This document shows positions 1 to 64,000 of a stretch of 64,000 nucleotides of DNA, one piece after another (positions within the stretch are counted from its first letter, which is position 1; each line of letters begins with the position of its first letter). Below the pieces are notes generated by a model that ran no database searches, was not told where the DNA came from, and saw only the letters and a list, made by a program, of their open reading frames with translations. Location of the stretch: positions 1 through 64,000 of the forward strand of contig PNAA01000036.1 in assembly GCA_003169975.1 (NCBI GenBank), in the 5' to 3' direction. A program made the translations under genes and the position numbers. This stretch comes from Spartobacteria bacterium. GTDB taxonomy: Bacteria > Verrucomicrobiota > Verrucomicrobiia > Chthoniobacterales > UBA10450.

Positions 1-154
1 CTTTTCGGACAGCCTCTAGGGAATCTGTCGTGTTGCTCACTATCGCTGCGCAGTTTGCGCATTGCCCCCGTCGACCGGTGAAACCGAGGATCGCACCAGC
101 GGCGCCTCTAGCCAAGCAGCTCATTGACGTTGTCCCAATTCCACGCATGCATAT

Positions 155-810
155 AAAACGGTTGGCTCTAGACCAGAAGATTCGAGGGATTTCTGATAAG
201 TATTAATAGGTTTTTGAATAAAAAGAAAGGAGATTTGTTGTAACGCCACTCGTACTCCTTGAGATGAAGATCAAAGTTGGCTTGACTCCGTTGAACTTGG
301 CCAGGCGGCGCTTGGTGAAGCTCCAGAAAGCTTCGATGCCGTTGATGTGAGCGCGGCCTTTGGTAAAAGACTTTTGCTTGTTGATGCGCACGTGCTTGTC
401 CTAGCCGACATCGACCAGGCCATCGTAACCGGGCCAGCCATCGGAGCAGACGACGCTCTGCGGGTCGATCCGTCCCCGAATGATGGCCCGCAGGGTATAG
501 GCAGAGCAATCGGTGAATGATCTGGGTATAGACCTCTCCTCGGTCCGAAGTAACATTCATCCACTTCGACCACCCCTTGGGATGGCCGGCGCTGGTTCAT
601 CCGCTGCAAGCAGATGAGCAGCCGGAAGCGCTGGTAAAGAGCGTTCACCGCCTTGCGATTGAGCTTCAGCGACCCGGCCGTTTGTCTCGCCGTCAGATCC
701 AAACAAAAGCACTCCACAACTTTTTTTACTAGATAGTTTGACAACTTGCTCTCTTTGAACATCTTGAATAACTCGTATCATAAATCTTCTGGTCTAGAGC
801 CAACGGTTTT
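155..810. mobile_element. IS1595-type insertion sequence, decayed, with terminal inverted repeats
   Basis: Two inverted copies of a 28-bp end sequence bound this stretch: 155-182 on the left and 783-810 on the right. The inner 22 bp (161-182 against 783-804) match perfectly and there is one mismatch at 160/805. Between them lies a broken transposase gene on the minus strand. The element is only about 650 bp, short for an IS1595-family member, so internal deletion is likely. I see no convincing 8-bp target duplication outside the repeats. It sits just downstream of the res gene, at the outer edge of the defence island. Confidence 0.75.
168..762 (-). pseudogene. Frameshifted IS1595-family transposase remnant
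   Basis: The minus strand reads as a transposase only if several frames are joined. The first frame (762 to about 530) carries a helix-turn-helix-like N-terminus and the block VEVDECYFGPRRG, typical of the IS1595 DDE core. A second frame continues with EVYTQIIH, a third with SDGWPGYDG, and a fourth with RINKQKSFTKGRAHINGIE and FWSFTKRRLAKFNG, the usual C-terminal catalytic region. At least three frame changes are needed, so no functional enzyme can be made from this copy. The family assignment rests on these recognisable blocks. Confidence 0.7.
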
Positions 811-965
811 TGCGCTGCCTCGATCCGCGGAGCTCGAGTCCTGCACGCCACCGTGCATATCTGATGCCTGCGGGCAGGTGCTTGGCCCGACCTGCAACCC
901 AAGCTCTTCCGCGACCTCGTCTTGATGCGGAAACATCCTTGGACCCAATCACGGGCCAAGTTGAC

Positions 966-3239
966 TCACGCAACTTCCGCAGCCGATGTAACAACATCGA
1001 AATCGACATGAAGTGTTTCAAAGTGTTTGCGGCCGCAGCGAATCTTCTCAGCTTCGCTGCCGCGCAGCTTCTCGAAATTCTTCGTCCCTTTTGTTTCACG
1101 AACCAGATAAAGCGCGGTGTTGTCGTGGCGCAGAATCGCCCAATCAGGGTTGTAGCTTCCGAGTGGCGTGTCGATTTTAAACCAATCGGGAAGCTTCACG
1201 AAGAGCTTAATGTCTTCCCGCTGATCGAGCTTGGCGGCGAACTCGCGTTCAATCTCAGAATCATAGACGACGGCATCGTAAACCGACTTCTGCACGTCGA
1301 GTCGATTGTTGAGATAGCTGACGATCTCCTCTTCCTCGAAAAGCCTCATACTCCATTCCTCGTCTCCGAGGCGCTCGTATTTGATGCCGTCGATCATCAG
1401 CCGATGGAGCTCGCGGTTTAGGATCGCGGCGATCTCGTCCATAAACTTTTGCGGATTGACGAAGAAGTCTGCGAGTCGCCCGGATTCCTTCAAAATACGG
1501 ACGAGTGTCGAGCGAGTCAGTTCGGTCGCATTTTGCAGGTATGCCACGACATCGGGAATTGGGCCAGCGTACTGGACGATCTCGTCCTTCTCGCGGATTA
1601 CCGTTCCGCCAATTCCTGCTCGCCTTACTTCAGCCTGCGTCTCGCTGTATCGCACCTTGGCTGGTTCGTCTAGAGAGAGCAATTGCTCCTTTTTCCGCAT
1701 GATGAGCGCATAGACGTCATCATCCGCTTGCGTGGCGCCACTCGTGTCCTTGAGCACGCCTTTTTTATCCTGAGCGAAGTAGCCGTTGTGCAGTTGCTCC
1801 AGTGGGAGTGCCGCAACGGGCAACTTCCGATAGCGATCCTGCACGACCAGCTTCCGAAACGCGGCCTCGAACTCGATGGCGAATTTGCCTGGAGTCGGTT
1901 TTCCTTCCTCGTCGTAGGCCCGGTAGTTCGCCACTCTGTCGATGAAAAAGAGGGTGAGCACCTTGAGCGCTTTGTCCCTGACTTGCAGCTCTTTCTCCAA
2001 GTGTTTGCGCACCGTGTTCTCGATCTGCACCCGCCACACATCCTCGCGCATTCCGCCCACTTCCTGCCCGTTGTTGAGCGAGCGGCCATTGGTGAATGCG
2101 ACATGCTCCGCACCCGGAGTCGCGTCCACGTAATCAACGACCCAATTGTCCTGATACGCGGCGCGTTCGCCCGAAAGCAGGTGCAAATCCTCGGAACCCT
2201 TCACCTTGAAATCTTTTTCCTTCACCCCGCCTTTGCCCTGAACGTGGATCGTGAGTTTGGCGAAAGGACGCTTTCCCTTCGGCTCATAGCCGATGCTTTT
2301 CACCTTCACATATGCGCCATTAAGCGCGTCGCCTGCGGTCGCGCTCGCGACCACGATCTGCTTCACCAGACGCAGCTCGTAAGCCCGAATCGGATCGAGT
2401 CGATAAACGAGATTGTAGGTATTCCGGTGCGTTGCCGAGTAGCGCAGCGTGCAGAGCGGATTGAGTGCTTTGATCGCCTCCTGCGCCTTATCCGTGCTGT
2501 CCACACTTTGCGGCTCATCAATGATCACGATGGGCCGCGTCGCTTGCACGAATTCGATGGGCTGCCTGCCCGAGAGCTTGTCGTTCTCCTTGTATATCAC
2601 GTTGCTCCGATTCTCCGCGTCCGTGCCGGTGAAGTTTTTGCGGAAGGCGTCAATGTTGATCACAAGCACTTGAATCGTATTGCTCGTGGCGAACTGCCGC
2701 AGCTTGTTCACCTTCTTGGCGTCGTAGACGAAAGACTCGAATTCGACGTTATTGTAGAGCGCGCGGAAATGCTCCAACGTGATTTCCAGATTCTTCAGGA
2801 CTCCTTCACGGATCGCGACACTCGGAACCACGATAATGAACTTCTTGAACCCATACTTCTGGTTCAGCTCATAGATCGTCCGGAGATAGACGTAAGTCTT
2901 TCCCGTGCCTGTTTCCATTTCCACCGAGAAATGCGGGCACCGGCGCTCAGTGTTTTCACTATTCCAGGTCCAGCCTTCAAGGCTGGAGGAAAGATCGAGA
3001 TCATTGGCCCCTTGCACGCGGCGCAGATTCTCCAGCACCTTGGCATCGCCTATCAGAAGGCGATTACTCACCCCGAGTTCCGTGCGTGCCTGACCGGCAA
3101 AAAGCTCTGTGTCCATCGTCTGGAAAATCACCGAGTAATCTGGTTGCTCGAGTGGCTGCCCATCGAAGAGTTCAACCACGGCGTTCACCGCATCCAGCTG
3201 GTATTGTTGCTTGGGGTCGAATTGAATTCGCATGCGCAA
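966..3239 (-). CDS. res: Type III restriction enzyme, Res subunit
   Basis: ATP-dependent restriction subunit that would translocate or slide on DNA and cleave beside unmodified sites together with Mod. The 757-residue protein has a Walker A block METGTGKTYVYL (about residues 107-118), a DEAD-like motif IIDEPQSVD, motif III SATHRN, and a C-terminal PD-(D/E)XK nuclease with YNPDWAI followed by RETKG. It is shorter than classical Res proteins (about 900-1000 residues), but both ends of the family pattern are present, so I see no truncation. It is the last gene of the minus-strand operon and starts 6 bp after rmuC. The family is secure; activity is not shown. Confidence 0.92.
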   Translation of the reverse strand: MRMRIQFDPKQQYQLDAVNAVVELFDGQPLEQPDYSVIFQTMDTELFAGQARTELGVSNRLLIGDAKVLENLRRVQGANDLDLSSSLEGWTWNSENTERRCPHFSVEMETGTGKTYVYLRTIYELNQKYGFKKFIIVVPSVAIREGVLKNLEITLEHFRALYNNVEFESFVYDAKKVNKLRQFATSNTIQVLVINIDAFRKNFTGTDAENRSNVIYKENDKLSGRQPIEFVQATRPIVIIDEPQSVDSTDKAQEAIKALNPLCTLRYSATHRNTYNLVYRLDPIRAYELRLVKQIVVASATAGDALNGAYVKVKSIGYEPKGKRPFAKLTIHVQGKGGVKEKDFKVKGSEDLHLLSGERAAYQDNWVVDYVDATPGAEHVAFTNGRSLNNGQEVGGMREDVWRVQIENTVRKHLEKELQVRDKALKVLTLFFIDRVANYRAYDEEGKPTPGKFAIEFEAAFRKLVVQDRYRKLPVAALPLEQLHNGYFAQDKKGVLKDTSGATQADDDVYALIMRKKEQLLSLDEPAKVRYSETQAEVRRAGIGGTVIREKDEIVQYAGPIPDVVAYLQNATELTRSTLVRILKESGRLADFFVNPQKFMDEIAAILNRELHRLMIDGIKYERLGDEEWSMRLFEEEEIVSYLNNRLDVQKSVYDAVVYDSEIEREFAAKLDQREDIKLFVKLPDWFKIDTPLGSYNPDWAILRHDNTALYLVRETKGTKNFEKLRGSEAEKIRCGRKHFETLHVDFDVVTSAAEVA

Positions 3240-3245
3240 CGATGA

Positions 3246-4949
3246 CTAAGTCTCGGGAGTGTCACCCGGGAATAGCGGAGCCGCTTCTGGCAGCGTCAAC
3301 GCTCGTGGCGTTGCTTCAATTTGGGACAGAACAGGAATCTCCTCTTGCTCGGTCCCAACGTGAAGCTCCCTAAACCGCCTCGCCGACACCATGACGCGAG
3401 TTTCAAGCGAACCAACAGCCTTGTTGTAGCTTTCCACAGCCTTATGCAACTTCTGGCCGACATCGGAAAGATGATCTGTCATGTCGCTGATGCGCTTATA
3501 CAGTTCCTTGCCGAGTTCCGCGATCTGCTTTGCGTTTTCTGCCAGTCGTTCCTGCCGCCATCCAAAGGCAACTGCTTTGAGCAACGCGATCAGTGTCGTG
3601 GGAGTAGCTAAAATCACTCGTTGCTCAGCACCGAGCTCGATGAGGCTGGGATCTACCTGAAGCGCTGCACTGAAAAAGGTCTCATTCGGCAGGAAAAGGA
3701 ACACGAATTCAGGCGTGGGATCAAATTGCTCCCAATAGGCTTTTTTGCTTAGGGCCGCGATGTGATCTCGAATCAAGCGGGCGTGGTTGGTAAGCTTTAT
3801 CTGGCGGAGGGTCTCATCCGTCTCTTCGATCGCTTCGAGATAGGCAGATAGGGGTGCTTTGGCATCCACCACGATGTTTCTGTTGCCGGGAAGTCGAATG
3901 AGAAGATCGGGACGGAGGCGCCCATCCTCGGTTGTGACGCTGCGCTGTTCAAAAAAATCACAGTGGTCCAGCATTCCCGCCAGCTCCACAACCCGCTTTA
4001 GTTGAATCTCCCCCCAGCGACCTCTGACACGCGGAGTGCCCAGCGCTTGGACGAGATTTCCGGTCGTCTCCTTTAGGCGGGCCTGAGTGTCGATCAAACT
4101 GCGCACTTGCTCGGTTAGACCTTCGTACGCGCCAACGCGGTCTTTCTCGATCTGTTGAATCTTCGCATCGACTTTGTCGAGTGATTCGCGAACCGGCTTT
4201 ACCATATGCTCAATCGCCTGTTGGCGTTTTTCCAGATCGCCTTTGGCTCCCTCTTGATACTTCTCCAAGGTCTCGCGGGCGAGTTCTACGAATGCCTTGT
4301 TGTTGCTCCTCAGTGCTTCTGAGGAGAGGGCTTTGAACGCGTCACTGAGGCTCGCCTGCGCTTCTGCTAACAGTTGGAGTTTTTCTTCCGAAAGCTTGCG
4401 CTCTTTGGCCAAGGTTGTCTCCACTTCAGCGTTTACGACCCGCAGATTGGCGAGGGTTTTCTGCGACGCATCCAATTCCATGAAGGTCGTCGAGAGGCGC
4501 GATTGAATCCCAGGAATTACGGTCGCAGCTTCATCTGCTTTTGCGCGTGCTGCGGCTTCGAGTTGAAGCTTGGCCTGTAGCTCGTCGTATTTCTGCCGCT
4601 CACTAACCGCAGTGGAGGCAAGTTTTTCATTTTGGAGATTTCTCTCGGCAAGGTTTTCCGCGGCGTGCTGGGCCGATTGCTCAGCCGTTAACCGCGCTTC
4701 TCTTTCCTCCTGGAGGTTCGTCTCAGTTTCTCTCCACAATTGCTCGAACCGAGCAACCTGGCCAATGGTATCCTCCAGTCTTTGCGTGCGCTCATGCAAT
4801 GCCGTTTGCGCACTGGATAGGAGTTGCCCGAGCTCTGCGGTAGCAGCGGCCTCCCGCGCTTTACTTTGGCTTCGGCTGAAAAACCAGATACAGATCCCGC
4901 CCACTAACAGTCCTGCCAGCAGGCAAACCAATACGATTGCTAGGTTCAT
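3246..4949 (-). CDS. rmuC: RmuC-family DNA recombination protein inside a restriction operon
   Basis: 567-residue RmuC family protein. Residues about 3-25 form an N-terminal membrane anchor (LAIVLVCLLAGLLVGGICIW), followed by a long coiled coil rich in Ala/Glu/Gln to about residue 230. The conserved RmuC domain then carries RGRWGEIQLKRVVELAGML, RPDLLIRLPGNR and VVDAKAPL, a fold related to nucleases. In E. coli RmuC limits DNA inversions and is not linked to restriction. Here it lies 4 bp downstream of mod and 6 bp upstream of res, so it is co-transcribed with a type III system. A role in handling restricted DNA at the membrane is inference. Confidence 0.9.
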   Translation of the reverse strand: MNLAIVLVCLLAGLLVGGICIWFFSRSQSKAREAAATAELGQLLSSAQTALHERTQRLEDTIGQVARFEQLWRETETNLQEEREARLTAEQSAQHAAENLAERNLQNEKLASTAVSERQKYDELQAKLQLEAAARAKADEAATVIPGIQSRLSTTFMELDASQKTLANLRVVNAEVETTLAKERKLSEEKLQLLAEAQASLSDAFKALSSEALRSNNKAFVELARETLEKYQEGAKGDLEKRQQAIEHMVKPVRESLDKVDAKIQQIEKDRVGAYEGLTEQVRSLIDTQARLKETTGNLVQALGTPRVRGRWGEIQLKRVVELAGMLDHCDFFEQRSVTTEDGRLRPDLLIRLPGNRNIVVDAKAPLSAYLEAIEETDETLRQIKLTNHARLIRDHIAALSKKAYWEQFDPTPEFVFLFLPNETFFSAALQVDPSLIELGAEQRVILATPTTLIALLKAVAFGWRQERLAENAKQIAELGKELYKRISDMTDHLSDVGQKLHKAVESYNKAVGSLETRVMVSARRFRELHVGTEQEEIPVLSQIEATPRALTLPEAAPLFPGDTPET

Positions 4950-4953
4950 GCGG

Positions 4954-6993
4954 CTAAACCGTCCGAAAACTCGTCACGCCCTTGGTTTTCATCGTCTGCA
5001 CGGCGTTGGTCTTGAGTTGATCGTTGCCGGCGAAGCCTTCGTCGAGACAGACGACGCGCTCGGGCTTGCGGGCTGCCATCTCCTTGATGACTTCGGACGT
5101 TATTTTCTTTTCCAGGCAGATCAACATCGCCCCCTCGGCAATGCTAAAGACGGTCAGGCCCGCGAGCGTCAGCGTTTCTATCGCAGTGGTCAAGGGAAAG
5201 CCGCTCTTGAGCAGGAGTTCAAAAAGCAGGTCATCCTGAGTGCGGTCCTCGACAATGTGATGGATATGCATTTCGAGCTGCTGCGCCAACGTGGCCTCGT
5301 CGTGCGGGGCGTCGGCGTTCCACGTTTTGAAGTTCGAGCTTTGGAGTTTTACGAATCTGAAGCCGCGATCCGGCTTCGTTTCCTGTTGTAAGGTCACTTG
5401 GTTACCATCTTGCTCGCCCAGCTTTTTGATAACTCGTCGCACCCGTTCTGCACATGCCGCGCTCACAGTTCGCAGTTCTTCAATTTCGGCAGGTTCGGGA
5501 AGCTGAATCATAACGAACCTTCGGCTGCCACCATCTTGCTCATTAGCAGCGAGAACTGCGTGAGCTGTACTTCCTACTCCGGCAAAAAAATCGAGGACGA
5601 GATGTTGATCGACCGCCTTGGTTGCGAGCCCGAGCATTCGCTGAATAAATGCGATTGGTTTCTTTCCGTTCGGGAAAGCCATATCTCCTTCTTTGGATAC
5701 GTTGTTCCAATTGAAGTCGGTCCACAGTGTGCCGGTTTTTCCACGGATATAGACCTTCTCGGCATCTTTGTGTCCAATGTCTTTCAACCATGCGATCTGA
5801 TCTTTTTTCGTTCCTTTGTAATAGACTGTGGTCAACTTGCCTTTGCTCCTTCCGCTGCGGGGCATGTAATCGATACTGAACAATCCGTCGTCGTCTCCTA
5901 ATGCGTGGATTACTCGAGTTCTGATTGAGCTTTGCGCGTTTGTGTCCCGAAATATTGTCTCGAAATGGCGGAAATATGTTTCGGCGATATCTTCCTCCGG
6001 TTTTTTCAGTTCCGAGACAGGAACCATCTTGAACGCGGCGTGTTTGAAGACCTTAATTTCGTTTCCCTCACCGTCCGTCGTCGTAGCTACGAGGCTTCGC
6101 TGACCGAAGTCAGTCAGAGCGCGTGTATATTTCCAACTCTTATTTGCCTCGCGCATTGAGTCGATATGTTCCGTAAGTTCCGTCTCGTCGAATGCTTGAT
6201 TGAGGTCCAAAGCAGTTTCGCTGTCCCGGTTCTTTACATAAACAATAAGGAATTCCACGTTCTTCTTCAGGCGCTTGTCCTCGCCGCCACCGCTGGCGCC
6301 GGCTGACGGTTTAGCTTTGACACAGATGGTATTGACGTAATTCTCCTCACCATAAAGTTCATTCATGAGCGCCCGGAGATTGTGAATCTCTTGATCACCG
6401 ATGCTGATGAAGATAACTCCGTCATCGCGTAAGAGATTGTGGGCAAGGTAGAGGCGGGGATACATCATGTTCAACCACTTCGAGTGGAAGCGGCCGTCGG
6501 CCTCGGTGTTGGTGGAATATTTGCGACCTTCGCTGTCCACCTGCCCGGTGTAGCGCAAATACGTTTCCAGCGATTCGGTGTAATTGTCCGGGTAGATGAA
6601 GTCGTTGCCCGTGTTGTAGGGTGGGTCGATGTAGATCATCTTCACCCGGCCGAGGTAGGATTTCTGGAGGAGCTTGAGCACTTCGAGATTGTCGCCCTCG
6701 ATGATGAGATTCTCTGTCGTGTCCCACGCCACCGACTCCGCCCTGGCCGGCACCAGCGTCGCCATACTCGGCTGTTGGATCGTCTTGAAACAATCCGCCT
6801 TCCCCGGCCAGTTCATCCCGTAGCGTTCCTTGCCGACCTCAACCGACTCACCGAGGGCGAGCTTTAGTCGCTCGAAATCAATCTTCCCGCCCTCCGTGAA
6901 TGCTTCTGGAAATGCCGCGCGCAGCGTTGCCTGCTTATCGGCAGCGATGTCGTGCGAGCGAAGGTCGAATTTTTCGGGAGTCTGCTGTTCCAT
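4954..6993 (-). CDS. mod: Type III adenine DNA methyltransferase, Mod subunit
   Basis: Methylates adenine in the recognition sequence to protect host DNA and supplies target specificity to Res. The 679-residue protein shows the beta-class order: catalytic motif DPPYNTGNDF first (DPPY at residues 123-126), a variable target recognition region in the middle, then the SAM-binding motif LDFFAGVGSTAHAVLAAN. The length matches the Mod family (600-700). It follows the AAA ATPase gene by 47 bp and precedes rmuC by 4 bp. The recognition sequence cannot be read from the protein. Assignment to type III rather than an orphan enzyme rests on the linked res gene. Confidence 0.93.
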   Translation of the reverse strand: MEQQTPEKFDLRSHDIAADKQATLRAAFPEAFTEGGKIDFERLKLALGESVEVGKERYGMNWPGKADCFKTIQQPSMATLVPARAESVAWDTTENLIIEGDNLEVLKLLQKSYLGRVKMIYIDPPYNTGNDFIYPDNYTESLETYLRYTGQVDSEGRKYSTNTEADGRFHSKWLNMMYPRLYLAHNLLRDDGVIFISIGDQEIHNLRALMNELYGEENYVNTICVKAKPSAGASGGGEDKRLKKNVEFLIVYVKNRDSETALDLNQAFDETELTEHIDSMREANKSWKYTRALTDFGQRSLVATTTDGEGNEIKVFKHAAFKMVPVSELKKPEEDIAETYFRHFETIFRDTNAQSSIRTRVIHALGDDDGLFSIDYMPRSGRSKGKLTTVYYKGTKKDQIAWLKDIGHKDAEKVYIRGKTGTLWTDFNWNNVSKEGDMAFPNGKKPIAFIQRMLGLATKAVDQHLVLDFFAGVGSTAHAVLAANEQDGGSRRFVMIQLPEPAEIEELRTVSAACAERVRRVIKKLGEQDGNQVTLQQETKPDRGFRFVKLQSSNFKTWNADAPHDEATLAQQLEMHIHHIVEDRTQDDLLFELLLKSGFPLTTAIETLTLAGLTVFSIAEGAMLICLEKKITSEVIKEMAARKPERVVCLDEGFAGNDQLKTNAVQTMKTKGVTSFRTV

Positions 6994-7040
6994 GTGAGGG
7001 TTTAGTATGCCGTGTCTGACGCTCGCGTGAAGCCCAACGT

Positions 7041-9338
7041 CTAAGGAGCGGGAGCATCGGCACCGATTGCAACTAGCATTTCATCATAGTGCCTGGCGTC
7101 CTCCGTCCTCATGAGTTCTAGAATCTCCGCCATTACCTGCGGGGCTTCTGCGAGCAAAGTTGGATCGTGCCCTGCCTCATCAACCTTGTCGCCGTGTGAA
7201 AAGGTGTGCAGGAAGCGGAGAATTCTAACCTTTTTGTGCTCGTCGAAGGCAACTCGTTCGAGCTTCGGCATGAGCTCGCCAGCGACACTCGGGAAGCGGA
7301 ACGCGAGGAAAGCTTCGAGCAGTCTTCGCGCAAGATTCGGAAGCGGGTAGCATTCCGCCAGGGCCGTCGTGCCGCTCGGGCGGTTGGCCTCCCCGTGAAC
7401 CCGGTGGAACAGGTAGTGATACTCTGACTCGAATTCCTCCAGGAGGTGGTCGAGCGGACAAATGCTCGCTCTCCGTCTCGTCCCGTCGCCAGTGGCAATG
7501 AGCATGAAGAAACGGGCTGGGCGCAACTTCACGTCCTCTTTCTTTTGATGGGGCATGTGGTGAAACCAGTTTTTTACCTGCCGGAAGAACGCGAAATTGT
7601 GTGTGAGCACGAACAGTTGCCCGGCGCTCTTCGTGCGGGACTTCATGTGGCCGAAGGCGCTGAAAAGAGCGTTGGCATCAAGACTCGATACGGGGTCATC
7701 GATCACCACGACGCTCTTCGATAGTTCAAAGGCGCGGTCCTGCAGCGATTTCAAGAAATAGAGGAACGCGATCGCGCTCTTTTCGCCTTCACTGAGATTC
7801 GACGCCGGGATGCCATTCCGCGTGATCGTGTAGCCGGTGTCTCGCACGTCGAGCTTGATGTCGTCACGGCCAAGAAAACTGCGAAGCTCCTCGTTCAATT
7901 CGTCAGCAGGTTTTCGATGCTCAACGAGAGTTTTCTCCAGATCGGAAATCTTCGTGCGCAATTCGCCGACTTTCGTTGTGAGTTTGGCAGCGCGCTCTTT
8001 CGCAGATTGAATCGAAGTTGTGTGCGTGGAGAACTCCGTCATCGACTCGGCAACGAATCCGTCCTCGAGTTTCTTTCGAGCAGCTTGCACGGCCATCCCG
8101 AAATCAGCGGTGCGAGCGTTGTGTTGGGAGATGAGTTTGCCCCAGGTTTTCTCGTGAGCAGCAGCAGCCGAGTCGGCGGCGGCGTTCTTGCCGAGGAGAA
8201 ACTGGGCAAGAGCCATTGCCCCAAATGGCTTCGTTCGCTTCTCGGACAACGCCCCCGCGAGCGCGCTAAGGTAGTCGGCCACGTCGCCAACGGCTTGCTG
8301 GAGTTGGTCGCGGGCTTCGGTGTAGGCCGCGCTGAATTGCTCGTACAGTTCAGCAGAGATCGGAAACGTGGAGGCGCGCAACGCCGTTGCGTCTGCCTCA
8401 ATCGTCGCCCGCTTTGCATCCACGACTCCGAGCAAGCGCTCGTATTCGTCGTTAAAGTGGGCTTCCAGTTCTGCGATCCGCTCGGCTGAAAGTGGACCTC
8501 TGCAAAACTCGCAAAGCTCATCCGCTCCAGCTTCCCCGTGTAGAGCGAGGCCCTCTTTGACCCAAGTTGCAATGTCCTCGTTGTCCTTTAGCCGAGCAAT
8601 CACCTGAGAAACAACCGTCTTCGACAGTAAGCTTTCCGTTTCGGCGGTTACGTCTGTCAACTTTGGAATTCGCAACGCTTGGATCGAAAGTTCGCTCTTC
8701 GGTCGTTGGTCTTTCTCCAATTTCAATCCGGCTTTGATTTCTTCCGATAGAGCCTTGCTTTCGGCGTCCCCCGAGATCGCCATATCGTCCGACCTCGTTC
8801 GGAAGTTGGACTTGTTATAGTTGTTGTACGGCCCGCCGTCGGAAGCGGTGAGTAGCTCTTTGATCGTACGAGCCTGCTGAACACAAAACTCGTCCAATCT
8901 TGCTTCTGCTGACCCTTGAGCAGTTTGGGCCTTACCAAGATCCGTGCCCATTGTGGCAGCCTCGCTCTTGAGTGCTTCAAGCTGCCTTCGCTTTTCTACG
9001 CTTTCCTCACCGAAGTAATAGACCAACCCCAGTGGCGTCGCCGCAGACGACACACTCAAGTCGACCCGGCTCCTGTCGAAGACGCGAACTTTCGAAAGAC
9101 CGCAGGCACTATCGAAATCTCGACCGCTCACAGCCGTGCCATTGACCGTCAACTCGATGGTGCCTTCGGTCACATTGGCGCGACGTTCGAGATGCGCGAA
9201 GAGGTTTGCCAGCGTCGTTTTGCCCGAGCCATTCCAGCCGTAGATGAGGTTGAAATGGCCGAAGTCATGCAAATCCGCAGGCCACGAAAAGTCCTGAAAT
9301 ATCCGATGATTGATACGGTTGAAGCGCGTTATCTGCAT
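7041..9338 (-). CDS. AAA_13 ATPase resembling RloC/PrrC anticodon nucleases
   Basis: 765-residue ABC/SMC-like ATPase. Visible elements in order: Walker A GWNGSGKTT (34-42), a coiled-coil region interrupted by a CEFC motif (276-279) that could be a zinc hook, more coiled coil, signature LSEGEK (515-520), Walker B VVVIDDPVSSLD (543-554) and an H-loop LTHN. The C-terminal domain has NLARRLLEAF and ILRFLHTFSHGD, giving R671-x3-E675 and then H711 or H715. PrrC uses an Arg-x3-Glu...His triad with similar spacing to cut tRNA, and RloC adds a zinc hook. Position within a restriction operon fits such a guard protein. The nuclease function is inference; the ATPase family is firm. Confidence 0.8.
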   Translation of the reverse strand: MQITRFNRINHRIFQDFSWPADLHDFGHFNLIYGWNGSGKTTLANLFAHLERRANVTEGTIELTVNGTAVSGRDFDSACGLSKVRVFDRSRVDLSVSSAATPLGLVYYFGEESVEKRRQLEALKSEAATMGTDLGKAQTAQGSAEARLDEFCVQQARTIKELLTASDGGPYNNYNKSNFRTRSDDMAISGDAESKALSEEIKAGLKLEKDQRPKSELSIQALRIPKLTDVTAETESLLSKTVVSQVIARLKDNEDIATWVKEGLALHGEAGADELCEFCRGPLSAERIAELEAHFNDEYERLLGVVDAKRATIEADATALRASTFPISAELYEQFSAAYTEARDQLQQAVGDVADYLSALAGALSEKRTKPFGAMALAQFLLGKNAAADSAAAAHEKTWGKLISQHNARTADFGMAVQAARKKLEDGFVAESMTEFSTHTTSIQSAKERAAKLTTKVGELRTKISDLEKTLVEHRKPADELNEELRSFLGRDDIKLDVRDTGYTITRNGIPASNLSEGEKSAIAFLYFLKSLQDRAFELSKSVVVIDDPVSSLDANALFSAFGHMKSRTKSAGQLFVLTHNFAFFRQVKNWFHHMPHQKKEDVKLRPARFFMLIATGDGTRRRASICPLDHLLEEFESEYHYLFHRVHGEANRPSGTTALAECYPLPNLARRLLEAFLAFRFPSVAGELMPKLERVAFDEHKKVRILRFLHTFSHGDKVDEAGHDPTLLAEAPQVMAEILELMRTEDARHYDEMLVAIGADAPAP

Positions 9339-9345
9339 ACAACAA

Positions 9346-12243
9346 TCACGTCAGCCGCCAGCGGATCTCGAAGAGGGTTTTCTGACTGAGGTGCTGGCTG
9401 AGTTTCTTCTCAACCTCGTCGATGAGCGAATCTTTCCGCTTCTCGATGTCGCGGGCGGCTTCTTCGTATTCCTTCCACGCCTCGTCGCGGTTGGTTTCGA
9501 GATTCCGCTTCTCGCGTTCGAGTTTGAGTTTGAGCGGGAGGTTTGGGGCGAGCCGAGCTTCTCGTTTGATGAGCCTGATCGCGTCTTCCATATCCCTCAG
9601 CTTTTCCTTCAAGGTAGCGCGTCGGTCGTCGCCCCATCGGTCGAGCTTGTCCAGCTCCGCATCGAAGAACTCGTTGTTGCGGAGATCGAGGCCAGAAACT
9701 ACGGCATCTTTTTCCTGAGCGATTGCCGCGGACAAGACTTCCGCAAACGATGACGGGAGCGCCGCAGTTATCGGTGCCTCTTCGACTTCAAGGGAGAAGC
9801 AGCGACGGCATTGTTCAGCGGTCAATGCTGCACCGGCGTCGGTGCAGCCGGCGAAGAGAATGTGATCCTGCGACTCAAACGCGGAGATCGTGAGGAGTTC
9901 GCAGGTGAGCCAGCCTTCCTTTCCGGCCAATTCATCGAGAATGGAAATTCGTTTTCCGGCGCCAGTGTAGCGGAAGGTTAGCGTCTTCTGGCTTAGGTGG
10001 ATGTCGCGGCACCGGGCGATGACCTTTTGTGCGAGCGGATGGCCGACGCGGTAAAGGTTCGCTTCCTCGACGCTTTGGCCCGCGCCACCGGAACGATAGG
10101 GACCGGGATGGATGTGCTCTTCGGGAAAGGGATTTTGGCGCAGCACGAAGCCGTGCCGGTCTTCCTCGAAATCCGCGTAGGGTGCAAGGAAGTACCGCGT
10201 GAGCTGCCAGAGCCAGGACTCGTAGCGGTCGAGGTATTCACTGCTTTCCTTGAGACTCACGCGCAGCTTCTCGTGAACCTCTTCGTCGAAATTTTCTAGG
10301 AGCTTCTGCCGAGTTTGGCGCATCCGGTCGTCGATCTGCTCCTCCATGTCATGCTGGAGGGCGTCGAACTCGAATTCGATTTGCTCCTCGGTGCGGCATT
10401 TTTGGTAGATGTCCACGATTCGCTTCTCAAAATCGACGCCAGACTCGATGGCGCCGAGCACTTCGTCGCTCGCGCCAAAGACTCCGCTGAAGAGTTTGAA
10501 CTTTTGATCGAGGAGTTGATAGACCCGCTGATCAGCGGCGTTCTTTTTGTTGAGGAAGTTGACCACGACCACATCGTATTTCTGCCCATAGCGGTGACAG
10601 CGCCCGATTCGCTGCTCAATGCGCTGTGGATTCCAAGGGAGATCGTAGTTCACGACAAGCGAGCAGAATTGGAGATTGATGCCTTCGGCAGCTGCTTCCG
10701 TTGCGATCATGATGACGGCTTCATCGCGGAAGTAATCGACCAAAGCGGCTCGTTTGTCGGCGCTGGGTGATCCGCTTACACGGTCGGTGCCGGCGTGCTT
10801 CGCGAGCCACTGTTCAAAGATGGCCTTTGATTGCGGGTCGGTGTTGGTGCCGTTGAAGAGCACGAGCTTTCCAGCGAATGCGGTTTCTTCAAGAATTTCG
10901 CGCAGATACTCCTGTGTGCGCCGACTCTCGGTAAAGATAATGGCTTTCTCGCCGCTCCCGCGCTTCCGCGCCTCGTCGAATCCACGCTTCAGCGCGGTCA
11001 GAAGCACTTCGCCTTTGGAATTCTTGACAATGGATTTGGCGAGCACGCTGAATTCCTTGAGCGTCTCAACCTCCTGTTTCATCTCGCCGATTTCTTCTGC
11101 AGTGCGGACCGTTGAGGACGCAGCGTCGCCAGCTGCGCTGTCGCCTTCATCGTCTTCTTTCCACTCGTCCTCTACTTCTTCGAGCGCTTCGAAATCTGAG
11201 ACCACTTCATCGGGCGGCGCTTGCACGGCCTCCGCCTGCTGGGCCGACTCTGCGAGCCGGGAAGAAAGTCCCTGTAGCGTACTCGAAATGGCGTAGGTGG
11301 AGGAGGCGAGCAGCTTGCGCAGGATCAGCGTCATCAGCTTCCGTTGGCTCGAAGGCAGGGCATACAGATTCGGGCGTTGGAGATAGTCTGAAACGAGGTC
11401 GTAAAGCCGCTGCTCTGCCTCGGACGGGAAGAACTCCTGAGTGATCGGAATGCGATTCGTGTATTTGACGTATTCCAGCACCTGTCGGCGAAGCGTTCGC
11501 TGGCAGACCGGGCGCAGCCGTTCCTTGAGATCAACGAATTGCTCATCGCCCGTCAGGCGGGAGAATTGCGCTTTGAAGCTCTTAAGATCGCCGAAGGCGT
11601 ATTCGTCGATGATGCTGACAAGGCCGAAGAGTTCGAGCAGCGAGTTTTGCAGCGGCGTGGCGGTGAGGAGCACCTTAGGTGCGTGGGCAATCGCGGCTTT
11701 GATCGCATTCGCAATTTTGTTCGTCGGCTTATAGACGTTCCGCAGCCGATGCGCCTCATCGACGATTACAAGATCCCAGGCGATCTGCGCAACATAGGCC
11801 TCTTTGCCGCGAGCGAATTGGTAGGAACATATTACGATCTCAGGCTGGGAGAACGGGTTGAGATTGCGCCCCTTGATTGCCTCGTTGAAGGAGCGCGCTT
11901 CGAGGATAATCGACGGTAGGAAGAATTTGTCAGACAGCTCCTGACTCCATTGCTTGCGCAGGTTCGCGGGCACGATGACGAGAAGTTTTCGCCGACGTTC
12001 TGCCCATTTTTGCGAGAGCAGAATCCCGGCTTCGATCGTTTTGCCCAAGCCGACCTCATCCGCGAGCAGTGCGCCTTTAGACAGGGGTGAACGGAAGGCG
12101 AAGAGTGCCGCATCGATCTGATGAGGATTCAGGTCAACCTGCGCATTGGCTAATGAAGCGGCCAACTTTCCGACACTATCGGACGGACAGCGCTTCGTTA
12201 GTTCATGTGCGAAGTATTTCGCATGGTAGGCGGTAATCGGCAT
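9346..12243 (-). CDS. SNF2-type DEAD/DEAH helicase, first gene of the type III operon
   Basis: 965-residue superfamily 2 helicase of the SNF2/RapA type. It contains ALLADEVGLGKTIEAG (motif I, about residues 58-73), LLVIVPANLRKQW (Ia), DLVIVDEAHRLRN (II), LLTATPLQNS (III), and the C-terminal lobe with EGINLQFCSLVVNYDLPW and RIEQRIGRCHRYGQ (VI). A long C-terminal Glu/Arg-rich coiled coil follows. It leads the minus-strand operon and ends 7 bp before the AAA ATPase gene. SNF2 helicases occur in DISARM and other defence loci, but DrmA, DrmB and DrmC are absent here. The likely role is a DNA-translocating sensor for the type III complex, which is inference. Confidence 0.88.
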   Translation of the reverse strand: MPITAYHAKYFAHELTKRCPSDSVGKLAASLANAQVDLNPHQIDAALFAFRSPLSKGALLADEVGLGKTIEAGILLSQKWAERRRKLLVIVPANLRKQWSQELSDKFFLPSIILEARSFNEAIKGRNLNPFSQPEIVICSYQFARGKEAYVAQIAWDLVIVDEAHRLRNVYKPTNKIANAIKAAIAHAPKVLLTATPLQNSLLELFGLVSIIDEYAFGDLKSFKAQFSRLTGDEQFVDLKERLRPVCQRTLRRQVLEYVKYTNRIPITQEFFPSEAEQRLYDLVSDYLQRPNLYALPSSQRKLMTLILRKLLASSTYAISSTLQGLSSRLAESAQQAEAVQAPPDEVVSDFEALEEVEDEWKEDDEGDSAAGDAASSTVRTAEEIGEMKQEVETLKEFSVLAKSIVKNSKGEVLLTALKRGFDEARKRGSGEKAIIFTESRRTQEYLREILEETAFAGKLVLFNGTNTDPQSKAIFEQWLAKHAGTDRVSGSPSADKRAALVDYFRDEAVIMIATEAAAEGINLQFCSLVVNYDLPWNPQRIEQRIGRCHRYGQKYDVVVVNFLNKKNAADQRVYQLLDQKFKLFSGVFGASDEVLGAIESGVDFEKRIVDIYQKCRTEEQIEFEFDALQHDMEEQIDDRMRQTRQKLLENFDEEVHEKLRVSLKESSEYLDRYESWLWQLTRYFLAPYADFEEDRHGFVLRQNPFPEEHIHPGPYRSGGAGQSVEEANLYRVGHPLAQKVIARCRDIHLSQKTLTFRYTGAGKRISILDELAGKEGWLTCELLTISAFESQDHILFAGCTDAGAALTAEQCRRCFSLEVEEAPITAALPSSFAEVLSAAIAQEKDAVVSGLDLRNNEFFDAELDKLDRWGDDRRATLKEKLRDMEDAIRLIKREARLAPNLPLKLKLEREKRNLETNRDEAWKEYEEAARDIEKRKDSLIDEVEKKLSQHLSQKTLFEIRWRLT

Positions 12244-12762
12244 TTATTGGGGTTGCAGGTTAAGCCAAAGACGCTGTCGTTTTTATTCAAATAATTCAGA
12301 AAGGGCCACCGGAAACTCATCGCGCTCCGAGCTAACGAGCGCCAAACGGGCGAAGGTGCGTGGTGTTTTGCGTGTTCGCGCCGAAGCGAATTTCAACTCT
12401 TGCTCCCATCGCGCGCAAGAAGGCATCGGCCGCGATTTTACTCGAGCCGACGCCCTCGACTGTACTGCTACCGAGTCTTAGTTCGATCAACCAACCGGTA
12501 TTTTTGGCCGGCTTGCGGCGGCGGCGGGAGCGGCTCTCCCCGCACCACCGTTCGTTCCGTCCCAGTATTGCCACCCCGGGGGCCCACAATTCCATATTGG
12601 CCGGACGCGGGTGCTTTCTGCCCCGGACTTAAATTCTTGTTCGACATCGATTTATCACATCCCGTCTAATTTGCTTGAAAACCTATTTGTAGTGGTTCAG
12701 TATCGACGGATGCACCGGATGCTGTGTTGAATAGAAACTGGCCTTGAAATCGCTCGAAACTG
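12244..12762. other. Divergent intergenic region, no supported gene
   Basis: This stretch separates the SNF2 operon (leftward) from the toxin-antitoxin operon (rightward) and must hold the start signals of both. Short open frames on either strand (for example 12332-12595 minus and 12360-12632 plus) mirror each other, contain many Arg/Ser/Pro codons and resemble no family I know. The only clear signal is the promoter-operator at its right end. Confidence 0.5.
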
Positions 12763-12791
12763 TTGACAAAAATAGTATCAATTGATACTAT
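12763..12791 (+). promoter_or_regulatory. Promoter overlapped by a 20-bp perfect palindromic operator
   Basis: A consensus -35 TTGACA (12763-12768) is followed, after a 17-bp spacer, by TACTAT (12786-12791) as the -10. The stretch 12772-12791, atagtatcaattgatactat, is a perfect palindrome covering the spacer and the -10. A repressor bound there would block RNA polymerase. The downstream HTH antitoxin is the obvious candidate, giving autoregulation as in other toxin-antitoxin operons. The toxin start codon lies 31 bp further on. Confidence 0.8.
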
Positions 12792-12821
12792 CAATACGGT
12801 GGTCCGGATGTTTGTCAACAC

Positions 12822-13169
12822 GTGCAAACCGAAAATCCTATTCCGGAGGCGTGGAGCCGGCCCGTCGCCCGAATCCTCCGGGAAGGCGATTCCGGCAAGA
12901 TTGAGTGGACAAAGCAGGCGTTCCTAGATTGGCGTGCGGCAACCCTTTCGCAGTTCAGATACGAAGCATATGAGGCAATAGCCGCGTGCTTGGAAAACGC
13001 CGGTCCGGTCGGCTTAAAAGTTTGTTTGCCCGAAGATGGCGAGACTTATGCTTTCTTTTTCCCCTACGATGGGCGAATTCTTTACGCCAAGATTTGCCTG
13101 CGGCCCTGCAAAATTCGGATTAAAATTGTCTCGACACACAGCCCCCGTAAAGGCGATCGATTATCGTAA
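12822..13169 (+). CDS. Putative toxin of a toxin-antitoxin-chaperone operon
   Basis: 115-residue basic protein starting at GTG; upstream ATGs are out of frame. The second half (YAFFFPYDGRILYAKI, then IRIKIVSTHSPRKGD) reads like the beta-sheet core of small RelE/MqsR-type RNase toxins, but I cannot assign a family with certainty. It is the first gene after the palindromic promoter and is followed by an HTH antitoxin gene and a SecB-like gene. This is the toxin-antitoxin-chaperone order known from Mycobacterium HigB-HigA-SecB. mRNA cleavage by this protein is inference from context. Confidence 0.6.
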   Translation: MQTENPIPEAWSRPVARILREGDSGKIEWTKQAFLDWRAATLSQFRYEAYEAIAACLENAGPVGLKVCLPEDGETYAFFFPYDGRILYAKICLRPCKIRIKIVSTHSPRKGDRLS

Positions 13170-13170
13170 A

Positions 13171-13182
13171 GTATCAATTGAT
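13171..13182. promoter_or_regulatory. Second operator half-site at the antitoxin start
   Basis: The sequence gtatcaattgat repeats the core of the promoter palindrome (atcaattgat is itself a perfect 10-bp palindrome). It lies between the toxin stop (13167-13169) and the antitoxin start, overlapping the TTG/ATG start codons. The same HTH protein could bind here and tune internal transcription or translation. Confidence 0.6.
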
Positions 13183-13636
13183 GAAAAATAAATGCCAGAT
13201 TGGCCAGATTGAAGAAACCGATTTCGAAGTGGCAATACCCAATGCTGAACGGACCGCAATTGTTGAGAGAATAACGATTCGCGTGCCTGTAGAACGCGAC
13301 CCGGTGACCGGCGAGGAAGTGCTTACCTCAGAAGCGCTCGATTTGATTGAGGACACGCAGGCAAGACATATGGGCTTGCTTTTGCCAGGGGAAATCAGAG
13401 CTCTACGCAAGTCGTTAGGCCTGACACAACGCGGATTCGGCGATTTGCTGCAAGTCGGCGAAAAGACTGCAACCCGATGGGAAACAGGTCGAGGACGACC
13501 GTCGCGCAGTTTGAATGTGCTGCTGTGCGCCTTACGAGACGGGCAACTTCCGACTTGGTACTTGGAGCGGTTGCAAAAGTCCACAGAGAGTCCTGAAGCG
13601 GCTGCGGATCATCAGGATCTTGCACTGGCGGCTTAA
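13178..13636 (+). CDS. MqsA/HigA-type HTH antitoxin
   Basis: 152-residue protein (TTG start at 13178, or 151 residues from the ATG at 13181, which I prefer). The N-terminal half (about 1-65) is acidic and lacks the zinc-binding CxxC pairs of true MqsA. The C-terminal half is an Xre/YgiT-type helix-turn-helix: LLPGEIRALRKSLGLTQRGF followed by GEKTATRWETGRGRPS. A short Ala/Glu-rich tail after the HTH (about 130-152) could be the chaperone-addiction segment seen in TAC antitoxins. It abuts the SecB-like gene with no gap. It probably neutralises the toxin and represses the operon through the repeated atcaattgat sites. Confidence 0.8.
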   Translation: MMKNKCQIGQIEETDFEVAIPNAERTAIVERITIRVPVERDPVTGEEVLTSEALDLIEDTQARHMGLLLPGEIRALRKSLGLTQRGFGDLLQVGEKTATRWETGRGRPSRSLNVLLCALRDGQLPTWYLERLQKSTESPEAAADHQDLALAA

Positions 13637-14113
13637 ATGAGGCGTGCCCAGATTTCGTTGACGAATTATTTCGTCTCCGAGTTGACGTATACGGCGAATC
13701 GGGAATTCGATGTTACAAAGCCGTCGATCATTGCAATCGCTGACTACGAGGTGACGCCTCGGGCGGAAGCGCAAACCGAAAATCGCAGGAAGTGGGAAGT
13801 CGGTTTGCGTGTCGCGCTGACAGCAACGCCAGAGAAGAATTTCCCTTGTAGTTTCATGTTGGATTTAGTGGGCTCTATCGAAATCGACGATACTCTGCGG
13901 GAGGAATACATCGATCGCTTCGTAAACATCAACGGGGTCGCGTTGGTATTTGGTGCGGCGCGCGAAATCGTACGCGCTCTTACGTCAGCGGGTCCTTCGA
14001 AGCCAGTATTGCTCCCGAGCGTGACGTTTTGGGAGCCAAAGGAACCGCCCGTTTCTACGGGTGTGTCGACTCTCACGCCGACCGCAGGCGGTCCAACGCT
14101 TTCCAATCCGTAG
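13637..14113 (+). CDS. SecB-like chaperone of a TAC system
   Basis: 158-residue SecB-superfamily protein. The C-terminal half aligns with the SecB pattern: a helix INGVALVFGAAREIVRALT followed by the loop KPVLLPSVTFWEP (compare LLLPPINF in SecB). The middle strand ENRRKWEVGLRVAL also fits the fold. It starts directly after the antitoxin stop codon (TAA at 13634-13636, ATG at 13637), so the two are translationally coupled. In TAC systems a dedicated SecB-like protein stabilises an aggregation-prone antitoxin, so its loss frees the toxin. General export function is less likely because it is in a mobile island. Confidence 0.75.
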   Translation: MRRAQISLTNYFVSELTYTANREFDVTKPSIIAIADYEVTPRAEAQTENRRKWEVGLRVALTATPEKNFPCSFMLDLVGSIEIDDTLREEYIDRFVNINGVALVFGAAREIVRALTSAGPSKPVLLPSVTFWEPKEPPVSTGVSTLTPTAGGPTLSNP

Positions 14114-14254
14114 GGCAAGCAACGCTACCTTGCCACGCGCCGGCTCGACTCCTTCTCTCCGACGGCGAACGGCTGCGAATCTCGACGGACTTGTTCCTAT
14201 TTGTGTTCCTATGTAGGCAATTGTTGGATCATAAACAATTGCAAATCAAACATA

Positions 14255-14304
14255 TGGAGGCGAGGGGAGTTGAACCCCTGTCGCCGCGTTGGAACACAAA
14301 AGTC
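14255..14304 (-). other. 3'-end remnant of tmRNA (ssrA), likely attachment site
   Basis: Read on the minus strand, this segment ends with a T-arm (stem CAGGGG/CCCCTC around TTCAACT) and an acceptor strand CGCCTCCA, preceded by GTTCCAACGCGGCGA. This is the usual 3' end of tmRNA. The rest of a tmRNA is absent because the integrase gene begins within about 30 bp. Integrases that use ssrA leave such a copy of its 3' end, so I read it as an att remnant. Confidence 0.65.
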
Positions 14305-14334
14305 GTTGGAGGCTAGGAGCCGGGCGTTTCGCCC

Positions 14335-15537
14335 TCACTCTCCTTCCAGCTTCGGTATCTGAGCGACAGCAGCCCGAAGCGGCTCGATCTCGTGATGCGT
14401 GTATTTTTGGTGAATCGCCCGTGTCGTGTGGCCTGTCAGTTTCATTCGTAATTCTTCCGAGACACCGGCATTTGCCATCGCCGACGAAAAGCTGTGGCGG
14501 AGGCTGTGGAACGTCAGGGATCGCACGGTGCGACCCTCTCTAGTTGCGGTGCGAGTGACCGATCCCTCGATTTTGGCACGTGCCATAATTCTCGCGAACG
14601 CGCGAGACAGGCCGGTTCTGCCTCCAGTCTCAGAACCTGCGAGTTTCGGAAAGACAAACGCCTTGCCGGCATCGGGCGCCGAAAGCGTGAGGAGATACGT
14701 TTCAAGCTCCGGGTGAATCGGCACAACCACAGCAGCGCGCGACTTGCGACTTTTTCGTGTCTTGCGCGGCACATACGACAGCAGCCGCGCCGCAACGTCG
14801 ATCGACTCCCACCTCATGTTGGCCACGTCCTGCAAACGTGCGCCCGTGTAGAACGCAAACAGAATCGCACCGCGCCAGTCCTCGCCGGCCTCGAATATCA
14901 GGCGGCCACGTTTCTTCGCGACCGCCGCGTCCATCAAAGCGCGGACGTGCTTTACGGAGAATACATCTTTTTCCACTTTATCGTCGTCCGGGAGCGCCTC
15001 GATCGCTGTGCACGGGTTCGTGGGAATGTAGCCCTGACGCTTCGCCGCGTTAAAAGCGCCGCCAACGATCTTGATATCAAGGTTCACAGTTGCGGGCGCG
15101 AGTCCCTTTGCTGCCCTCATCTTGCGGAAAGCGAGAATGTCTTTCGGCGTGATCGCCGCGATGTTCAGCCTCGCGCGACCGGCGAGGAATCCGACGAACT
15201 CCGCCGCAATCTGCCGATAGCGCTCTCCAGTTCGTGCGGCTTTGGAAGCCGTCTTCCCCTCTATCCAAACTTTAAACCACTGTTCGACGGTAAAATACTG
15301 GAGCGCTTCGCCAGAAGTGCGTTCGACAACTTCACCCACCAATTCTCGTGCTCTCGCTTCAGTCAACGTTCCATGCCGCGCCAGGTTTTCGGCGCGATCG
15401 AGCGCAAGACAAGTCTCCAGAGCCTTCCTCCGATCCCTCTGCTTTGTCGATTTCTTCAGGCGCCTCCCGTCCGCAGACGTGAAGCAGCAAATCCAAAACG
15501 GGCTTCGGCCCCGAACATCCTTGACCAACGAGGGCAT
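14335..15537 (-). CDS. int: Tyrosine recombinase (integrase) of the left island
   Basis: 400-residue phage-type integrase. An N-terminal SAM-like core-binding domain (about 65-170, with FTVEQWFKVWIEGKT and ITPKDILAFRKMR) precedes the catalytic domain. The catalytic domain shows the first Arg in FYTGARLQDVANMRW, HSLRHSFSSAMANAG (H-x-x-R), and LTGHTTRAIHQKYTHH (His and the nucleophile Tyr). All R-H-R-H-Y residues are present, so it may be active. Its start codon faces a tRNA 3' remnant and its stop faces a tmRNA 3' remnant. It presumably mobilises the defence island on its left. Confidence 0.93.
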   Translation of the reverse strand: MPSLVKDVRGRSPFWICCFTSADGRRLKKSTKQRDRRKALETCLALDRAENLARHGTLTEARARELVGEVVERTSGEALQYFTVEQWFKVWIEGKTASKAARTGERYRQIAAEFVGFLAGRARLNIAAITPKDILAFRKMRAAKGLAPATVNLDIKIVGGAFNAAKRQGYIPTNPCTAIEALPDDDKVEKDVFSVKHVRALMDAAVAKKRGRLIFEAGEDWRGAILFAFYTGARLQDVANMRWESIDVAARLLSYVPRKTRKSRKSRAAVVVPIHPELETYLLTLSAPDAGKAFVFPKLAGSETGGRTGLSRAFARIMARAKIEGSVTRTATREGRTVRSLTFHSLRHSFSSAMANAGVSEELRMKLTGHTTRAIHQKYTHHEIEPLRAAVAQIPKLEGE

Positions 15538-15587
15538 AGTCAGAACAATAGTCAGAACATTCGAGGATGTCCAGCGTTGTTCTGACT
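15538..15587. promoter_or_regulatory. Candidate integrase arm-binding repeats
   Basis: The motif AGTCAGAACA(A) occurs at 15538-15548 and 15550-15559 in direct order and inverted at 15577-15587. The cluster lies directly upstream of the integrase start and beside the tRNA-like remnant at 15638-15665. This is where arm-type recombinase sites and the integrase promoter are expected. Confidence 0.5.
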
Positions 15588-15637
15588 CGTCTTTCTACGA
15601 GGGAAAAAAGGTTACATTCCAGGGCCGGAATGTAAGT

Positions 15638-15665
15638 CAAGGTTCGAGTCCTTGCGAGGCAGCCA
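15638..15665 (+). other. tRNA 3'-end remnant, probable island attachment site
   Basis: The plus strand carries a 5-bp T-stem with loop (CAAGG TTCGAGT CCTTG, 15638-15654), an acceptor strand CGAGGCA, a discriminator G and CCA. No D-arm or anticodon arm precedes it. Instead a perfect 9-bp hairpin lies at 15612-15635. I read this as the duplicated 3' end of a tRNA gene left by integration, marking the right border of the island. The full tRNA would be outside the window. Confidence 0.55.
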
Positions 15666-15856
15666 ATGCTTTCGGGGATGAGGCCCCGAAATTGCTCTAA
15701 CGAGATGCTCCCCCCGACAAAGAAGCCATGTCATACCTCCATCCAAGCTCGCTCTGGTTCGCAATGCAAACCTACCCACACGTCGGAAGCCTTACGTCAC
15801 GGTTACGTTCCAGCAATGTAATAACTTTGGACTCGATGCACAAGTTTTTCGAGCGA

Positions 15857-17539
15857 ATGTCGCTTATCACCGCGAGAAAGAAAATTCTATTCAGTGCTCT
15901 TGCGACGCTCGTCCTGGCGTTGAGCGTTGGTGTCTTTCGCAGCGCGGCAGACACGACACCGGTGACGGAAGTGTTTGGGACGGCGGCGGACGGGACCATC
16001 TTGCATTGGGACGCCTATACACCCTCCACCCCGGGCCCCTGGCCGGCGGTTCTCGTGATCCACGGCGGCGGTTTTAATTCCGGCACGCCGAGCAGCTCAG
16101 ACGGTTCGGTGACCTGCGCGCAAGATTTGGCGGCGGCCGGATATCTTGCCCTTTCGATCGAATACCGGCTCGCGCCTCCCGGTTCTCTGCCTGGCCAGAC
16201 TTCCGATGGACGGTTTCCGGATCAGGAGGACGACGTGAAACTGGCCGTGCACACCGCTCGAGCCGACTCGCGCTGCAACGGGCAGGTTGGTGCGGTCGGC
16301 GGGTCGGCGGGAGGATATCATACCGCCTTTGTCGCCGCGACTGGAACGATTGGCTACGACCGGATCGATGTCGGCGTCAGTCTCTCGGGCCTGTATGACG
16401 CCTCCGATTTCAGCCCCAACCCGACCCTCGACTACTTTACGAGCGCGGTGCTCAACTATGTCAATGTAGCTTCCACGAACACCGCGGCCCTGCGCGCCGC
16501 TTCGGCGGCGTGGCTCGCGGATAAGACCATCGCGCCCTTGTTCATGGTCAACACGCTCGAGGACCCGATGCCCTACTCCCAGCTCGGGGACATGATCATG
16601 CACCTCGATGCCTTGGGCGTGACTAAGTATCAGGTGCTGACTCTGACTGGGAGCGCGCACGCGTTTGCCAATTGGCCGGCGGTTAAAGATCAAGCCCTGC
16701 TCTTCCTTGCCAATGGCTTTGCCGGCGTGCCGCTGCCGCCGCCTCTGCCGTCGACGTCACCCGGGGACGCGTCGAAGAAACTGCTCAATGTCTCCACCCG
16801 CGCCGACGTCGGAACGAGCTACGGCGTGATGATTGGCGGATTCATCGTTACCGGAACGACCGACAAACGAGTCGTCTTGTGTGCCATTGGACCATCGCTC
16901 ACACAGTTCGGAGTGCCAGGAGCCCTTGCCGATCCGATTCTTAGCCTCTACGACTCCGCCGGAGTTCTGGTTGAATCCAACGACAATTGGACGGTGATTC
17001 CCGGCATCCCAAATCCTTTACAACCCAGCAGCCCCTCCGAATCGCTTCTTACCGCGATCCTGCCGGCGGGGAGTTATACCGCCATCCTCCAAGGGGCGGG
17101 CAACCTTGCCGGTATTGCCCTCGTCGAAGCCTATGACCTGACTCCGGTCAATTCCACGGTTATCAACATCTCCACGCGCGGTGACATCGTGACGCCCAGT
17201 GATGTGATCATCGGCGGGTTTATCGTCGGCGGGACGGATCCGACATCGGTGATCGTGCGTGCGCTCGGTCCTTCGCTCGGCCCGCTCGGCGTGCCGACTC
17301 CCTTGCCGAACCCGTACTTGGAGCTGCACGACAGCAACGGCACCCTCCTCTTCGCCAATGACAACTGGCGTTCCACCCAAGAACAACAAATCATCGCGAC
17401 CACGATTCCGCCGACCGACGACCTGGAGTCGGCGATCGTCGCCACCCTTTCACCCGGCAGTTACACCGCGGTGGTACGCGACGCCAATTTCGCGACGGGC
17501 ATCGCGCTGGTTGAAGTCTACGATCTGGAGCCGCAGTAG
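15857..17539 (+). CDS. Secreted alpha/beta-hydrolase esterase with two C-terminal beta-sandwich repeats
   Basis: From the chosen ATG the protein begins with a signal peptide (ITARKKILFSALATLVLALS). In-frame starts upstream (15728, 15836) would bury it. The hydrolase domain has an oxyanion motif HGGGF and a nucleophile elbow GGSAGG, with a late His in GSAHAF, typical of the BD-FAE/carboxylesterase group. Two copies of a roughly 120-residue module follow, each with LNVSTRADVG or INISTRGDIV, IGGFIV, GPSL, NDNW and GSYTA...GIALVEAYDL. The modules are common in secreted Verrucomicrobia proteins, probably for surface display. The substrate is unknown. It is the first gene right of the island. Confidence 0.82.
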   Translation: MSLITARKKILFSALATLVLALSVGVFRSAADTTPVTEVFGTAADGTILHWDAYTPSTPGPWPAVLVIHGGGFNSGTPSSSDGSVTCAQDLAAAGYLALSIEYRLAPPGSLPGQTSDGRFPDQEDDVKLAVHTARADSRCNGQVGAVGGSAGGYHTAFVAATGTIGYDRIDVGVSLSGLYDASDFSPNPTLDYFTSAVLNYVNVASTNTAALRAASAAWLADKTIAPLFMVNTLEDPMPYSQLGDMIMHLDALGVTKYQVLTLTGSAHAFANWPAVKDQALLFLANGFAGVPLPPPLPSTSPGDASKKLLNVSTRADVGTSYGVMIGGFIVTGTTDKRVVLCAIGPSLTQFGVPGALADPILSLYDSAGVLVESNDNWTVIPGIPNPLQPSSPSESLLTAILPAGSYTAILQGAGNLAGIALVEAYDLTPVNSTVINISTRGDIVTPSDVIIGGFIVGGTDPTSVIVRALGPSLGPLGVPTPLPNPYLELHDSNGTLLFANDNWRSTQEQQIIATTIPPTDDLESAIVATLSPGSYTAVVRDANFATGIALVEVYDLEPQ

Positions 17540-17548
17540 GCTCGCCTA

Positions 17549-18037
17549 TCAAGGCGCCTCTGCTTCGCGCCTGCGCTTGGCCCGAAAGAAACTTTGCAGC
17601 AGCTCCGCGCATTCGTCGCGCAGAACGCCAGCCGTGACGTCGCATTGGTGATTGAGCGACGGGTTCTGGAGTAGATTCAGTAGTCCGCCCGCCGCGCCGC
17701 CACGGGGGTCGGCGCAGCCGAAGATCACCCGGCGCATCCGCACGTGGACAAGCGCACCGGCACACATGGGGCACGGCTCCTTGGTCACAAAGAGATCGCA
17801 ATCCGTTAGGCGCCAATCGCCGAGCGCCGCTTCCGCCTGGGTCAGCGCCAGCATCTCCGCATGGGCCGTTGCATCTTTCAATAGCTCGACCTGGTTGAAG
17901 GCGCGCGCGATGATTTTTCCCTCCCGCGCCACCACCGCACCAATCGGCACTTCCTCCGCTTCGTAGGCTCGCGCCGCCATCCGGAGCGCCTCGCTCATGA
18001 AATAGGCATCGCTCTGCAGGTCGATGATCGTTTCCAT
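17549..18037 (-). CDS. tadA: tRNA adenosine(34) deaminase
   Basis: 162-residue zinc deaminase that converts A34 to inosine in tRNA-Arg(ACG). The catalytic HAE motif (ATAHAEMLAL) and zinc ligands in PCPMCAGALV are present, as is the N-terminal EVPIGAVV strand. The length is normal for TadA. It converges on the esterase gene with a 9-bp gap and diverges from the SYLF-domain gene. A CGTTAGGC word lies inside the gene at 17804. Guanine or cytosine deaminases share the fold, but the FGCADPRGGAAGGLLNLL segment favours TadA. Confidence 0.93.
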   Translation of the reverse strand: METIIDLQSDAYFMSEALRMAARAYEAEEVPIGAVVAREGKIIARAFNQVELLKDATAHAEMLALTQAEAALGDWRLTDCDLFVTKEPCPMCAGALVHVRMRRVIFGCADPRGGAAGGLLNLLQNPSLNHQCDVTAGVLRDECAELLQSFFRAKRRREAEAP

Positions 18038-18197
18038 AATGGACCTGTCTTATTCGCTTGAAAATGAGGCCTCTGCCGCTAAAGAATTCCGGGTGGTTAA
18101 AAAAAAATCACTCGATCCGGCCGTAAAGGCCACTCTTCTTAAAAAACTGGCCGACAAACAATACGTCCACCCTTGGACGGGGTTGCGAAATAGTTCT

Positions 18198-18848
18198 GTG
18201 ATAAAGAAACTCCCGTCAATTTTTCTCGCCGGTTGGGTGGCTTTCACCGCCGCCAGCGCTGCCACCGAACAGGAAGTGGTCAATCAATCCTCGAATATCC
18301 TCCGCGATTTCTACCAGATGCCGGAGCGCCAGATCCCGCGCCGAATCCTGCGCGAGGCACACGGTCTCGCCATCATTCGCGTGCTCAAGGCTGGCTTCGT
18401 CGTGACCGGCAAGGGAGGCGAAGGCGTGGTCGTGGCGCGGAATGCTCATGGCTGGTCGGGTCCCTCCTTCGTCGGCTTGGGTGGCGCTGGCTGGGGCCTG
18501 CAAATCGGGGCGCAACTGACTGACTTCATCTTCGTGCTCAATAACGACGCGGCCGTCCGCGCCTTCTCGCGCGACGGCAACCTGAAACTGGGCGCGGACG
18601 TGAGCGCGGCAGCCGGGCCGGTCGGGCGCGACCTGCAGGCGGGGGTCACGCCGACCGCCGCGGTTTACACCTACAGCCGAAGCAAGGGATTGTTCGCCGG
18701 GATCTCCCTCGAAGGCGCCATCATCGGGACGCAGAAGACAGCGAATGAACGCTACTACGGAAGGCCGGTGGGGGCCCGCGCGATCCTGAGTGGGCGAGTG
18801 GCGCCACCTTCGGGTGCCCAGACGCTGCTCAATCTGCTCAATCGTTAG
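18198..18848 (+). CDS. SYLF (Ysc84) domain protein, exported
   Basis: I chose the GTG at 18198 because it gives a signal peptide (IKKLPSIFLAGWVAFTAASA). The frame is open up to 18024, but that would overlap the divergent tadA start. The mature protein is a SYLF domain of about 190 residues with RRILREAHGLAIIRVLKAGF, GWSGPSFVGLGGAGWGLQIG, TDFIFVLNN and the YSRSKGLFAGISLEGAII block. SYLF domains bind phosphoinositides in eukaryotes; in bacteria the function is unclear, perhaps lipid binding in the periplasm. It is followed by another exported protein gene. Confidence 0.8.
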   Translation: MIKKLPSIFLAGWVAFTAASAATEQEVVNQSSNILRDFYQMPERQIPRRILREAHGLAIIRVLKAGFVVTGKGGEGVVVARNAHGWSGPSFVGLGGAGWGLQIGAQLTDFIFVLNNDAAVRAFSRDGNLKLGADVSAAAGPVGRDLQAGVTPTAAVYTYSRSKGLFAGISLEGAIIGTQKTANERYYGRPVGARAILSGRVAPPSGAQTLLNLLNR

Positions 18849-18920
18849 GGCAAAATCCACGTCGCACCCCGCGGCGAATTTCGCTTTACAGCGCTCGCCC
18901 GTTTGCGGCAGGGTCGCGGC

Positions 18921-19436
18921 GTGCGCGCCTTTTTCTTGTTCCTCAGCCTGGCGACCTGCCTCGCCTCGGCGCAGGCCCAAGAGCAGGAAAGCAAATTGGC
19001 CGACCGTCTGTTACGACCTGATATGTCGCTCGCCAACTCGGCGCAGGACAAGAAATTCACCGCCGTTGGCGGCACGTCGATTGACAAGAAATTCGTCGCC
19101 AAATCCTTTTATTCCGGCGACGAGAGAACCACCAAAACCTTCTGGGGCTTGAGGAGCTTCTTCTCCAAAGGATTTGCGACTGGAAAATTTTCCCGCGCCG
19201 AAGCGGCCGCGAACGCCAGGGCCAATGCAGAAATCGCCTATGCCAGCACCGAGTTCCCGACCAGGAAGAGCGCCCTCGTTCGCTCGTCGGCCGAGGAGGG
19301 CAAGGTCGCTCGGGTGCGCGAATACGCCGACAGCCGACCGTTTTTAGGAAAGGGCACGCGGCAAAAAAATCTCAGTCAGGAGGATAAACCCCTAACGATT
19401 GACGAAGTCCGCGAGCTCTTGAACAAGAGCAGGTAG
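18921..19436 (+). CDS. Small secreted protein of unknown function
   Basis: 171 residues from the GTG start at 18921 (TTG at 18903 is in frame). An N-terminal signal peptide, RAFFLFLSLATCLASAQAQ, is clear. The mature part is polar and Lys/Arg/Ser-rich, with KKFTAVGGTSIDKKFVAKSF and an acidic-basic tail ending LTIDEVRELLNKSR. I do not recognise a domain. It lies 72 bp after the SYLF gene and 63 bp before tyrS, on the same strand, so it may be co-transcribed with either. Confidence 0.65.
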   Translation: MRAFFLFLSLATCLASAQAQEQESKLADRLLRPDMSLANSAQDKKFTAVGGTSIDKKFVAKSFYSGDERTTKTFWGLRSFFSKGFATGKFSRAEAAANARANAEIAYASTEFPTRKSALVRSSAEEGKVARVREYADSRPFLGKGTRQKNLSQEDKPLTIDEVRELLNKSR

Positions 19437-19499
19437 CGAATCGCCGGATTGATCGTTGCGCGTTGGTTGAAGCCGCCCCAAGCTGGCGCACCTTGCGTG

Positions 19500-20672
19500 A
19501 TGGACCCGGCGGAATCGTTTGAACTTCTCAAAAGCGGCGCGGCGCAGATCATCAGCGAAGCCGAGCTGCGCCAAAAGCTCTCGTTAGGCCGGCCCCTCCG
19601 GGTCAAGCTCGGGGTTGATCCCACGAGCGCCGACCTGCATCTCGGCCACACCCTCCTGCTGCGAAAGCTGAGGCAATTCCAGGATCTCGGTCACGAGGCG
19701 ATCCTGATCATCGGCGATTTTACCGCCATGATTGGCGACCCGAGCGGACGCTCCGTCACCCGACCGCAACTGAGCCACGAGCAGGTGCTGGCCAATGCGG
19801 AAAGCTACCGCACCCAGGCCTTCAAGGTGCTCGACCCGGAGCGAACACGGATTGTTTGCAACGGCGATTGGTTCGAGAAGATGTCGTTCGCCGAGGTGAT
19901 CCGGCTGAACAGCCGCGTGACGCTGCAGCAGATGCTGCAGCGGGAGGATTTCAAGCAGCGGATCGAGCAACAACAATCGATCAGGGCGCACGAGATTCAA
20001 TATCCGATCATGCAGGGTTGGGACTCGGTCCAGGTGCAGGCCGACGTCGAACTCGGCGGAACGGACCAGCTCTTCAACATTCTCGTCGGCCGCGACCTGC
20101 AAAAAGAGGAAGGCCAGCCGGAACAGGTGGTTCTCGTCCTCCCCATCCTCGAAGGACTGGACGGCGTGCAAAAGATGAGCAAGAGCCTCAAGAATTATGT
20201 TGGCCTGACGGACTCGCCTAACGACATGTTTGGCAAGCTGATGAGCATCTCGGATGAGTTAATGGCGCGCTATTATTCCCTCCTCCTCGGGCGCGCGCAG
20301 CCGGCGGAGCTGCATCCGATGGAAGCAAAGAAGCAGCTCGCGCGCGAAATCGTCGCCACCTACCACTCGCCCACCGAAGGGCAGCGCGCCCAGGCGGAAT
20401 GGGAACGCCGTTTCAGCGCCCGGCAACTCGATCAGGCGGAGTTGCCGGCCTTTGCCCCGCCCGCGGCCGAGCGCAATATCGTCTCGCTCGTCGTGGCGGC
20501 CTACGCAGGGGCCTTTGGCCTAACGAAATCGCGCGGCGAAGTGCGGCGCTTGGTGGAGCAGGGAAGCGTGCAATGGCGCAGCGAGAAAATTTGCGACCTG
20601 CAGGCCGAGATCGCGCTTCAATCCGGGGACGTCCTGCGGCTCGATAAGACCCGCGCCGTTCGGGTAAAGTAA
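19500..20672 (+). CDS. tyrS: Tyrosyl-tRNA synthetase
   Basis: Charges tRNA-Tyr. The class I signatures are DPTSADLHLGHTLLLRKL (HIGH motif as HLGH) and KMSKS (QKMSKSLKNYVG). The C-terminal S4-like RNA-binding region has TKSRGEVRRLVEQGSVQ. From the ATG at 19500 the protein is 390 residues, normal for the TyrZ-like subgroup; the open frame extends upstream only to weak starts. Three CGTTAGGC words fall in this gene (19582, 20216, 20518), each in a different codon context. Confidence 0.96.
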   Translation: MDPAESFELLKSGAAQIISEAELRQKLSLGRPLRVKLGVDPTSADLHLGHTLLLRKLRQFQDLGHEAILIIGDFTAMIGDPSGRSVTRPQLSHEQVLANAESYRTQAFKVLDPERTRIVCNGDWFEKMSFAEVIRLNSRVTLQQMLQREDFKQRIEQQQSIRAHEIQYPIMQGWDSVQVQADVELGGTDQLFNILVGRDLQKEEGQPEQVVLVLPILEGLDGVQKMSKSLKNYVGLTDSPNDMFGKLMSISDELMARYYSLLLGRAQPAELHPMEAKKQLAREIVATYHSPTEGQRAQAEWERRFSARQLDQAELPAFAPPAAERNIVSLVVAAYAGAFGLTKSRGEVRRLVEQGSVQWRSEKICDLQAEIALQSGDVLRLDKTRAVRVK

Positions 20673-20705
20673 AAGAGCGCGGTCCGGTTTCCCGGTCCCG
20701 CGCTC
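20671..20705 (-). terminator. Rho-independent terminator between tyrS and the SRPBCC gene
   Basis: The arms at 20675-20682 (gagcgcgg) and 20698-20705 (ccgcgctc), extended inward by near-complementary bases, form a strong hairpin. On the minus strand it is followed by TTTT (20671-20674), so it best serves the leftward SRPBCC gene. It can also stop read-through from tyrS. Confidence 0.75.
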
Positions 20706-20728
20706 CTTCATGGAGAAATTTCTGTTCG

Positions 20729-21205
20729 TTAGGCCGAGACCGGCTCGAGCATTCCATACGCCGCCGAGCGCTCCGTCACCGGGGCAGCGATCCCTTCGAA
20801 ATGCGCCCGCAGGCTGCGCAGCTCCGTGGTCAGAAACGCATCGACGAACCCAAACTTCCGGTCGAGCCACGCGTAAAGCTTGTTTTTGATTTCATAATGC
20901 ACCGCCAGCGTGACCTCGGTGCAATCCGGTCGTACTTCCTCAAACTCGACCAAGCCCATCAGGTCGATGTTGCCGCCCCATGATTCAAAGGCGAACTGGT
21001 CCGGCGCGTCGCTCTCAAGCGCCGCCACCACCGTCCGCCCCTTAAATCCAAGCGGACCACGGAAACTGAAATCGAGCGTCTTGGATGATGTCATCGTCGC
21101 TTTGGTCACCATCACGAACTGGCGGCGATACGAATGGATGCTGGCGAGGCGGCTTTGGCACTCATCCAGCGACTGGCTCATGTGCAGGGTTTTTTGTAGC
21201 AACAT
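20729..21205 (-). CDS. SRPBCC-family (START-like) protein
   Basis: 158 residues with the helix-grip pattern of polyketide cyclase/START-like proteins: YRRQFVMVTKATMTSSKTLDFSF, FEEVRPDCTEVTLAVHYEIKNK and a long C-terminal helix TTELRSLRAHFEGIA. Such proteins bind hydrophobic ligands; the ligand here is unknown. The stop codon lies inside a CGTTAGGC word (20727-20734). It stands alone, converging on tyrS with a shared terminator. Confidence 0.7.
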   Translation of the reverse strand: MLLQKTLHMSQSLDECQSRLASIHSYRRQFVMVTKATMTSSKTLDFSFRGPLGFKGRTVVAALESDAPDQFAFESWGGNIDLMGLVEFEEVRPDCTEVTLAVHYEIKNKLYAWLDRKFGFVDAFLTTELRSLRAHFEGIAAPVTERSAAYGMLEPVSA

Positions 21206-21341
21206 AGGTTTGATGTGGTTTGTGCGTTACATTTAGCAATGCATGTGCCGAGGCCCCCTCTCCCTCTGGAAGCCGATCCTGAACGCCCTTATTTGTGTTC
21301 ATTTCCGTTACACAACTGTCATCAATCCAACGTCCGTCCGA

Positions 21342-21995
21342 TTACAGTAACCGGCTGATTTCCGGCATCATCTGGCGCAATGATGGAGCGATGTCGGCAC
21401 TGTCACGGTCGAACCGTGGGAGAATCGGCAACGGCAGGCAGCGTTGCAGGATTTCTGCGTTGGTCGTGGCGGCAATCTCGGACGTTTCCGCGAGATGATT
21501 CAAGACCACGCCCACACATTTCAAGGCCGCCGCCTCGATGCTTCGGACCGTCAGCAGGACGTGGTTCAAACAGCCAAGCCGGTTTTGCGCGACGACGATC
21601 ACCGGCAATCGCAATTCGGCAGTGAGATCGCTGCTGAAATAATCGGGCGTAATCGGTACCATCCAACCCCCCACTCCCTCGACCGCGACAAAGTCAAAAC
21701 GCTCGCTCAGCCTAACGAATCCTGCGCGCAACGCCGGAAGGTCGATTTCCCTGTGCTCGACCGTCGCGGCGGTTAACGGTGCCGCCGGCGTGCGCAGCCA
21801 GACAGGATTCACTTCATCGATCGTCAGGCCAGGACTGCTCGCGGCGTGCAGCCGGACAGCATCGTCGCGATCGCCGCAGCAGATCGGCTTGTAGCCGGCG
21901 CAGCACAGCCCGCGCTCGCGCAAGCGTTCGAGGAGCCAAACGGTGAAACTCGTTTTGCCGACGCCCGTATCGGTGCCGGTGACGAAAACGCTCAC
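21342..21995 (-). CDS. bioD: Dethiobiotin synthetase
   Basis: ATP-dependent ring closure of 7,8-diaminopelargonate with CO2 in biotin synthesis. The 217-residue protein starts with the P-loop [19 protein letters not shown] and has the [11 protein letters not shown] segment typical of BioD. It overlaps the purQ stop by 4 bp, so it is translated behind purQ. No other biotin genes are near, an unusual pairing of a biotin gene with purine genes. A CGTTAGGC word lies at 21710. Confidence 0.93.
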
Positions 21996-22699
21996 GCCGC
22001 CGCCCGATCGGTGGCGAGCGAGCGCAACATCGACTCGAAGATCCGCGCGCCATCGCTGCTCCCCAGGCGCTCTTCACAGGCTCGATCCGGATGCGGCATC
22101 AACCCAAAGACATTGCGCTCGCGATTACAGATACCCGCAATGTTTTCGACTGAACCGTTGGGATTCGCGGTCGGCGTGACGCATCCCTTCTCGTCGCAAT
22201 AGCGCAACAAAACCTGCTGCCGTTCGTTCAACTCGCGCAGCGTCGCTGCATCCGCGTAGTAACAGCCTTCTCCGTGCGCCACCGGCAGGCGAAGCAACGT
22301 CCCCACCGGCATCCCGCGAGTGAAAGGCGAGTCCGCCGCTTCCACCCGCGTCGTCACCATGTCGCAGACGAAATGGAGCGAGCGATTGCGCACCAGCGCA
22401 CCGGGCAGAAGGCCCGCTTCGCAAAGAATTTGAAAGCCGTTGCAGACGCCGATGACCAGCTTGCCCGAGCGCGCTTCATCCATGACCGCGCGCATGATTG
22501 GCGAGAAACGCGCGATCGCGCCACAGCGCAAATAATCGCCGTAGGAAAACCCGCCCGGCAGGACAATCGCGTCCCAGCCGCGCAACGACGTTTCCTTGTG
22601 CCAGACATACTCCGCCTCGACCCCGGAGAGCCCGCGCAATGCGGCCAGACAATCCTGGTCGCAATTCGAACCGGGAAATTGAATGACGGCGAATTTCAT
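21992..22699 (-). CDS. purQ: Phosphoribosylformylglycinamidine synthase, glutaminase subunit
   Basis: Supplies ammonia from glutamine to PurL in purine synthesis, with PurS. The 235-residue class I amidotransferase has [11 protein letters not shown] at the N-terminus, the nucleophile Cys in [19 protein letters not shown] and the His/Glu pair in [11 protein letters not shown]. It overlaps bioD by 4 bp. purS lies about 450 bp upstream on the same strand, separated by a possible pseudogene on the opposite strand. purL is not in the window. Confidence 0.95.
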
Positions 22700-22789
22700 C
22701 TGGTCGTTGGAATTCGATTTCGTTAGGCGACAAACCCTCGCCCTGCTCTCTTATCGGCGATCGCGGGTCATTTTTCAATTTACACGTCT

Positions 22790-23144
22790 CGTCGGCCTCA
22801 ACCACCCTCGCAGGCAGTCATGCCGGAAAGCGGTTCGTCCAAGTCGGAGGGTATGCTGGCGAAGATTATCGTCGGCGTGGCTACACGACCCCTCGGACCG
22901 GCTCGGCTTACAATTTTCAAGTCGATGGCGACCTCGTCACCATTCAGGAATACACCCTCCAGATGATCACGGCCTAGGAACACTGCGCGGTCGTCGCGTG
23001 GACTTCGAATTCTATTCCGTCTCGCTCGGCATCCGCGGCCGCGGTTCGCTCGAAATATCGCCCGAGGGCAATCGGATCGCGCTCACCGTCGTCAATCCCA
23101 TCAGCGGCCAGCGGGTGACGAGCGACCTGCAGCGGACCAACTAA
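22790..23144 (+). pseudogene. Possible broken gene for a small beta-rich protein
   Basis: Between purQ and purS the plus strand reads SHAGKRFVQVGGYAGEDYRR and AYNFQVDGDLVTIQEYTLQM in one frame up to a TAG at 22975. It then continues in the next frame as RRVDFEFYSVSLGIRG and PEGNRIALTVVNPISGQRV to the stop at 23142. The two parts look like one polypeptide split by a frameshift near 22970. I see no clear start codon or ribosome site and recognise no family. It could also be chance open frame. Confidence 0.35.
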
Positions 23145-23150
23145 ACTGTC

Positions 23151-23399
23151 TCACGACTTCTCGTTAGGCATCTCCAGCCGGTAATCCTCGATTACCGGAT
23201 TGGAAAGGAGATCGTGGCAGAGTTCGCGCAGCTTGGGTTCCTGCGCGGCGGCGTCGCCCTCGACTTCGATTTCCAGGTAACGCCCGATCCGGACGTCGCG
23301 CGCCGCCGTGAAACCGAGATGCTGCATCGCCTCGCGCACCGCGGCGCCTTGCGGGTCGAGCACCGTTTCCTTCGGCGTCACGATCACCTTTACTTTCAT
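23151..23399 (-). CDS. purS: Phosphoribosylformylglycinamidine synthase subunit PurS
   Basis: 82-residue bridging subunit of the three-part FGAM synthase. It shows the PurS pattern KVIVTPKETVLDPQGAAVRE followed by RDVRIGRYLEIEVEG and a C-terminal strand PVIEDYRLEM. The gene ends MPNEKS, where the codons CCT AAC G are a CGTTAGGC word on the complementary strand (23162). It lies upstream of purQ on the same strand. Confidence 0.93.
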   Translation of the reverse strand: MKVKVIVTPKETVLDPQGAAVREAMQHLGFTAARDVRIGRYLEIEVEGDAAAQEPKLRELCHDLLSNPVIEDYRLEMPNEKS

Positions 23400-23615
23400 G
23401 CGCCACTATCAGCCGCCCTGCCCGCCGCCGGAAGTGAAAAATGTGATGTGCTTCTCACGGGATGTCAGACGCTTCGCTCTGCGAAGCGCGGGCGCCGGGG
23501 TGGAACGGAAGGCAGATGTTGCGCCACCTTCCCTCGCGCCTCCCAGAGGGAGGCGTCTACAACATCGCGTGGCCTGCTCTTTCGCCCCGGCGCAAAGCCG
23601 TTAAAGTCCTGCGTT

Positions 23616-24392
23616 ATGGCGGAGCAAATTCTCGGAGGCAAAACCGGCGTCGTCTTCGGCGTCGCCAACAAACGCAGCATCGCGTGGGCGATCGCCAAGG
23701 CTTGGGCCGCGGCCGGCGCGCGGCTGATTTTCAATTACCAGGGCGAACGCCTGAAAGACAACGTCGAGGAACTCGTCGCTGAGTTCGGAGAAAACACGCC
23801 ACTTTATCCGTGCGATGTTTCCAAGGATGAGGAAATCGCTTCTTTTTTTGCGAAAGTTAGCGAGCAGACCGAGCGGCTTGATCTGCTTCTCCATTCGGTC
23901 GCTTTCGCGCCCAAGGAAGCGCTCGAGGGCGATTTCCTCAGCACGACCCGCGACGCGTTTAGGACCGCGCACGACATCAGCGCCTATTCGTTAGTCGCGC
24001 TCACCCGCGCCGCGACGCCGCTCATGACCGATGGTGGAAGTATTCTCGCGATGACTTACTACGGCGCGGAGAAAGTGGTGCCGCATTACAACGTGATGGG
24101 CGTCGCAAAGGCGAGCCTGGAAGCCAGCACGCGCTACCTCGCCTACGATCTCGGTCCGAAAAAAATCCGCGTCAATTGCATCTCCGCCGGGCCGGTGAAC
24201 ACGCTCGCCGCGCGCGGAATCAGCGGCTTTTCCGCGATGCTGAAGCATTATCAGGAACACGCGCCGCTAAAGCGGAGCTGCGAACCCGCCGAGCTCGGCC
24301 AGACCGGTTTGTTTCTCGCCAGCGACGGCGCGGCCGCGATTACCGGCCAGGTGCTCTACGTCGACGGCGGCTATCAGATCATGGGGATGTGA
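23616..24392 (+). CDS. fabI: Enoyl-ACP reductase
   Basis: Reduces enoyl-ACP in fatty acid elongation. 258 residues from the ATG at 23616; the frame is open further upstream over purS but without homology. SDR-type NAD binding is seen in GKTGVVFGVANKRSIAWAIA. The FabI catalytic pattern is Tyr-x6-Lys (YNVMGVAKASLEA), and PVNTLAARGISGF near the flexible loop is typical. It is divergent from purS. The 216-bp gap between them holds two short GC-rich hairpins (near 23470 and 23540) that may be repeats. Confidence 0.95.
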   Translation: MAEQILGGKTGVVFGVANKRSIAWAIAKAWAAAGARLIFNYQGERLKDNVEELVAEFGENTPLYPCDVSKDEEIASFFAKVSEQTERLDLLLHSVAFAPKEALEGDFLSTTRDAFRTAHDISAYSLVALTRAATPLMTDGGSILAMTYYGAEKVVPHYNVMGVAKASLEASTRYLAYDLGPKKIRVNCISAGPVNTLAARGISGFSAMLKHYQEHAPLKRSCEPAELGQTGLFLASDGAAAITGQVLYVDGGYQIMGM

Positions 24393-24396
24393 GCCG

Positions 24397-24735
24397 TCAG
24401 CCGGGCGGCCAGGCGAGAGCGCGTTTGCCTAACAAATGGACGTGCAGGTGCGGCACGCTTTCCCCGGCGTCCGGGCCACTGTTGATCACCAGGCGATAGC
24501 CGCTCTCGCCCAGCCCGAGATCGCGCGCCACTTTCGCCGCGGTCAAAATCAACTTCCCCAGCACTTGCCGATCTGACTCGTTAGTCTCGGCGAGCCGCGC
24601 GATGACACGCTTCGGCACGATCAAGACGTGCACCGGCGCCTGCGGATTAACGTCGTGAAAGGCAATCACCTCGTCATCCTCGAAAACGATCTGCGCCGGG
24701 ATCTCGCGCGCGACGATCTTCTCGAAAAGGGTCAT
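24397..24735 (-). CDS. HIT-family nucleotide hydrolase
   Basis: 113 residues from the ATG at 24735; the longer frame to 24798 overlaps the upstream gene. The histidine triad HLHVHLLG is present near the C-terminus, with TLFEKIVAREIPAQIVFEDD and APVHVLIVPKRVIARL typical of HINT-like proteins that hydrolyse AMP-linked substrates. It overlaps the preceding hypothetical gene by 4 bp, so it is the last gene of the nrdR group. A near-match to the dispersed word (GCCTAACA) encodes LLG in the triad region. Confidence 0.9.
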   Translation of the reverse strand: MTLFEKIVAREIPAQIVFEDDEVIAFHDVNPQAPVHVLIVPKRVIARLAETNESDRQVLGKLILTAAKVARDLGLGESGYRLVINSGPDAGESVPHLHVHLLGKRALAWPPG

Positions 24736-25292
24736 CGAATCGAACAATTCAATTCCGCCACCTCCGCACCGCTGCAAATCTTCTCGCGGATGAAACAAGT
24801 CACTTCCTCGCGCAGCGCATCGCAGGCGCGGGTCCAGGTTTTGACGCCGCGCAGATGTTTGATCGTCGGTTGCAAACCAAAAAAATGCAGCCCGGTGGCG
24901 CCGGTTTCGATGATCGCGGCGACCCTTTTCTCAAGCAGATCGAAAAAGGCCAGCTCATAACCTGCGCCCGCCTCCTCCGCGATTTCGTAGAGCGAAACCG
25001 AAATCGGCGGCGGCGCGGGACTGAAATGCGGCACGATTTCGTTGTAACCGATGACTTTTAAGACGTAGCGCACCGTCTGGTTGAGCTGGCTGAACGCGAC
25101 GACGGATTCGTCGGTCCGCAGCCGCATATAGAACGTAATGCTTTCGGTGACATGCTCGGTCAGCCACCAGCGCGGATAACCGGCGCGATCGGCCGCCTGC
25201 TTGATCGCGGCATGCAACCAATCGCGATTGAACTCGAAAAGCTGCCCGGAATCGGAGCGGAGGTAGGGAAATTCTTCTTTAAACGCGACCAT
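24732..25292 (-). CDS. Conserved hypothetical protein downstream of nrdR
   Basis: 186 residues from the ATG at 25292. The frame extends upstream to 25511, but that part is the shadow of nrdR. The protein looks globular, with hydrophobic strands and helices such as RVAAIIETGATGLHFFGLQP, and no recognisable domain or membrane segment. It overlaps nrdR by 14 bp and the HIT gene by 4 bp, so these three are one transcription unit. No function is proposed. Confidence 0.75.
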   Translation of the reverse strand: MVAFKEEFPYLRSDSGQLFEFNRDWLHAAIKQAADRAGYPRWWLTEHVTESITFYMRLRTDESVVAFSQLNQTVRYVLKVIGYNEIVPHFSPAPPPISVSLYEIAEEAGAGYELAFFDLLEKRVAAIIETGATGLHFFGLQPTIKHLRGVKTWTRACDALREEVTCFIREKICSGAEVAELNCSIR

Positions 25293-25788
25293 TGTTTGCG
25301 GGTTCGTTAAACAACTCGGGCTGCAGCGCGTCCGGCTTGGCCCGCCGACCGAGCGCATGAATTTCATCGACGAAACGCTCGACATCCTCGAAGCGACGAT
25401 GGACCGAGGCGTAGCGGAGGTAGGCGACCTCATCGAGTTCACGCAGCTTTTCCAGGACTTTGTCGCCAATCGCGGCCCAGGAAATTTCGCGCCCGCTCGT
25501 CTCCAGTTCATGCACGATATCGTCGACCGTTTTTTCGAGTGTCATCAGGCTGATGGAACGTTTTTCACAGGCCTTCGCCACGCTGTTCGCCAGCTTGCGG
25601 CGATCGAAGGCTTCATGCGTGCGGTCCCGTTTGATCACGCGCAGATCGGTCCGTTCAATTTCTTCGTAAGTGGTGAAACGGAAAGCACAGGCAAGGCAAA
25701 CTCGCCGCCGCCGAATGCTGGAACTATCTCGCGATTGTCGCGAATCGATGACCTTGTCATCGCGATTTCCGCACTTTGGACAGCGCAT
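25279..25788 (-). CDS. nrdR: Transcriptional repressor NrdR
   Basis: Represses ribonucleotide reductase genes according to ATP/dATP levels. The 169-residue protein has the zinc ribbon MRCPKCGNRDDKVIDSRQS ... RRRRVCLACAFRFTTYE and the ATP-cone domain RTHEAFDRRKLANSVAKACE. The C-terminal tail beyond residue 150 is longer than in E. coli NrdR. It lies 99 bp after topB on the same strand and overlaps the following hypothetical gene. Confidence 0.96.
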   Translation of the reverse strand: MRCPKCGNRDDKVIDSRQSRDSSSIRRRRVCLACAFRFTTYEEIERTDLRVIKRDRTHEAFDRRKLANSVAKACEKRSISLMTLEKTVDDIVHELETSGREISWAAIGDKVLEKLRELDEVAYLRYASVHRRFEDVERFVDEIHALGRRAKPDALQPELFNEPANNGRV

Positions 25789-25887
25789 GGTGTGGTCGGG
25801 AGAACCAACTCCACTACACGTGGTAGCGCGGAGGATGGCAAGAAGTTTCGACGCGGTGGTCGAAAAAAAATTGCGCAGCTCAGAAAA

Positions 25888-28692
25888 TTAACGCGGCGGA
25901 AACTCGAATTCGGCTTTCTTTTTGTCCTTCGAGAGCGTGAGGTAGGCGCTAAAGTTCGAACCGCGTTTCGAAACAAAGCCTTCGATCAAACCCGTCTTGC
26001 CCAACTCGACCAAACGTTCCGCGTCTTCGGCGGAAATCTCTTTCCCGCACAGATTGCGTTTCAATTGGAAAACGACCCGCGGCGAGCCATCGGCCTGCGG
26101 CTTGGCGACGACAAAAGCTTCGTCCGTTTGATAAAGATCGCCCCGGTGAATTTTGCTTTCGCCCAGCTTGACGGCTTTCGTCAGGTCTAGCGGTGGTTTT
26201 GCCTGGCGGGGCGCGCCTTTGCCGTTTTTCGTCCCGCCCTCGCGTGGTTTGCGGGGCGGAAATTCCCAGTTGATTTTGGGGCCCTGCCTAACGAGATAGG
26301 CGTCAAACGGCCGGCCCTTCTTCGAGGTGAATTTTTCGATCAGGTCGGTCTTGCCGTGGGTCACGAGCTGGACCACCTGCTCGCGCGTGATCTCCTTCTG
26401 GCACATCAGCCGGCCGACTTTGAATGTTTCCTTCCAGTCCTCCCCATTCCGTTCGCGTAACACATAGTTGGTCGCCGCTTCGCAAAGTTCCGCGCCGGTT
26501 TTCGGGTCGGTCCAGAACGGAACGAGCGCGTTGACATCAATCTTGTTGCCGAAATCCAGCTCCGCTTTTTTGCGGCCGGGATTCTTCTCATCTTCTACGA
26601 TCCGAATTTTCGAGGGAAAACGATTGCCCGTTTTCGCGGAAACAAATCCATCGAGCGGACCGATCTCGCCTTCGGCCACGAGCTGGCGAACCTCCTCTTC
26701 CTCGATCTTGCGCCCGCTCATCACCTTGTAAATCATCAGCCCACCGTCCTGCGATTTGTAACCGCGCAGGGTTTCGACCATCGGCTTTCCATCGGTCGGT
26801 GAAATAATATCGGTGACACGCGAATTGGACTCGTCCTCCTCGAAGTTCTTCGTCCGCTCGACGATGCCTTTGGTCACCTCGACGATTTCCGCCATGAAAT
26901 CGCGCCGCGGAAATTTGCCGTGCTCCATCTGGCGCAACTTGAATTCCCATTCGCCGGTCATGTCCGGCTTGGTCAGCGCGTCGGCCTGGACCGCGGAGAG
27001 GAACTGGAGCAACGATTCCGCTTTCGTCGTCGGCACGAGTTCGCGCTGGTTGCGCTCCAGATATTTTTGGTTGATCAACCCGTCGATCGTGTCGGCGCGC
27101 GTCGCTGGCGTCCCGAGACCGCGCTCTTTCATCGCCTCCGCCATTTCCTCGTCGTCGACGAGTTTACCGGCGCGCTCCATGGCGGAAAGGAGAGTCGCTT
27201 CTGTGTGACGCGGGGGCGGCTTGGTTGTCTCGGCGTGCAGCTCGGCGGAAATGGTTTTGGCCTGCGAGTTATCTGCGCTCGTGAGGGCGGGCAGCGCCTT
27301 GGCGTCCCCCGAATCATCGACCGTCGTCTTCCCGTAGACCGCGAGCCAGCCGGACGCGGTTAGGACTTTGCCTTCAGTCTTGAAATCGTGTTTGCCCGCC
27401 ACAGTGCTGATGCGGGTCGTGACATCAAATTCGGCCGCCGGAAAAAACGCCGCGACGAAACGGCGCGCGATCATGTCGTAAACCTTACCTTCCATTTCAT
27501 CGAGATGAGTCGGTGCAGTGCCGGTCGGGATGATGGCGAAGTGGTCGGAGATCTGCGCGTTGTTGAAAATGCGCTTATTCGGGCGCACCCAGCCGTTCTC
27601 GAGCGCGGTCTGGCCATGTTTCTCGAGGTCGCCGGGAAGTTCGCCTAACGTTTGCTTGCAGGTGGCGATGTAATCCTCTGGCAGCGCGCGCGAATCGGTT
27701 CGCGGATAAGTGATGACCTTGTGCCGCTCGTAGAGCGCCTGCGCGATCTGCAGGGTGCGGCGAGCCGAGAGGCCGTAGCGATTGTTCGCTTCGCGTTGCA
27801 AAGTAGTCAGATCGTAGAGTCGCGGCGAAGCCTGGTTCGATGACTTCTTTTCCTCGCTGACTTTCGCCAGCGGCTTGCCCTGGCAGGCCGCGAGCGCGGC
27901 TTCCGCGATCGCTTTTTCCCAGACGCGATCGATCCGGTCGTGCTCGTTTTTCTCGTCCTTTTTGAAATTCGGCCGCTGATAAACGCCTTCATAGGCGCCT
28001 TTCGCGATCTCGAATTTTGCGATTACGCGCCAATAATCCTGCGGCTTGAAATTGCGAATCTCCAGCTCGCGGTTGAAGACGATCGCGAGCGTTGGTGTTT
28101 GCACGCGACCGACCGAGGCGACGTTGCCGCCGCGCGAGCCAAACATCCGTTTCGTGATGGCGCGCGTGCCGTTGATCCCGATCAGCCAGTCGCTCTCACT
28201 GCGCGAGCGCGCGGCGTCGGCGAGGCCGGCCATCTGCTCACCTTCCCGCAAAGTGCGAAACGCTTCCCGGATTCCTCCCGCGGTCATCGTCTGCATCCAG
28301 GCGCGTTTCACCGGGAGCTTGGACTTCGAGAGCTGGTAAAGATTTTGGAAGATCAACTCACCCTCGCGCCCGGCGTCGCAGGCGTTCACGGCCAGGTCGA
28401 TGTCCTTGCGATGAAGAAGTTTCTTGAGCTGGTTGTAGCGATCTTTCGAATCGGCGATCGGTTTCAGCCCGAATTTTTCCGGGATGATGGGGAGCGTCTC
28501 GAGGCGCCAAAAGCCGTATTTCTTTTTGTCGATGTCCTCGGGCATCTCGAGCTCGACCACATGGCCGACGGCCGACGAGATGACGTACTCGTCGTTCTCG
28601 AAGTGGTCGCCCCTTTTCGGCACTTTGCCCAAGGCGCGCGCGAGGTCTGCGGCAACGCTCGGTTTCTCGGCGATGATGAGGGTCTTGGCCAT
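25888..28692 (-). CDS. topB: DNA topoisomerase III-type type IA topoisomerase with repeated C-terminal domains
   Basis: Relaxes or decatenates DNA by passing a single strand through a Tyr-linked break. From the ATG at 28692 the protein is about 934 residues. The Toprim domain starts MAKTLIIAEKPSVAADLARA with the acidic block NACDAGREGELIF; the active-site Tyr is in VITYPRTDSRALPED. The C-terminus carries several copies of a topoisomerase C-terminal repeat (for example QVVQLVTHGKTDLIEKFTSK, GKTGLIEGFVSKRGSNFSAY) in place of zinc fingers. TopB is preferred over TopA from the RNFKPQDYWRV region. Two CGTTAGGC words lie inside (26286, 27643). Confidence 0.9.
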   Translation of the reverse strand: MAKTLIIAEKPSVAADLARALGKVPKRGDHFENDEYVISSAVGHVVELEMPEDIDKKKYGFWRLETLPIIPEKFGLKPIADSKDRYNQLKKLLHRKDIDLAVNACDAGREGELIFQNLYQLSKSKLPVKRAWMQTMTAGGIREAFRTLREGEQMAGLADAARSRSESDWLIGINGTRAITKRMFGSRGGNVASVGRVQTPTLAIVFNRELEIRNFKPQDYWRVIAKFEIAKGAYEGVYQRPNFKKDEKNEHDRIDRVWEKAIAEAALAACQGKPLAKVSEEKKSSNQASPRLYDLTTLQREANNRYGLSARRTLQIAQALYERHKVITYPRTDSRALPEDYIATCKQTLGELPGDLEKHGQTALENGWVRPNKRIFNNAQISDHFAIIPTGTAPTHLDEMEGKVYDMIARRFVAAFFPAAEFDVTTRISTVAGKHDFKTEGKVLTASGWLAVYGKTTVDDSGDAKALPALTSADNSQAKTISAELHAETTKPPPRHTEATLLSAMERAGKLVDDEEMAEAMKERGLGTPATRADTIDGLINQKYLERNQRELVPTTKAESLLQFLSAVQADALTKPDMTGEWEFKLRQMEHGKFPRRDFMAEIVEVTKGIVERTKNFEEDESNSRVTDIISPTDGKPMVETLRGYKSQDGGLMIYKVMSGRKIEEEEVRQLVAEGEIGPLDGFVSAKTGNRFPSKIRIVEDEKNPGRKKAELDFGNKIDVNALVPFWTDPKTGAELCEAATNYVLRERNGEDWKETFKVGRLMCQKEITREQVVQLVTHGKTDLIEKFTSKKGRPFDAYLVRQGPKINWEFPPRKPREGGTKNGKGAPRQAKPPLDLTKAVKLGESKIHRGDLYQTDEAFVVAKPQADGSPRVVFQLKRNLCGKEISAEDAERLVELGKTGLIEGFVSKRGSNFSAYLTLSKDKKKAEFEFPPR

Positions 28693-28756
28693 GAAGGGAT
28701 GCCAACTAGACCTCGTTGGCGTAGTTTGCAAGTCACCGCAGCACGAAGCGCGCGCG

Positions 28757-29866
28757 CTATGAGAGCTTGACGAAATATTTCCCGGGCAGCTGTTTGACGA
28801 GGCGCTTCAGTTCCAGCCGGAGGAGCACGGAGGAGACGGTGGCACTGGGGAGTTCGCAGGTCGTGGCGATCCGGTCGATCGGCGTCTCGGTCGGATTGAT
28901 CGCGTCGTAGACGCGGCGTTCGTCCTCGCTCAGCTCCGGCAGAACCCGCGCTGAGACCTCCGGCAGCTTCTGTTTTTCCGGGAGGAGAATTTGCAGATCG
29001 TCGAGGATGTCGCTCGCGTCCATGACCAGTTTCGCACCTTGCTGGATAAGACGATTCGAGCCGTGCGCCGTCGGGGCGTTGATGTGGCCGGGCACGGCGT
29101 AAACGGACCGGCCCTGCTCGAGCGCCTGCGCGGCGGTGATGAGCGCGCCGCTGTTTATCCCGGCTTCGACGACGAGAATGCCGTGACTCCAGCCGCTAAT
29201 GATGCGGTTGCGCATCGGAAAAGTCTGGCGGTCCGGCTCGACCGCCATCGAGAACTCGGAGAGGATGGCGCCGTTTCCGCTGCGAATCTTGTCCGCGAGC
29301 GCGGCGTTCTCCGGCGGATAGAGTTTCGTTAGGCCGGAACCGATCACGGCAATCGTCCGGCCCTTCGCCGCCAACGCGCCCTGATGCGCCGCGGTGTCGA
29401 TCCCGCGCGCGAGCCCGCTGATGATGGTGAGCCCCGCATAGGCGAGCTGATAGGAAAGTTTCTTCGCGCACTCCGCGCCGTAATGGCTCGTGCGGCGCGA
29501 CCCGATCACGCCGATAGCGTGCTGATCGCGCTCCGTCAGTTCGCCCCAGACGTAGAGCACGATCGGCGGCGCGTGGATCTCGCGCAGCTGGCGCGGATAC
29601 ATCGGCGACTGCGCGGTAATCACCTCCGCGCCGAAATCGCGAATGCGTTCGAGCTCGGCGGAAAGATCGACCGTGCTTTCCCAATTCGCGATTTGTTCCG
29701 CAACCTCATTCCCGATGCCGTCGATGGAGCGCAGTTCGTTTCTCCTCGCGGACAAAATTCGCTCCGGCGTTTCGAAGACCTCGAGCAACTTGCGCAAACG
29801 CACCGGTCCCATCTGCGGAACCATGTTGAGCGCGATGCAGGCTTCGGTGCTGTTCATGGATGGCAA
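28757..29866 (-). CDS. dprA: DNA-processing protein DprA
   Basis: Loads RecA on incoming single-stranded DNA during natural transformation. The 369-residue protein has an N-terminal helix-hairpin-helix region (IALNMVPQMGPVRLRKLLEV), the Rossmann-like core with IGVIGSRRTSHYG, GLARGIDTAAHQGAL and AVIGSGLTKLYPPEN, and a C-terminal winged-helix-like domain. The start may be the internal ATG three codons in. It is a marker of competence, relevant to the dispersed CGTTAGGC word, one copy of which lies at 29327 inside the gene. It sits between ssb and topB. Confidence 0.95.
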   Translation of the reverse strand: MPSMNSTEACIALNMVPQMGPVRLRKLLEVFETPERILSARRNELRSIDGIGNEVAEQIANWESTVDLSAELERIRDFGAEVITAQSPMYPRQLREIHAPPIVLYVWGELTERDQHAIGVIGSRRTSHYGAECAKKLSYQLAYAGLTIISGLARGIDTAAHQGALAAKGRTIAVIGSGLTKLYPPENAALADKIRSGNGAILSEFSMAVEPDRQTFPMRNRIISGWSHGILVVEAGINSGALITAAQALEQGRSVYAVPGHINAPTAHGSNRLIQQGAKLVMDASDILDDLQILLPEKQKLPEVSARVLPELSEDERRVYDAINPTETPIDRIATTCELPSATVSSVLLRLELKRLVKQLPGKYFVKLS

Positions 29867-29912
29867 CCGAAGGTCGGAGACTTGTCGTTAGGCGCGAGCT
29901 CGCGCGGTAAAA

Positions 29913-30383
29913 CTAGAACGGAATCTCGTCGTCGTCCGGCTCGGCGGGCGCATTTTTTGGCGCGTTTTTCGAACTGGCGCTCGGTTTGGCTGAGTGCGGC
30001 GGCGCTTCTCCGCTGCCGCCTTCTTCACCACCACCGCCGCCGCCGCTTGGACGGCCGCCCAGCATTTGCATCATCTCGCCGATCACCTTGAGTTTGCTGC
30101 GCTTTTGGCCCGATTGCTTGTCATCCCAGGTATCGAGTTGCAGCCGGCCTTCGATGAAAACGGACCGGCCCTTCTTCAAATATTCGCCGGCCACTTCGGC
30201 GGTGCGACCCCAGAAGGTCACGTCGACGAAGGTGACTTCTTCGCGCTTCTCGCCGGTATCGAGGGTGTATTGACGGTTCACGGCAATCCCAAGATCCGCG
30301 ACTGCGCTGCCCTTCGGCGTGTAGCGTACTTCCGGATCGCGGGTCAGATTGCCCAGGAGGAAAACCTTATTGTAGCTGGCCAT
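29913..30383 (-). CDS. ssb: Single-stranded DNA-binding protein
   Basis: 156 residues: N-terminal OB fold ([40 protein letters not shown]), a Gly-rich linker and the acidic tip PDDDEIPF that recruits repair proteins. It follows rpsF by 18 bp, the classic rpsF-ssb arrangement. The 46-bp gap to dprA contains a CGTTAGGC word at 29886-29893. Confidence 0.96.
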
Positions 30384-30401
30384 GCGACTTTTCTAGCGGA
30401 T

Positions 30402-30734
30402 CTACTTCTCGGCGGCGACTCTCTTTTTCGCCGGCGGCGCTTTTTTGTCGCTCAAGCGCTGGTAGTGCTGCCGGTAGACTTCCGGGTCGAGCTTGAACTT
30501 CGAGCGCAGTTTCGTGATCAACTGCGAGTCGGCGTGGAAGATGAAATTGACGAAAAAACCGGAGTCGAGTTCGCCCGCGACGTAGGAGAACGGCCGCTTG
30601 TCCATTTTCTGGACCTGCTCGATCTGCGCGCCCTCTTTTTGAAATTCGGACTCGAGACGGTCCACGATATCCTTCACGGCATCATCCTTGCCCTGCGTGT
30701 TGAGCACGAGCAACGCCTCATAACGATTCTTCAT
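30402..30734 (-). CDS. rpsF: Ribosomal protein bS6
   Basis: 110-residue small-subunit protein that binds 16S rRNA with bS18. It begins MKNRYEALLVLNTQGKD, with KMDKRPFSYVAGELDSGFF in the central strand and a basic C-terminal tail. It overlaps the pth stop by 4 bp and is followed by ssb. No bS18 gene follows, unlike in many genomes. Confidence 0.95.
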   Translation of the reverse strand: MKNRYEALLVLNTQGKDDAVKDIVDRLESEFQKEGAQIEQVQKMDKRPFSYVAGELDSGFFVNFIFHADSQLITKLRSKFKLDPEVYRQHYQRLSDKKAPPAKKRVAAEK

Positions 30735-31312
30735 AATTCTTCAGGTGGTTTGTTGAAAACATTCATCGCAGCAAACAGTCCTTTGTCGACCGCGCACTTC
30801 GCCGCTTCCGCCGCGCGCACGATCACTTCATCGAGGATCGGTTTTTCTTCTTCAAAAAAGCGACCGAGCACGTAATCGACCGCGCCCTCGGAGGGCGCGC
30901 CGCCGATCCCGACCCGCAACCTCGGGATTTCCTCGGTGCCGAAATGTTCGAAGATCGACTCGAGGCCGTTGTGTCCGCCCGAGCTGCCCTGCGACCGCAG
31001 GCGCAAGCGGCCGAGCGGCAGCGCGAAGTCGTCGAGCACGACGAGAATTTCCGCCGCCGCGATTTTGTAGAAATTGGCGATCGCGGCGAGCGGCTGACCG
31101 CTGCGATTCATATAGGTTGCCGGTTTCACCAGGAACACGTCGCTTTTCGCCCAGGCTGCGCCCCATTTTTCCGAGTAATCCCACGGGAGCTTTGCATCGG
31201 CGGCCAGCCGGTCGAGCACCATGAAACCGACGTTGTGCCGCGTTCGTTGATACTCGCGCCCGGGATTCCCGAGGCCCGCGATCAGGCGAATCGGCGCGAC
31301 TGCTTCGTTCAC
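30731..31312 (-). CDS. pth: Peptidyl-tRNA hydrolase
   Basis: Recycles peptidyl-tRNA released from stalled ribosomes. The 193-residue protein has LIAGLGNPGREYQRTRHNVGF with the catalytic His, the VKPATYMNRSG loop and the SSGGHNGLESI segment. It begins 26 bp after rplY, a common pairing in bacteria, and overlaps rpsF by 4 bp. Confidence 0.96.
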   Translation of the reverse strand: MNEAVAPIRLIAGLGNPGREYQRTRHNVGFMVLDRLAADAKLPWDYSEKWGAAWAKSDVFLVKPATYMNRSGQPLAAIANFYKIAAAEILVVLDDFALPLGRLRLRSQGSSGGHNGLESIFEHFGTEEIPRLRVGIGGAPSEGAVDYVLGRFFEEEKPILDEVIVRAAEAAKCAVDKGLFAAMNVFNKPPEEL

Positions 31313-31338
31313 GTCCGTTCCGGCGCAGGGCGCGGAAG

Positions 31339-32052
31339 TTATTTCTTCGCTTCCTTCTCTTTCGCGGGGGCTGCACCCTTCGAGGGCGCGGCCGGCGCGG
31401 CACCACCCTCGGCCGGCTCCTTCTTGGCCGTGATCACTTCGGGCGCCGTCGGAGCTTCCTCCGCCGCCGCGACCGGCTCTTCTTCCACCGTCGGCGCGAG
31501 GACTGAGAACGCGGTCAGATCAGCTGGCACACGCGTGGTCACGCCGGATGGGAGCGGAAGCGCGCGGACGTGAATCGAGTCGCCGATATTGAGATGCGAA
31601 ACGTCGACCGTGATCACGTCGGGAAGATCGCGCGGCAGACATTCGATCTCGAGAGAGCGGATATTTTGCTCGAGCAAGCCGCCGAAGGTCTTGACGCCCT
31701 CGGGGAGTCCGGTCGGCTCGAGCGGGACATCGGCCTCGATCATTTCGTCCATCGAGACGGCGTGAAAATCGATATGCAAAATGTCGCCGCCGAGCGGGGC
31801 ATGTTGCACTTCCTGCACGAGCGCGAGGCGGCCGGCCTTTTCGCCCTCGATCTCGAGTTCGACGAGAATGTTTTCGCCGGAGGCGTGACTGAGCATCAGC
31901 GAGATGTCGCGTTTCGAGATTTGCAGCGCCTCGGCCTTGGTCTTGCCGCCGTAAATGATTGCCGGTACGGCGCCTTGCGCCTTGATTTTGCGGACCGCGG
32001 ACCGCCCCGTGCCGGTGCGCCGGGTCGCCGAGAGTTTTACTTGTTTAGCCAT
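31339..32052 (-). CDS. rplY: Ribosomal protein bL25 (CTC form)
   Basis: 237-residue long form of bL25 that binds 5S rRNA. The N-terminal domain contains RRTGTGRSAVRKIKAQGAVP and a beta-barrel with DILHIDFHAVSMDEM. The C-terminal TL5/CTC domain has LPRDLPDVITVDVSHLNIGD. An Ala/Glu/Lys-rich low-complexity tail of about 55 residues ends the protein. It sits 12 bp after prs. Confidence 0.94.
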   Translation of the reverse strand: MAKQVKLSATRRTGTGRSAVRKIKAQGAVPAIIYGGKTKAEALQISKRDISLMLSHASGENILVELEIEGEKAGRLALVQEVQHAPLGGDILHIDFHAVSMDEMIEADVPLEPTGLPEGVKTFGGLLEQNIRSLEIECLPRDLPDVITVDVSHLNIGDSIHVRALPLPSGVTTRVPADLTAFSVLAPTVEEEPVAAAEEAPTAPEVITAKKEPAEGGAAPAAPSKGAAPAKEKEAKK

Positions 32053-32064
32053 GGTTTCAGTTTG

Positions 32065-33027
32065 CTAGTGCGCGCCGTTATCAATCTTGAAGAGCGACGA
32101 AACGGACTCGTCATTATGAATCCGCTTGATGCTCTCCCCGAGCAGCTCAGAGACGCAAAGCACCGTGGTCGTAAAGCCTTCCACGGTGCGAACGGGCACG
32201 CTGTTGGTCGTTATTAATTCCTTAATTTCGGATTTTTGCAACCGCTCGATCGCGACATCGGCCAGGACGGCGTGCGCGACCCCGGCGTAGATGTCGAGCG
32301 CGCCGTTCTTTTTCAGCAAAGTCGCGGCGGAAGTCAGCGTGCCCGCGGTCTCGGTCAGGTCATCGACCAGGAGCACATCGCAGCCCTCCACTTCACCGAT
32401 CAAATAGAGCGCTTCGGTCTCCGTGGCGCTCTTGCGTTGCTTGGCGACGATCGCGAGGCTGGCGCCCAGCGCCTGCGAGTAGGCGCTCGCCATTTTCAGG
32501 CCGCCCACATCGGGCGACACGACGGCCGTCTTGCGGGTCAACTTTCCGCGCAAGTGAGGAATCAACACCGGCAGCGAATACAAATGGTCCACCGGAATGT
32601 CGAAGAACCCCTGCACCTGCTGCGCGTGCAGATCCATCGTCAGGACCCGGCTCACGCCCGCGGCACAGAGCAAATTGGCGACCAGCTTCGCCGTAATCGG
32701 GACGCGCGGCTGGTCCTTGCGATCCTGTCGGGCGTAACCGAAAAACGGGATGACCGCCGTGATGCGATCGGCGCTCGCGCGCCGCGCCGCGTCCACCATG
32801 ATGAGCAACTCCATCAAGTGCTCGTTCGTCGGCGGACAGGTGGGCTGGACGATGAAAACATCGCGACCGCGAATGTTCTCGTCGATCTTGATGTAGGTTT
32901 CGCCATCCGGGAACGAGCTGATCGTTGCCTGGCCAAGCGGGACGCCGATGAACTTGCAGATCCGCTGGGCCAGCTCGCGATTGGCGGACCCGGAGAAAAC
33001 TTTAAGCTCAGGTTGGAGAGCAAACAT
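32065..33027 (-). CDS. prs: Ribose-phosphate pyrophosphokinase
   Basis: Makes PRPP from ribose 5-phosphate and ATP for nucleotide, His and Trp synthesis. The 320-residue protein carries the conserved FSGSANRELAQRI start, SSFPDGETYIKI, the flexible loop RQDRK, and the PRPP-binding loop CDVLLVDDLTETAGTL. The length is standard. It is the first gene of the prs-rplY-pth-rpsF-ssb-dprA run. The 236-bp region upstream holds the terminator of the preceding gene and probably its promoter. Confidence 0.96.
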   Translation of the reverse strand: MFALQPELKVFSGSANRELAQRICKFIGVPLGQATISSFPDGETYIKIDENIRGRDVFIVQPTCPPTNEHLMELLIMVDAARRASADRITAVIPFFGYARQDRKDQPRVPITAKLVANLLCAAGVSRVLTMDLHAQQVQGFFDIPVDHLYSLPVLIPHLRGKLTRKTAVVSPDVGGLKMASAYSQALGASLAIVAKQRKSATETEALYLIGEVEGCDVLLVDDLTETAGTLTSAATLLKKNGALDIYAGVAHAVLADVAIERLQKSEIKELITTNSVPVRTVEGFTTTVLCVSELLGESIKRIHNDESVSSLFKIDNGAH

Positions 33028-33104
33028 CAGTCGAGGGCCGGTAGCTTAGGCGCGATTATTCAGAGTTGGCAAAGGAATCCGAACGAGCCTGGAAGATTCC
33101 TACC

Positions 33105-33148
33105 ACAAAAAAACGGAGGCGACGGAAAACTCTTCCGTCGCCTCCGAC
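33105..33148 (-). terminator. Strong Rho-independent terminator
   Basis: Two 14-base arms, cggaggcgacggaa and its exact inverted copy ttccgtcgcctccg, are separated by five bases. On the minus strand the hairpin is followed by a run of seven T (the A-run at about 33105-33111 on the plus strand). It ends the transcript of the small gene at 33264-33548 just before prs. Confidence 0.88.
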
Positions 33149-33263
33149 AAACACCAGGCAAATTTTCCACCGGAGCTCCAGGCGACATGCTCCGTTTGAT
33201 CGGTTCAAGAAATATCAAAAACGGCCGACGGCGTCAATCAAACTTTGGCGCCTCCCGGCAACG

Positions 33264-33548
33264 TCAGTTCTGGAAGGAGGCGCGGACCTTCGCCTTTTTC
33301 TCCTCGCAATCTTCATGCAGGCGCCGGATCTCCGCCGCCAGTTGCGCCTGAAGTTGCTCAAACTCCTGGAAGGTTCCGGTCAAGCCCGCCTCGCGGATTT
33401 TGTCCTGCAAAAAGAGTTCCTTCTCCGCGATCCGCGCCTTGTAGGTGGAATCGATTTCCGCGATTTGCGCCTTTTGCTCGTCAGTCAGCTTGACCGTCGG
33501 CGCGCTTTTCTCGAGGCGCTCCATCGCAAGTTCATACGCTGATTTCAT
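33264..33548 (-). CDS. Small coiled-coil protein of unknown function
   Basis: 94 residues, charged and almost entirely helical (SAYELAMERLEKSAPTVKLT, then EFEQLQAQLAAEIRRLHEDC). No signal peptide or membrane segment. It has its own strong terminator on the prs side and diverges from the HAD gene 83 bp away. I do not recognise a family beyond a likely lineage-restricted hypothetical. The clean terminator supports a real gene. Confidence 0.75.
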   Translation of the reverse strand: MKSAYELAMERLEKSAPTVKLTDEQKAQIAEIDSTYKARIAEKELFLQDKIREAGLTGTFQEFEQLQAQLAAEIRRLHEDCEEKKAKVRASFQN

Positions 33549-33631
33549 CTTCCGCTCCTTTCCCTGCTCCTGATCGTAATCGTAATCGACGCATTGCGCA
33601 GGCGAAATCCGTTCCTAAGTTCCCCTTCCGC

Positions 33632-34402
33632 ATGCCGCCAAAGATCCGACTCCTCAGCACCGATTTCGATGGCACGCTCGTCTCGCACGCGAGTGACCCG
33701 GTCTTTGATCGCGACTGCATGGAGTTGATCCGCGAGCTGCAACGGAACGGCGCGCTCTGGGCCATTAACACCGGCCGTTCGGTCAGCCTGCTCGAGGAAG
33801 GCCTGGAGGATTTTGCCTTCCCGCTCCAGCCTGACTTTATTCTCACGAGCGAGCGCGATGTTTTTCGCCCGACACAAGACGGCTGGGAACCTTTTGGCGA
33901 TTGGAATGCGCGCTGCGCGCACGCCCACGCCGAGCTTTACCAATCCGCCTCCTCCATCCTCGCGGAGGTGATCGATTTCGTCAGCCGCCAAACCAAGGCG
34001 AGCGTCATCTACGAAGCGGACGAGCCCGCCGGCCTGATCGCCTCGAGTGAGGAAGAGATGGATCGCCTAACGAAATTCATCGACCAGGCCAAAGCCGGGG
34101 AACCGCAGTTTCATTACCAGCGCAACACCATCTATCTGCGCTTTTGCCACGCCGATTATCACAAAGGCGCCGCCCTGGAAGAACTTTCGCGGCTCACCGA
34201 AATCCCGCGCGCCGCCATTTTTGCCGCGGGCGATCATCACAACGACATCTCGATGCTCGATGGTCGTTATGCCGCGCTCCCGGCGTGCCCGGCCAACGCC
34301 ATCGCCGAAGTCAAGGAGGCCGTTCGCCGCGCCGGCGGCTGGGTGGCGGAGAAGGAACACGGCGCGGGAGTGCACGAAGCGCTCCGGCACTTTCTGGAGT
34401 AG
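33632..34402 (+). CDS. HAD-superfamily (Cof-like) phosphatase
   Basis: 256 residues with all four HAD motifs: DFDGTLVSH (I, nucleophile Asp), INTGRS (II), a Lys in YHKGAALEEL (III) and AAGDHHNDISML (IV). The cap resembles type IIB, as in sugar phosphatases (SPP/Cof group). The substrate cannot be deduced. It is transcribed alone, divergent from the coiled-coil gene. A CGTTAGGC word lies at 34065. Confidence 0.85.
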   Translation: MPPKIRLLSTDFDGTLVSHASDPVFDRDCMELIRELQRNGALWAINTGRSVSLLEEGLEDFAFPLQPDFILTSERDVFRPTQDGWEPFGDWNARCAHAHAELYQSASSILAEVIDFVSRQTKASVIYEADEPAGLIASSEEEMDRLTKFIDQAKAGEPQFHYQRNTIYLRFCHADYHKGAALEELSRLTEIPRAAIFAAGDHHNDISMLDGRYAALPACPANAIAEVKEAVRRAGGWVAEKEHGAGVHEALRHFLE

Positions 34403-34512
34403 AGGCGGCCGGGTCGGCCGCTCGCGCCAAGGCCGCGCGGGGATTTGTAGGGCGGGCGCTCCGCCTGCCCTCGGTGACGCCAGGCAAGCGAAGCGCTTGC
34501 CCTGCAATCTGA
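34403..34512. repeat. REP-like GC-rich palindromic spacer
   Basis: The gap between the convergent HAD and autotransporter-type genes holds inverted blocks such as ggcggccgggtcggccgc and gggcgggcgctccgcctgccc. They form nested hairpins and have no coding signal. Such elements recur in intergenic gaps of this lineage and may act as bidirectional terminators. Confidence 0.5.
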
Positions 34513-34517
34513 AATCG

Positions 34518-36227
34518 CTACGGCACGACCGTGAGTGTGAGATCGTTTCCGTCGCCGCCTTCGTAGTCGGCTTGCAGGTTGTTCCCGTTCACATTCACGA
34601 TCGCGCCGTCCGGCAGGTTGCTGAAGCTGCCCGCGATCGGCGTCGCCGCGGTGTTCTTGATCAGCGTCAGGACTGTCCCTTGGGTCAATGTGCCTTGCGT
34701 CTGTCCGCTCAGGTTGGAGGTCGCTCCGCTATTGATAGTCACTCCATTGGCCACCACCTTGTCGGTCTTCGATTTGTTCCGTTTCGCTTTGAAGGTGTAG
34801 GTGTAGGCCGCGCCGCTATTGAAGGTCAGCGCGCTCTGGATCGTGAGGGTCGCCTGTTGTTTGCCGCCATGCGCCGGGGCCAGGAACCCGCTGTTTACCG
34901 TCACCGCCCCGCTGATGATCCCACTCCCGCCTAGCGTCCCGCCGTTGACTGTCAACGCTCCCGTCCCCGTCGCAGACCCGCTGCGGTTGGCAACTACCAG
35001 CGTTCCCGCGCTCACGGTCGTTCCAGCAGTGTAAATATTCGCGCCGCTTAGAGTGAGTGTCGTCAGTCCTATCTTCGAAATCGAGCCACCAGGCGGAGTG
35101 TCGGCGATAACCCCGGAAAAGCTCGTGCTCAGGGCATTACTGCCGATGGATAAGGTTCCTGTCCCTATCTGGATTGCTCCATTTCCTTCGAGCGAGCCGA
35201 TAGTGACACCGGGCAGAGCATGGCTATAAGCTATGTTGAAGCCGCCGCTCCCAAACGCTTCGATCCGGGCTGTACCACCATCGCTCGAATCCATGAATTG
35301 AAAGCCGCTCCCCGGATTGGCCACGAGCACTGAGTTACCGGCATTGGCGAAACCCTCGAAATTCATTAAACCACCAACGAAGCCGCCATTAGAAGGCCCG
35401 TTCGTAGTGAACGTAGCATTGGCCGCAGTTGAGTTTTCCGAGAAAACGACCACGCCACCCGCAGCGTTTACGCCGCCGGCTCCATTAACTGTAAAGTCAC
35501 CGCTGCCAGCAGTCGCATCTCCCGCAAAATCAACCTCACCGCCATCGCCGGACGTCCCACCGTTCACTGTGAAAACCCCATTGGACGCACTCGCCATGTC
35601 CATAAACAAAGCGATCCCGCCAAAGGCGTCCCTCTTTATGGCGCCACCCAGGACAAACGAGGCGCTGCCGGCATTGGATGAGTCGAAGAAAAGTATCTCT
35701 CCGCCGATTAACCGGGCCAACTGGCCCGGATCAATCTGATAACTCGTCGAGATGCCGGCTGATGCGTCGTTCTTAAATACAAGGAAATTCTGATCCCCCG
35801 AGCGGTCGGAACCGATCACGAACGCTTGCAGAACTCCCGAATTATTCACTACACCGGGGCCGCTAAGCGTAAAGGTCGTCGAACTATTCTCCGCCTGGAC
35901 AGAGAAAGCACTCGCGTCCGGATTAAAGACAATGCTGTTAACCTCTGTAGTCGCGGATAGGCTCACGGTCGTTTGATTTGAAACACCAAAGGTCGCTGTG
36001 TCGGATGGGCCATTCGGCACGCTCATCGGTGTCCAGTTAGCCGCGGTATTCCAATCCGCGCTGCCAGGGCTAATATTCCAGGTGGCGCTGGCGGCGAACG
36101 AGGTTTCGGAACCAAACGCGAGACACGTAATGAGTGTACGTAACGCTGCAAGTTTCAGACGGGCCAAACGTTCACCGCGGGCTCTTCTCGCTGACCTTGA
36201 GTCCTTGCAATTTATCATAAACTTCAC
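34518..36227 (-). CDS. Secreted autotransporter-type beta-strand repeat protein
   Basis: 569 residues with a long charged n-region and a signal peptide (LKLAALRTLITCLAFGSETS). The mature part is made of Gly/Ser/Asn/Thr-rich strands: ATWNISPGSADWNTAANWTP (the usual first repeat), a run of NG-rich beta segments, then the autotransporter-associated repeat SKIGLTTLTLSGANIYTAGT. There is no recognisable outer-membrane barrel; the end is DYEGGDGNDLTLTVVP. Such proteins are abundant in Verrucomicrobia and are thought to be surface or matrix proteins; the passenger has no enzymatic motif I can see. Confidence 0.8.
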   Translation of the reverse strand: MKFMINCKDSRSARRARGERLARLKLAALRTLITCLAFGSETSFAASATWNISPGSADWNTAANWTPMSVPNGPSDTATFGVSNQTTVSLSATTEVNSIVFNPDASAFSVQAENSSTTFTLSGPGVVNNSGVLQAFVIGSDRSGDQNFLVFKNDASAGISTSYQIDPGQLARLIGGEILFFDSSNAGSASFVLGGAIKRDAFGGIALFMDMASASNGVFTVNGGTSGDGGEVDFAGDATAGSGDFTVNGAGGVNAAGGVVVFSENSTAANATFTTNGPSNGGFVGGLMNFEGFANAGNSVLVANPGSGFQFMDSSDGGTARIEAFGSGGFNIAYSHALPGVTIGSLEGNGAIQIGTGTLSIGSNALSTSFSGVIADTPPGGSISKIGLTTLTLSGANIYTAGTTVSAGTLVVANRSGSATGTGALTVNGGTLGGSGIISGAVTVNSGFLAPAHGGKQQATLTIQSALTFNSGAAYTYTFKAKRNKSKTDKVVANGVTINSGATSNLSGQTQGTLTQGTVLTLIKNTAATPIAGSFSNLPDGAIVNVNGNNLQADYEGGDGNDLTLTVVP

Positions 36228-36844
36228 TTTAACTGCGCATCAAGAAAACGCGATGACACGGGAACTGATACGCTGAGCGAATGGATAGCCAGCGTCATAC
36301 TCGTTCCAGTAGGCGAAGGCGTGCAGACTGCTATCGCGTATGGTTTCAACCTGATAAAGGGAGAGCAGTTCCGGAGGATTTTGAGAGTCCATGATCTGGT
36401 TGTAATTGGATTGTTCTCGTGATGTAAAGAACTTGTCGAGTTCTCCGCCTTATTTTTCGGTTAACTTCACCTTCGAGTGAGCAATCGCGCGTTGTCGGCG
36501 AGAACACCTTGCGCCGGCTGGCGCTTCGCGAAGGGAGCGCCAGCGGCGGGGTTGCACTCAAGCTGTCGGCAGCGGCGTGGAGGGGTGTGACGGGTGGGTC
36601 GGTGGGGGTGGCGGGGTCCTGGGCGAGGGTGCCGTCGTCATTGATGTAGACGACGCCCACTTACGGGCTTTGGCCCGGCGGCTGGAGGGGCTGGGATCCG
36701 GGCGGATTTTCTTTACCGCGGAGAGCGCAGAGGTCGCGGAGGAGGCAGGGTCAGTAAAAATCCATCCCAATCTCTGCGCTCTCTGCGGCCTCTGCGGTTA
36801 GTCCCTGAGGAGGCGGTCCGGGCGATGCGCTGAGATGGCGCGCA
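36228..36844. repeat. Non-coding stretch with a long imperfect inverted repeat
   Basis: No convincing gene is present. The clear feature is an inverted repeat of about 28 bases: 36715-36742 pairs with 36771-36798 (accgcggagagcgcagagg against the complement of cctctgcggt), around a 28-base loop. The same kind of TCTGCG-rich repeat occurs in many soil bacteria. Short frames here have biased composition and I do not call them. Confidence 0.55.
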
Positions 36845-37348
36845 TTAAACGCCCAGCCGGAGCCGGTCGTCCTGGGCGAGGATTTCGCCTAACGGGGGCC
36901 AGCTCACGGTCGTGTCGATGTCGTGAAAGGCGTGCAGGTAAACCGCGACCGCTTCGGCGGGATACTTCGCGAGCAGCTGATCGATGGTCTTGCGCACGTC
37001 CTCTTTCGGTGGCGACTCGGGCAATTGCTCGACCGTGCCATCTTCATCGTGCGCGATGCCTAACGAGTCCAGGAAATCGCAGAGCATCGGCTTCTGGGCG
37101 CCAAGCAGCCAGGCCTGGAGCAGATGAGCCGCCAGCGTGTCGCTGATCTTGCGCCCGAGCGCCGCCTGCAGCCACGCGTAGCGTTCCGGCGGCGGTTTCC
37201 GTTCGATGAAAACAGCCCGCAGGTTGCGCTGATTCGCCAGCCCTTGGACCGCGCTCTTGAAGACTGGCGTTTGCTCTTTCTGCAGCCAGGCCAATATCTC
37301 GACGGCCAAAGCCGGCGACATGTGCTGGAAAATTTCGTGGGATTTCAT
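36845..37348 (-). CDS. Conserved hypothetical protein
   Basis: 168 residues from the ATG at 37348, which overlaps the stop of the upstream membrane protein gene by 4 bp (ATGA). The protein is helical (SPALAVEILAWLQKEQTPVF, HLLQAWLLGAQKPMLCDFLD) without membrane segments, with an acidic stretch HDEDGTVEQLPES. No known domain. Two CGTTAGGC words lie inside (36887, 37058), both using the codons TTA GGC. Translational coupling suggests it works with the membrane protein. Confidence 0.75.
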   Translation of the reverse strand: MKSHEIFQHMSPALAVEILAWLQKEQTPVFKSAVQGLANQRNLRAVFIERKPPPERYAWLQAALGRKISDTLAAHLLQAWLLGAQKPMLCDFLDSLGIAHDEDGTVEQLPESPPKEDVRKTIDQLLAKYPAEAVAVYLHAFHDIDTTVSWPPLGEILAQDDRLRLGV

Positions 37349-38103
37349 CGGATTGGGCCAGCCATGGCGGGCGAAACAACTTCGGATGCCCGGTACTTGC
37401 GGATGTGTTTCGCGGCAAAACTGTTCGTCATGTAGGTGAGAAGGAGCACCCAGAAGGTGAGCGCCAGGCCAAAAAGCGGGAACTGCAAGGCAAGCGGGAG
37501 CGAGTAAATGATCGCCATGAGCGGAATCCAGACCGCCCAGGTGGCGAGCAGGGTCGGCACGATCTTGTCGCGATAATGTTCCCAGGTAAACCCGCGCCCT
37601 AACGACTCCAGGCTGAAGCCGCTGTTCTTCCATTGATAGGTCAGCACCCCAAAGGGCGCGGCGAAAAACGGATTGTAGCCAAACTGGTCGAGGCAAATCT
37701 TGGCCAGCACCACCGGGTAGGTGACGACGTTGCCCAGCCAGGCGGCTTCACCCCGGTAAAGTAAATCGACTAGCGAACCGTCGATCGCCCAGATGGGCAC
37801 AGTGAATAACAGGTTGCGCAGGTTGCGCCGCTTCGGGCGTCCGCGCTGAAAAAAGAGGACGAGAAAAATTTCCGGCACGAGCGCCCCCGCGGCCACGGCC
37901 GCGAGAACGACAAACGCCAGACCGTGGCGCAGTTTGTATTCGGCCACCTCACTGAGGATGCGCGCAACGGCCGGACTCCAATAGTAACCGATGAGCAAGG
38001 CCAGCATCGCCGCCTGGATCAAAAGCGCCGGCGCGAGGTTGGCGCGGGCCGCTTCCCAGCCGAGCGCGAGTGAGGTGCGATGATGGGGACGGCGCGCAGT
38101 CAT
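37345..38103 (-). CDS. Integral membrane protein, possibly Mpv17-like
   Basis: About 252 residues from the ATG at 38103; the frame reaches 38142 but would then overlap the kinase gene by 32 bp. At least four membrane helices are visible (LAPALLIQAAMLALLIGYYW, FVVLAAVAAGALVPEIFLVL, IVPTLLATWAVWIPLMAIIY, FGLALTFWVLLLTYMTNSFA). The WAVWIP...FPLFGLALTFWVLLL region recalls Mpv17/PMP22 proteins, but the match is weak. It sits between a histidine kinase gene (7 bp gap) and the coupled hypothetical. Confidence 0.7.
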   Translation of the reverse strand: MTARRPHHRTSLALGWEAARANLAPALLIQAAMLALLIGYYWSPAVARILSEVAEYKLRHGLAFVVLAAVAAGALVPEIFLVLFFQRGRPKRRNLRNLLFTVPIWAIDGSLVDLLYRGEAAWLGNVVTYPVVLAKICLDQFGYNPFFAAPFGVLTYQWKNSGFSLESLGRGFTWEHYRDKIVPTLLATWAVWIPLMAIIYSLPLALQFPLFGLALTFWVLLLTYMTNSFAAKHIRKYRASEVVSPAMAGPIR

Positions 38104-38110
38104 CGCCGCC

Positions 38111-40417
38111 TCAGAAAAGCTGCGGCTGGCGGTCTTCCTCAAGCTGCGGCTGGCCGACGATAGAGCGAATCTTCTCGATCATTTCGCGAAAATCGTAGGG
38201 CTTTTGGACGGTGTCGAGCACGCCGGCGCGCAAGATTTCCGTGCGCAGGTTCGGCTCGAGGTAGCCGCTGGCTACGATCGCGCGCACGCTTGGCTTGATC
38301 TCCTTCATCCGGAGGAAAACGTCGCGCCCGCCCAGCCGGGGCAGCCCCAGATCGCAGACGACGAGCCCGATCTCGTCGGCGTACATTTCGAACATCTCGA
38401 CCGCCTCGATGCCATCCTTCGCCGCCAGGACGCGATAACCGTCGCCTTCCAGCATCATGACCCCGAGTTCGCGCAACACTTCCTCGTCCTCCACCAGCAT
38501 GATGGTGCGCGCCGGATCGTTAGGCGCGCCCGCACTTCCGTCGCCGCCCGAGGCCGGCTCGGTCGCGCTGCTCAGCGGCAGATAAACGCTAAAGGTGGTG
38601 CCGAGGCCCGGCTCGCTCTCCACCTGGACAAAGCCGCGATGATTGTTGACCACGCCATAGACGACCGAGAGCCCAAGACCGGTCCCCTTGCTCCGTTCCT
38701 TGGTGGTGTAAAACGGCTCGAAAATGTGCGGCTTGACGCGTTGGCTAATGCCGGTGCCGGTATCCATGACGCGCACGAAAAGGTAACGCTCGGCATTCAC
38801 GCCGCTGAAATATTCGCGCAGCTCATCGCCGGCCGTGACCCCGGTGATGAGCGTGATCGTGCCGTCGCGCGGGATGGCGTCGCGAGCGTTGACGCAGAGG
38901 TTGAGCAGGACCTGGTGAATCTGGCTCCGATCCGCCTTGGCCGGCGGTAAGTTTGGTTCCAGTTGAAGGACGAAATTGATCGTCTTGGGAAAGGTCGCAG
39001 CCAGCATTTTTTCGAGTTCATGCACAAGCACGTTCAAGTCGAGCGCCGTGAACCGCGCCTCGGTCTGGCGCGCGGAGGTCAGCAACTGCTGGACGAGCGA
39101 GGCTCCCCGCGCCACGGCATCGCGCACCACTTTGATGGCCTCGGGCATTTGCTCGGGATGCTTTTTCCAATCCTCGAGCCGCATGGTGTTGCCGAGGATA
39201 ATGGCGAGGATGTTGTTAAAATCGTGCGCGATGCCGCCGGCCAGCGTGCCAAGGCCTTCCATCTTCTGCGCCTGGATGAGTTGCTGCTCGAGACGTTTGC
39301 GTTTGGTGTCGTTGAAGAGGTAGCCCTTCAACTCGGTCAGCTGTCCCGCGGCGTCGAAATTGCCGATGAACCGCGCCGCGACGTAAACACTGTCGCCATC
39401 GCGCTGTCGCATCTCGATTTCGTGGCGCTCCGTGCTCTCGTTAGGCCGGAGACTGGCGAGTAGCTCGACGCCCTCCTTCTTGGTGTGCAACAGGGAGAGA
39501 AAATTCGCGGCCTGCGCTTCCTCGATCGAGTCGAAGCCGAAGATCTGCGCGAAGGCGGGGTTGCAGGTGATGATCGAACCGTCCGGCTTCATGATCAGGT
39601 TGCCGGTGAGATCTTCATCGACAAAGCGCCGGTAACGCTCCTCGCTCCGCCGGAGCGCCTCCTGCGCCCGGATCCGGTCGGTCACGTCGACGCTGAGCTG
39701 GAGTAATGGGGCGTCGGGCGCTGTCCCCTGCAGCGTCCAGCCGGTGGAAGCGACGATCTCCACGCCATCGCGGCGCGTCTGCCGCAGCTCCCCTTCCCAG
39801 TGCTGTTTTTTCTGCAGGGTCCGAATCACCTCCGCGAGAGCCTCGGGTGGACCCGTCTGCAGCAGCGCGTGCACATCCCGCCCCGCCGCCTCCTCGCGCG
39901 CCCAGCCGTACATCCGCTCCGCGCCGCGATTCCAATAGGAGATTTTTCCCGAAGCGTCCGAAATGACGATGGCGTCATTCGCCAGGTCGAGCAGTTCCGC
40001 ATGCTGTAAAAGCTCCTGTCGCACCTTCTGCAAATCGCGTTCCGTGTGCGCCTCGTGGATGACGCGGCGGAGCGACGGGACGAGCCTTGGGAGATGTTCT
40101 TTCCGAATAAAGTCCGTCGCCCCTGCGCCAAGCGACTCGCCCACCTGTCCGGAGTCATCCGTGCGCGAGACAAAGATGAACGGCACGTCCGGCTGCTTTT
40201 CCCGCGCCATCGTCAGGGCGCGAAGACCGTCGTATCCCGGGCCATGACTCTCCGCCAGGATGATATCAACCGGTCGCTGGGTGATCTCCTCGAGCAACGC
40301 CCGCTCACTCCAGACCCGAATCAGCTCGCATTCGACTGCGCCATTCTGCAACTCCGCGCGAACCAATTCGGCGTCGGCGTCGTTGGTTTCGAGATGAACG
40401 ATCCGCAATAAACCCAT
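38111..40417 (-). CDS. Hybrid sensor histidine kinase: REC-PAS-PAS-HisKA-HATPase-REC
   Basis: 768-residue cytoplasmic hybrid kinase. Order: an N-terminal receiver-like domain (1-120), two PAS domains (about 135-255 and 270-385), HisKA with GGIAHDFNNILAIILGN (phospho-His in the H box), HATPase with NLCVNARDAIP (N box), DTGTGI (G1) and KGTGLGLSVVYG (G2), then a C-terminal receiver with VVCDLGLPRLGG. No membrane segment. In the first receiver the usual acceptor Asp is Glu56 (ILAESHGPG), so it is probably not phosphorylated there. No partner regulator is adjacent. Two CGTTAGGC words are inside (38518, 39439). Confidence 0.92.
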   Translation of the reverse strand: MGLLRIVHLETNDADAELVRAELQNGAVECELIRVWSERALLEEITQRPVDIILAESHGPGYDGLRALTMAREKQPDVPFIFVSRTDDSGQVGESLGAGATDFIRKEHLPRLVPSLRRVIHEAHTERDLQKVRQELLQHAELLDLANDAIVISDASGKISYWNRGAERMYGWAREEAAGRDVHALLQTGPPEALAEVIRTLQKKQHWEGELRQTRRDGVEIVASTGWTLQGTAPDAPLLQLSVDVTDRIRAQEALRRSEERYRRFVDEDLTGNLIMKPDGSIITCNPAFAQIFGFDSIEEAQAANFLSLLHTKKEGVELLASLRPNESTERHEIEMRQRDGDSVYVAARFIGNFDAAGQLTELKGYLFNDTKRKRLEQQLIQAQKMEGLGTLAGGIAHDFNNILAIILGNTMRLEDWKKHPEQMPEAIKVVRDAVARGASLVQQLLTSARQTEARFTALDLNVLVHELEKMLAATFPKTINFVLQLEPNLPPAKADRSQIHQVLLNLCVNARDAIPRDGTITLITGVTAGDELREYFSGVNAERYLFVRVMDTGTGISQRVKPHIFEPFYTTKERSKGTGLGLSVVYGVVNNHRGFVQVESEPGLGTTFSVYLPLSSATEPASGGDGSAGAPNDPARTIMLVEDEEVLRELGVMMLEGDGYRVLAAKDGIEAVEMFEMYADEIGLVVCDLGLPRLGGRDVFLRMKEIKPSVRAIVASGYLEPNLRTEILRAGVLDTVQKPYDFREMIEKIRSIVGQPQLEEDRQPQLF

Positions 40418-40567
40418 TGTAAAAAATTATTTCCGGGCAAATGCCGGGCGAGCGCGCAGTGGAATCGATTGTTCGTTAGGCATGATCGGAACCGACTGGC
40501 CGCCGTGGTCTACACTCGTCGCACATCAGCGAAAGCGTTGCCAGCCCCATTTCGCGGTTCTCTTCGC

Positions 40568-40825
40568 CTAACGACTTGAATCAGCCGCTTCCGCCCGCGG
40601 CGATTCCGGTCCGCGATGGCTCACCTCGGCCGCGAAATAGAAATAGGCCAGGAGCGCTCCCAGCACCACCAGGAGCAGAAAAAGAAAGCTCAGCGCGCGC
40701 CAGGTGCCGCGCTGCGCCCGTGTCTTTTGCCACGAGGCACGTTTCAGCATCAATTCCATCTCCAGCGCTTTCGCCAACGCTTCGGGATCGGCCGCGGGCG
40801 GTTTGGGTTCGTTGGCTCCGGACAT
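40568..40825 (-). CDS. Small single-span membrane protein
   Basis: 85 residues from the ATG at 40825; the frame is open much further (to 41614), but that is antisense to the CPBP protease gene. A Pro/Glu/Lys-rich N-terminus (ADPEALAKALEMELMLKRAS) is followed by one membrane helix, ALSFLFLLLVVLGALLAYFY, and a short polar tail. The stop codon (40568-40570) lies inside a CGTTAGGC word at 40566-40573. Function unknown; it diverges from the CPBP gene 105 bp away. Confidence 0.6.
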   Translation of the reverse strand: MSGANEPKPPAADPEALAKALEMELMLKRASWQKTRAQRGTWRALSFLFLLLVVLGALLAYFYFAAEVSHRGPESPRAEAADSSR

Positions 40826-40930
40826 AAGGCGAACATTCACACGGCAGCGGCCTCGCGCAACGCCGCGCAGCCGGAGCTTTCGAATCGCCTTTTTGCTGCC
40901 ACCGCCGGCCGCCTTGAGTAGCTTCGACCG

Positions 40931-41629
40931 ATGAAAGAACCTTGGAGCTCCGCCGCGCCGGCCAGGCGCAAGTTGCTGGCCCCAATCCTCCCGATGCTCT
41001 TCTTCGTCCTGCTCCTCGGAATGGGCAACACTCTCAAGACACCGGGCGCGGCGCTCTGGCGGGCCGCGCCGGAGTTTTGGATTTACCCGCTGCAAACTCT
41101 CCTCGGCGCCGGGCTCCTGATCTATTTCCGCCGTGAGTACGAGTTCCATCGCTTGCGTCGCCCAGTCTTCGCCACCGCGATCGCCCTGCTCGTCTTTATC
41201 CTCTGGATCGCGCCGCAGCAGTTCTTCCGTTTTCCAGCGCGCGTGGTTGGTTTCAACCCCGACATCTTTGCCGCGGAGCCGGCGCTTTATTGGACGACAC
41301 TGGCGGCGCGTTTCCTCCGCCTCGTCGTCGTTGTGCCGCTGATCGAGGAAGTCTTTTGGCGCGGGTTCTTGCTTCGTTACCTGATCACGGAGAAATTCGA
41401 GACGGTTCCTTTCGGCGACTTCTCCTGGCTTTCCTTTGCCATCGTCACGCTTGCTTTCGGCTTCTCGCATTCCATCGCGGATTGGCCGGCCGCGTTCATC
41501 ACCGGCGCGCTCTATAACGTGGTCGCCTACCGAACGAAAAGTCTCAGCTCCTGCGTCCTCGCCCACGGGTTGACGAATCTGGCGCTCGGCCTCTGGATTG
41601 TGGCGACGAAACAATGGGGCTTCTGGTGA
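40931..41629 (+). CDS. CPBP-family intramembrane metalloprotease, PEP-CTERM type
   Basis: 232-residue multi-span membrane protein with the CAAX protease/bacteriocin-processing motifs: EEVFWRGFLLR (catalytic Glu-Glu and Arg), FGFSHSIADWPAAFITG (His) and AHGLTNLALG (His). The overall pattern matches the CAAX prenyl protease-related proteins linked to exosortase/PEP-CTERM systems. No exosortase is in the window. It stands alone on the plus strand with a hairpin-forming repeat after it. Confidence 0.85.
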   Translation: MKEPWSSAAPARRKLLAPILPMLFFVLLLGMGNTLKTPGAALWRAAPEFWIYPLQTLLGAGLLIYFRREYEFHRLRRPVFATAIALLVFILWIAPQQFFRFPARVVGFNPDIFAAEPALYWTTLAARFLRLVVVVPLIEEVFWRGFLLRYLITEKFETVPFGDFSWLSFAIVTLAFGFSHSIADWPAAFITGALYNVVAYRTKSLSSCVLAHGLTNLALGLWIVATKQWGFW

Positions 41630-41649
41630 CCCGTAGACGCCATCCCGTA

Positions 41650-41736
41650 AGTAATAATGAACTCGTGCTCATGCTCGTAATCGTGCTCGACTCGGGAGGG
41701 TGTCGATCAGGAGCACGATTACGGGCACGATAAGAC
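41650..41736. repeat. Imperfect inverted repeat (GATTACG/GAGCACGA type)
   Basis: tcgtaatcgtgctcgac on the left pairs with gtcgat...gagcacgattacg on the right, with further pairing outside, so the whole segment can fold into one long hairpin. A shorter related piece (gatcgtaatcgtaatcgac) occurs near 33570. This looks like a dispersed palindromic repeat that also separates the CPBP gene from the next unit. Confidence 0.55.
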
Positions 41737-41775
41737 GTGGGACACTGGCACCGCTCCTGCTGTTCAAGAGGCGTC

Positions 41776-41931
41776 ATGCGCGCCACCTTTATCCAGAAAG
41801 TGCTCATCTGCATGATCGCCGGGTTTTTTGCCGCTTGCCTCATTCAATGGGGGAAAACGTTCGTCGAAGGCGCGGACGACGCGCTCAACGCCGGCTATAA
41901 GAAGGACGCGACCTGGACAGCCGGGCACTGA
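41776..41931 (+). CDS. Small membrane protein, 51 residues
   Basis: The short protein begins MRATFIQKVLICMIAGFFAA and continues CLIQWGKTFVEGADDAL, giving one membrane helix followed by an amphipathic tail ending DATWTAGH. It lies 56 bp before nadE on the same strand. I recognise no family; the clear hydrophobic helix and position support a real small gene, but chance cannot be excluded. Confidence 0.5.
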   Translation: MRATFIQKVLICMIAGFFAACLIQWGKTFVEGADDALNAGYKKDATWTAGH

Positions 41932-41987
41932 TCTGATCCCGAAAGCCGTTGCCCTCGGCAGACCCGCAGTTAATCTGCGAGAGAAGC

Positions 41988-43643
41988 ATGAGGATCGGCA
42001 TCGCCCAGATCAACCCGACCGTTGGCGATCTTCGGGGCAATTTTGACAAAATCCTCGCCGCTTACGAGCGACTGGCGGCCGACGGGGCGGAGTTGGTCCT
42101 CGCTCCCGAGCTGGCCACGACTGGTTATCCGCCGCAGGACCTCGTCTTTAAGTCGCGCTTCGTCCCGCAAAATCTCGAAACGGTCGATCTCCTGCACGCC
42201 TCCATCGGCCCGGTCCCGCTCCTGGTCGGCTACGTCGACCGCAACGAAGGGCGCGGGAAACCGTTCTTCAACGCAGCGGCGTTGCTCGAGCGCGGACAGC
42301 CGATCCGCAAGACCTTCAAAACGCTCCTCCCCACCTACGATGTCTTCGATGAGGATCGCTATTTCGAGCCCGGCAACGGTGGCGAAGTCTTCACGGTTGC
42401 CGGACGCCGAATCGGCATCACGATTTGCGAAGATATTTGGACCGAGCGCTATCTGCCAGGTCCGCTTTATGACCTCGAGCTGGCGCACGCCCTCGTTGAA
42501 AAAGGCGCGGAGATCATCGTCAACATCAGCGCCTCTCCATTCGGCCTGCGCAAACTCGAGACCCGCCGCGAGATGGTCGCGGCGCTCGCGCGCACACACC
42601 AACGGCCGATCGTTTACTGCAATGTCGTGGGCGGCAACGACGAGCTGGTCTTCGACGGCAGCTCGATCGCTTTCAACCGCGCCGGAGAGTTGATCGCGCA
42701 GCTGCCTTCGTTCCGGCCCGCAGAAGCCATCGTCGAGACCGATTCGACCGCCGCCCTGGCTCTCGCGCCGGTCGACGCGATGGCCGAACTGCATGGCGCC
42801 CTTTCGTTAGGTGTGCGCGATTACCTTGCAAAGTGCCACTTCCAGTCCGCCGTCCTCGGCCTGAGCGGCGGGATCGATTCCGCGGTCGTCGCCGCGCTCG
42901 CCGTCGACTCGTTAGGCGCGGACAACGTGTTCGGCGTATCCATGCCGAGCCCCTACTCCTCCCGTGGCAGCGTCGACGACGCGCTCGCCCTCGCCCGCAA
43001 CCTCGGCATCCGCTGCCTCCAGATTCCGATCGGCGACGCCTTCGCTGCTTTCAAAGGCCAGTTCAAGGAAATTTTCGCGGGCCGGCCGGAGGACACGACG
43101 GAAGAAAACATGCAGTCGCGCCTCCGGGGCATGATCCTGATGGCGCTCTCAAACAAGTTCGGTCACCTCCTGCTGACGACCGGTAACAAGAGCGAACTCG
43201 CCGTCGGTTACTGCACAATCTATGGCGACATGGCAGGTGGCCTCGCCGTCATCAGCGACGTGCCCAAAACCCTGGTTTATCAGCTGGCGCGCTGGATTAA
43301 CTCCGATAAGTCGCGAGCAGGTCGCGACCGCGAAATCATTCCCACCTCTACGATCGAAAAACCGCCGAGCGCCGAGCTGAAGCCGGGGCAGGTCGATCAG
43401 GATTCGCTCCCGCCCTACGAGGTGCTCGATCCAATTCTGCAGCTCTACGTCGAAGAAAATCAGAGCGGCCCCGACATCATCGCGCAGGGCTTTGATGAAA
43501 AGACCGTGCGCTGGATTCAGCGCCGCGTGGACCTTAATGAATACAAGCGCGCCCAGGCCGCACCGGGGATCAAAGTGACCAGCCGCGCCTTCGGCCGTGG
43601 CCGCCGCATGCCGATCGCGCAGCAGTATGTCGATGGCGGCTGA
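41988..43643 (+). CDS. nadE: Glutamine-dependent NAD+ synthetase
   Basis: Makes NAD from deamido-NAD using glutamine. 551 residues from the ATG at 41988. The N-terminal nitrilase-type glutaminase has a Glu in APELATTGYPPQD, Lys in FKTLLPTYDVFDEDRYF and Cys in GITICEDIW. The C-terminal synthetase has the PP-loop LGLSGGIDSAVVAALAVDSL and TTGNKSELAVGYCTIYGDMAG. A CGTTAGGC word at 42910 encodes the SLG just after the PP-loop. It is the last core gene before tRNA-Lys and the second mobile module. Confidence 0.96.
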   Translation: MRIGIAQINPTVGDLRGNFDKILAAYERLAADGAELVLAPELATTGYPPQDLVFKSRFVPQNLETVDLLHASIGPVPLLVGYVDRNEGRGKPFFNAAALLERGQPIRKTFKTLLPTYDVFDEDRYFEPGNGGEVFTVAGRRIGITICEDIWTERYLPGPLYDLELAHALVEKGAEIIVNISASPFGLRKLETRREMVAALARTHQRPIVYCNVVGGNDELVFDGSSIAFNRAGELIAQLPSFRPAEAIVETDSTAALALAPVDAMAELHGALSLGVRDYLAKCHFQSAVLGLSGGIDSAVVAALAVDSLGADNVFGVSMPSPYSSRGSVDDALALARNLGIRCLQIPIGDAFAAFKGQFKEIFAGRPEDTTEENMQSRLRGMILMALSNKFGHLLLTTGNKSELAVGYCTIYGDMAGGLAVISDVPKTLVYQLARWINSDKSRAGRDREIIPTSTIEKPPSAELKPGQVDQDSLPPYEVLDPILQLYVEENQSGPDIIAQGFDEKTVRWIQRRVDLNEYKRAQAAPGIKVTSRAFGRGRRMPIAQQYVDGG

Positions 43644-43681
43644 TTTAGCGGCGACGATGGCTGCAAAAGAGGTCGCGAAAT

Positions 43682-43754
<73 letters not shown>

Positions 43755-43808
43755 GTTTCGCGTTTTCCCTCGCTAATGCTGTTGAAGCGTGTATTTTCGT
43801 GCAGCCAA

Positions 43809-43831
43809 ATTCGGTAGCAGATTCGGTAGCA
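43809..43831. promoter_or_regulatory. Tandem attcggtagca repeats before the integrase
   Basis: The 11-mer attcggtagca occurs at 43809-43819 and 43821-43831, in phase with one helical turn plus one base. They lie between tRNA-Lys and the likely integrase start, as expected for arm-type recombinase or excisionase binding sites. If translation starts at 43861 they are non-coding. Confidence 0.5.
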
Positions 43832-43860
43832 TAAAAATAAAGCATTTTGGCATTAGCGTC

Positions 43861-45090
43861 GTGAAGGATCGAAAACTACTCATCCCGGTTCGCTGCACAA
43901 CGCGGAAGTTTTATCTTCATCCGCCACCCGCAGGGCGAAACGACTGGCATGTTCGTTTCGTGGCACCGGCGGTGAACGGCGTGAGCAGGGTCGTTTTTCG
44001 TAGCACCGGGACGAAGGAGATTGCAGCCGCGAAGCGCATCGCCGCACAGGTAATCGAGTCGTTCTGGAACGATGCAGGACGCGGAGCGGAGTTGCTCAAA
44101 CTTCGCAACGACAACGCGACAATCGGCGACGTGATCGCCCGCTATCAAGAGCGGGCGACCCAGCGACCCGGCACAATCAGGGGCAACGTGCGGTCGCTGC
44201 GTCTCATTATCCGTTCGGTTCATTCAGGCGATCCAAACGAAAAATCAACCACTCTATTGACGCCAAACTTGATCCGGGAATTTGAAAAACGTCAGCTTCG
44301 GCGAGCGGAACAGAGAGCAACTCCGGTATCGCGTTCCGCGGCCATTGAGCACGTGCGAAATTCGACGGCGAGTTTCGCCCGGCAAGCTCGGTCCATCGTT
44401 GCGCTTCGAAAGATGAAGTTTTATGAGGACATGAAATTGCCAGATCTGACGGGCTTTCGCGGGGAAGGCGTCGAGGCGCCGCGACGTTCTCTGCCGAGGC
44501 CACTCGATATGAAAGCGTTGGCGTCAATGGAGTCTGCCGCAGCTTCCCTGGCCGAAGATGATCCCGGTGCCTACGTTGCCCATCTGCTTTTTTCACGACT
44601 TGGCCTTCGAAACATCGAGATTTTGAACGCCCGGGCGCATTGGATTAGCGGGGGCAGCATCGGAATCATTGATCGCCCTGAGGAAGATTTCTTCCCGAAG
44701 GGCTGCGAGGGTTGGGTCCCGGTCGCGCCCGACGTGCTCGCAGAGGTGTTGCGATTCCAACCGTTATGCAGTGATGGCTTCCTGATTCCCGGTCGCCATA
44801 AGTCCGAGCGGCATGATGCCGTATATCGGCGCCATTCGAAATGGGTCGGGGGCTGGATCAAAGATCGAACGAAGACAAGTTACGAGCTGCGGCGGTATGC
44901 CGGATCTCGGTTGCTCGATATGGGCGCGACCATTTTTGAAGTCCGTGATTTCCTTCGACACCGTGATGTGCAGACAACGCAAATGTGGTACGCGTATCGC
45001 CTACAAAATCGGCAGCTTCGGACGATTGGAATGCTCGATCTGCTACCAAATCGGGAAGTGAATGTCGCCGGGCCAAAAACCAAGCGATAG
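43861..45090 (+). CDS. int: Tyrosine recombinase (integrase) of the second module
   Basis: 409 residues from the GTG at 43861; the frame is open to 43789 (also GTG), but the first 24 codons cover the tandem repeats. The catalytic domain has the first Arg in LLFSRLGLRNIEILNARAHW, the YELRRYAGSRLLDMG box (Tyr where His is usual in HxxR), and VRDFLRHRDVQTTQMWYAY with His/Arg and the nucleophile Tyr. The N-terminal part carries a SAM-like domain (about 85-180). The altered HxxR is seen in some plasmid and integrative-element recombinases, so activity is possible. Confidence 0.85.
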   Translation: MKDRKLLIPVRCTTRKFYLHPPPAGRNDWHVRFVAPAVNGVSRVVFRSTGTKEIAAAKRIAAQVIESFWNDAGRGAELLKLRNDNATIGDVIARYQERATQRPGTIRGNVRSLRLIIRSVHSGDPNEKSTTLLTPNLIREFEKRQLRRAEQRATPVSRSAAIEHVRNSTASFARQARSIVALRKMKFYEDMKLPDLTGFRGEGVEAPRRSLPRPLDMKALASMESAAASLAEDDPGAYVAHLLFSRLGLRNIEILNARAHWISGGSIGIIDRPEEDFFPKGCEGWVPVAPDVLAEVLRFQPLCSDGFLIPGRHKSERHDAVYRRHSKWVGGWIKDRTKTSYELRRYAGSRLLDMGATIFEVRDFLRHRDVQTTQMWYAYRLQNRQLRTIGMLDLLPNREVNVAGPKTKR

Positions 45091-45097
45091 GAGCGCC

Positions 45098-45979
45098 ATG
45101 CGCCCATTGGTCCAGGATCTTATTCCTCCGTCCGCGGAATCGGATGAGGAATTGCCAAGACTCAAAGCAGAGTTGCGCAGTAGCCTCCTGCCCGTAATCA
45201 AAATCGAAGTCATTGTCGGCGAGATTCTCGGATTCCTGAAAGGTAAAGGCGACAAGCGCTACACCCGAGAAGAGTTGGCGCTCGCCATCGCGAACTGCCT
45301 CGCGGCGAAGTGGTCGTTCGTGCGTTCGAGGCGTTCACCCATAGAACGCCTGATCGAAAACCGGCCCAGAGAGCTTGACACCGTTGTTCAGGGGAGCCGT
45401 TACGACGATTTTTGGAAGTTGGCGAAAGCGATTGCCAACCTCCCGCGAAAGAAGAGACGTCGCGCAAAACCTCGTACCGATAAAGAAAGGCGGAAGAATA
45501 TCCAACTCGCGAAGAACCGGCACGAGCGCGTCAGATGGCACCGAGGAATTGAATGCGGTTTGATTGAGCGGGAGTTTTCCAAGCCACCCGCACCGCGAAG
45601 TTTTTTTGAGACCATAACCGGGCAGAGCCTTGCCGGCCAGCTGCCTGGCGGACCTTGTCTGGACGACCTTCTGCGCGGCAGCGAAGTTCGGATGTCAAAG
45701 GATATGTATTCCTTGGAGAGTCTCTTCGGTCGGAGCCGAAAACTGCTGCCCACGGCTCTCCGACGGCACCGGGTTGGTCGCAATTTTTTCTACGGTCATC
45801 ACGCGGTTTTGCAGTGTATTGATGCCTTGCTGGAGGAAAAAAATCGACGGACTCCCTGGCTCCCGGATCCTGCAATCCGCCAGTTTGTATTAGCCGGTAT
45901 ATTGATTCGCGCCCAGGCGACCGCCGCGCCGGAAATCCTGGCTGACTTCGAACAAACCCTCCAGAAACACACGCCTTAA
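45098..45979 (+). CDS. Unknown protein encoded behind the integrase
   Basis: 293 residues from the ATG at 45098, which has a good ribosome site (ataggagcg) 7 bp after the integrase stop. The protein is basic, with a Lys/Arg-rich central segment (NLPRKKRRRAKPRTDKERRK) that could bind nucleic acid, and helical ends (PVIKIEVIVGEILGFLKGKG, IRQFVLAGILIRAQATAAPE). I recognise no domain. A strong terminator lies 65 bp downstream, so it closes the integrase transcript. A role in excision or replication is only a guess from position. Confidence 0.65.
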   Translation: MRPLVQDLIPPSAESDEELPRLKAELRSSLLPVIKIEVIVGEILGFLKGKGDKRYTREELALAIANCLAAKWSFVRSRRSPIERLIENRPRELDTVVQGSRYDDFWKLAKAIANLPRKKRRRAKPRTDKERRKNIQLAKNRHERVRWHRGIECGLIEREFSKPPAPRSFFETITGQSLAGQLPGGPCLDDLLRGSEVRMSKDMYSLESLFGRSRKLLPTALRRHRVGRNFFYGHHAVLQCIDALLEEKNRRTPWLPDPAIRQFVLAGILIRAQATAAPEILADFEQTLQKHTP

Positions 45980-46044
45980 TTCGGGAAAGTTCCTCACAGA
46001 TTCAGGCCGCCGCCCTAGGGGCTGCCCGGCTAATTCGGGAACAC

Positions 46045-46073
46045 GTCCGCGTAGCATTGCGGACCTTTTTTTT
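46045..46073 (+). terminator. Rho-independent terminator after the integrase unit
   Basis: gtccgc (46045-46050) and gcggac (46059-46064) form a perfect 6-bp stem with an 8-base loop, followed by C and eight T. It ends the transcript of integrase plus the unknown gene. Confidence 0.85.
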
Positions 46074-46135
46074 CGCCTTTAGAAGCTTCCATCGGTCACT
46101 CGCCCGCACCATTGGGTTGGGCCGGCATTTCAAGT

Positions 46136-46420
46136 ATGGAGTTGCGCGGAAAAACAAGAGAACAGATCGAAGCGGTTCTCGCGAGTAGGTCGCGGGCAGA
46201 GCTGCTTGACCTGATCTTCTCGCTCGTCACTGTCGAGCAACTCTTTAAGCCGGCGGAGATCGCTGCCCGGTCCCGTTTGAACAAGCGGGCCGTCCTGCGC
46301 GACATCCGCGATGGCAAGTTCGGCGATTACTACTGCCGCGCGGAAAATTCAATCGCGGTGCCCGCGAGCGGAGTAAACACCTGGCGGCGCGCCTTTCGGG
46401 TTCCCGGCAAGCAACAGTAA
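46136..46420 (+). CDS. Excisionase-like/MerR-type DNA-binding protein
   Basis: 94 residues from the ATG at 46136 (an earlier start at 46112 is in frame). The C-terminal half has a winged-helix-like segment LFKPAEIAARSRLNKRAVLRD followed by GKFGDYYCRAENSIAVPASG, the pattern of helix-turn-helix excisionase/DNA-binding proteins that read a short imperfect site. The N-terminal half is a helical region. Position in the mobile module supports an Xis-like role. Assignment is by pattern, not by a family I can name with certainty. Confidence 0.6.
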   Translation: MELRGKTREQIEAVLASRSRAELLDLIFSLVTVEQLFKPAEIAARSRLNKRAVLRDIRDGKFGDYYCRAENSIAVPASGVNTWRRAFRVPGKQQ

Positions 46421-47214
46421 CTCTAATGCACCTATCTGGCGGTTCGCGATGTCGCTCCAAAAATGGCGCTGTTCTTTTTTTCCGGGCGCTCGAAGGGGTG
46501 GAACGCTACACCGCGGCACCGCGGCTGTTTGTCTGCGGGTCCGAATTGCGAAAGCGTCCCAGCCGTTCGCCGGCTCTGTTCCGTGAACAGCGGAGCAGGG
46601 CGGATTGCCTTGTCCCTGAAGGCTTGCCAATTCCTATAGCGTCGTTTTTGGACCCTTTGCGGAACGCTACCGAGCTGCGCCCTTTGGCCACAAGCCGGTT
46701 GGAGAAAGCGTATAGACATAGGTCCTCTAAGTGTCGATCCGATTCGTGTAGACACCGGCAAACCGGTTTGCCCGGGGGAAATTTGTTTCTTATAAGGCGG
46801 CCGACTCAGCCGCGTCCAAGGCTCCTTCGTCGGCGACGCCCAACGATTTCAGTGACGGGAAATCACGTGTTTCCAGTGCCTTACCACAGGGGAACTCCCG
46901 AACTTGCTACCGTTTACGCAGCCGAACCCAAACGATTGCGCCGGCCGACGCCGCAACTATTGCCCAACCCAGCTCCGCGGCACCCGTCGTCGCTTCGGCA
47001 ATTCGCCTGGCGCCGAGAGGGGGGCGGGGGGGGTCTCGTCAAACAGCGGAGGCCGAGGATGAAATTCGATATCCCGAGAGAAAATTTTCTCATCAATGGG
47101 ACGCCGCGAGAACGCGCACGTTCAAACGGATGACTCACTTAAAAACGGAATCCCAAAAACGGAAAAAAGATCGGGCGCCTTTCAAAAATTGAAGCAGGCA
47201 AAAGGAGTTCACCG
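46421..47214. other. Gene-poor stretch in the mobile module
   Basis: No gene is convincing. The longest frame (46426-47133 plus) is Arg/Pro-rich without a ribosome site and resembles no protein. Homopolymer-rich DNA (a run of G near 47025) and A-rich sequence just before 47215 are visible. The latter holds the ribosome site (aaaggag) of the next gene and probably a promoter; an origin for the module is possible but not shown. Confidence 0.45.
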
Positions 47215-47922
47215 ATGAGCATCGCTGTTAGCAGCCGTGTGTGGAAATTCTCCCGGCACAAATCCGGGAATCTGCTCGTTCTGCTCGCAGTCGCGGATCA
47301 CGCTGATGAGGAAGGCAACGCGTGGCCAGGAATCGACCGGCTGGCCCGCATGACCCGCCTCAGCGATCGGCACGTTCGTCGCTGTCTCAACGCACTCTTG
47401 GAGACCGGGGAACTCGAGATCATGCCGGAATCTTCCCCATCAGGCGGAACTCTTTATCGGATACGGCTCGAGTTTCTGGCAGCGGAAATCGGGACTGCGA
47501 CGCCGACAAAAGTGACGCCGGCGTCCGACGTCGAGGACGTGGATGTCACTCCCTCTATAAGAGAACCGTCACAAGAAACATCATTAGAAACAGACTCACA
47601 TTCGCTTCCTGCCAAAATTCTAAGGACTTCTTTCAATCCCCAATTGGATGAAGTCTTACAATTCGTTGCCCGAGAGAAAAATCTCGATGCGGAAGTCGCC
47701 GAAATTTGGTGGCACGAATGCGAAGCCTGCGGCTGGATCGATTCCCACCGTCGACCGATCATCAAATGGCAGTCCGCACTTATCGCGTACACCCGCAAGT
47801 GGGAGGTTAACCGGTCCAGGCAAAGCCACCCTGCCACGCACGCCGATTCTGCACGAAAAAATAACCCGCGCCGAGCCCGAGAGCCGGCAAAGCTTTCTTC
47901 CGCGGCAAAGAATGGATTCTGA
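47215..47922 (+). CDS. Helix-turn-helix replication-type protein
   Basis: 235 residues with a strong ribosome site (aggagttcacc before ATG). The N-terminal winged helix has GNLLVLLAVADHADEEGNAW, GIDRLARMTRLSDRHVRRCL and GGTLYRIRLEF, the pattern of helix-turn-helix proteins that start phage or element replication (O-like/DnaD-like). A Ser/Thr/Glu linker leads to a helical C-terminal domain (AEIWWHECEACGWIDSHRRP, IKWQSALIAYTRKWEVN) resembling replisome-organiser domains. It overlaps the helicase-loader-like gene by 11 bp, the usual initiator-loader arrangement. Confidence 0.72.
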   Translation: MSIAVSSRVWKFSRHKSGNLLVLLAVADHADEEGNAWPGIDRLARMTRLSDRHVRRCLNALLETGELEIMPESSPSGGTLYRIRLEFLAAEIGTATPTKVTPASDVEDVDVTPSIREPSQETSLETDSHSLPAKILRTSFNPQLDEVLQFVAREKNLDAEVAEIWWHECEACGWIDSHRRPIIKWQSALIAYTRKWEVNRSRQSHPATHADSARKNNPRRAREPAKLSSAAKNGF

Positions 47923-48606
47923 AATGCTGAGCCAATTCTGGGACCTACCCGATTACCATAACCTGATGGAGTTCACGGATGGCAAGTGGGAGAAAATGAC
48001 CGTCGACGAGCAAAATACGACGATGAACGAGTTCGAGGAGTGCGTCGCGCAGAAAAAGCTCAAAATGCGTCGACGAGACCTTTGTGACAGATGGAATCGA
48101 CTCTGTCCTCCGATTTATCGAGAGAGCGACCCGGATCGCTTGCCGAATCTGCGAATGTTCGAGGAAGTCCAAAAATGGGAATACGGTCCGAGGGGCTGCT
48201 CCTCATCGGACCCAGCCGCAGCGGGAAGACGAGAGCTGTTTGGGCACTCCTGAAGCGGCTGCATTTCCAGGAGGAGCGAAAGATTGTCGCCCTTGGACCG
48301 AAGGATTTGAAAGCTGCGGTGGCCAACGAGTGGCGTGACCGAGATGATGATGAGCCGGACTTAACCTCGCGCCTTCGTCATGCCGGGTTGCTGTTTTTGG
48401 ACGACTTGGATACCATCAAGTTTACCGAAGCAGTCGAAGAAACGGTCTACGACACTTTTGAATACCGCCTCGCACACGGGAGGCCGGTAATTCTCACCCT
48501 AAATCAGAGCGGGCCGGAATTGGCAGGGCGGATGAGTACGGAGGCGCGAGGAGAAAAAATCATCGGCCGGATGCGCGAATCGTGCCGGGTCATAAACTTC
48601 GGATGA
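47912..48606 (+). pseudogene. DnaC/IstB-like ATPase split by a frameshift
   Basis: The first frame (ATG at 47912 or 47924) encodes MLSQFWDLPDYHNLMEF and ends in PNLRMFEEVQKWEYGPRG. The next part, LLLIGPSRSGKTRAV (Walker A), LLFLDDLDTIKF (Walker B) and ILTLNQSGPELAGRM (sensor 1 region), lies in the -1 frame and runs to 48606. Together they form one helicase-loader-like AAA+ protein of about 230 residues. The switch falls at ccgaggggctg near 48193. Either an indel inactivated the gene, or the GGGG run allows -1 frameshifting; the site is not a canonical slippery heptamer, so I favour inactivation. Confidence 0.65.
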
Positions 48607-48729
48607 CTCCGAGAGTTCCCCCGCAAACCGCGATTTGGAACGAGATTGAGCGTGCTGGAGGGTATGATTGGTCCCGCGCGTCCCTCAGTGGTCATCCGCC
48701 ATGGGCGGGCTACGCCGTGGCAAGCATCC

Positions 48730-49737
48730 TTCGTCTATGTCGCACGTTCCCGCAGGCTCCATTCAAGCTTTTCAGCGTTTCAGTCCGCCTAAGGCGGATC
48801 AGTTTCATCTCCTTTTCGCTCTCACTCCGCCCTCAACATCCCTTCCACGTAAGTCACGGCATCGCCGCCGATCCCCACCCGTTCACCTCGATCCTCACAG
48901 AACAACTCTCCGCCCCGCGCCGATATCTGGCGCGCCCGCAGGAAGCGCTTGTTCAGGCGCTTCGACCAATAGGGAATCAGTGCGCAATGCGTCGAGCCCG
49001 TCACCGGATCCTCCGGGATGCCAGCCGCCGGCGCGAAATAACGGGAAACAAAATCGCACGCATTCCCCGGAGCCGTGACCACCACACCCTGCACATCGAG
49101 GCGCGCCACCGCATCGAAATCCGGCCGGATCGCAGCCACCTCCTCCTCCCGCTCAAACACCGCCACGTAATCACGCCCGCCCAGCACCGTTCCCGGTCTC
49201 GCGCCCAGCGCATCCGTCAACTCCTTCGGCGGCGCGTTCATCGCCGCACCTGGCAGCACCGGGAAATCCAGCTCCAGCCGTTCACCCTTGCGCGCCACCG
49301 TCAGGTCACCGCTCTTCGATCGAAACCGCACCTGGGATTCCGTGTGGCCGAGATGACGGAAGATCACATGCGCCGCCGCCAGCGTAGCGTGTCCACACAA
49401 GTCCACCTCCAACTTCGGCGTCATCCAGCGCAGATCGAAATGCGACTCACGCCGAATGATGAAAGCGGTCTCCGGCAGATCATTTTCCGCCGCGATACGC
49501 TGTAGAGATTCATCGAGCAACCAACGATCCTCCAGCAGACAAACCCCCGCCGGATTTCCCGCGAACAAATGATCCGTGAACGCCACCACCACAAAAAAGG
49601 GAATGCTCATATCAAACCATCGCGCAGCTTCTGCGTCCGTTCATCCTTCTTAGTTTTTCCCGTGCTTCGTCCATGTCGCACGGTTCCCACCGGCTCCATT
49701 CAGCGTTTTAGCGTTTCAGTCCGCCGAAGCGGATCAG
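48730..49737. repeat. Direct repeats of about 73 bp flanking phzF
   Basis: 48730-48802 and 49665-49737 share the same order of blocks: ttcgtc, atgtcgcacg, ggctccattca, gcgtttcagtccgcc and gcggatcag, with a few substitutions and small gaps. The left copy contains a perfect palindrome tccgcctaaggcgga. The repeats bracket the phzF gene exactly, so this 0.9-kb unit may have been gained, or could be lost, by recombination between them. Confidence 0.65.
48822..49610 (-). CDS. PhzF-family isomerase
   Basis: 262 residues of the PhzF/diaminopimelate-epimerase-like fold: VVVAFTDHLFAGNPAGVCLL at the N-terminus, the catalytic Glu in ENDLPETAFI, LCGHATLAAAHVIF and AGIPEDPVTGSTHCALIPYW. PhzF isomerises a phenazine precursor, but no phenazine genes are here; most such orphans act on unknown small molecules. 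It is bracketed by direct repeats and faces away from the hsdR operon. Confidence 0.9.
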   Translation of the reverse strand: MSIPFFVVVAFTDHLFAGNPAGVCLLEDRWLLDESLQRIAAENDLPETAFIIRRESHFDLRWMTPKLEVDLCGHATLAAAHVIFRHLGHTESQVRFRSKSGDLTVARKGERLELDFPVLPGAAMNAPPKELTDALGARPGTVLGGRDYVAVFEREEEVAAIRPDFDAVARLDVQGVVVTAPGNACDFVSRYFAPAAGIPEDPVTGSTHCALIPYWSKRLNKRFLRARQISARGGELFCEDRGERVGIGGDAVTYVEGMLRAE

Positions 49738-49811
49738 CATTCGGAAGCCCGGCCCCGCCAGGCTGCTTTTCCCTCGACTTCATTTCCAAACCCGCTAGAA
49801 CTGCGCCCGGA

Positions 49812-52598
49812 ATGCCGACCCCGGAGGAACGAGCCCGCCAAATCATCGACGCGCTCCTCGTGCAGTGCGGTTGGGTGATCCAAAACTATCGCCAACTGGA
49901 CCTCTCCGCGTCTCGCGGTATCGCAATCCGCGAAGTCCGGCTAAAAGAGGGCCGCTGCGACTACCTTCTGCTGATTGATCGCAAACCAGTCGGCATCATC
50001 GAAGCCAAAAAGGCCGGTGTGACGCTCTCTACCGTCACCGATCAATCCGGCCGATACGCCGAGAACCTTCCCGACTTCCTTCGCGGCGATTTAGTCGGCA
50101 AGCTCCCATTCTTGTACGAATCTACGGGCATCGAGACCTTCTTCCGCGATGAACGCGATCCACATCCACGCTCGCGCCGTGTCTTCGCCTTTCATCGGCC
50201 GGAAACACTCGCAACGTGGCTCGAAGAGCCCGACACCCTTCGCCATCGCCTCGCCCAGATGCCATTCGCCCATCCCTATAATGGCGAAAACGTCCGCGTC
50301 TGCCGCGTCGAAGCCATCACTGGCCTGGAGAAATCCTTTGCTGAGGCCCAACCGCGCGCCCTCATCCAGATGGCCACCGGCGCCGGCAAGACCCTCACCG
50401 CCTGCGCCTTCACCTATCGCCTCATCAAGCATGCCGGCGCGCGCAACGTTCTCTTCCTCGTCGACCGCGCCAATCTCGGCCGCCAGGCGCTCGCCGAGTT
50501 CCATCAATTCGTCACCCCGGACACCGGCCGCAAGTTCACCGAGCTCTACAACGTCCAGCACCTCACCTCGAACCGGCTCGACCCGGTCGCGCGCGTCACC
50601 ATCTGCACCATCCAGCGCCTTTACGCCATGCTCCGCGGCGAAGAGTTGGATGAAGACATCGACGAAAAATCCGGCTTTGAAATAGCTGCGGCGGATCAAA
50701 GAAAACGCGACGTCCAATACAACCCCGCCATCCCGATCGAGACATTCGACTTCATCATCGCCGACGAATGCCATCGCTCCATCTACAACCTCTGGCGCCA
50801 GGTCCTCGAATACTTCGACGCCTTCCTCATCGGCCTCACCGCCACGCCCGGCAAGCAAGCCATCGGCTTTTTTAATCAGAACCTCGTCAGCGAATATCCG
50901 CACGAGCGCGCCGTCGCTGATGGCGTCAATGTCGGTTACGACGTTTACCGCATCAAAACGCAGGTCACCGAGCAGGGCGGCCAGATCGAGAAAGGCCTCT
51001 ACGTCGATCGCCGCGAAAAAAAGACCCGCCGTCTCCGTTGGGAACAACTCGACGACGACCTCACCTTTTCCGCGAAAGAGCTCGATCGCTCCGTCGTCGT
51101 GAAAAGTCAGATCCGCACCGTTCTGCAAGCCTTCCGCGACGCGCTCCCGCAGCTTTTCCCCGGCCGCTCGTTAGTCCCGAAGACCCTCATCTTCTGCAAG
51201 GACGACTCCCACGCCGAGGACGTCGTCCACATTTGCCGCGAAGTCTTCGGCAAGGGCAACGACTTCTGTAAAAAGATCACCTACCAATCAAAGCATCCCG
51301 AGACCGGCAAGCCGGCGCATGGCGAGCAACTCATCCAGGAGTTCCGGCTATCGCCCCAGCTCCGCATCGCCGTCACCGTCGACATGATCGCCACCGGCAC
51401 CGATGTGAAACCGCTCGAGTGCCTCGTCTTTCTGCGCGACGTGCGCAGCCGCGTCTACTTCGAGCAAATGAAAGGGCGCGGCACCCGCGTCCTTTCGCCC
51501 ACCGATCTGCAAGCCGTCTCCGGCGCGGAAGCGCGAGCCAAGACCCACTTCGTCATCGTCGATGCCGTCGGCGTCTGCGAGAGCGACAAGACCGATTCGC
51601 GTCCGCTCGATCGCAAGCCCACCGAGAAACTCGAAAGCATCCTTCTCGGCGTCGCGCTCGGGAAACGCGACGACGATACCCTCACGACCCTGGCTTCGCG
51701 ACTCGCGCGAATGGAGCAATCGCTCGACGCCGAAGAGAAATTCCGCATCACTGCCGCGACCGGCGGCAAGACTCTCTCCGAGATGGCGAGCGAACTCCTG
51801 CAATCCGTCGATCCCGATAAGATCGCCGAGAAGGCTGCTGGAAAGCCAGGAGTTGAACCGCAGGAAGTTGATCCTGAGGAGTTCGCCAAGGCGCGCGCAG
51901 CTCTCATCGCCGAAGCCTGCTCACCTTTCGACAAACCGGAAGTGCGCGACACACTCGTCCGCGTGAAGAAAGAGAGCGAACAAACGATCGACGTCACCAC
52001 CATCGACGCAGTCATCGAGAGCGGCTTCGACGCCGCCGCGAAAGACAAAGCCGAAGAAACCGTTCGCTCGTTTCGCGACTATCTCACACAGCACAAGAGC
52101 GAGATCGACGCCCTGCAGATTCTCTACTCGCGACCGTTTAAACAACGCCTAACGGAGTCAATGCTCAAGGAATTGGAAAAGAAGCTCCGCGAAAACCACG
52201 CCGGCTGGACTGAGGACCGCCTGTGGGACGCGTTTGCCGCGACTGCACCCACGAAGGTAAAAGGCCGATCGCAGGCCGGCCGTTTCGCTGACCTCGTCGC
52301 CCTCGTTCGTTTCGCGCTCGAACAACAACCCGTACTCGCTCCATTTTCTGATTCCGTGTCCGAGCGGTTTAATGAATGGCTAATGGATAAAGCAAAGGCC
52401 GGCGTGACGTTCAACGCCGAACAACTCGCGTGGCTTCACCTGATCTGCGAGCACATCGCCACGGCGATTAGCATCGAACCTGATGATTTGGATCTCTCAC
52501 CTTTCAATCAACGCGGCGGCTTGGGCAAAGCGCATCAACTTTTCGGTGTGCAACTCCCCAAGCTGCTTGATGAACTTAACGAAGCACTCGCGGCGTGA
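49812..52598 (+). CDS. hsdR: Type I restriction enzyme, HsdR subunit
   Basis: 928 residues from the ATG at 49812; the open frame runs back to 49569 but covers repeat DNA. The N-terminal nuclease has CDYLLLIDRKPVGIIEAKK (D...E-x-K). Helicase motifs follow: IQMATGAGKTLTACAF (I), FIIADECHRSIYN (II), LIGLTATPG (III), DMIATGTDVKPLECLVFLRD (V) and QMKGRGTRV (VI). The C-terminal helical region binds the HsdM/HsdS complex. It is the first gene of the composite type I operon. A CGTTAGGC word lies at 52147. Confidence 0.95.
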   Translation: MPTPEERARQIIDALLVQCGWVIQNYRQLDLSASRGIAIREVRLKEGRCDYLLLIDRKPVGIIEAKKAGVTLSTVTDQSGRYAENLPDFLRGDLVGKLPFLYESTGIETFFRDERDPHPRSRRVFAFHRPETLATWLEEPDTLRHRLAQMPFAHPYNGENVRVCRVEAITGLEKSFAEAQPRALIQMATGAGKTLTACAFTYRLIKHAGARNVLFLVDRANLGRQALAEFHQFVTPDTGRKFTELYNVQHLTSNRLDPVARVTICTIQRLYAMLRGEELDEDIDEKSGFEIAAADQRKRDVQYNPAIPIETFDFIIADECHRSIYNLWRQVLEYFDAFLIGLTATPGKQAIGFFNQNLVSEYPHERAVADGVNVGYDVYRIKTQVTEQGGQIEKGLYVDRREKKTRRLRWEQLDDDLTFSAKELDRSVVVKSQIRTVLQAFRDALPQLFPGRSLVPKTLIFCKDDSHAEDVVHICREVFGKGNDFCKKITYQSKHPETGKPAHGEQLIQEFRLSPQLRIAVTVDMIATGTDVKPLECLVFLRDVRSRVYFEQMKGRGTRVLSPTDLQAVSGAEARAKTHFVIVDAVGVCESDKTDSRPLDRKPTEKLESILLGVALGKRDDDTLTTLASRLARMEQSLDAEEKFRITAATGGKTLSEMASELLQSVDPDKIAEKAAGKPGVEPQEVDPEEFAKARAALIAEACSPFDKPEVRDTLVRVKKESEQTIDVTTIDAVIESGFDAAAKDKAEETVRSFRDYLTQHKSEIDALQILYSRPFKQRLTESMLKELEKKLRENHAGWTEDRLWDAFAATAPTKVKGRSQAGRFADLVALVRFALEQQPVLAPFSDSVSERFNEWLMDKAKAGVTFNAEQLAWLHLICEHIATAISIEPDDLDLSPFNQRGGLGKAHQLFGVQLPKLLDELNEALAA

Positions 52599-52607
52599 AA
52601 GGAACCT

Positions 52608-53828
52608 GTGATTAACGAAAAGACATTGGAGCTTAATCTCACCTTTGAAATATTGACCGTTGCAGACCAACTCTGGAGTTTGATCCAATTTGCCACATCG
52701 GCACCGCGAGTAATGCACGCGTGTCATTGTTTCCGCCCATATCGCCTTCCACCGCATCAACGTCCCCCATATGCCTTAGGCCTTACCCTCAACGACGAAA
52801 AGCGGCAGGGATGGGATGTTAAGATTCAACTACCCAGCGGCCCCGGCCGGCCGACACACGCCCTGTTCCTTCAGTTTAAGCAAGGAGAACACAAAGCTTA
52901 CTCAACTCACAAGCTCAGCGCATTTCGGGGATCGGTAAAATCGGCAAAGCCGTTTTGCGAATTTGAATTCAATAACAATTCCGATGGCACACAGCATATC
53001 GTGCTGCGTGGCCTTGCCGCCCAGCCTTCGCTTCAAGGGTCAGTCTCCTACGTCTTTCCGCGAATTCCCAACGCGCAAACATTCAAAGCGTGTTTGGGAC
53101 GCTTAATCCACGTAACGACTTCGCATACAGTCAGCGAGATCGATGCACAGGCGACAGCCAAAGGAATCATAATTTCCGCGGGCCAGTCCCACAAATTTAG
53201 GACTTCCTACACTAGTCCTTTCGTAACCGAATTATGTTCGGATCCTAAAGCCGTCGAACTTGATGGCGGTGAGGAAGGCGATCTGTTTTCGGACATTGTT
53301 AGTATCAGGGTTCATCGTGCCCTCACCGAGTGGCAAGAGATGCTTCGGGAGGCCTGGCACACAGTCGACTTCGAGCAGGTCAACTGGTCCGAACTGTTTC
53401 GGACCTTCCAAGTAGAATTGGGCCGCTATCTGGCGGTCGAGCCGCGCTTCTTCGCTGATATAACGGGCGACGAACTCCCCGGAGAGGACATCGAGGCGCT
53501 TGGCACCTCGTATCGCGAATTCTCACAGTTCGAAGAACAGCTGCGTGAGCATATCGAATTTAGTGCGCGCAATGACAACGAGCGCGAACAACTATTTCCT
53601 GAAAGGCGCAGGAACTCGCTGATGTCGCTCGTTGTAAAGAAAACAGCCCACTATAAGCATCTTCTTGCATCGCCTGAATGGCTGACGACCCCGATTCCGC
53701 AGCCCGAAACGACCTTCGCCATTCCGGTTGGCAATGAAATGGATTTGCGCCTTGAAACACTTGGAGGCGAATTATCGCAGGATGCTTTCGTACGATCGCT
53801 CAGCAGCCTTAGCTTTCAGGCCATATAG
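52608..53828 (+). CDS. Unknown accessory protein between hsdR and hsdS
   Basis: 406 residues, GTG start preceded by aaaggaacc. The N-terminal third contains GWDVKIQLPSG and THALFLQFKQGEHKAY, a D...Q-x-K arrangement that could be a divergent PD-(D/E)XK nuclease core. The rest is mixed alpha/beta (SVSYVFPRIPNAQTFKACLG) with a helical C-terminus and ends RSLSSLSFQAI. I cannot name a family. It starts 9 bp after hsdR and ends 2 bp before hsdS, so it belongs to the operon. A nuclease effector role is a hypothesis. Confidence 0.65.
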   Translation: MINEKTLELNLTFEILTVADQLWSLIQFATSAPRVMHACHCFRPYRLPPHQRPPYALGLTLNDEKRQGWDVKIQLPSGPGRPTHALFLQFKQGEHKAYSTHKLSAFRGSVKSAKPFCEFEFNNNSDGTQHIVLRGLAAQPSLQGSVSYVFPRIPNAQTFKACLGRLIHVTTSHTVSEIDAQATAKGIIISAGQSHKFRTSYTSPFVTELCSDPKAVELDGGEEGDLFSDIVSIRVHRALTEWQEMLREAWHTVDFEQVNWSELFRTFQVELGRYLAVEPRFFADITGDELPGEDIEALGTSYREFSQFEEQLREHIEFSARNDNEREQLFPERRRNSLMSLVVKKTAHYKHLLASPEWLTTPIPQPETTFAIPVGNEMDLRLETLGGELSQDAFVRSLSSLSFQAI

Positions 53829-53830
53829 CT

Positions 53831-55222
53831 TTGAATGCAGATCTGGATAAGTCTCTCAATGGCGAACAGCGACCCATGTTTCGCATTGGTGATTCATTGA
53901 AATTAATCAACGGCCGCGCATTCAAGCCTACTGAATGGAAGAAATCAGGGAGGCCGATTGTCCGAATTCAAAACCTCAATAACCCAGATGCTTCGTTCAA
54001 TTATTTCGATGGCGATCTTCCTGAAAAATTTCTGCTCGATCACGGAGACTTGCTCTTCGCTTGGTCAGGCACGCCAGGGACTTCGTTTGGCGCTCACATC
54101 TGGCGCGGCGGCAAGGCTTGGCTAAACCAGCATATTTTCAAAGTTCAGTTCGACGAGACACAGTTCGACAAAAAGTTCCTGCAGCTCGCGATTAATCAGA
54201 ACCTGTCGGAATACATCCGCGCTGCCCACGGAGGAGCTGGGCTTGCGCATATCACTAAGGGCCGATTCGAAGAATCTGAATTACCTCAGCCGAAAATTCC
54301 CGAACAGCGGCGGATTGTGGCGGAGATAGAGAAACAATTCACACGACTGGAAGCTGGAGTAGCGGCGATGCGACGGGCGGAGGCCAACTTCAAGCGCTAC
54401 CGAGCTTCCGTCCTTAAAGCCGCCTGCGAGGGCCGCCTCGTTCCCATGGAAGCCGAACTCGCCAAAGCCGGAAACAGAAAATTTGAAACCGGCGAAGAAC
54501 TCCTTAAGCGCATCCTCACCGAGCGTCGCCAAAACTGGCAGGGCCGCGGAAAATACAAAGAGCCTTCCGCGGCCAAAACGGCTGACTTGCCGCCGCTCCC
54601 ACGGGGCTGGACTTGGACGACTGCACAGCAACTCAATCTTGCCAATCGTCCGTGTGCTTACGGCGTTCTTCAGCCAGGCGAAAATGTTCCTAATGGCGTG
54701 CCGTTTGTCCGCGTCGGGGACATCAACAATGGGACGGTACAGCTGGAGAGCATGAAAAGAATCTCCACGACTATTGCCGCACAATACCCGCGCACGAAAC
54801 TTCATGGTGGCGAACTGGCGATCACACTCGTCGGGGCAATCGGAAGGACAGCAATCATTCCCGAGAGCCTCGCAGGCGGAAACACCGCTCGCGCTGTCGG
54901 CGTCATTCCGCTAACACAGCAAGTCAACGCCCACTGGGTTGAGATTTGGTTTCGCAATCCGGCAAAGAACGCCGAGATGGATTCCAAATCGCATGAAGTC
55001 GCGCGGAAAACTTTAAACTTGGAAGATGTCCGGGTCGCAAGCATTGCGCTGCCACCCGTTGCCGAGCAAACGCGGATCGTGGCGGAAGTGGAGAGGCGGT
55101 TGAGCGTGATCGAGGAATTGGAGGCGGCGGTGATCGCCGATCTGCAGCGCGCCACTCGTCTCCGACAATCGATCCTTCATAGGTCCTTTTCGTCTGAGCC
55201 TCTGAATGCCAATCGCGAATGA
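53831..55222 (+). CDS. hsdS: Type I restriction enzyme, HsdS specificity subunit
   Basis: 463 residues from a TTG start 2 bp after the preceding gene; an ATG at 53876 is an alternative. Two target-recognition domains alternate with conserved helical spacers: TRD1 (about 15-155), spacer IPEQRRIVAEIEKQFTRLEA, TRD2 (about 255-410), spacer VAEQTRIVAEVERRLSVIEE. The two spacers repeat the IVAE(I/V)E pattern expected of HsdS. Each half reads one part of a bipartite site. It overlaps the reverse transcriptase gene by 4 bp. Confidence 0.93.
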   Translation: MNADLDKSLNGEQRPMFRIGDSLKLINGRAFKPTEWKKSGRPIVRIQNLNNPDASFNYFDGDLPEKFLLDHGDLLFAWSGTPGTSFGAHIWRGGKAWLNQHIFKVQFDETQFDKKFLQLAINQNLSEYIRAAHGGAGLAHITKGRFEESELPQPKIPEQRRIVAEIEKQFTRLEAGVAAMRRAEANFKRYRASVLKAACEGRLVPMEAELAKAGNRKFETGEELLKRILTERRQNWQGRGKYKEPSAAKTADLPPLPRGWTWTTAQQLNLANRPCAYGVLQPGENVPNGVPFVRVGDINNGTVQLESMKRISTTIAAQYPRTKLHGGELAITLVGAIGRTAIIPESLAGGNTARAVGVIPLTQQVNAHWVEIWFRNPAKNAEMDSKSHEVARKTLNLEDVRVASIALPPVAEQTRIVAEVERRLSVIEELEAAVIADLQRATRLRQSILHRSFSSEPLNANRE

Positions 55223-56910
55223 CTAAGTCTTTGGAGCTCGCGGAGATGATCGGCCGGGGCTTTTTGCCTCGCGAACTCCCTCCGCCCTTCAATTCGCTAG
55301 CGTACGGAGCCTACATCAAGTCACTCGGCGGCGCTCGGCTGCCATTCGATACGACAACGAGAGGCTTCAAGACGTCTGTTCCGGAGATCTATAATTTGGC
55401 TAGAGCCGGCAGCTTCAGAAGAGAGCTATCTATTTTGAACCCCATTCACTTTGCCGCACTGGCAGATTGTATCGCGGCTCAATGGACCCAAATTGCAAAA
55501 CTCACGGAATCGAGACTTTCTCTTACGTCGCCAACTGTGAGCGCGGAAGGGAGGGCAATCACGCGGCGAACGTCCTTAGATCTGCTTCCAAGATTGCGTG
55601 CGGAAACGCGTAGCCAAGGCCGGTATCTACTGAAAGCCGATGTAAATCGGTTCTATCCGTCGATCTACACCCACAGCATTCCGTGGGCTGCCCATGGAAA
55701 AGCCTTCGCGAAGGCGAACCGAGGCTCGGAGCACTGGGGCAATAGAGTGGATCTGCTAATGCGGAACTGCCAAGACGCGCAGACAAATGGGATTCCCGTT
55801 GGGCCAGATACCTCACTGGTGCTTGCTGAGCTTCTACTTACGCGCGTTGATCGTAAGTTGACTCGCCGCCGGATCAAAGGTTTGCGCTACATGGACGATT
55901 ACGAACTTGTTTTCGATTCCGAAAAACAAGCATTGGAAGCGCGTACGCAGCTCCAGCAAGCCTTACTGGAGTTCGAACTCAACCTAAGCACCACAAAAAC
56001 GGGTGTTTATCCCTTACCGCAACAACTCGAAGAGCCTTGGGTATCCTCGCTAAATTTATTCCAACTTTCTGAATCGGATCAATATTTTGAAACCCAAGTA
56101 GTGCGGTTCTTCGACCGCGCCTTCGAGCTAGCGCGAGACTTTCCACAAGAAGGCGTTTTGAAATATGCGGCGGGTCGCATAGCGAAACTTCGCGTGGCCG
56201 GCGAGCGAGCAGAGCTGCTAGAAAATCTGTTGATGCAGTGTGCGCAAGTGGAGGCGGGATCCCTCGCGTTCGTCTTGGCCTCGATGCTAAAGCATCCGCC
56301 TGCTACGACACAGAGGCGAAATCGGAGACACGCGATGCTGCTGCGGATCATCGCCACGCATGCGCCGCAACGTCACTCCAGTGAAGTCGCTTGGGCCGTC
56401 TGGGCGTGTATCGCAATGAAACTGCAGCTCAATCGCAGTGCCACAAGGGCAGTGCTCGACATGGAAGATTCAGTCTGCGCTCTTCTCGCTCTTCATGCTC
56501 GAAGGCTCGGATTGGTCGAAAGGCCGAGTGACCTAAACCCGTTGCGCAGCGGGATGACAGCGGAGGCGCTATATGGACCTAGGTGGCTCCTTGCGTACGA
56601 AGCAAATTTCAAAGGGTGGTTCCAATTTCGCGGTGCGAACGACTTTGTGGCTAGGGATCGCAATTTTCGGCGTCTCAAAAACGCGAAGGTAAGTTTCTAT
56701 GACGCGTCGAAAACAACACTGCCCGAGCCGCCATCGCCGATCGCCCGTACTAGTAAGGTCATCGACGATTACCTCTCTCGGATCACTTCCGATTATGAAG
56801 ACGCAGATGGAGACGAGGATGAAGACGAAGAGGGCGTTTCCGCCGAAGACATAGCCGAGAGGCTGCGCGAACTTGACCGAGCCAAGAAACCGGGGCCGCT
56901 CGGAATTTGA
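55219..56910 (+). CDS. Reverse transcriptase of the unknown-group/Abi-like type
   Basis: 563 residues. RT motifs: YLLKADVNRFYPSIYTHSIP (about 136-155, first catalytic Asp141), GIPVGPDTSLVLAELLLTRV (191-210) and RYMDDYELVF (223-232, catalytic Asp226/227). The catalytic triad is intact. After about residue 300 the protein is a helical repeat-like domain with no maturase, nuclease or protease motif, and ends in an acidic DADGDEDEDEEG stretch. This build resembles UG/DRT defence RTs and Abi proteins rather than group II introns or retrons. It overlaps hsdS by ATGA, so it is made as part of the restriction operon. The exact UG class is not assigned. Confidence 0.88.
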   Translation: MTKSLELAEMIGRGFLPRELPPPFNSLAYGAYIKSLGGARLPFDTTTRGFKTSVPEIYNLARAGSFRRELSILNPIHFAALADCIAAQWTQIAKLTESRLSLTSPTVSAEGRAITRRTSLDLLPRLRAETRSQGRYLLKADVNRFYPSIYTHSIPWAAHGKAFAKANRGSEHWGNRVDLLMRNCQDAQTNGIPVGPDTSLVLAELLLTRVDRKLTRRRIKGLRYMDDYELVFDSEKQALEARTQLQQALLEFELNLSTTKTGVYPLPQQLEEPWVSSLNLFQLSESDQYFETQVVRFFDRAFELARDFPQEGVLKYAAGRIAKLRVAGERAELLENLLMQCAQVEAGSLAFVLASMLKHPPATTQRRNRRHAMLLRIIATHAPQRHSSEVAWAVWACIAMKLQLNRSATRAVLDMEDSVCALLALHARRLGLVERPSDLNPLRSGMTAEALYGPRWLLAYEANFKGWFQFRGANDFVARDRNFRRLKNAKVSFYDASKTTLPEPPSPIARTSKVIDDYLSRITSDYEDADGDEDEDEEGVSAEDIAERLRELDRAKKPGPLGI

Positions 56911-56913
56911 ATC

Positions 56914-57039
56914 GTGAGTTCCCAGCATCTACTCCAAGAGCTCTGTAATTATTCCAAGATTCTCTCAGATCAGCGGCTTACCTTCGCATTTGCGTCTCGT
57001 GTTAGCATTTCATCAGCGTGCACGGGTGACAACTTATGA
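56914..57039 (+). CDS. 41-codon small ORF bridging RT and DUF5131 genes
   Basis: A GTG 3 bp after the RT stop opens a frame that ends in TGA at 57037-57039, overlapping the next ATG (57036) as ATGA. The peptide begins SSQHLLQELCNYSKILSDQR. Full use of the gap with coupling at both ends suggests it is translated. Its start resembles the N-terminus of the HsdM in this operon (LVQKLWNYCNILRDDGLSY), so it could be a relic of an earlier hsdM. Not long enough for a firm call. Confidence 0.4.
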   Translation: MSSQHLLQELCNYSKILSDQRLTFAFASRVSISSACTGDNL

Positions 57040-57845
57040 GTGACAATTCCAAAATCGAATGGACAGATGCAACGTGGAACCCGATTCGTGGGTGCACAAA
57101 GATTAGCGCAGGCTGCACACACTGTTACGCGGAGACGTTTGCCGAACGGTTTCGCGGCGTTCTTGGCCATCCCTTCGAGTTTGGGTTCGATCTGAGGCTC
57201 GTACCCGAAAAGCTGGGCGACCCGATCCGCTGGTCCAAGCCCAAGAAGATTTTTGTGAACTCGATGAGTGACCTCTTCCACGAAGACGTGTCGGACGAAT
57301 ATATTGAGAAAATCTGCCGGGTAATGTTAGCGGCGAACTGGCATACTTACCAGATTCTAACTAAAAGAGCCGACCGCATGGCCGGGTTACTACGCGGAAA
57401 GCTGCGTAGAGCGGCCAAGGCGCCACACATCTGGTGGGGCGTGAGTGTGGAGAATCGCAAGCATGGTTTACCGCGTATTGCCGAACTGCGAAACGCCAAG
57501 CCGGCGGTCGCTTTTCTCTCGGTGGAACCTCTGCTTGAAGACCTCGGAAAATTCGACCTGAGCAGCGTACATTGGGTGATCGTTGGCGGCGAGAGCGGGC
57601 CGGGGGCGCGCCCCATGGAGGCCGAGTGGGTGCGGGATATTCGTGATCAGTGTCGCAAAGCGGATGTCCCATTCTTCTTCAAGCAGTGGGGCGGAATCCG
57701 TAAGAAAGAAACTGGACGTCGCCTCGATGGCAAGACGTATGACCAATATCCCGATCTCGCCGAGGCGGTGGCCTTGAAGGGCGATGCGAGAGCGTTACTC
57801 CTTCGGAAAGTAGAGACAGAATTCCGCGTAAAAGCCACGCGATGA
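57036..57845 (+). CDS. DUF5131 (phage Gp37/Gp68) three-Cys-motif protein
   Basis: 269 residues. The N-terminal block IEWTDATWNPIRGCTKISAG continues into CTHCYAE, giving Cys20, Cys27 and Cys30 (C-x6-C-x2-C), the defining three-Cys motif. VGGESGPGARPMEAEWVRDI and FFFKQWGG are also family hallmarks. The fold is thought to be radical-SAM-like, but the reaction is unknown. It is followed, with a 4-bp overlap, by its usual partner TcmP. Here the pair is embedded in a type I restriction operon. Confidence 0.9.
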   Translation: MSDNSKIEWTDATWNPIRGCTKISAGCTHCYAETFAERFRGVLGHPFEFGFDLRLVPEKLGDPIRWSKPKKIFVNSMSDLFHEDVSDEYIEKICRVMLAANWHTYQILTKRADRMAGLLRGKLRRAAKAPHIWWGVSVENRKHGLPRIAELRNAKPAVAFLSVEPLLEDLGKFDLSSVHWVIVGGESGPGARPMEAEWVRDIRDQCRKADVPFFFKQWGGIRKKETGRRLDGKTYDQYPDLAEAVALKGDARALLLRKVETEFRVKATR

Positions 57846-59005
57846 GCAACGATGAACTTTATACCGGACGTGAACAGACCTTAGTCAAACACTTCATTCT
57901 TCAAAAATATCTAGAGCGCTTTGCTTATATCGTCGGTTCACATTGCGATGTCCTGACATACGTCGACTGTTTCTCCGGCCCGTGGAATGCACGCTCAGAG
58001 AAATTTGAGGATAGTTCTTTTGCGATCGCTTTAAAGGAGCTGCGCAACGCGAGGGACGCATTGGCCCAACAGCGAGGAAGACGCGTTCAACTGCGTTGTT
58101 TCTTTCTTGAAAAGGACCGCGCTGCCTATGCCAAGCTGAAGGAATTTACGGACGGCGTATCGGACGCTCAGATCGAAACGAGAAACTCCACGCTTGAGGA
58201 ATCCGTTCCCAATATTAGCGATTTCGTGCGACGCGGAGGTTCAAACGCCTTCTCTTTTGTCTTTATCGATCCAAAGGGTTGGACGGGATTTGAGATGGAA
58301 ACGATCACTCCGTTACTGCGTCTTAATCCAGGCGAAGTACTGATCAATTTTATGACCGGTCACATCCGACGCTTTCTTGACTCCCCTCAAGAGGAAACGC
58401 AGGACAGTTTTAAGCGGTTGTTTGGTTCCAGTTCATTCAGGGCGAAGGTACAAGGACTTGAGCAACTCGAAAGGGAAGATGCCGCTGTGGAGGAATACGC
58501 TCGTAATGCCAAAGCGATCGGCGGTTTCAACTTCGGCAGCAGCGCCATTGTTCTGCATCCAGAGATTGATCGAACCCACTTCAATCTGATTTACTTAACG
58601 CGGAATCTTAAAGGCATCGAGGTTTTTAAGGATGCTGAGAAGAAGGCGATGGCCGTGCAGGAATCCGCGAGGGCGGATGCACAACAGCGCAAACGCGTCG
58701 CACGGCAGGGACAATCCGAACTGTTCGACAGCCAAGAACTTCATGATTCCACACATTACGAATCCCTACGAAACCGCTATTCGGCAAAGGCGCGTGGTTT
58801 GGTTTTGCGGGCGTTGGAATCGAAGCGCCGGGTTTCTTACGACGAGGCGTGGATCCTTGCACTCTCGGGACCATTATCTTGGGACGGAGATCTAAAGCAA
58901 TGGATCGAAGAGTGGAAGGCAAGCGGCCACCTTGAGATCGCTGGCATGCAGCCTCGCCAACGAGTGCCGCATCGTGGCGAGGAGAACTACCTAATCTGGA
59001 AATGA
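57842..59005 (+). CDS. tcmP: Three-Cys-motif partner protein TcmP
   Basis: 387 residues matching the TcmP family: TLVKHFILQKYLERFAYIVG, then LTYVDCFSGPWNA and a DPKGWTGFEMETI block (FVFIDPKGW) that look like a SAM-dependent methyltransferase fold. The C-terminal part is a helical/winged region (YDEAWILALSGPLSWDGDLK). The family is defined by its linkage to DUF5131 proteins, as here. It overlaps DUF5131 and hsdM by 4 bp each. The substrate is unknown; modification of DNA or RNA is plausible. Confidence 0.9.
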   Translation: MSNDELYTGREQTLVKHFILQKYLERFAYIVGSHCDVLTYVDCFSGPWNARSEKFEDSSFAIALKELRNARDALAQQRGRRVQLRCFFLEKDRAAYAKLKEFTDGVSDAQIETRNSTLEESVPNISDFVRRGGSNAFSFVFIDPKGWTGFEMETITPLLRLNPGEVLINFMTGHIRRFLDSPQEETQDSFKRLFGSSSFRAKVQGLEQLEREDAAVEEYARNAKAIGGFNFGSSAIVLHPEIDRTHFNLIYLTRNLKGIEVFKDAEKKAMAVQESARADAQQRKRVARQGQSELFDSQELHDSTHYESLRNRYSAKARGLVLRALESKRRVSYDEAWILALSGPLSWDGDLKQWIEEWKASGHLEIAGMQPRQRVPHRGEENYLIWK

Positions 59006-60498
59006 GCAACCCTGCCGCCCTCGTCCAAAAGCTCTGGAATTACTGCAACATCTTGCGAGATGACGGCCTGTCCTACGGCGATTACGTCGAGCAGTTGACG
59101 TTCTTGTTATTCCTGAAAATGGCGGACGAGCAGTCGAAGCCGCCCTTCAACAAGCCGTCACCCATCCCGCAAGGTTTTAGTTGGCCCGCGCTTCTAAAGC
59201 TGGATGGCGACGATCTCGAGATTCATTATCGCCATACGCTGGAGGAGCTCGGCAAGCGATCGGGCATGCTCGGCGTCATCTTTCGCAAGGCGCAAAACAA
59301 AATCCAGGACCCTGCCAAGCTGCGCCGGCTCATCGTGGACCTGATAGACAAGGAGCAGTGGTCCAGCCTTTCCGCGGACGTGAAGGGCGACGCCTACGAG
59401 GGGTTGCTGCAAAAGAACGCCGAGGACGTGAAAGGCGGCGCGGGCCAATACTTCACCCCGCGCCCGCTCATCGCCGCGATGGTGGACGCGATCGCTCCGC
59501 AACCAGGTCAGACGATCTGCGATCCCGCCTGCGGCACCGGCGGGTTCCTGCTCGCGGCGCATGATTACATCGCGGAGCATTATCAGCTCGACCGGGCGCA
59601 GAAGAAGAAGCTCAAGAGCGGCACCTTCCTCGGCATCGAGTTGGTGGACAGCGTCACGCGCCTCTGCGCGATGAACCTGCTTTTGCACGGCATCGGGTCG
59701 GAGGCGGACGGTCAGACTTTGGAATCCGGACTCCCGGTAGTGACCAAGGACGCGCTCGCCACGAAGCACGGCGAATACGACATCGTCCTGGCCAATCCGC
59801 CCTTCGGCAAGAAGAGCAGTGTCACCATCGTCAACGAAGCCGGCGAGACCTCCAAAGAATCGCTCATCATTAACCGCGACGATTTCTGGGCGAGCACGAG
59901 CAACAAACAACTCAATTTTCTCCAGCACATCTTCACCATCCTCAAGCAACACGGCCGCGCTGCGGTCGTGTTACCAGACAACGTCCTCTTCGAAGGCGGC
60001 GCGGGCGAAACTATCCGGCGCGCTCTGCTCAAGCAAGCCGATGTCCACACCCTTGTCCGCTTACCCACCGGCATCTTCTACGCGCAAGGAGTGAAGGCCA
60101 ACGTCCTCTTCTTCGACCGTAAACCCGCCCAAGAAAAGCCGTGGACTAGCAAGCTCTGGATCTATGATCTGCGCACCAACCTGCATTTCACGCTACGGGA
60201 AAACACCCTCAAGCGCAGCGACCTTGATGACTTCGTAAGCTGTTACAACCCAAAGAACCGACACGATCGAAAGCCGACTTGGAGCGAGAAAAACGACAAA
60301 GGCCGTTGGAGAGCCTACAAATACGAAGACCTCATCAAGCGCGACAAGATCAACCTCGACATCTTCTGGCTAAAAGACGAAGCCCTCGAAGACAGCGCCA
60401 ACCTCCCCGCCCCCGAAGTCATCGCCGCCGACATCCTCGAAGACCTCCAAGCCGCTCTAGCCCAGTTCGCCGAAATCGCCAATGACCTAAAGAGGTAG
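59002..60498 (+). CDS. hsdM: Type I restriction enzyme, HsdM methyltransferase subunit
   Basis: 498-residue N6-adenine methyltransferase. The N-terminal HsdM domain has WNYCNILRDDGLSYGDYVEQ, followed by GGAGQYFTPRPLIAAMVDAI, the SAM motif CDPACGTGGFLLAAHDYI and the catalytic NPPF in DIVLANPPFGKKS. It lies at the end of the restriction set rather than first, as in most type I operons. Its last 84 bp are repeated at 62422-62500. The next gene starts 1 bp after its stop. Confidence 0.95.
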   Translation: MSNPAALVQKLWNYCNILRDDGLSYGDYVEQLTFLLFLKMADEQSKPPFNKPSPIPQGFSWPALLKLDGDDLEIHYRHTLEELGKRSGMLGVIFRKAQNKIQDPAKLRRLIVDLIDKEQWSSLSADVKGDAYEGLLQKNAEDVKGGAGQYFTPRPLIAAMVDAIAPQPGQTICDPACGTGGFLLAAHDYIAEHYQLDRAQKKKLKSGTFLGIELVDSVTRLCAMNLLLHGIGSEADGQTLESGLPVVTKDALATKHGEYDIVLANPPFGKKSSVTIVNEAGETSKESLIINRDDFWASTSNKQLNFLQHIFTILKQHGRAAVVLPDNVLFEGGAGETIRRALLKQADVHTLVRLPTGIFYAQGVKANVLFFDRKPAQEKPWTSKLWIYDLRTNLHFTLRENTLKRSDLDDFVSCYNPKNRHDRKPTWSEKNDKGRWRAYKYEDLIKRDKINLDIFWLKDEALEDSANLPAPEVIAADILEDLQAALAQFAEIANDLKR

Positions 60499-60499
60499 T

Positions 60500-61864
60500 A
60501 TGCCAGCGCGGAAGTTAGACCAGATCCAAACCATCGTGATAGTCATGATGGAAAATCGATCCTTTGACCACATGCTTGGCTACCTATCGCTTCCCAAATA
60601 CGGAGGGCTTCAGGTAGAGGGATTGAAGGATGATCCCCGCTGGCAGGAGAGTATCGCGAGCGTTTACAACAACGAAATCTTTCCCCCGTGGCGCGACTAT
60701 AATCCTTTCCGAGCGCTTGCTGGCGATCCTCCACACGAACGAGAAGACATCAAGCTTCAGTTAGGCCCGATGGTAAATGGAAGGTATCCAATGAAAGGTT
60801 TCGTCGAAAACCTTTCACATGCCACGGCAAAGCCAATCATTGATAAAGATCACCCGCCTGAAGTGATGGGGTACTTCACTCCCGAGGAGGTTCCTATTTC
60901 AGATTTTTTAGCGCGCAACTTCCGCGTCTGCGATCACTGGTTTTCCGCGCTCCCGGCAGGAACGCAGGCGAATCGCCTGATGGCGATGAGCGGCTACACG
61001 TTTATTGATAAGAACGTCCACATCCTACCGAATGAACATCTTGTTTACGACTGGCTGACTGAACGCGGCATTAGCTGGAGAGTCTATCATGAGGGAATGC
61101 CTTTCTTTTCAATGATGCTGAATTGGACGCCCCAGATTCTTAACGACAATCTTTTTCGCCGTTTCGACAGACTTGTCACGGATATTTCTGAAGCGGCCAA
61201 AGGCGAAATGCCGCAAGTGATATTTCTTGAGCCTGCATACACCGATGCCCCTCACATCGGACCAAGTAGCGATGATCACGCACCAAGCGGCGCAAGCGCG
61301 GGTCAGGAGTTCTTGATGAAAGCCTATAATGCCATTACGTACGATCCGACGCTCTGGCAAAACACCGTGATGATAATCACGTATGATGAGCATGGAGGGT
61401 TTTTTGACCACGTTTCGCCTCCTCCGGTCAAGACGCCTGCTCCCGAAGCTGCCAATTATGCATCTTTCGAAACACTAGGTGTTCGTGTTCCAGGATTCGT
61501 TGTTTCCCCATTCGTTAAGCCTGGACAGCCGTTTAACTCAATCTTGGATCATACGTCGGTTCTGAAGTTTCTCGGTCAACGGTTTTCGCCCGACGGTTTG
61601 TACAGTCCAGAGGTCGACAACCGACAAGTAGGAAGTGTGTTGGATGTTCTCGATCTTAGTGCGACAGCTGAGTCCCCGCCTGCACCGGAATTGAACGACT
61701 ACGTGGGCCGGGCAGAATTAGCGGGGCGCACCTCTCCTGAGGTTCCACTCAACAGTGAAATAATGAAATCGTTCCAGACCGCCCTCGACGCGCTCCACGC
61801 TCACTCCGCCCCCGCGACTGAGTCAAAATTTCCGGAACTCACACCCTTTATCACTCGGATATGA
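60500..61864 (+). CDS. Phospholipase C/acid phosphatase-type phosphoesterase without signal peptide
   Basis: 454 residues of the phosphoesterase family that includes bacterial phospholipase C and AcpA. The metal/nucleophile motifs are IVIVMMENRSFDHMLGYLSL (Glu-Asn at the N-terminus), SALPAGTQANRLMAMSGY, IITYDEHGGFFDHVSPPP and HTSVLKFLGQRF. Family members are normally exported with a Tat or Sec signal; here the protein begins MPARKLDQIQTIVIV, so no signal is present. It starts 1 bp after hsdM and overlaps the ankyrin lipoprotein gene by 4 bp. It may be a membrane-damaging effector; that is inference. Confidence 0.88.
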   Translation: MPARKLDQIQTIVIVMMENRSFDHMLGYLSLPKYGGLQVEGLKDDPRWQESIASVYNNEIFPPWRDYNPFRALAGDPPHEREDIKLQLGPMVNGRYPMKGFVENLSHATAKPIIDKDHPPEVMGYFTPEEVPISDFLARNFRVCDHWFSALPAGTQANRLMAMSGYTFIDKNVHILPNEHLVYDWLTERGISWRVYHEGMPFFSMMLNWTPQILNDNLFRRFDRLVTDISEAAKGEMPQVIFLEPAYTDAPHIGPSSDDHAPSGASAGQEFLMKAYNAITYDPTLWQNTVMIITYDEHGGFFDHVSPPPVKTPAPEAANYASFETLGVRVPGFVVSPFVKPGQPFNSILDHTSVLKFLGQRFSPDGLYSPEVDNRQVGSVLDVLDLSATAESPPAPELNDYVGRAELAGRTSPEVPLNSEIMKSFQTALDALHAHSAPATESKFPELTPFITRI

Positions 61865-62343
61865 AACGCAGAGCCACCCACCCCGGTTGCATCATCTGCT
61901 TTACTCTCATCCTGACTTTCGGAGGCTGCGCGGGCTGGTTTCGTCAGTCGACTACACCTACGACCGCATACAAGCCGGTGCACCAACATGCGCTGGGCGG
62001 AGAAGTGCCAGGATTAGATGAGTCCATTCGGAGGAATCCTGCGGCCCTAAACCTCGGCGATGCCAACGGCAACACGCCCCTAATGCTCGCGGTCTTCCAT
62101 GGTCATCTCGGCGCTGTGCGCTTTCTCCTCGGGAAGGGGGCGCTCGTCGACAAGACCAATGATCAGCATCAAACAGCGTTAATACTCGCAGCGAAGGCCG
62201 GGCACGGAGACGTCGTCATGCTACTGCTGCGCGCTAAGGCCAACGTAAGCATTCGCGACGCGCGCGGATGGAATGCTCAGATGTGGGCCGGAAAACAGGG
62301 TTATCCTGACGTAGCGGCAGCGATCAAATCAGCGTCTCGTTGA
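61861..62343 (+). CDS. Ankyrin-repeat lipoprotein
   Basis: 160 residues. The N-terminus CIICFTLILTFGGCAGWF contains a lipobox (F-G-G-C), so it should be a lipoprotein facing the periplasm. Residues about 60-155 form three ankyrin repeats: DANGNTPLMLAVFHGHLGAV, DQHQTALILAAKAGHGDVVM and DARGWNAQMWAGKQGYPDVA. It is coupled to the phosphoesterase gene by an ATGA overlap. Ankyrin proteins often act as inhibitors or immunity proteins of a neighbouring enzyme, which would fit this pair. Confidence 0.82.
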   Translation: MKRRATHPGCIICFTLILTFGGCAGWFRQSTTPTTAYKPVHQHALGGEVPGLDESIRRNPAALNLGDANGNTPLMLAVFHGHLGAVRFLLGKGALVDKTNDQHQTALILAAKAGHGDVVMLLLRAKANVSIRDARGWNAQMWAGKQGYPDVAAAIKSASR

Positions 62344-62412
62344 TCGGACGCGAAGAATTTGAGGTAACCTTACACCAAGCTCGCAGCGCCGATAGGCTCA
62401 AACTCTGAAACC

Positions 62413-62532
62413 ATGATCGACGAAGTCATCGCCGCCGACATCGTTGAAGACCTCCAAGCCGCTCTCGCCCAGTTTGCTGAAATTACGATGGACTTGAAAC
62501 GCGGAGACTTCGATTCAAACATTCGATTATGA
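62413..62532 (+). pseudogene. Duplicated C-terminal tail of hsdM
   Basis: A 39-codon frame, MIDEVIAADIVEDLQAALAQ and onward, repeats the last codons of hsdM (EVIAADILEDLQAALAQFAE). At DNA level 62422-62500 matches 60415-60498 at roughly 88%. It is a remnant, too short for a methyltransferase. Its stop codon overlaps the start of the glucan enzyme gene (ATGA). The two copies bracket the phosphoesterase-ankyrin pair. Confidence 0.75.
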
Positions 62533-64000
62533 CTGCCATTAGCCCGCCTGCCCCGGCACCGGCAACGCCCTCCGCGCGTCCCGGGATGGGTACCATCCTT
62601 TACGCAGGTGGCGTGGCGTTCCGGGTCTGGGCGCCCTTTGCCTCGAGTGTCTTTGCCGCTGGAACTTTCAACCAGTGGAGCACCACGGCCGTTCCGTTTG
62701 CCAGAGAGGGAAACGGCTACTGGTCGGTGGAAGTGCCTGGAGCGACGATCGGTGATGAATACCAGTTTGTGATCCACAACGGCGATCAGGTGCTCTGGCA
62801 CAAGGACCCATATGCGAGCGAAGTAGTGAACTCATCCGGCAACGCCATCATTCACGATCCTGATTTCGACTGGACCGGGGATGAATTCATCATGCCGCCC
62901 TGGAACGAACTGGTGATTTACGAGATGCACGTCGGCAGTTTCTACGACTCAAGCAGAGCGGATCCGGGGACGTTTGACGAAATCATACCGAAGCTGAGCT
63001 ATCTGCGCGATCTGGGCATCAACGCGATCGAGATCATGCCCGTGCTGGAGTTTCCGATGAGCTTCTCATGGGGTTACAATCCTTCGGACCCTTTTGCAGT
63101 CGAGTCTTCGCTTGGCGGACCGCAGGGTCTGCAGCGGTTCGTGAAAGCGGCGCATGCGCTGGGCATCGTGGTGATCATGGACGTGGTTTACAATCATTTC
63201 GGCCCCGGCGATCTCGATCTCTGGCGCTTCGACGGGTGGAGCGACGAGACTCATAACGGCGGCATCTATTTCTATGACAATGACCGCTCGCATACTGATT
63301 GGGGAGATACCCGTCCGGATTACGGCCGGCCGGAAGTGCGGCAATACATCCGCGACAACGCCCTCTTCTGGCTGAACAAATACCGGATCGACGGCCTCCG
63401 TCTCGATTCGGTGAGCAACATCCGCGGCGTCAATGAACGCGATCTGCCCGACGGCTGGAGCCTTCTGCAATGGATCCACAACGAAATTCGCGCCGCGCAG
63501 CCGTGGAAGATCACGATCGCTGAGGATTTGCAAAATGATGAGTGGATTACCAGGGACACTGGTGCCGGTGGAGCAGGCTTTGGTTCGCAATGGGACGCCG
63601 AATTTGTCCATACCATCCGGGATGCAATCATCGCAGAAAGCGATCCGGATCGAAATCTCTATGCTGTCCGCGACGCGCTCTATCATCGCTACAACGACGA
63701 TGGCCAGCAGCGGGTGATTTATACCGAATCGCATGACGAGGTGGCGAATGGTCACGCCCGGGTGCCCGAGGAAATTTGGCCGGGCAATGCCGGAAGCTGG
63801 TTTTCACGGAAGCGTTCCACGCTCGGAGCCGCGCTTGTCTTTACCGCTCCCGGCATCCCGATGATCTTTCAAGGCCAGGAATTTCTTGAAGACCAATACT
63901 TCCGTGACTCGGCGCCCCTGGATTGGACGAAACTTGACACCTACGCGGGTATCAATGCTCTCTATCGCGACCTGATTCGCCTGCGCCGCAACTGGTACAA
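62529..64000 (+). CDS. GH13 1,4-alpha-glucan branching enzyme/alpha-amylase, 3' end outside window
   Basis: About 490 residues are visible and the frame runs off the right edge. An N-terminal CBM48 domain (VAFRVWAPFASSVFAAGTFN, then YQFVIHNGD) precedes the GH13 barrel: VVIMDVVYNHFGPGDL (region I), KYRIDGLRLDSVSNIRG (region II with the nucleophile Asp), ITIAEDLQND (Glu, acid/base) and VIYTESHDEVANG (Asp). The SHDE region and CBM48 favour a branching-type enzyme in glycogen metabolism, but a maltooligosaccharide hydrolase is possible. Likely the first core gene right of the restriction operon. Confidence 0.85.
   Translation, partial: MTAISPPAPAPATPSARPGMGTILYAGGVAFRVWAPFASSVFAAGTFNQWSTTAVPFAREGNGYWSVEVPGATIGDEYQFVIHNGDQVLWHKDPYASEVVNSSGNAIIHDPDFDWTGDEFIMPPWNELVIYEMHVGSFYDSSRADPGTFDEIIPKLSYLRDLGINAIEIMPVLEFPMSFSWGYNPSDPFAVESSLGGPQGLQRFVKAAHALGIVVIMDVVYNHFGPGDLDLWRFDGWSDETHNGGIYFYDNDRSHTDWGDTRPDYGRPEVRQYIRDNALFWLNKYRIDGLRLDSVSNIRGVNERDLPDGWSLLQWIHNEIRAAQPWKITIAEDLQNDEWITRDTGAGGAGFGSQWDAEFVHTIRDAIIAESDPDRNLYAVRDALYHRYNDDGQQRVIYTESHDEVANGHARVPEEIWPGNAGSWFSRKRSTLGAALVFTAPGIPMIFQGQEFLEDQYFRDSAPLDWTKLDTYAGINALYRDLIRLRRNWY

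Follow-up and report, generated by a model that had tools for sequence, protein, structure and literature searches.

Gene content and layout of the locus

The window, which is the whole stretch of 64,000 nucleotides that was analysed, contains a five-gene operon on the minus strand in the order SNF2, rloC-like, Mod, RmuC and Res, with gaps of 7, 47, 4 and 6 bases between successive genes. The second gene, here called rloC-like, encodes a protein with a Rad50-like ABC ATPase, a coiled coil with a CXXC motif and a predicted C-terminal HEPN-type domain, and the plus-strand reading of 7041-9338 is interrupted by stops. Type III genes lie around it, as the first-pass annotation had described. The features of the operon are listed below, with conservation given for 108 full-length homologues of the rloC-like protein:

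9346..12243, minus strand: SNF2-type helicase, first gene of the operon, motifs kept
7041..9338, minus strand: rloC-like gene, 765 aa, ATG start, exact open reading frame bounds
9213..9239, minus strand: Walker A, GWNGSGKTT, residues 34-42 (G39 and K40 in 108/108)
8502..8513, minus strand: CEFC, a zinc-hook-like CXXC, residues 276-279 (both Cys in 108/108)
7782..7796, minus strand: ABC signature, LSEGE, residues 515-519
7677..7709, minus strand: Walker B and D-loop, VVIDDPVSSLD, residues 544-554
7599-7601, minus strand: H580, the switch histidine
7068..7448, minus strand: C-terminal helical domain, HEPN-like according to the model, residues 631-757
7314..7328, minus strand: R671-x3-E675 (RRLLE), proposed catalytic Arg and Glu (R in 108/108, E in 96/108)
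7194..7199, minus strand: S714-H715, proposed catalytic His (H in 108/108, S in 107/108)
4954..6993, minus strand: type III methyltransferase Mod (MTase_III, E 5.2e-169), DPPY and FxGxG kept
3246..4949, minus strand: RmuC-family gene between Mod and Res (E 2.4e-103)
966..3239, minus strand: type III Res, 757 aa, PD-(D/E)XK end kept

The Pfam family AAA_13 covers residues 10-741 of the rloC-like protein (E 6e-143) and the PADLOC PDC-S06 model PDLC04894 covers residues 1-755 (E 1.7e-255). NCBIfam shows no family above its cut-offs for this protein, and phmmer against the PDB sequences gave chance matches only (best E 0.12). In the predicted structure, CEFC falls in the loop that joins helices 254-269 and 285-294, the position expected of a hook. 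There are 39 residues between E675 and H715, and S714 stands directly before H715.

With respect to a type III restriction-modification (R-M) system, the operon has a Mod with DPPY and lacks a complete helicase-nuclease Res. Compared with four relatives, Res has a single gap of about 230 aa, clean and in frame, in which EGWDNPNV and GRGLR (helicase motifs V-VI) are gone, and no second Res copy was found in the genome. Either restriction has been lost here or the assembly is wrong, and the gap therefore weakens the case for RloC guarding a working type III enzyme. The SNF2 gene is nearest to DISARM DrmD_b with 692.4 bits, under the NCBIfam equivalog cut-off of 950, and DISARM was set aside on this account.

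Just upstream of the operon, the plus strand of 12822-14113 contains a 115-aa gene without a Pfam match, an HTH/MqsA-like antitoxin gene and a gene for a SecB-like protein (a weak match, below the cut-off); this set looks like a toxin-antitoxin-chaperone module. A phage-type integrase (14335-15537, minus strand) adjoins the island. At the contig edge, a 163-aa open reading frame (271-762, minus strand), without a match in Pfam, is presumably a transposase piece by its appearance. Since an integrase and a putative transposase piece are present, the region may be a mobile island. A type I R-M locus (HsdR, HsdS and HsdM) occupies 49569-60495 on the plus strand, with a reverse transcriptase gene, a DUF5131 gene and a gene for a 387-aa protein without assignment between HsdS and HsdM. 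The contig carries another SNF2-type III operon at a distance of about 83 kb (L212, C58:85001-105000, at 10285-19998). There the stretch from SNF2 to Mod holds an SMC/AAA gene and one with a SAP domain, and Mod is followed by genes of the PD-(D/E)XK and DUF1016 types.

Conservation and predicted structure of the rloC-like protein

A total of 160 loci (80 genome, 80 viral) were fetched using a 14-row alignment. A blastp match was found in 139 of them, and the cut-offs used retained 108 full-length homologues and left out 31 partial or divergent matches, besides the 21 loci without a match. R671, H715, C276 and C279 are kept in all 108 homologues and S714 in 107, while E675 is kept in 96 and replaced by Asp in the remaining 12 (L031, L036, L037, L058, L061, L070, L080, L089, L093, L095, L112 and L129). 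The residues that the first-pass annotation had reported in the AAA_13 protein, CEFC, R671-x3-E675 and H715, are thus present as stated, and the catalytic three, whose variation among close homologues would have told against its reading, are constant except for this change of E to D. H711, which it had offered as an alternative histidine, was ruled out: position 711 is N in 62 homologues, H in only 29, Q in 10 and D in seven. Because this position varies, H715 is the relevant histidine. The window protein has R708-x6-H715, a candidate for the HEPN R-x4-6-H motif; among 70 genome rows, position 708 holds R in 35 and K in 33.

Among the dropped matches, the 17 divergent proteins checked all show R-x3-E-x36-52-SH in their last 250 residues. 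The pattern alone was rejected as evidence, since R-x3-E-x36-52-H arises in 4158 of 5000 shuffles (83%) of the rloC-like protein and the SH version in 648 of 5000. The observation is judged real because the motifs are conserved among homologues, and not because of the pattern in a single sequence. Among the 76 aligned homologues, identity with the window protein is 24-44%; their sources are numerous bacterial phyla, plus two contigs labelled as archaeal. Several homologues (L097, L098, L099, L101 and others), with 40-45% identity, are on contigs classed as viral in IMG/VR, and R and H are kept in all 38 full-length homologues from such contigs. The gene is found in two of 98 related genomes, its own included, and the second copy is a 232-aa remnant.

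The full-length model, built with 77 sequences, has a mean pLDDT of 89.6, and in VIA its head is matched by those of Rad50, cohesin and SMC (Z 15-17, rmsd 3.8-13). Residues 598-765 folded alone give a pLDDT of 91.2 and a pTM of 0.84. The top eleven VIA rows for this C-terminal domain (Z 7.6-8.9, rmsd 3.0-4.0, 106-114 residues aligned, in a range below about 13 where Z may reflect an arrangement common among helical bundles) are HEPN toxins or members of the HI0074/nucleotidyltransferase-partner group, which we take to be HEPN. The next rows are two aminoglycoside nucleotidyltransferases (7.2 and 7.1) and alpha-catenin (5.8). Foldseek of the same model against the PDB gave no match at E <= 0.001: the best E is 0.36, and the first HEPN row, 2hsb, has an E of 0.92 and a probability of 0.60. 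The family profile against the PDB gave only ATPase and coiled-coil matches, with no RloC or PrrC among the best 60 rows. The models are therefore suggestive of a HEPN fold, a reading that is not final for a helical bundle, and the fold expected from the first-pass annotation, that of the PrrC and RloC nuclease domains, agrees with the top eleven VIA rows. The extracts of PMC3710099 assign the RNase domains of RloC and PrrC to the HEPN superfamily.

The PADLOC PrrC model finds homologues in 10 of 387 genomes of the phylum, and the C-termini of these ten show R-x3-E within a helix and SH further on. When the profile of the rloC-like family was compared with that of the ten PrrC-model matches, R-x3-E fell on R-x3-E and SH on SH, with a probability of 42% and an E of 2.6e-4. 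With the columns of the PrrC profile shuffled, 20 comparisons stayed at probabilities of 0.08-8.0 and E values of 0.0043-0.61. Taken alone, the probability of 42% is a modest indication.

Linkage to R-M genes and the SNF2-Mod-Res layout

The pairing of the rloC-like gene with a type III operon, presented as new in the first-pass annotation, is not new, because linkage of RloC genes to R-M of type I or III was reported in 2008: eight of 73, with one type III-linked gene mentioned, in the extracts of PMC2610378. In our set, five of 79 genome loci (L025, L026, L050, L077 and L088) have the RloC gene in the same predicted operon as a type III-like Mod, Res or both, and its place in type III operons varies: before Mod, after Res or before SNF2. 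L207, from a genome of the same class, repeats the gene order SNF2-RloC-Mod-Res, its Res being full-length and an HNH-SAVED gene coming next, and L215 and L246 show AAA_13-type genes after Res. The closest tree relatives, L017 and L019, have HsdM and HsdR as neighbours in type I operons (Pfam), loci of the kind at which rlo genes were first found according to the extracts of PMC2610378. L074 was rejected as type I-linked, and a phosphoesterase gene and an SbcC-like gene are found there instead; L009 has no Mod or Res at its locus.

Whether type III-linked RloC forms a lineage of its own was tested on a quick tree without bootstrap, from which the type III-linked L088 was dropped as not full-length, and no such lineage was found. 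The eight rows with the type III label require seven changes, against a mean of 7.8 after shuffling (117 of 500 shuffles as low), and without the long row L215r seven rows require seven changes, against a mean of 6.8 (500 of 500 as low). Since positions vary, the closest relatives are of type I and the type III label is not clustered, RloC genes seem to move among R-M types.

At E <= 1e-120 the SNF2 gene is matched in 27 of the 387 genomes from the phylum, and at E <= 1e-100 in 42 plasmid records. A type III-like Mod lies within seven genes of SNF2 in 28 of the 34 loci examined, the window excluded; at the other six anchors, several of them at contig ends, Mod was not seen. Another gene of at least 100 aa stands between SNF2 and Mod in 18 of the 28 readable loci, and many of these genes are of abortive-infection type. 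This is a raw count, composed of 17 loci by a home-made gene caller and L229 by annotation; in L229 the caller overlooked AIPR and VapC, and in L230 it counted an IS256 transposase as a gene. By the caller, the slot is filled in 14 of the 17 loci with a Mod reading below 750 aa (three cut) and in three of the 11 with a long one. The Pfam names given to genes in the SNF2-Mod and Mod-Res intervals include AAA_13, AAA_15, AAA_21 with DUF4276, SLFN AlbA_2, DUF2130, Abi_2, GmrSD, Fic, DUF1016/YhcG, DUF6119, HTH with an IrrE peptidase, and SAP; record annotation adds AIPR, VapC, Abi and DUF262. At L225 and L226, where Mod was not seen, the genes behind SNF2 are DUF5131 and one for a Fic-like/Schlafen protein. 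In PADLOC, the cores tested fall into type III methyltransferase and restriction enzyme families of several lineages, with one cargo gene assigned to AbiD and one to AriA.

These loci allow a tentative reading, to which we give appreciable but less than even weight: SNF2, Mod and Res in fixed order would form a modular defence chassis with unrelated abortive-infection effectors exchanged in slot 1, between SNF2 and Mod, and slot 2, between Mod and Res, and the core would fire the effector upon failure of restriction. The effectors would be RloC, AbiD-type Abi_2, AIPR with VapC, AriA-like ATPases, AAA_21 with DUF4276, GmrSD, Fic, Schlafen and DUF1016 nucleases. No description of the layout was found in the literature searched, in which subscription papers and preprints are thinly covered and which includes PMC12839542, PMC3710099 and PMC12707154 in extract. 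It is the swap slot that merits further study; the RloC member itself is ordinary. Should SNF2 prove to be shared by many different suicide effectors, a single core combined with several of them could help to show how abortive infection is set off by R-M operons. To our knowledge, PrrC is among the few cases in which this triggering has been worked out in detail.

Proposed activity and comparison with known systems

RloC proteins are bacterial suicide enzymes that cut tRNA upon DNA breakage. The family is defined, in the extracts of PMC2610378, by R-x3-E-x36-52-H, often with a Ser before the His, by a CXXC and by a length of 658-897 aa; changes of R692, E696 or H737 abolish RloC activity and the hook mutant C291G is more active. 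The A. baylyi RloC cuts tRNA-Glu and tRNA-Gln and is activated by double-strand breaks also in R-M-deficient mutants (PMC3874168, extracts). The rloC-like protein shows the published features: an ABC ATPase split by a coiled coil, CXXC at the tip, the R-E-SH spacing and 765 aa. Judging from its sequence and model, it is very probably an anticodon nuclease of the RloC family. The RloC/PrrC-type nuclease proposed in the first-pass annotation is supported by the motif conservation, the HEPN-like model and the register of the PrrC profile. The gene is most likely an ordinary member, with good support for the family and the likely activity, that adds one genome to a known family in which 108 sequences show the fixed residues.

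By analogy with published RloC work, from which DNA-end switching, zinc regulation and wobble-base excision are carried over, two subunits would join via the zinc-hook cysteines at the coiled-coil tip, and the Rad50-like heads would bind DNA ends and ATP and restrain the C-terminal HEPN RNase. Broken or phage-degraded DNA would be the on-switch, upon which R671, E675 and H715 would cut host tRNA at the anticodon loop, so that translation and with it the infection would stop. In this cell, the nuclease would probably back up the type III system as a second line of defence.

PrrC is kept silent by its R-M partner. The first-pass annotation extended this to a nuclease guarding the type III system; such a guard would be silenced by the type III complex and released when a phage inhibitor disables it. 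The nuclease family named in that annotation stands, and the guard, an extrapolation from PrrC, is unproven because RloC responds to DNA breaks even in R-M mutants (PMC3874168, extracts). The place of the gene between SNF2 and Mod within the operon, the same place in L207 and the recurrent R-M linkage of RloC-like genes speak for such a guard. We nevertheless consider it unlikely: in the extracts of PMC3874168, R-M neither silences the A. baylyi RloC nor mediates its activation by breaks; RloC genes occupy other places in type III operons and mostly occur without type III genes in the operon, which argues against an obligate complex; the type III label is scattered on the tree; and the Res of the window lacks helicase motifs. 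By analogy, the mode of action would be like that of RloC, and there is no sign of PrrC-type gating by an R-M complex.

A protein of the same family and fold with another RNA target, whether mRNA, rRNA or another tRNA site, is rather improbable: HEPN RNases vary in target (PMC3710099, extracts), target residues cannot be read from sequence and the likeness to characterised RloC is one of features and not of identity, but the full R-E-SH set and its spacing match both RloC and PrrC. Just as improbable is a decaying passenger, without a present role in an operon that has lost restriction. The in-frame deletion in Res and the rarity of the gene among kin, where the other copy is a remnant, are in its favour; against it, rloC reads through without interruption and has all its motifs, those of SNF2 and Mod are also present, and the deletion might stem from faulty assembly. 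A DNA repair ATPase of the Rad50/SbcC kind that lacks nuclease activity would agree with the head, the coiled coil and the nearby RmuC, but is very improbable indeed, as the polar residues of the C-terminal domain are among the best conserved and Rad50 and SbcC lack this domain of RloC (PMC2610378, extracts).

Compared with known systems, PrrC of E. coli EcoprrI shares the ABC ATPase and the C-terminal R-x3-E and SH motifs in register, but it has 341-416 aa without the coiled-coil insert, whereas the rloC-like protein has 765 aa with a coiled coil and CXXC; PrrC is embedded in a type I hsd operon and the neighbours here are SNF2, Mod, RmuC and Res. RloC of Geobacillus kaustophilus and Acinetobacter baylyi shares the split Rad50-like ATPase, CXXC, R-x3-E-x36-52-H with the preceding Ser and the size, a likeness judged by published features and not by direct sequence comparison. 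RloC genes are sometimes at type I or III R-M loci (PMC2610378, extracts), and here the gene is inside a SNF2-Mod-RmuC-Res operon. The full-length match to PDC-S06 (PDLC04894) makes the protein an already catalogued phage-defence candidate in PADLOC, whose entry gives no mechanism. DISARM with DrmD shares the SNF2 gene close to DrmD_b, but no DrmA, DrmB or DrmC is among the five operon genes. Interchangeable backup effectors are published for BREX, and BREX and BREX-related loci share with the operon the backup effectors inside a methylase-helicase core; the BREX core is based on PglZ/DUF499 (PMC12839542, extracts, for these BREX features), whereas the core here is a type III Mod and Res with a SNF2 gene.

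Follow-up and report, generated by a model that had tools for sequence, protein, structure and literature searches.

DRT4 and DRT6 are anti-phage reverse transcriptases (RTs) described in reviews as single-gene systems (PMC13213688, PMC13314766). DRT4 synthesizes random single-stranded DNA (ssDNA) independently of a template, and this product accumulates once its 3' end is shielded by ORF55, a phage protein; ORF55 activates DRT6 too, the product chemistry of which is less resolved (PMC13213688, PMC13314766). Because DRT6 has been reported as a single gene related to DRT4, neither a partner nor a non-coding RNA is expected for it.

Type I restriction (hsd) loci are known to house foreign genes among hsdR, hsdS and hsdM. 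The hsd loci of C. jejuni carry rlo and mlo ORFs, with mlo placed exactly between hsdS and hsdM (PMC5183652). V. cholerae TgvAB is embedded in such a locus and protects independently of HsdR restriction (PMC11411939), and DarTG2 lies between hsdS and hsdR in EPEC E. coli, a position that its authors considered a potential recombination hotspot (PMC12255303). The anticodon nuclease PrrC, by comparison, is invariably hsd-linked and hsd-silenced (PMC3874168). The locus described here has the same arrangement of foreign genes among hsd genes as the C. jejuni, V. cholerae and EPEC examples, whose described cargoes are not RTs. In the literature that we searched, no DRT was described within an hsd operon, although an earlier mention of UG12 with hsd is possible in the main UG/Abi survey or the DRT4 paper, both outside the scope of that search.

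A DRT6 enzyme encoded within a type I restriction operon

The window, by which we mean the whole 64,000-nucleotide stretch analysed, contains an operon with the gene order hsdR, X, hsdS, RT, DUF5131, TcmP and hsdM, all on the + strand:

49569 to 52598, + strand: hsdR, type I restriction subunit (EcoEI_R_C, ResIII, HSDR_N)
52608 to 53828, + strand: X, a 406-aa orphan in the hsdR-hsdS gap, family match absent
53831 to 55222, + strand: hsdS, type I specificity subunit with two Methylase_S stretches
55219 to 55222, + strand: ATGA overlap of 4 nt between the hsdS stop and the RT start (from the sequence)
55219 to 56910, + strand: DRT6 (UG12)-type RT with RT domain, helical C-terminal domain and acidic tail (from profiles and fold)
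55894 to 55899, + strand: RT catalytic Asp-Asp, D226-D227 of RYMDDYE (from the sequence and the relatives' alignment)
57036 to 57845, + strand: DUF5131 protein, PADLOC candidate PDC-M30B/M41B, further cargo
57842 to 59005, + strand: TcmP, three-Cys-motif partner, PDC-M30A-like
59002 to 60498, + strand: hsdM, type I N6-adenine methylase

The RT gene is an intact ORF of 563 aa (55219-56910, + strand) that begins with ATG and encodes an RVT_1 domain at residues 93-264. Its best PADLOC model was Drt6 (PDLC03748, E 6.6e-158), which aligned residues 7-533 with model positions 4-508 of 511 and ranked above Drt4 (5e-150), with UG30, UG14 and AbiK lower. Among the NCBIfam matches, the Drt4 model fell below its cut-off (262 of 450 bits) and no Drt6 model was present. 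The top solved structure by sequence was 9wy8 (E 4e-70). An AlphaFold2 model built from a 32-row alignment reached a mean pLDDT of 88, and 9wy8, the cryo-EM 'hexameric DRT6', was also its top fold match (TM 0.81/0.92; Z 40.4, rmsd 2.0 Å over 485 aligned residues, 32% identity). The next fold matches were DRT4/UG15 (Z 30-33), AbiK (24-25) and Abi-P2 (22). Profile and fold together identify the window RT as DRT6 (UG12), in keeping with the original prediction of a defence-type RT of the UG/Abi class.

With DRT6 the window RT shares sequence family, full-length fold, catalytic residues and the combination of an RT with a helical domain; the differences are an identity of about 32%, an acidic tail whose C-terminal extension is not aromatic and a location in an hsd operon. 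DRT4 (UG15) is alike in fold (Z about 32) and in single-gene logic, but it was rejected as the class of this RT on its lower profile score and a weaker structural match (9vdo, Z 32.7, 24% identity). The abortive-infection RTs AbiK and Abi-P2 have the polymerase fold class in common with the window RT and are distant (Z 22-25, 16-18% identity).

Catalysis would rely on D141 in motif A and on D226-D227 within RYMDDYE, and the YMDD noticed at the outset is confirmed; D141 and D226 were invariant across the aligned DRT6 relatives, and D227 was replaced by E in a single one. The C-terminal part, from about residue 290 to 488, was all-helical in the confident model, which agrees with the Abi-like helical C-terminus proposed earlier. 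The domain search returned no maturase or intron domain in the RT, and no Rfam family matched at E<=1 over 49-61 kb; a retron or group II intron RT was rejected on these grounds, and the predicted lack of intron and retron hallmarks held. A structured RNA in the operon, which the original prediction had proposed to look for, was not found: besides the Rfam result, a 201-nt fold around the RT end was no better than shuffles (z 0.58).

The hsdS gene ends in ...GAATGA and the RT ATG lies at 55219, which bears out the overlap reported between the two genes. Translational coupling of hsdS and RT through this ATGA is possible; ATGA overlaps also join DUF5131 to TcmP and TcmP to hsdM. A promoter scan gave three sites, against 4.8 expected, and thus no excess. 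By eye, comparison with the HsdR start of a related operon (L032; MPIPEDKA) places the true hsdR start probably near 49812 (MPTPEERA...). Profile searches gave no family match for protein X, and a search for its homologues returned none in plasmids and, across 210 genomes of the order, two matches that were both short and marginal; its D...QFK motif suggests a possible Mrr-like nuclease.

Linkage to hsdS is lineage-limited within DRT6

Single-protein scans of genome contigs and viral contigs with the window RT returned no relatives, and an alignment-based scan of genome contigs gave 80 RT loci, most of them in metagenome bins. The nearest relative, from a Nitrospira bin (L032), was 60% and 51% identical in two pieces (55% overall), and the second nearest, from an unclassified MAG (L017), was 51% identical. 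Both have hsdS directly upstream of the RT and hsdM downstream, of the same type I family as in the window, and the junction between hsdS and RT is an ATGA overlap in L032, as in the window, and a zero gap in L017. These three RTs formed one clade with support of 100 on an 83-row RT tree (SH-aLRT only), and 13 residues in the alignment were specific to them. The closest RT clade therefore occupies the slot between hsdS and hsdM in 3/3 cases, with none solo. Searches of genomes from the order (213), the phylum (388), the phylum of Nitrospira (396) and the order of L017 (320) yielded no further RT at slot-clade identity, leaving three known slot members.

Beyond this clade, DRT6 is mostly solo. 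Of the 52 RT loci flanked on each side by 3 kb or more (30 loci have short flanks and can be judged only in part), 49 had no hsd gene, the exceptions being L021, L032 and L088; in L088 the hsd gene is a weak HsdM match 6 kb from the RT. In L021 and L022 (Arsukibacterium), hsdRMS genes of another family, with HsdM about 30% identical, lie upstream, and one membrane-protein-like gene separates them from the RT. Elsewhere, on Agrobacterium and Rhizobium plasmids (L014, 6111-11692; L016), a DRT6 RT follows GajA and GajB, which make up a complete Gabija pair, at a distance of 15 nt, and another lies 24 nt behind an Mrr nuclease in a different Chthoniobacterales genome; both neighbourhoods fit a habit of DRT6 of joining other defence operons. 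The hsdS-RT linkage is thus lineage-limited. The original prediction had asked whether the nearest relatives also neighbour hsdS, and they do; the outcome it named as refuting, closest relatives alone with no restriction genes nearby, did not arise for the nearest clade. The linkage it had called fixed is kept in the nearest clade and absent from nearly all other well-flanked loci.

The gap between hsdS and hsdM is an exchangeable slot

Among 213 genomes of the order, a close HsdM (77-97% identical) was present in 12 other genomes and at a second site in the window genome. In ten fetched operons the gap before hsdM was filled, with different, non-homologous contents each time:

L114 (G000 contig 32, the window genome's second copy, HsdM 97% identical as protein): SocA/Panacea and 142 aa
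L115: PD-Lambda-5_A protein (E 2e-195) and D12 methylase
L116: 315 aa and PIN
L117: OLD-like ATPase
L118: RmrA-like HTH-M78 protein and DUF4411/PIN
L119: Fic
L120: 254 aa
L121: HD and 187 aa
L122: DUF4062
L124: DUF6932 and 306 aa

Both hsdS and hsdM were readable in L115-L120, L122 and L124, and hsdS was off-contig in L114 and L121; L123, in which no hsdS was recognised, was left out of this reading. In all ten operons compared, nucleotide similarity to the window ended within hsdS and returned at about 59000-59029, at the 5' end of hsdM. The gap between hsdR and hsdS also holds cargo: X in the window, TIR and Mrr in L115, and a PemK toxin in L032. The RT is slot cargo, lying as embedded cargo does between hsd genes and being replaced by unrelated genes in related operons. 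In this hsd family, best sampled in Verrucomicrobiota, the space between hsdS and hsdM serves as a defence slot with exchangeable contents, and such slots are a practical place to seek new defence genes.

The RT and the hsd core have separate histories

The window HsdM shared 97% identity with the second copy and 85-90% with several operons that hold other cargo, but only about 80% with that of L017 and 70% with that of L032, the operons that share the RT. The window RT is nearer to L032 than to L017, and the order for HsdM is reversed. On the HsdM tree the RT label needed three changes and a single origin appeared in 0% of bootstraps, although several branches were weak and the tree does not fix the exact history; on the HsdR tree, which held two RT operons, the label needed two changes. 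Two histories fit, movement of the RT from one hsd operon to another or an ancestral RT that has often been replaced, and under either of them cargo and hsd core evolve separately. The three slot RTs form one lineage that has probably been transferred among hsd operons, perhaps through recombination within the conserved genes hsdR, hsdS and hsdM.

The functional partnership that had been read from the hsdS linkage was not supported, given the other cargo in the slot of the closest operons and the scatter of RT operons on both trees. The association with hsdS is genuine and is seen again in two further genomes, but it resembles co-residence more than a demonstrated partnership. Occupation of the slot by the whole clade, with no solo member, is more than neutral housing predicts if the RTs came and went freely, but n=3 and the RT tree is compatible with a single capture.

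A likely second layer of defence and its alternatives

We consider it likely that the hsdS-hsdM slot houses this RT, an anti-phage polymerase of the DRT6 (UG12) type, as cargo, and that it is co-expressed with the hsd genes as a second, abortive layer that works without HsdS. The first layer of the operon would be restriction of unmodified DNA, and the second would be toxic ssDNA made by DRT6 upon infection, aimed at phages that escape cleavage. By analogy with published work on DRT4 and DRT6, the window RT may form a hexamer that makes untemplated ssDNA; a phage DNA-binding protein would protect this ssDNA, which would then be toxic, and infected cells would stop. The enzyme probably acts autonomously, and the genes beside it differ among its closest relatives (window, L017 and L032). 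Such an arrangement would embed in a restriction operon an abortive-infection enzyme that writes DNA.

PrrC is the main counter-precedent, being likewise a toxic defence gene at a type I hsd locus, with silencing by Hsd as its own feature. On that model, the Hsd methylase complex would bind and silence the RT, and phage anti-restriction proteins would release it. The constant slot position of the nearest clade and the conserved hsdS-RT junction keep this option alive, but nothing observed needs it: most DRT6 homologues have no nearby hsd gene, no extra Hsd-binding domain was visible in the RT model, RT operons do not group on either the HsdM or the HsdR tree, and the slot is common to many unrelated genes. 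We therefore regard a PrrC-like partnership as unlikely. A further reading, which we judge improbable, is that a small DRT6 lineage has specialised to type I operons, where it would be held inactive by HsdM-HsdS or fed DNA ends made by HsdR. It would then fire once restriction is blocked or evaded by a phage, in the manner of PrrC but with another weapon. DRT6 in the slot and solo DRT6 offer a clean comparison for whether embedding ever turns into dependence.

The RT might instead be parked in a transcribed region as a passenger that is not, or is no longer, a working defence gene. The Nitrospira copy is broken by an insertion element, another copy in the phylum is a fragment, and the acidic-aromatic C-terminal tip of many relatives is missing from the window RT. 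The window ORF is intact, however, with conserved catalytic residues and a confidently predicted full-length DRT6 fold, which makes a passive role quite improbable. Although all genes share one operon and strand, it is very improbable that the RT belongs with DUF5131 and TcmP (or X) to a multi-gene system, as one of its subunits, and is not a single-gene DRT, since other genes replace DUF5131 and TcmP in L017 and L032 while the RT is kept, a PemK toxin replaces X in L032, and DUF5131/TcmP has a separate match in PADLOC, the candidate system PDC-M30; DUF5131/TcmP was accordingly rejected as an obligatory partner.

Further features of DRT6 loci

RTs of the DRT6 clade often end in an acidic tail whose last three residues include an aromatic one. 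Among 74 complete RTs this was so for 53, compared with 16% of 535 background ORFs, and 29 had an aromatic residue with at least six acidic residues among the last 20, compared with 0.4% of the background. This acidic-aromatic tail (in the L014-L096 RTs) resembles the C-terminal tip of SSB. In the window RT (56770-56907) the acidic stretch is present and the ending differs from the aromatic tip of the relatives. A tail tyrosine, Y526 (56794-56796 of the window), aligned to a near-invariant column in a disordered region, where the aligner may favour such an alignment; it is a candidate priming residue.

The L032 RT is split by an IS3-type element (10696-12021), and that operon also contains HsdR and HsdM fragments; the truncated copy elsewhere in the phylum is 162 aa long. 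In a gammaproteobacterial DRT6 subclade, a membrane-protein-like ORF of about 210-230 aa lies directly upstream of the RT (L021, 9299-11590; L022; L027). A family of 297-301 aa with function unassigned follows the RT in two distant loci (L017, 2573-3466; L046, 9677-10582). Finally, L046 and L047 carry identical RTs with matching flanks in bins labelled Pseudomonas and Sphingopyxis, which points to either recent transfer or a binning error.
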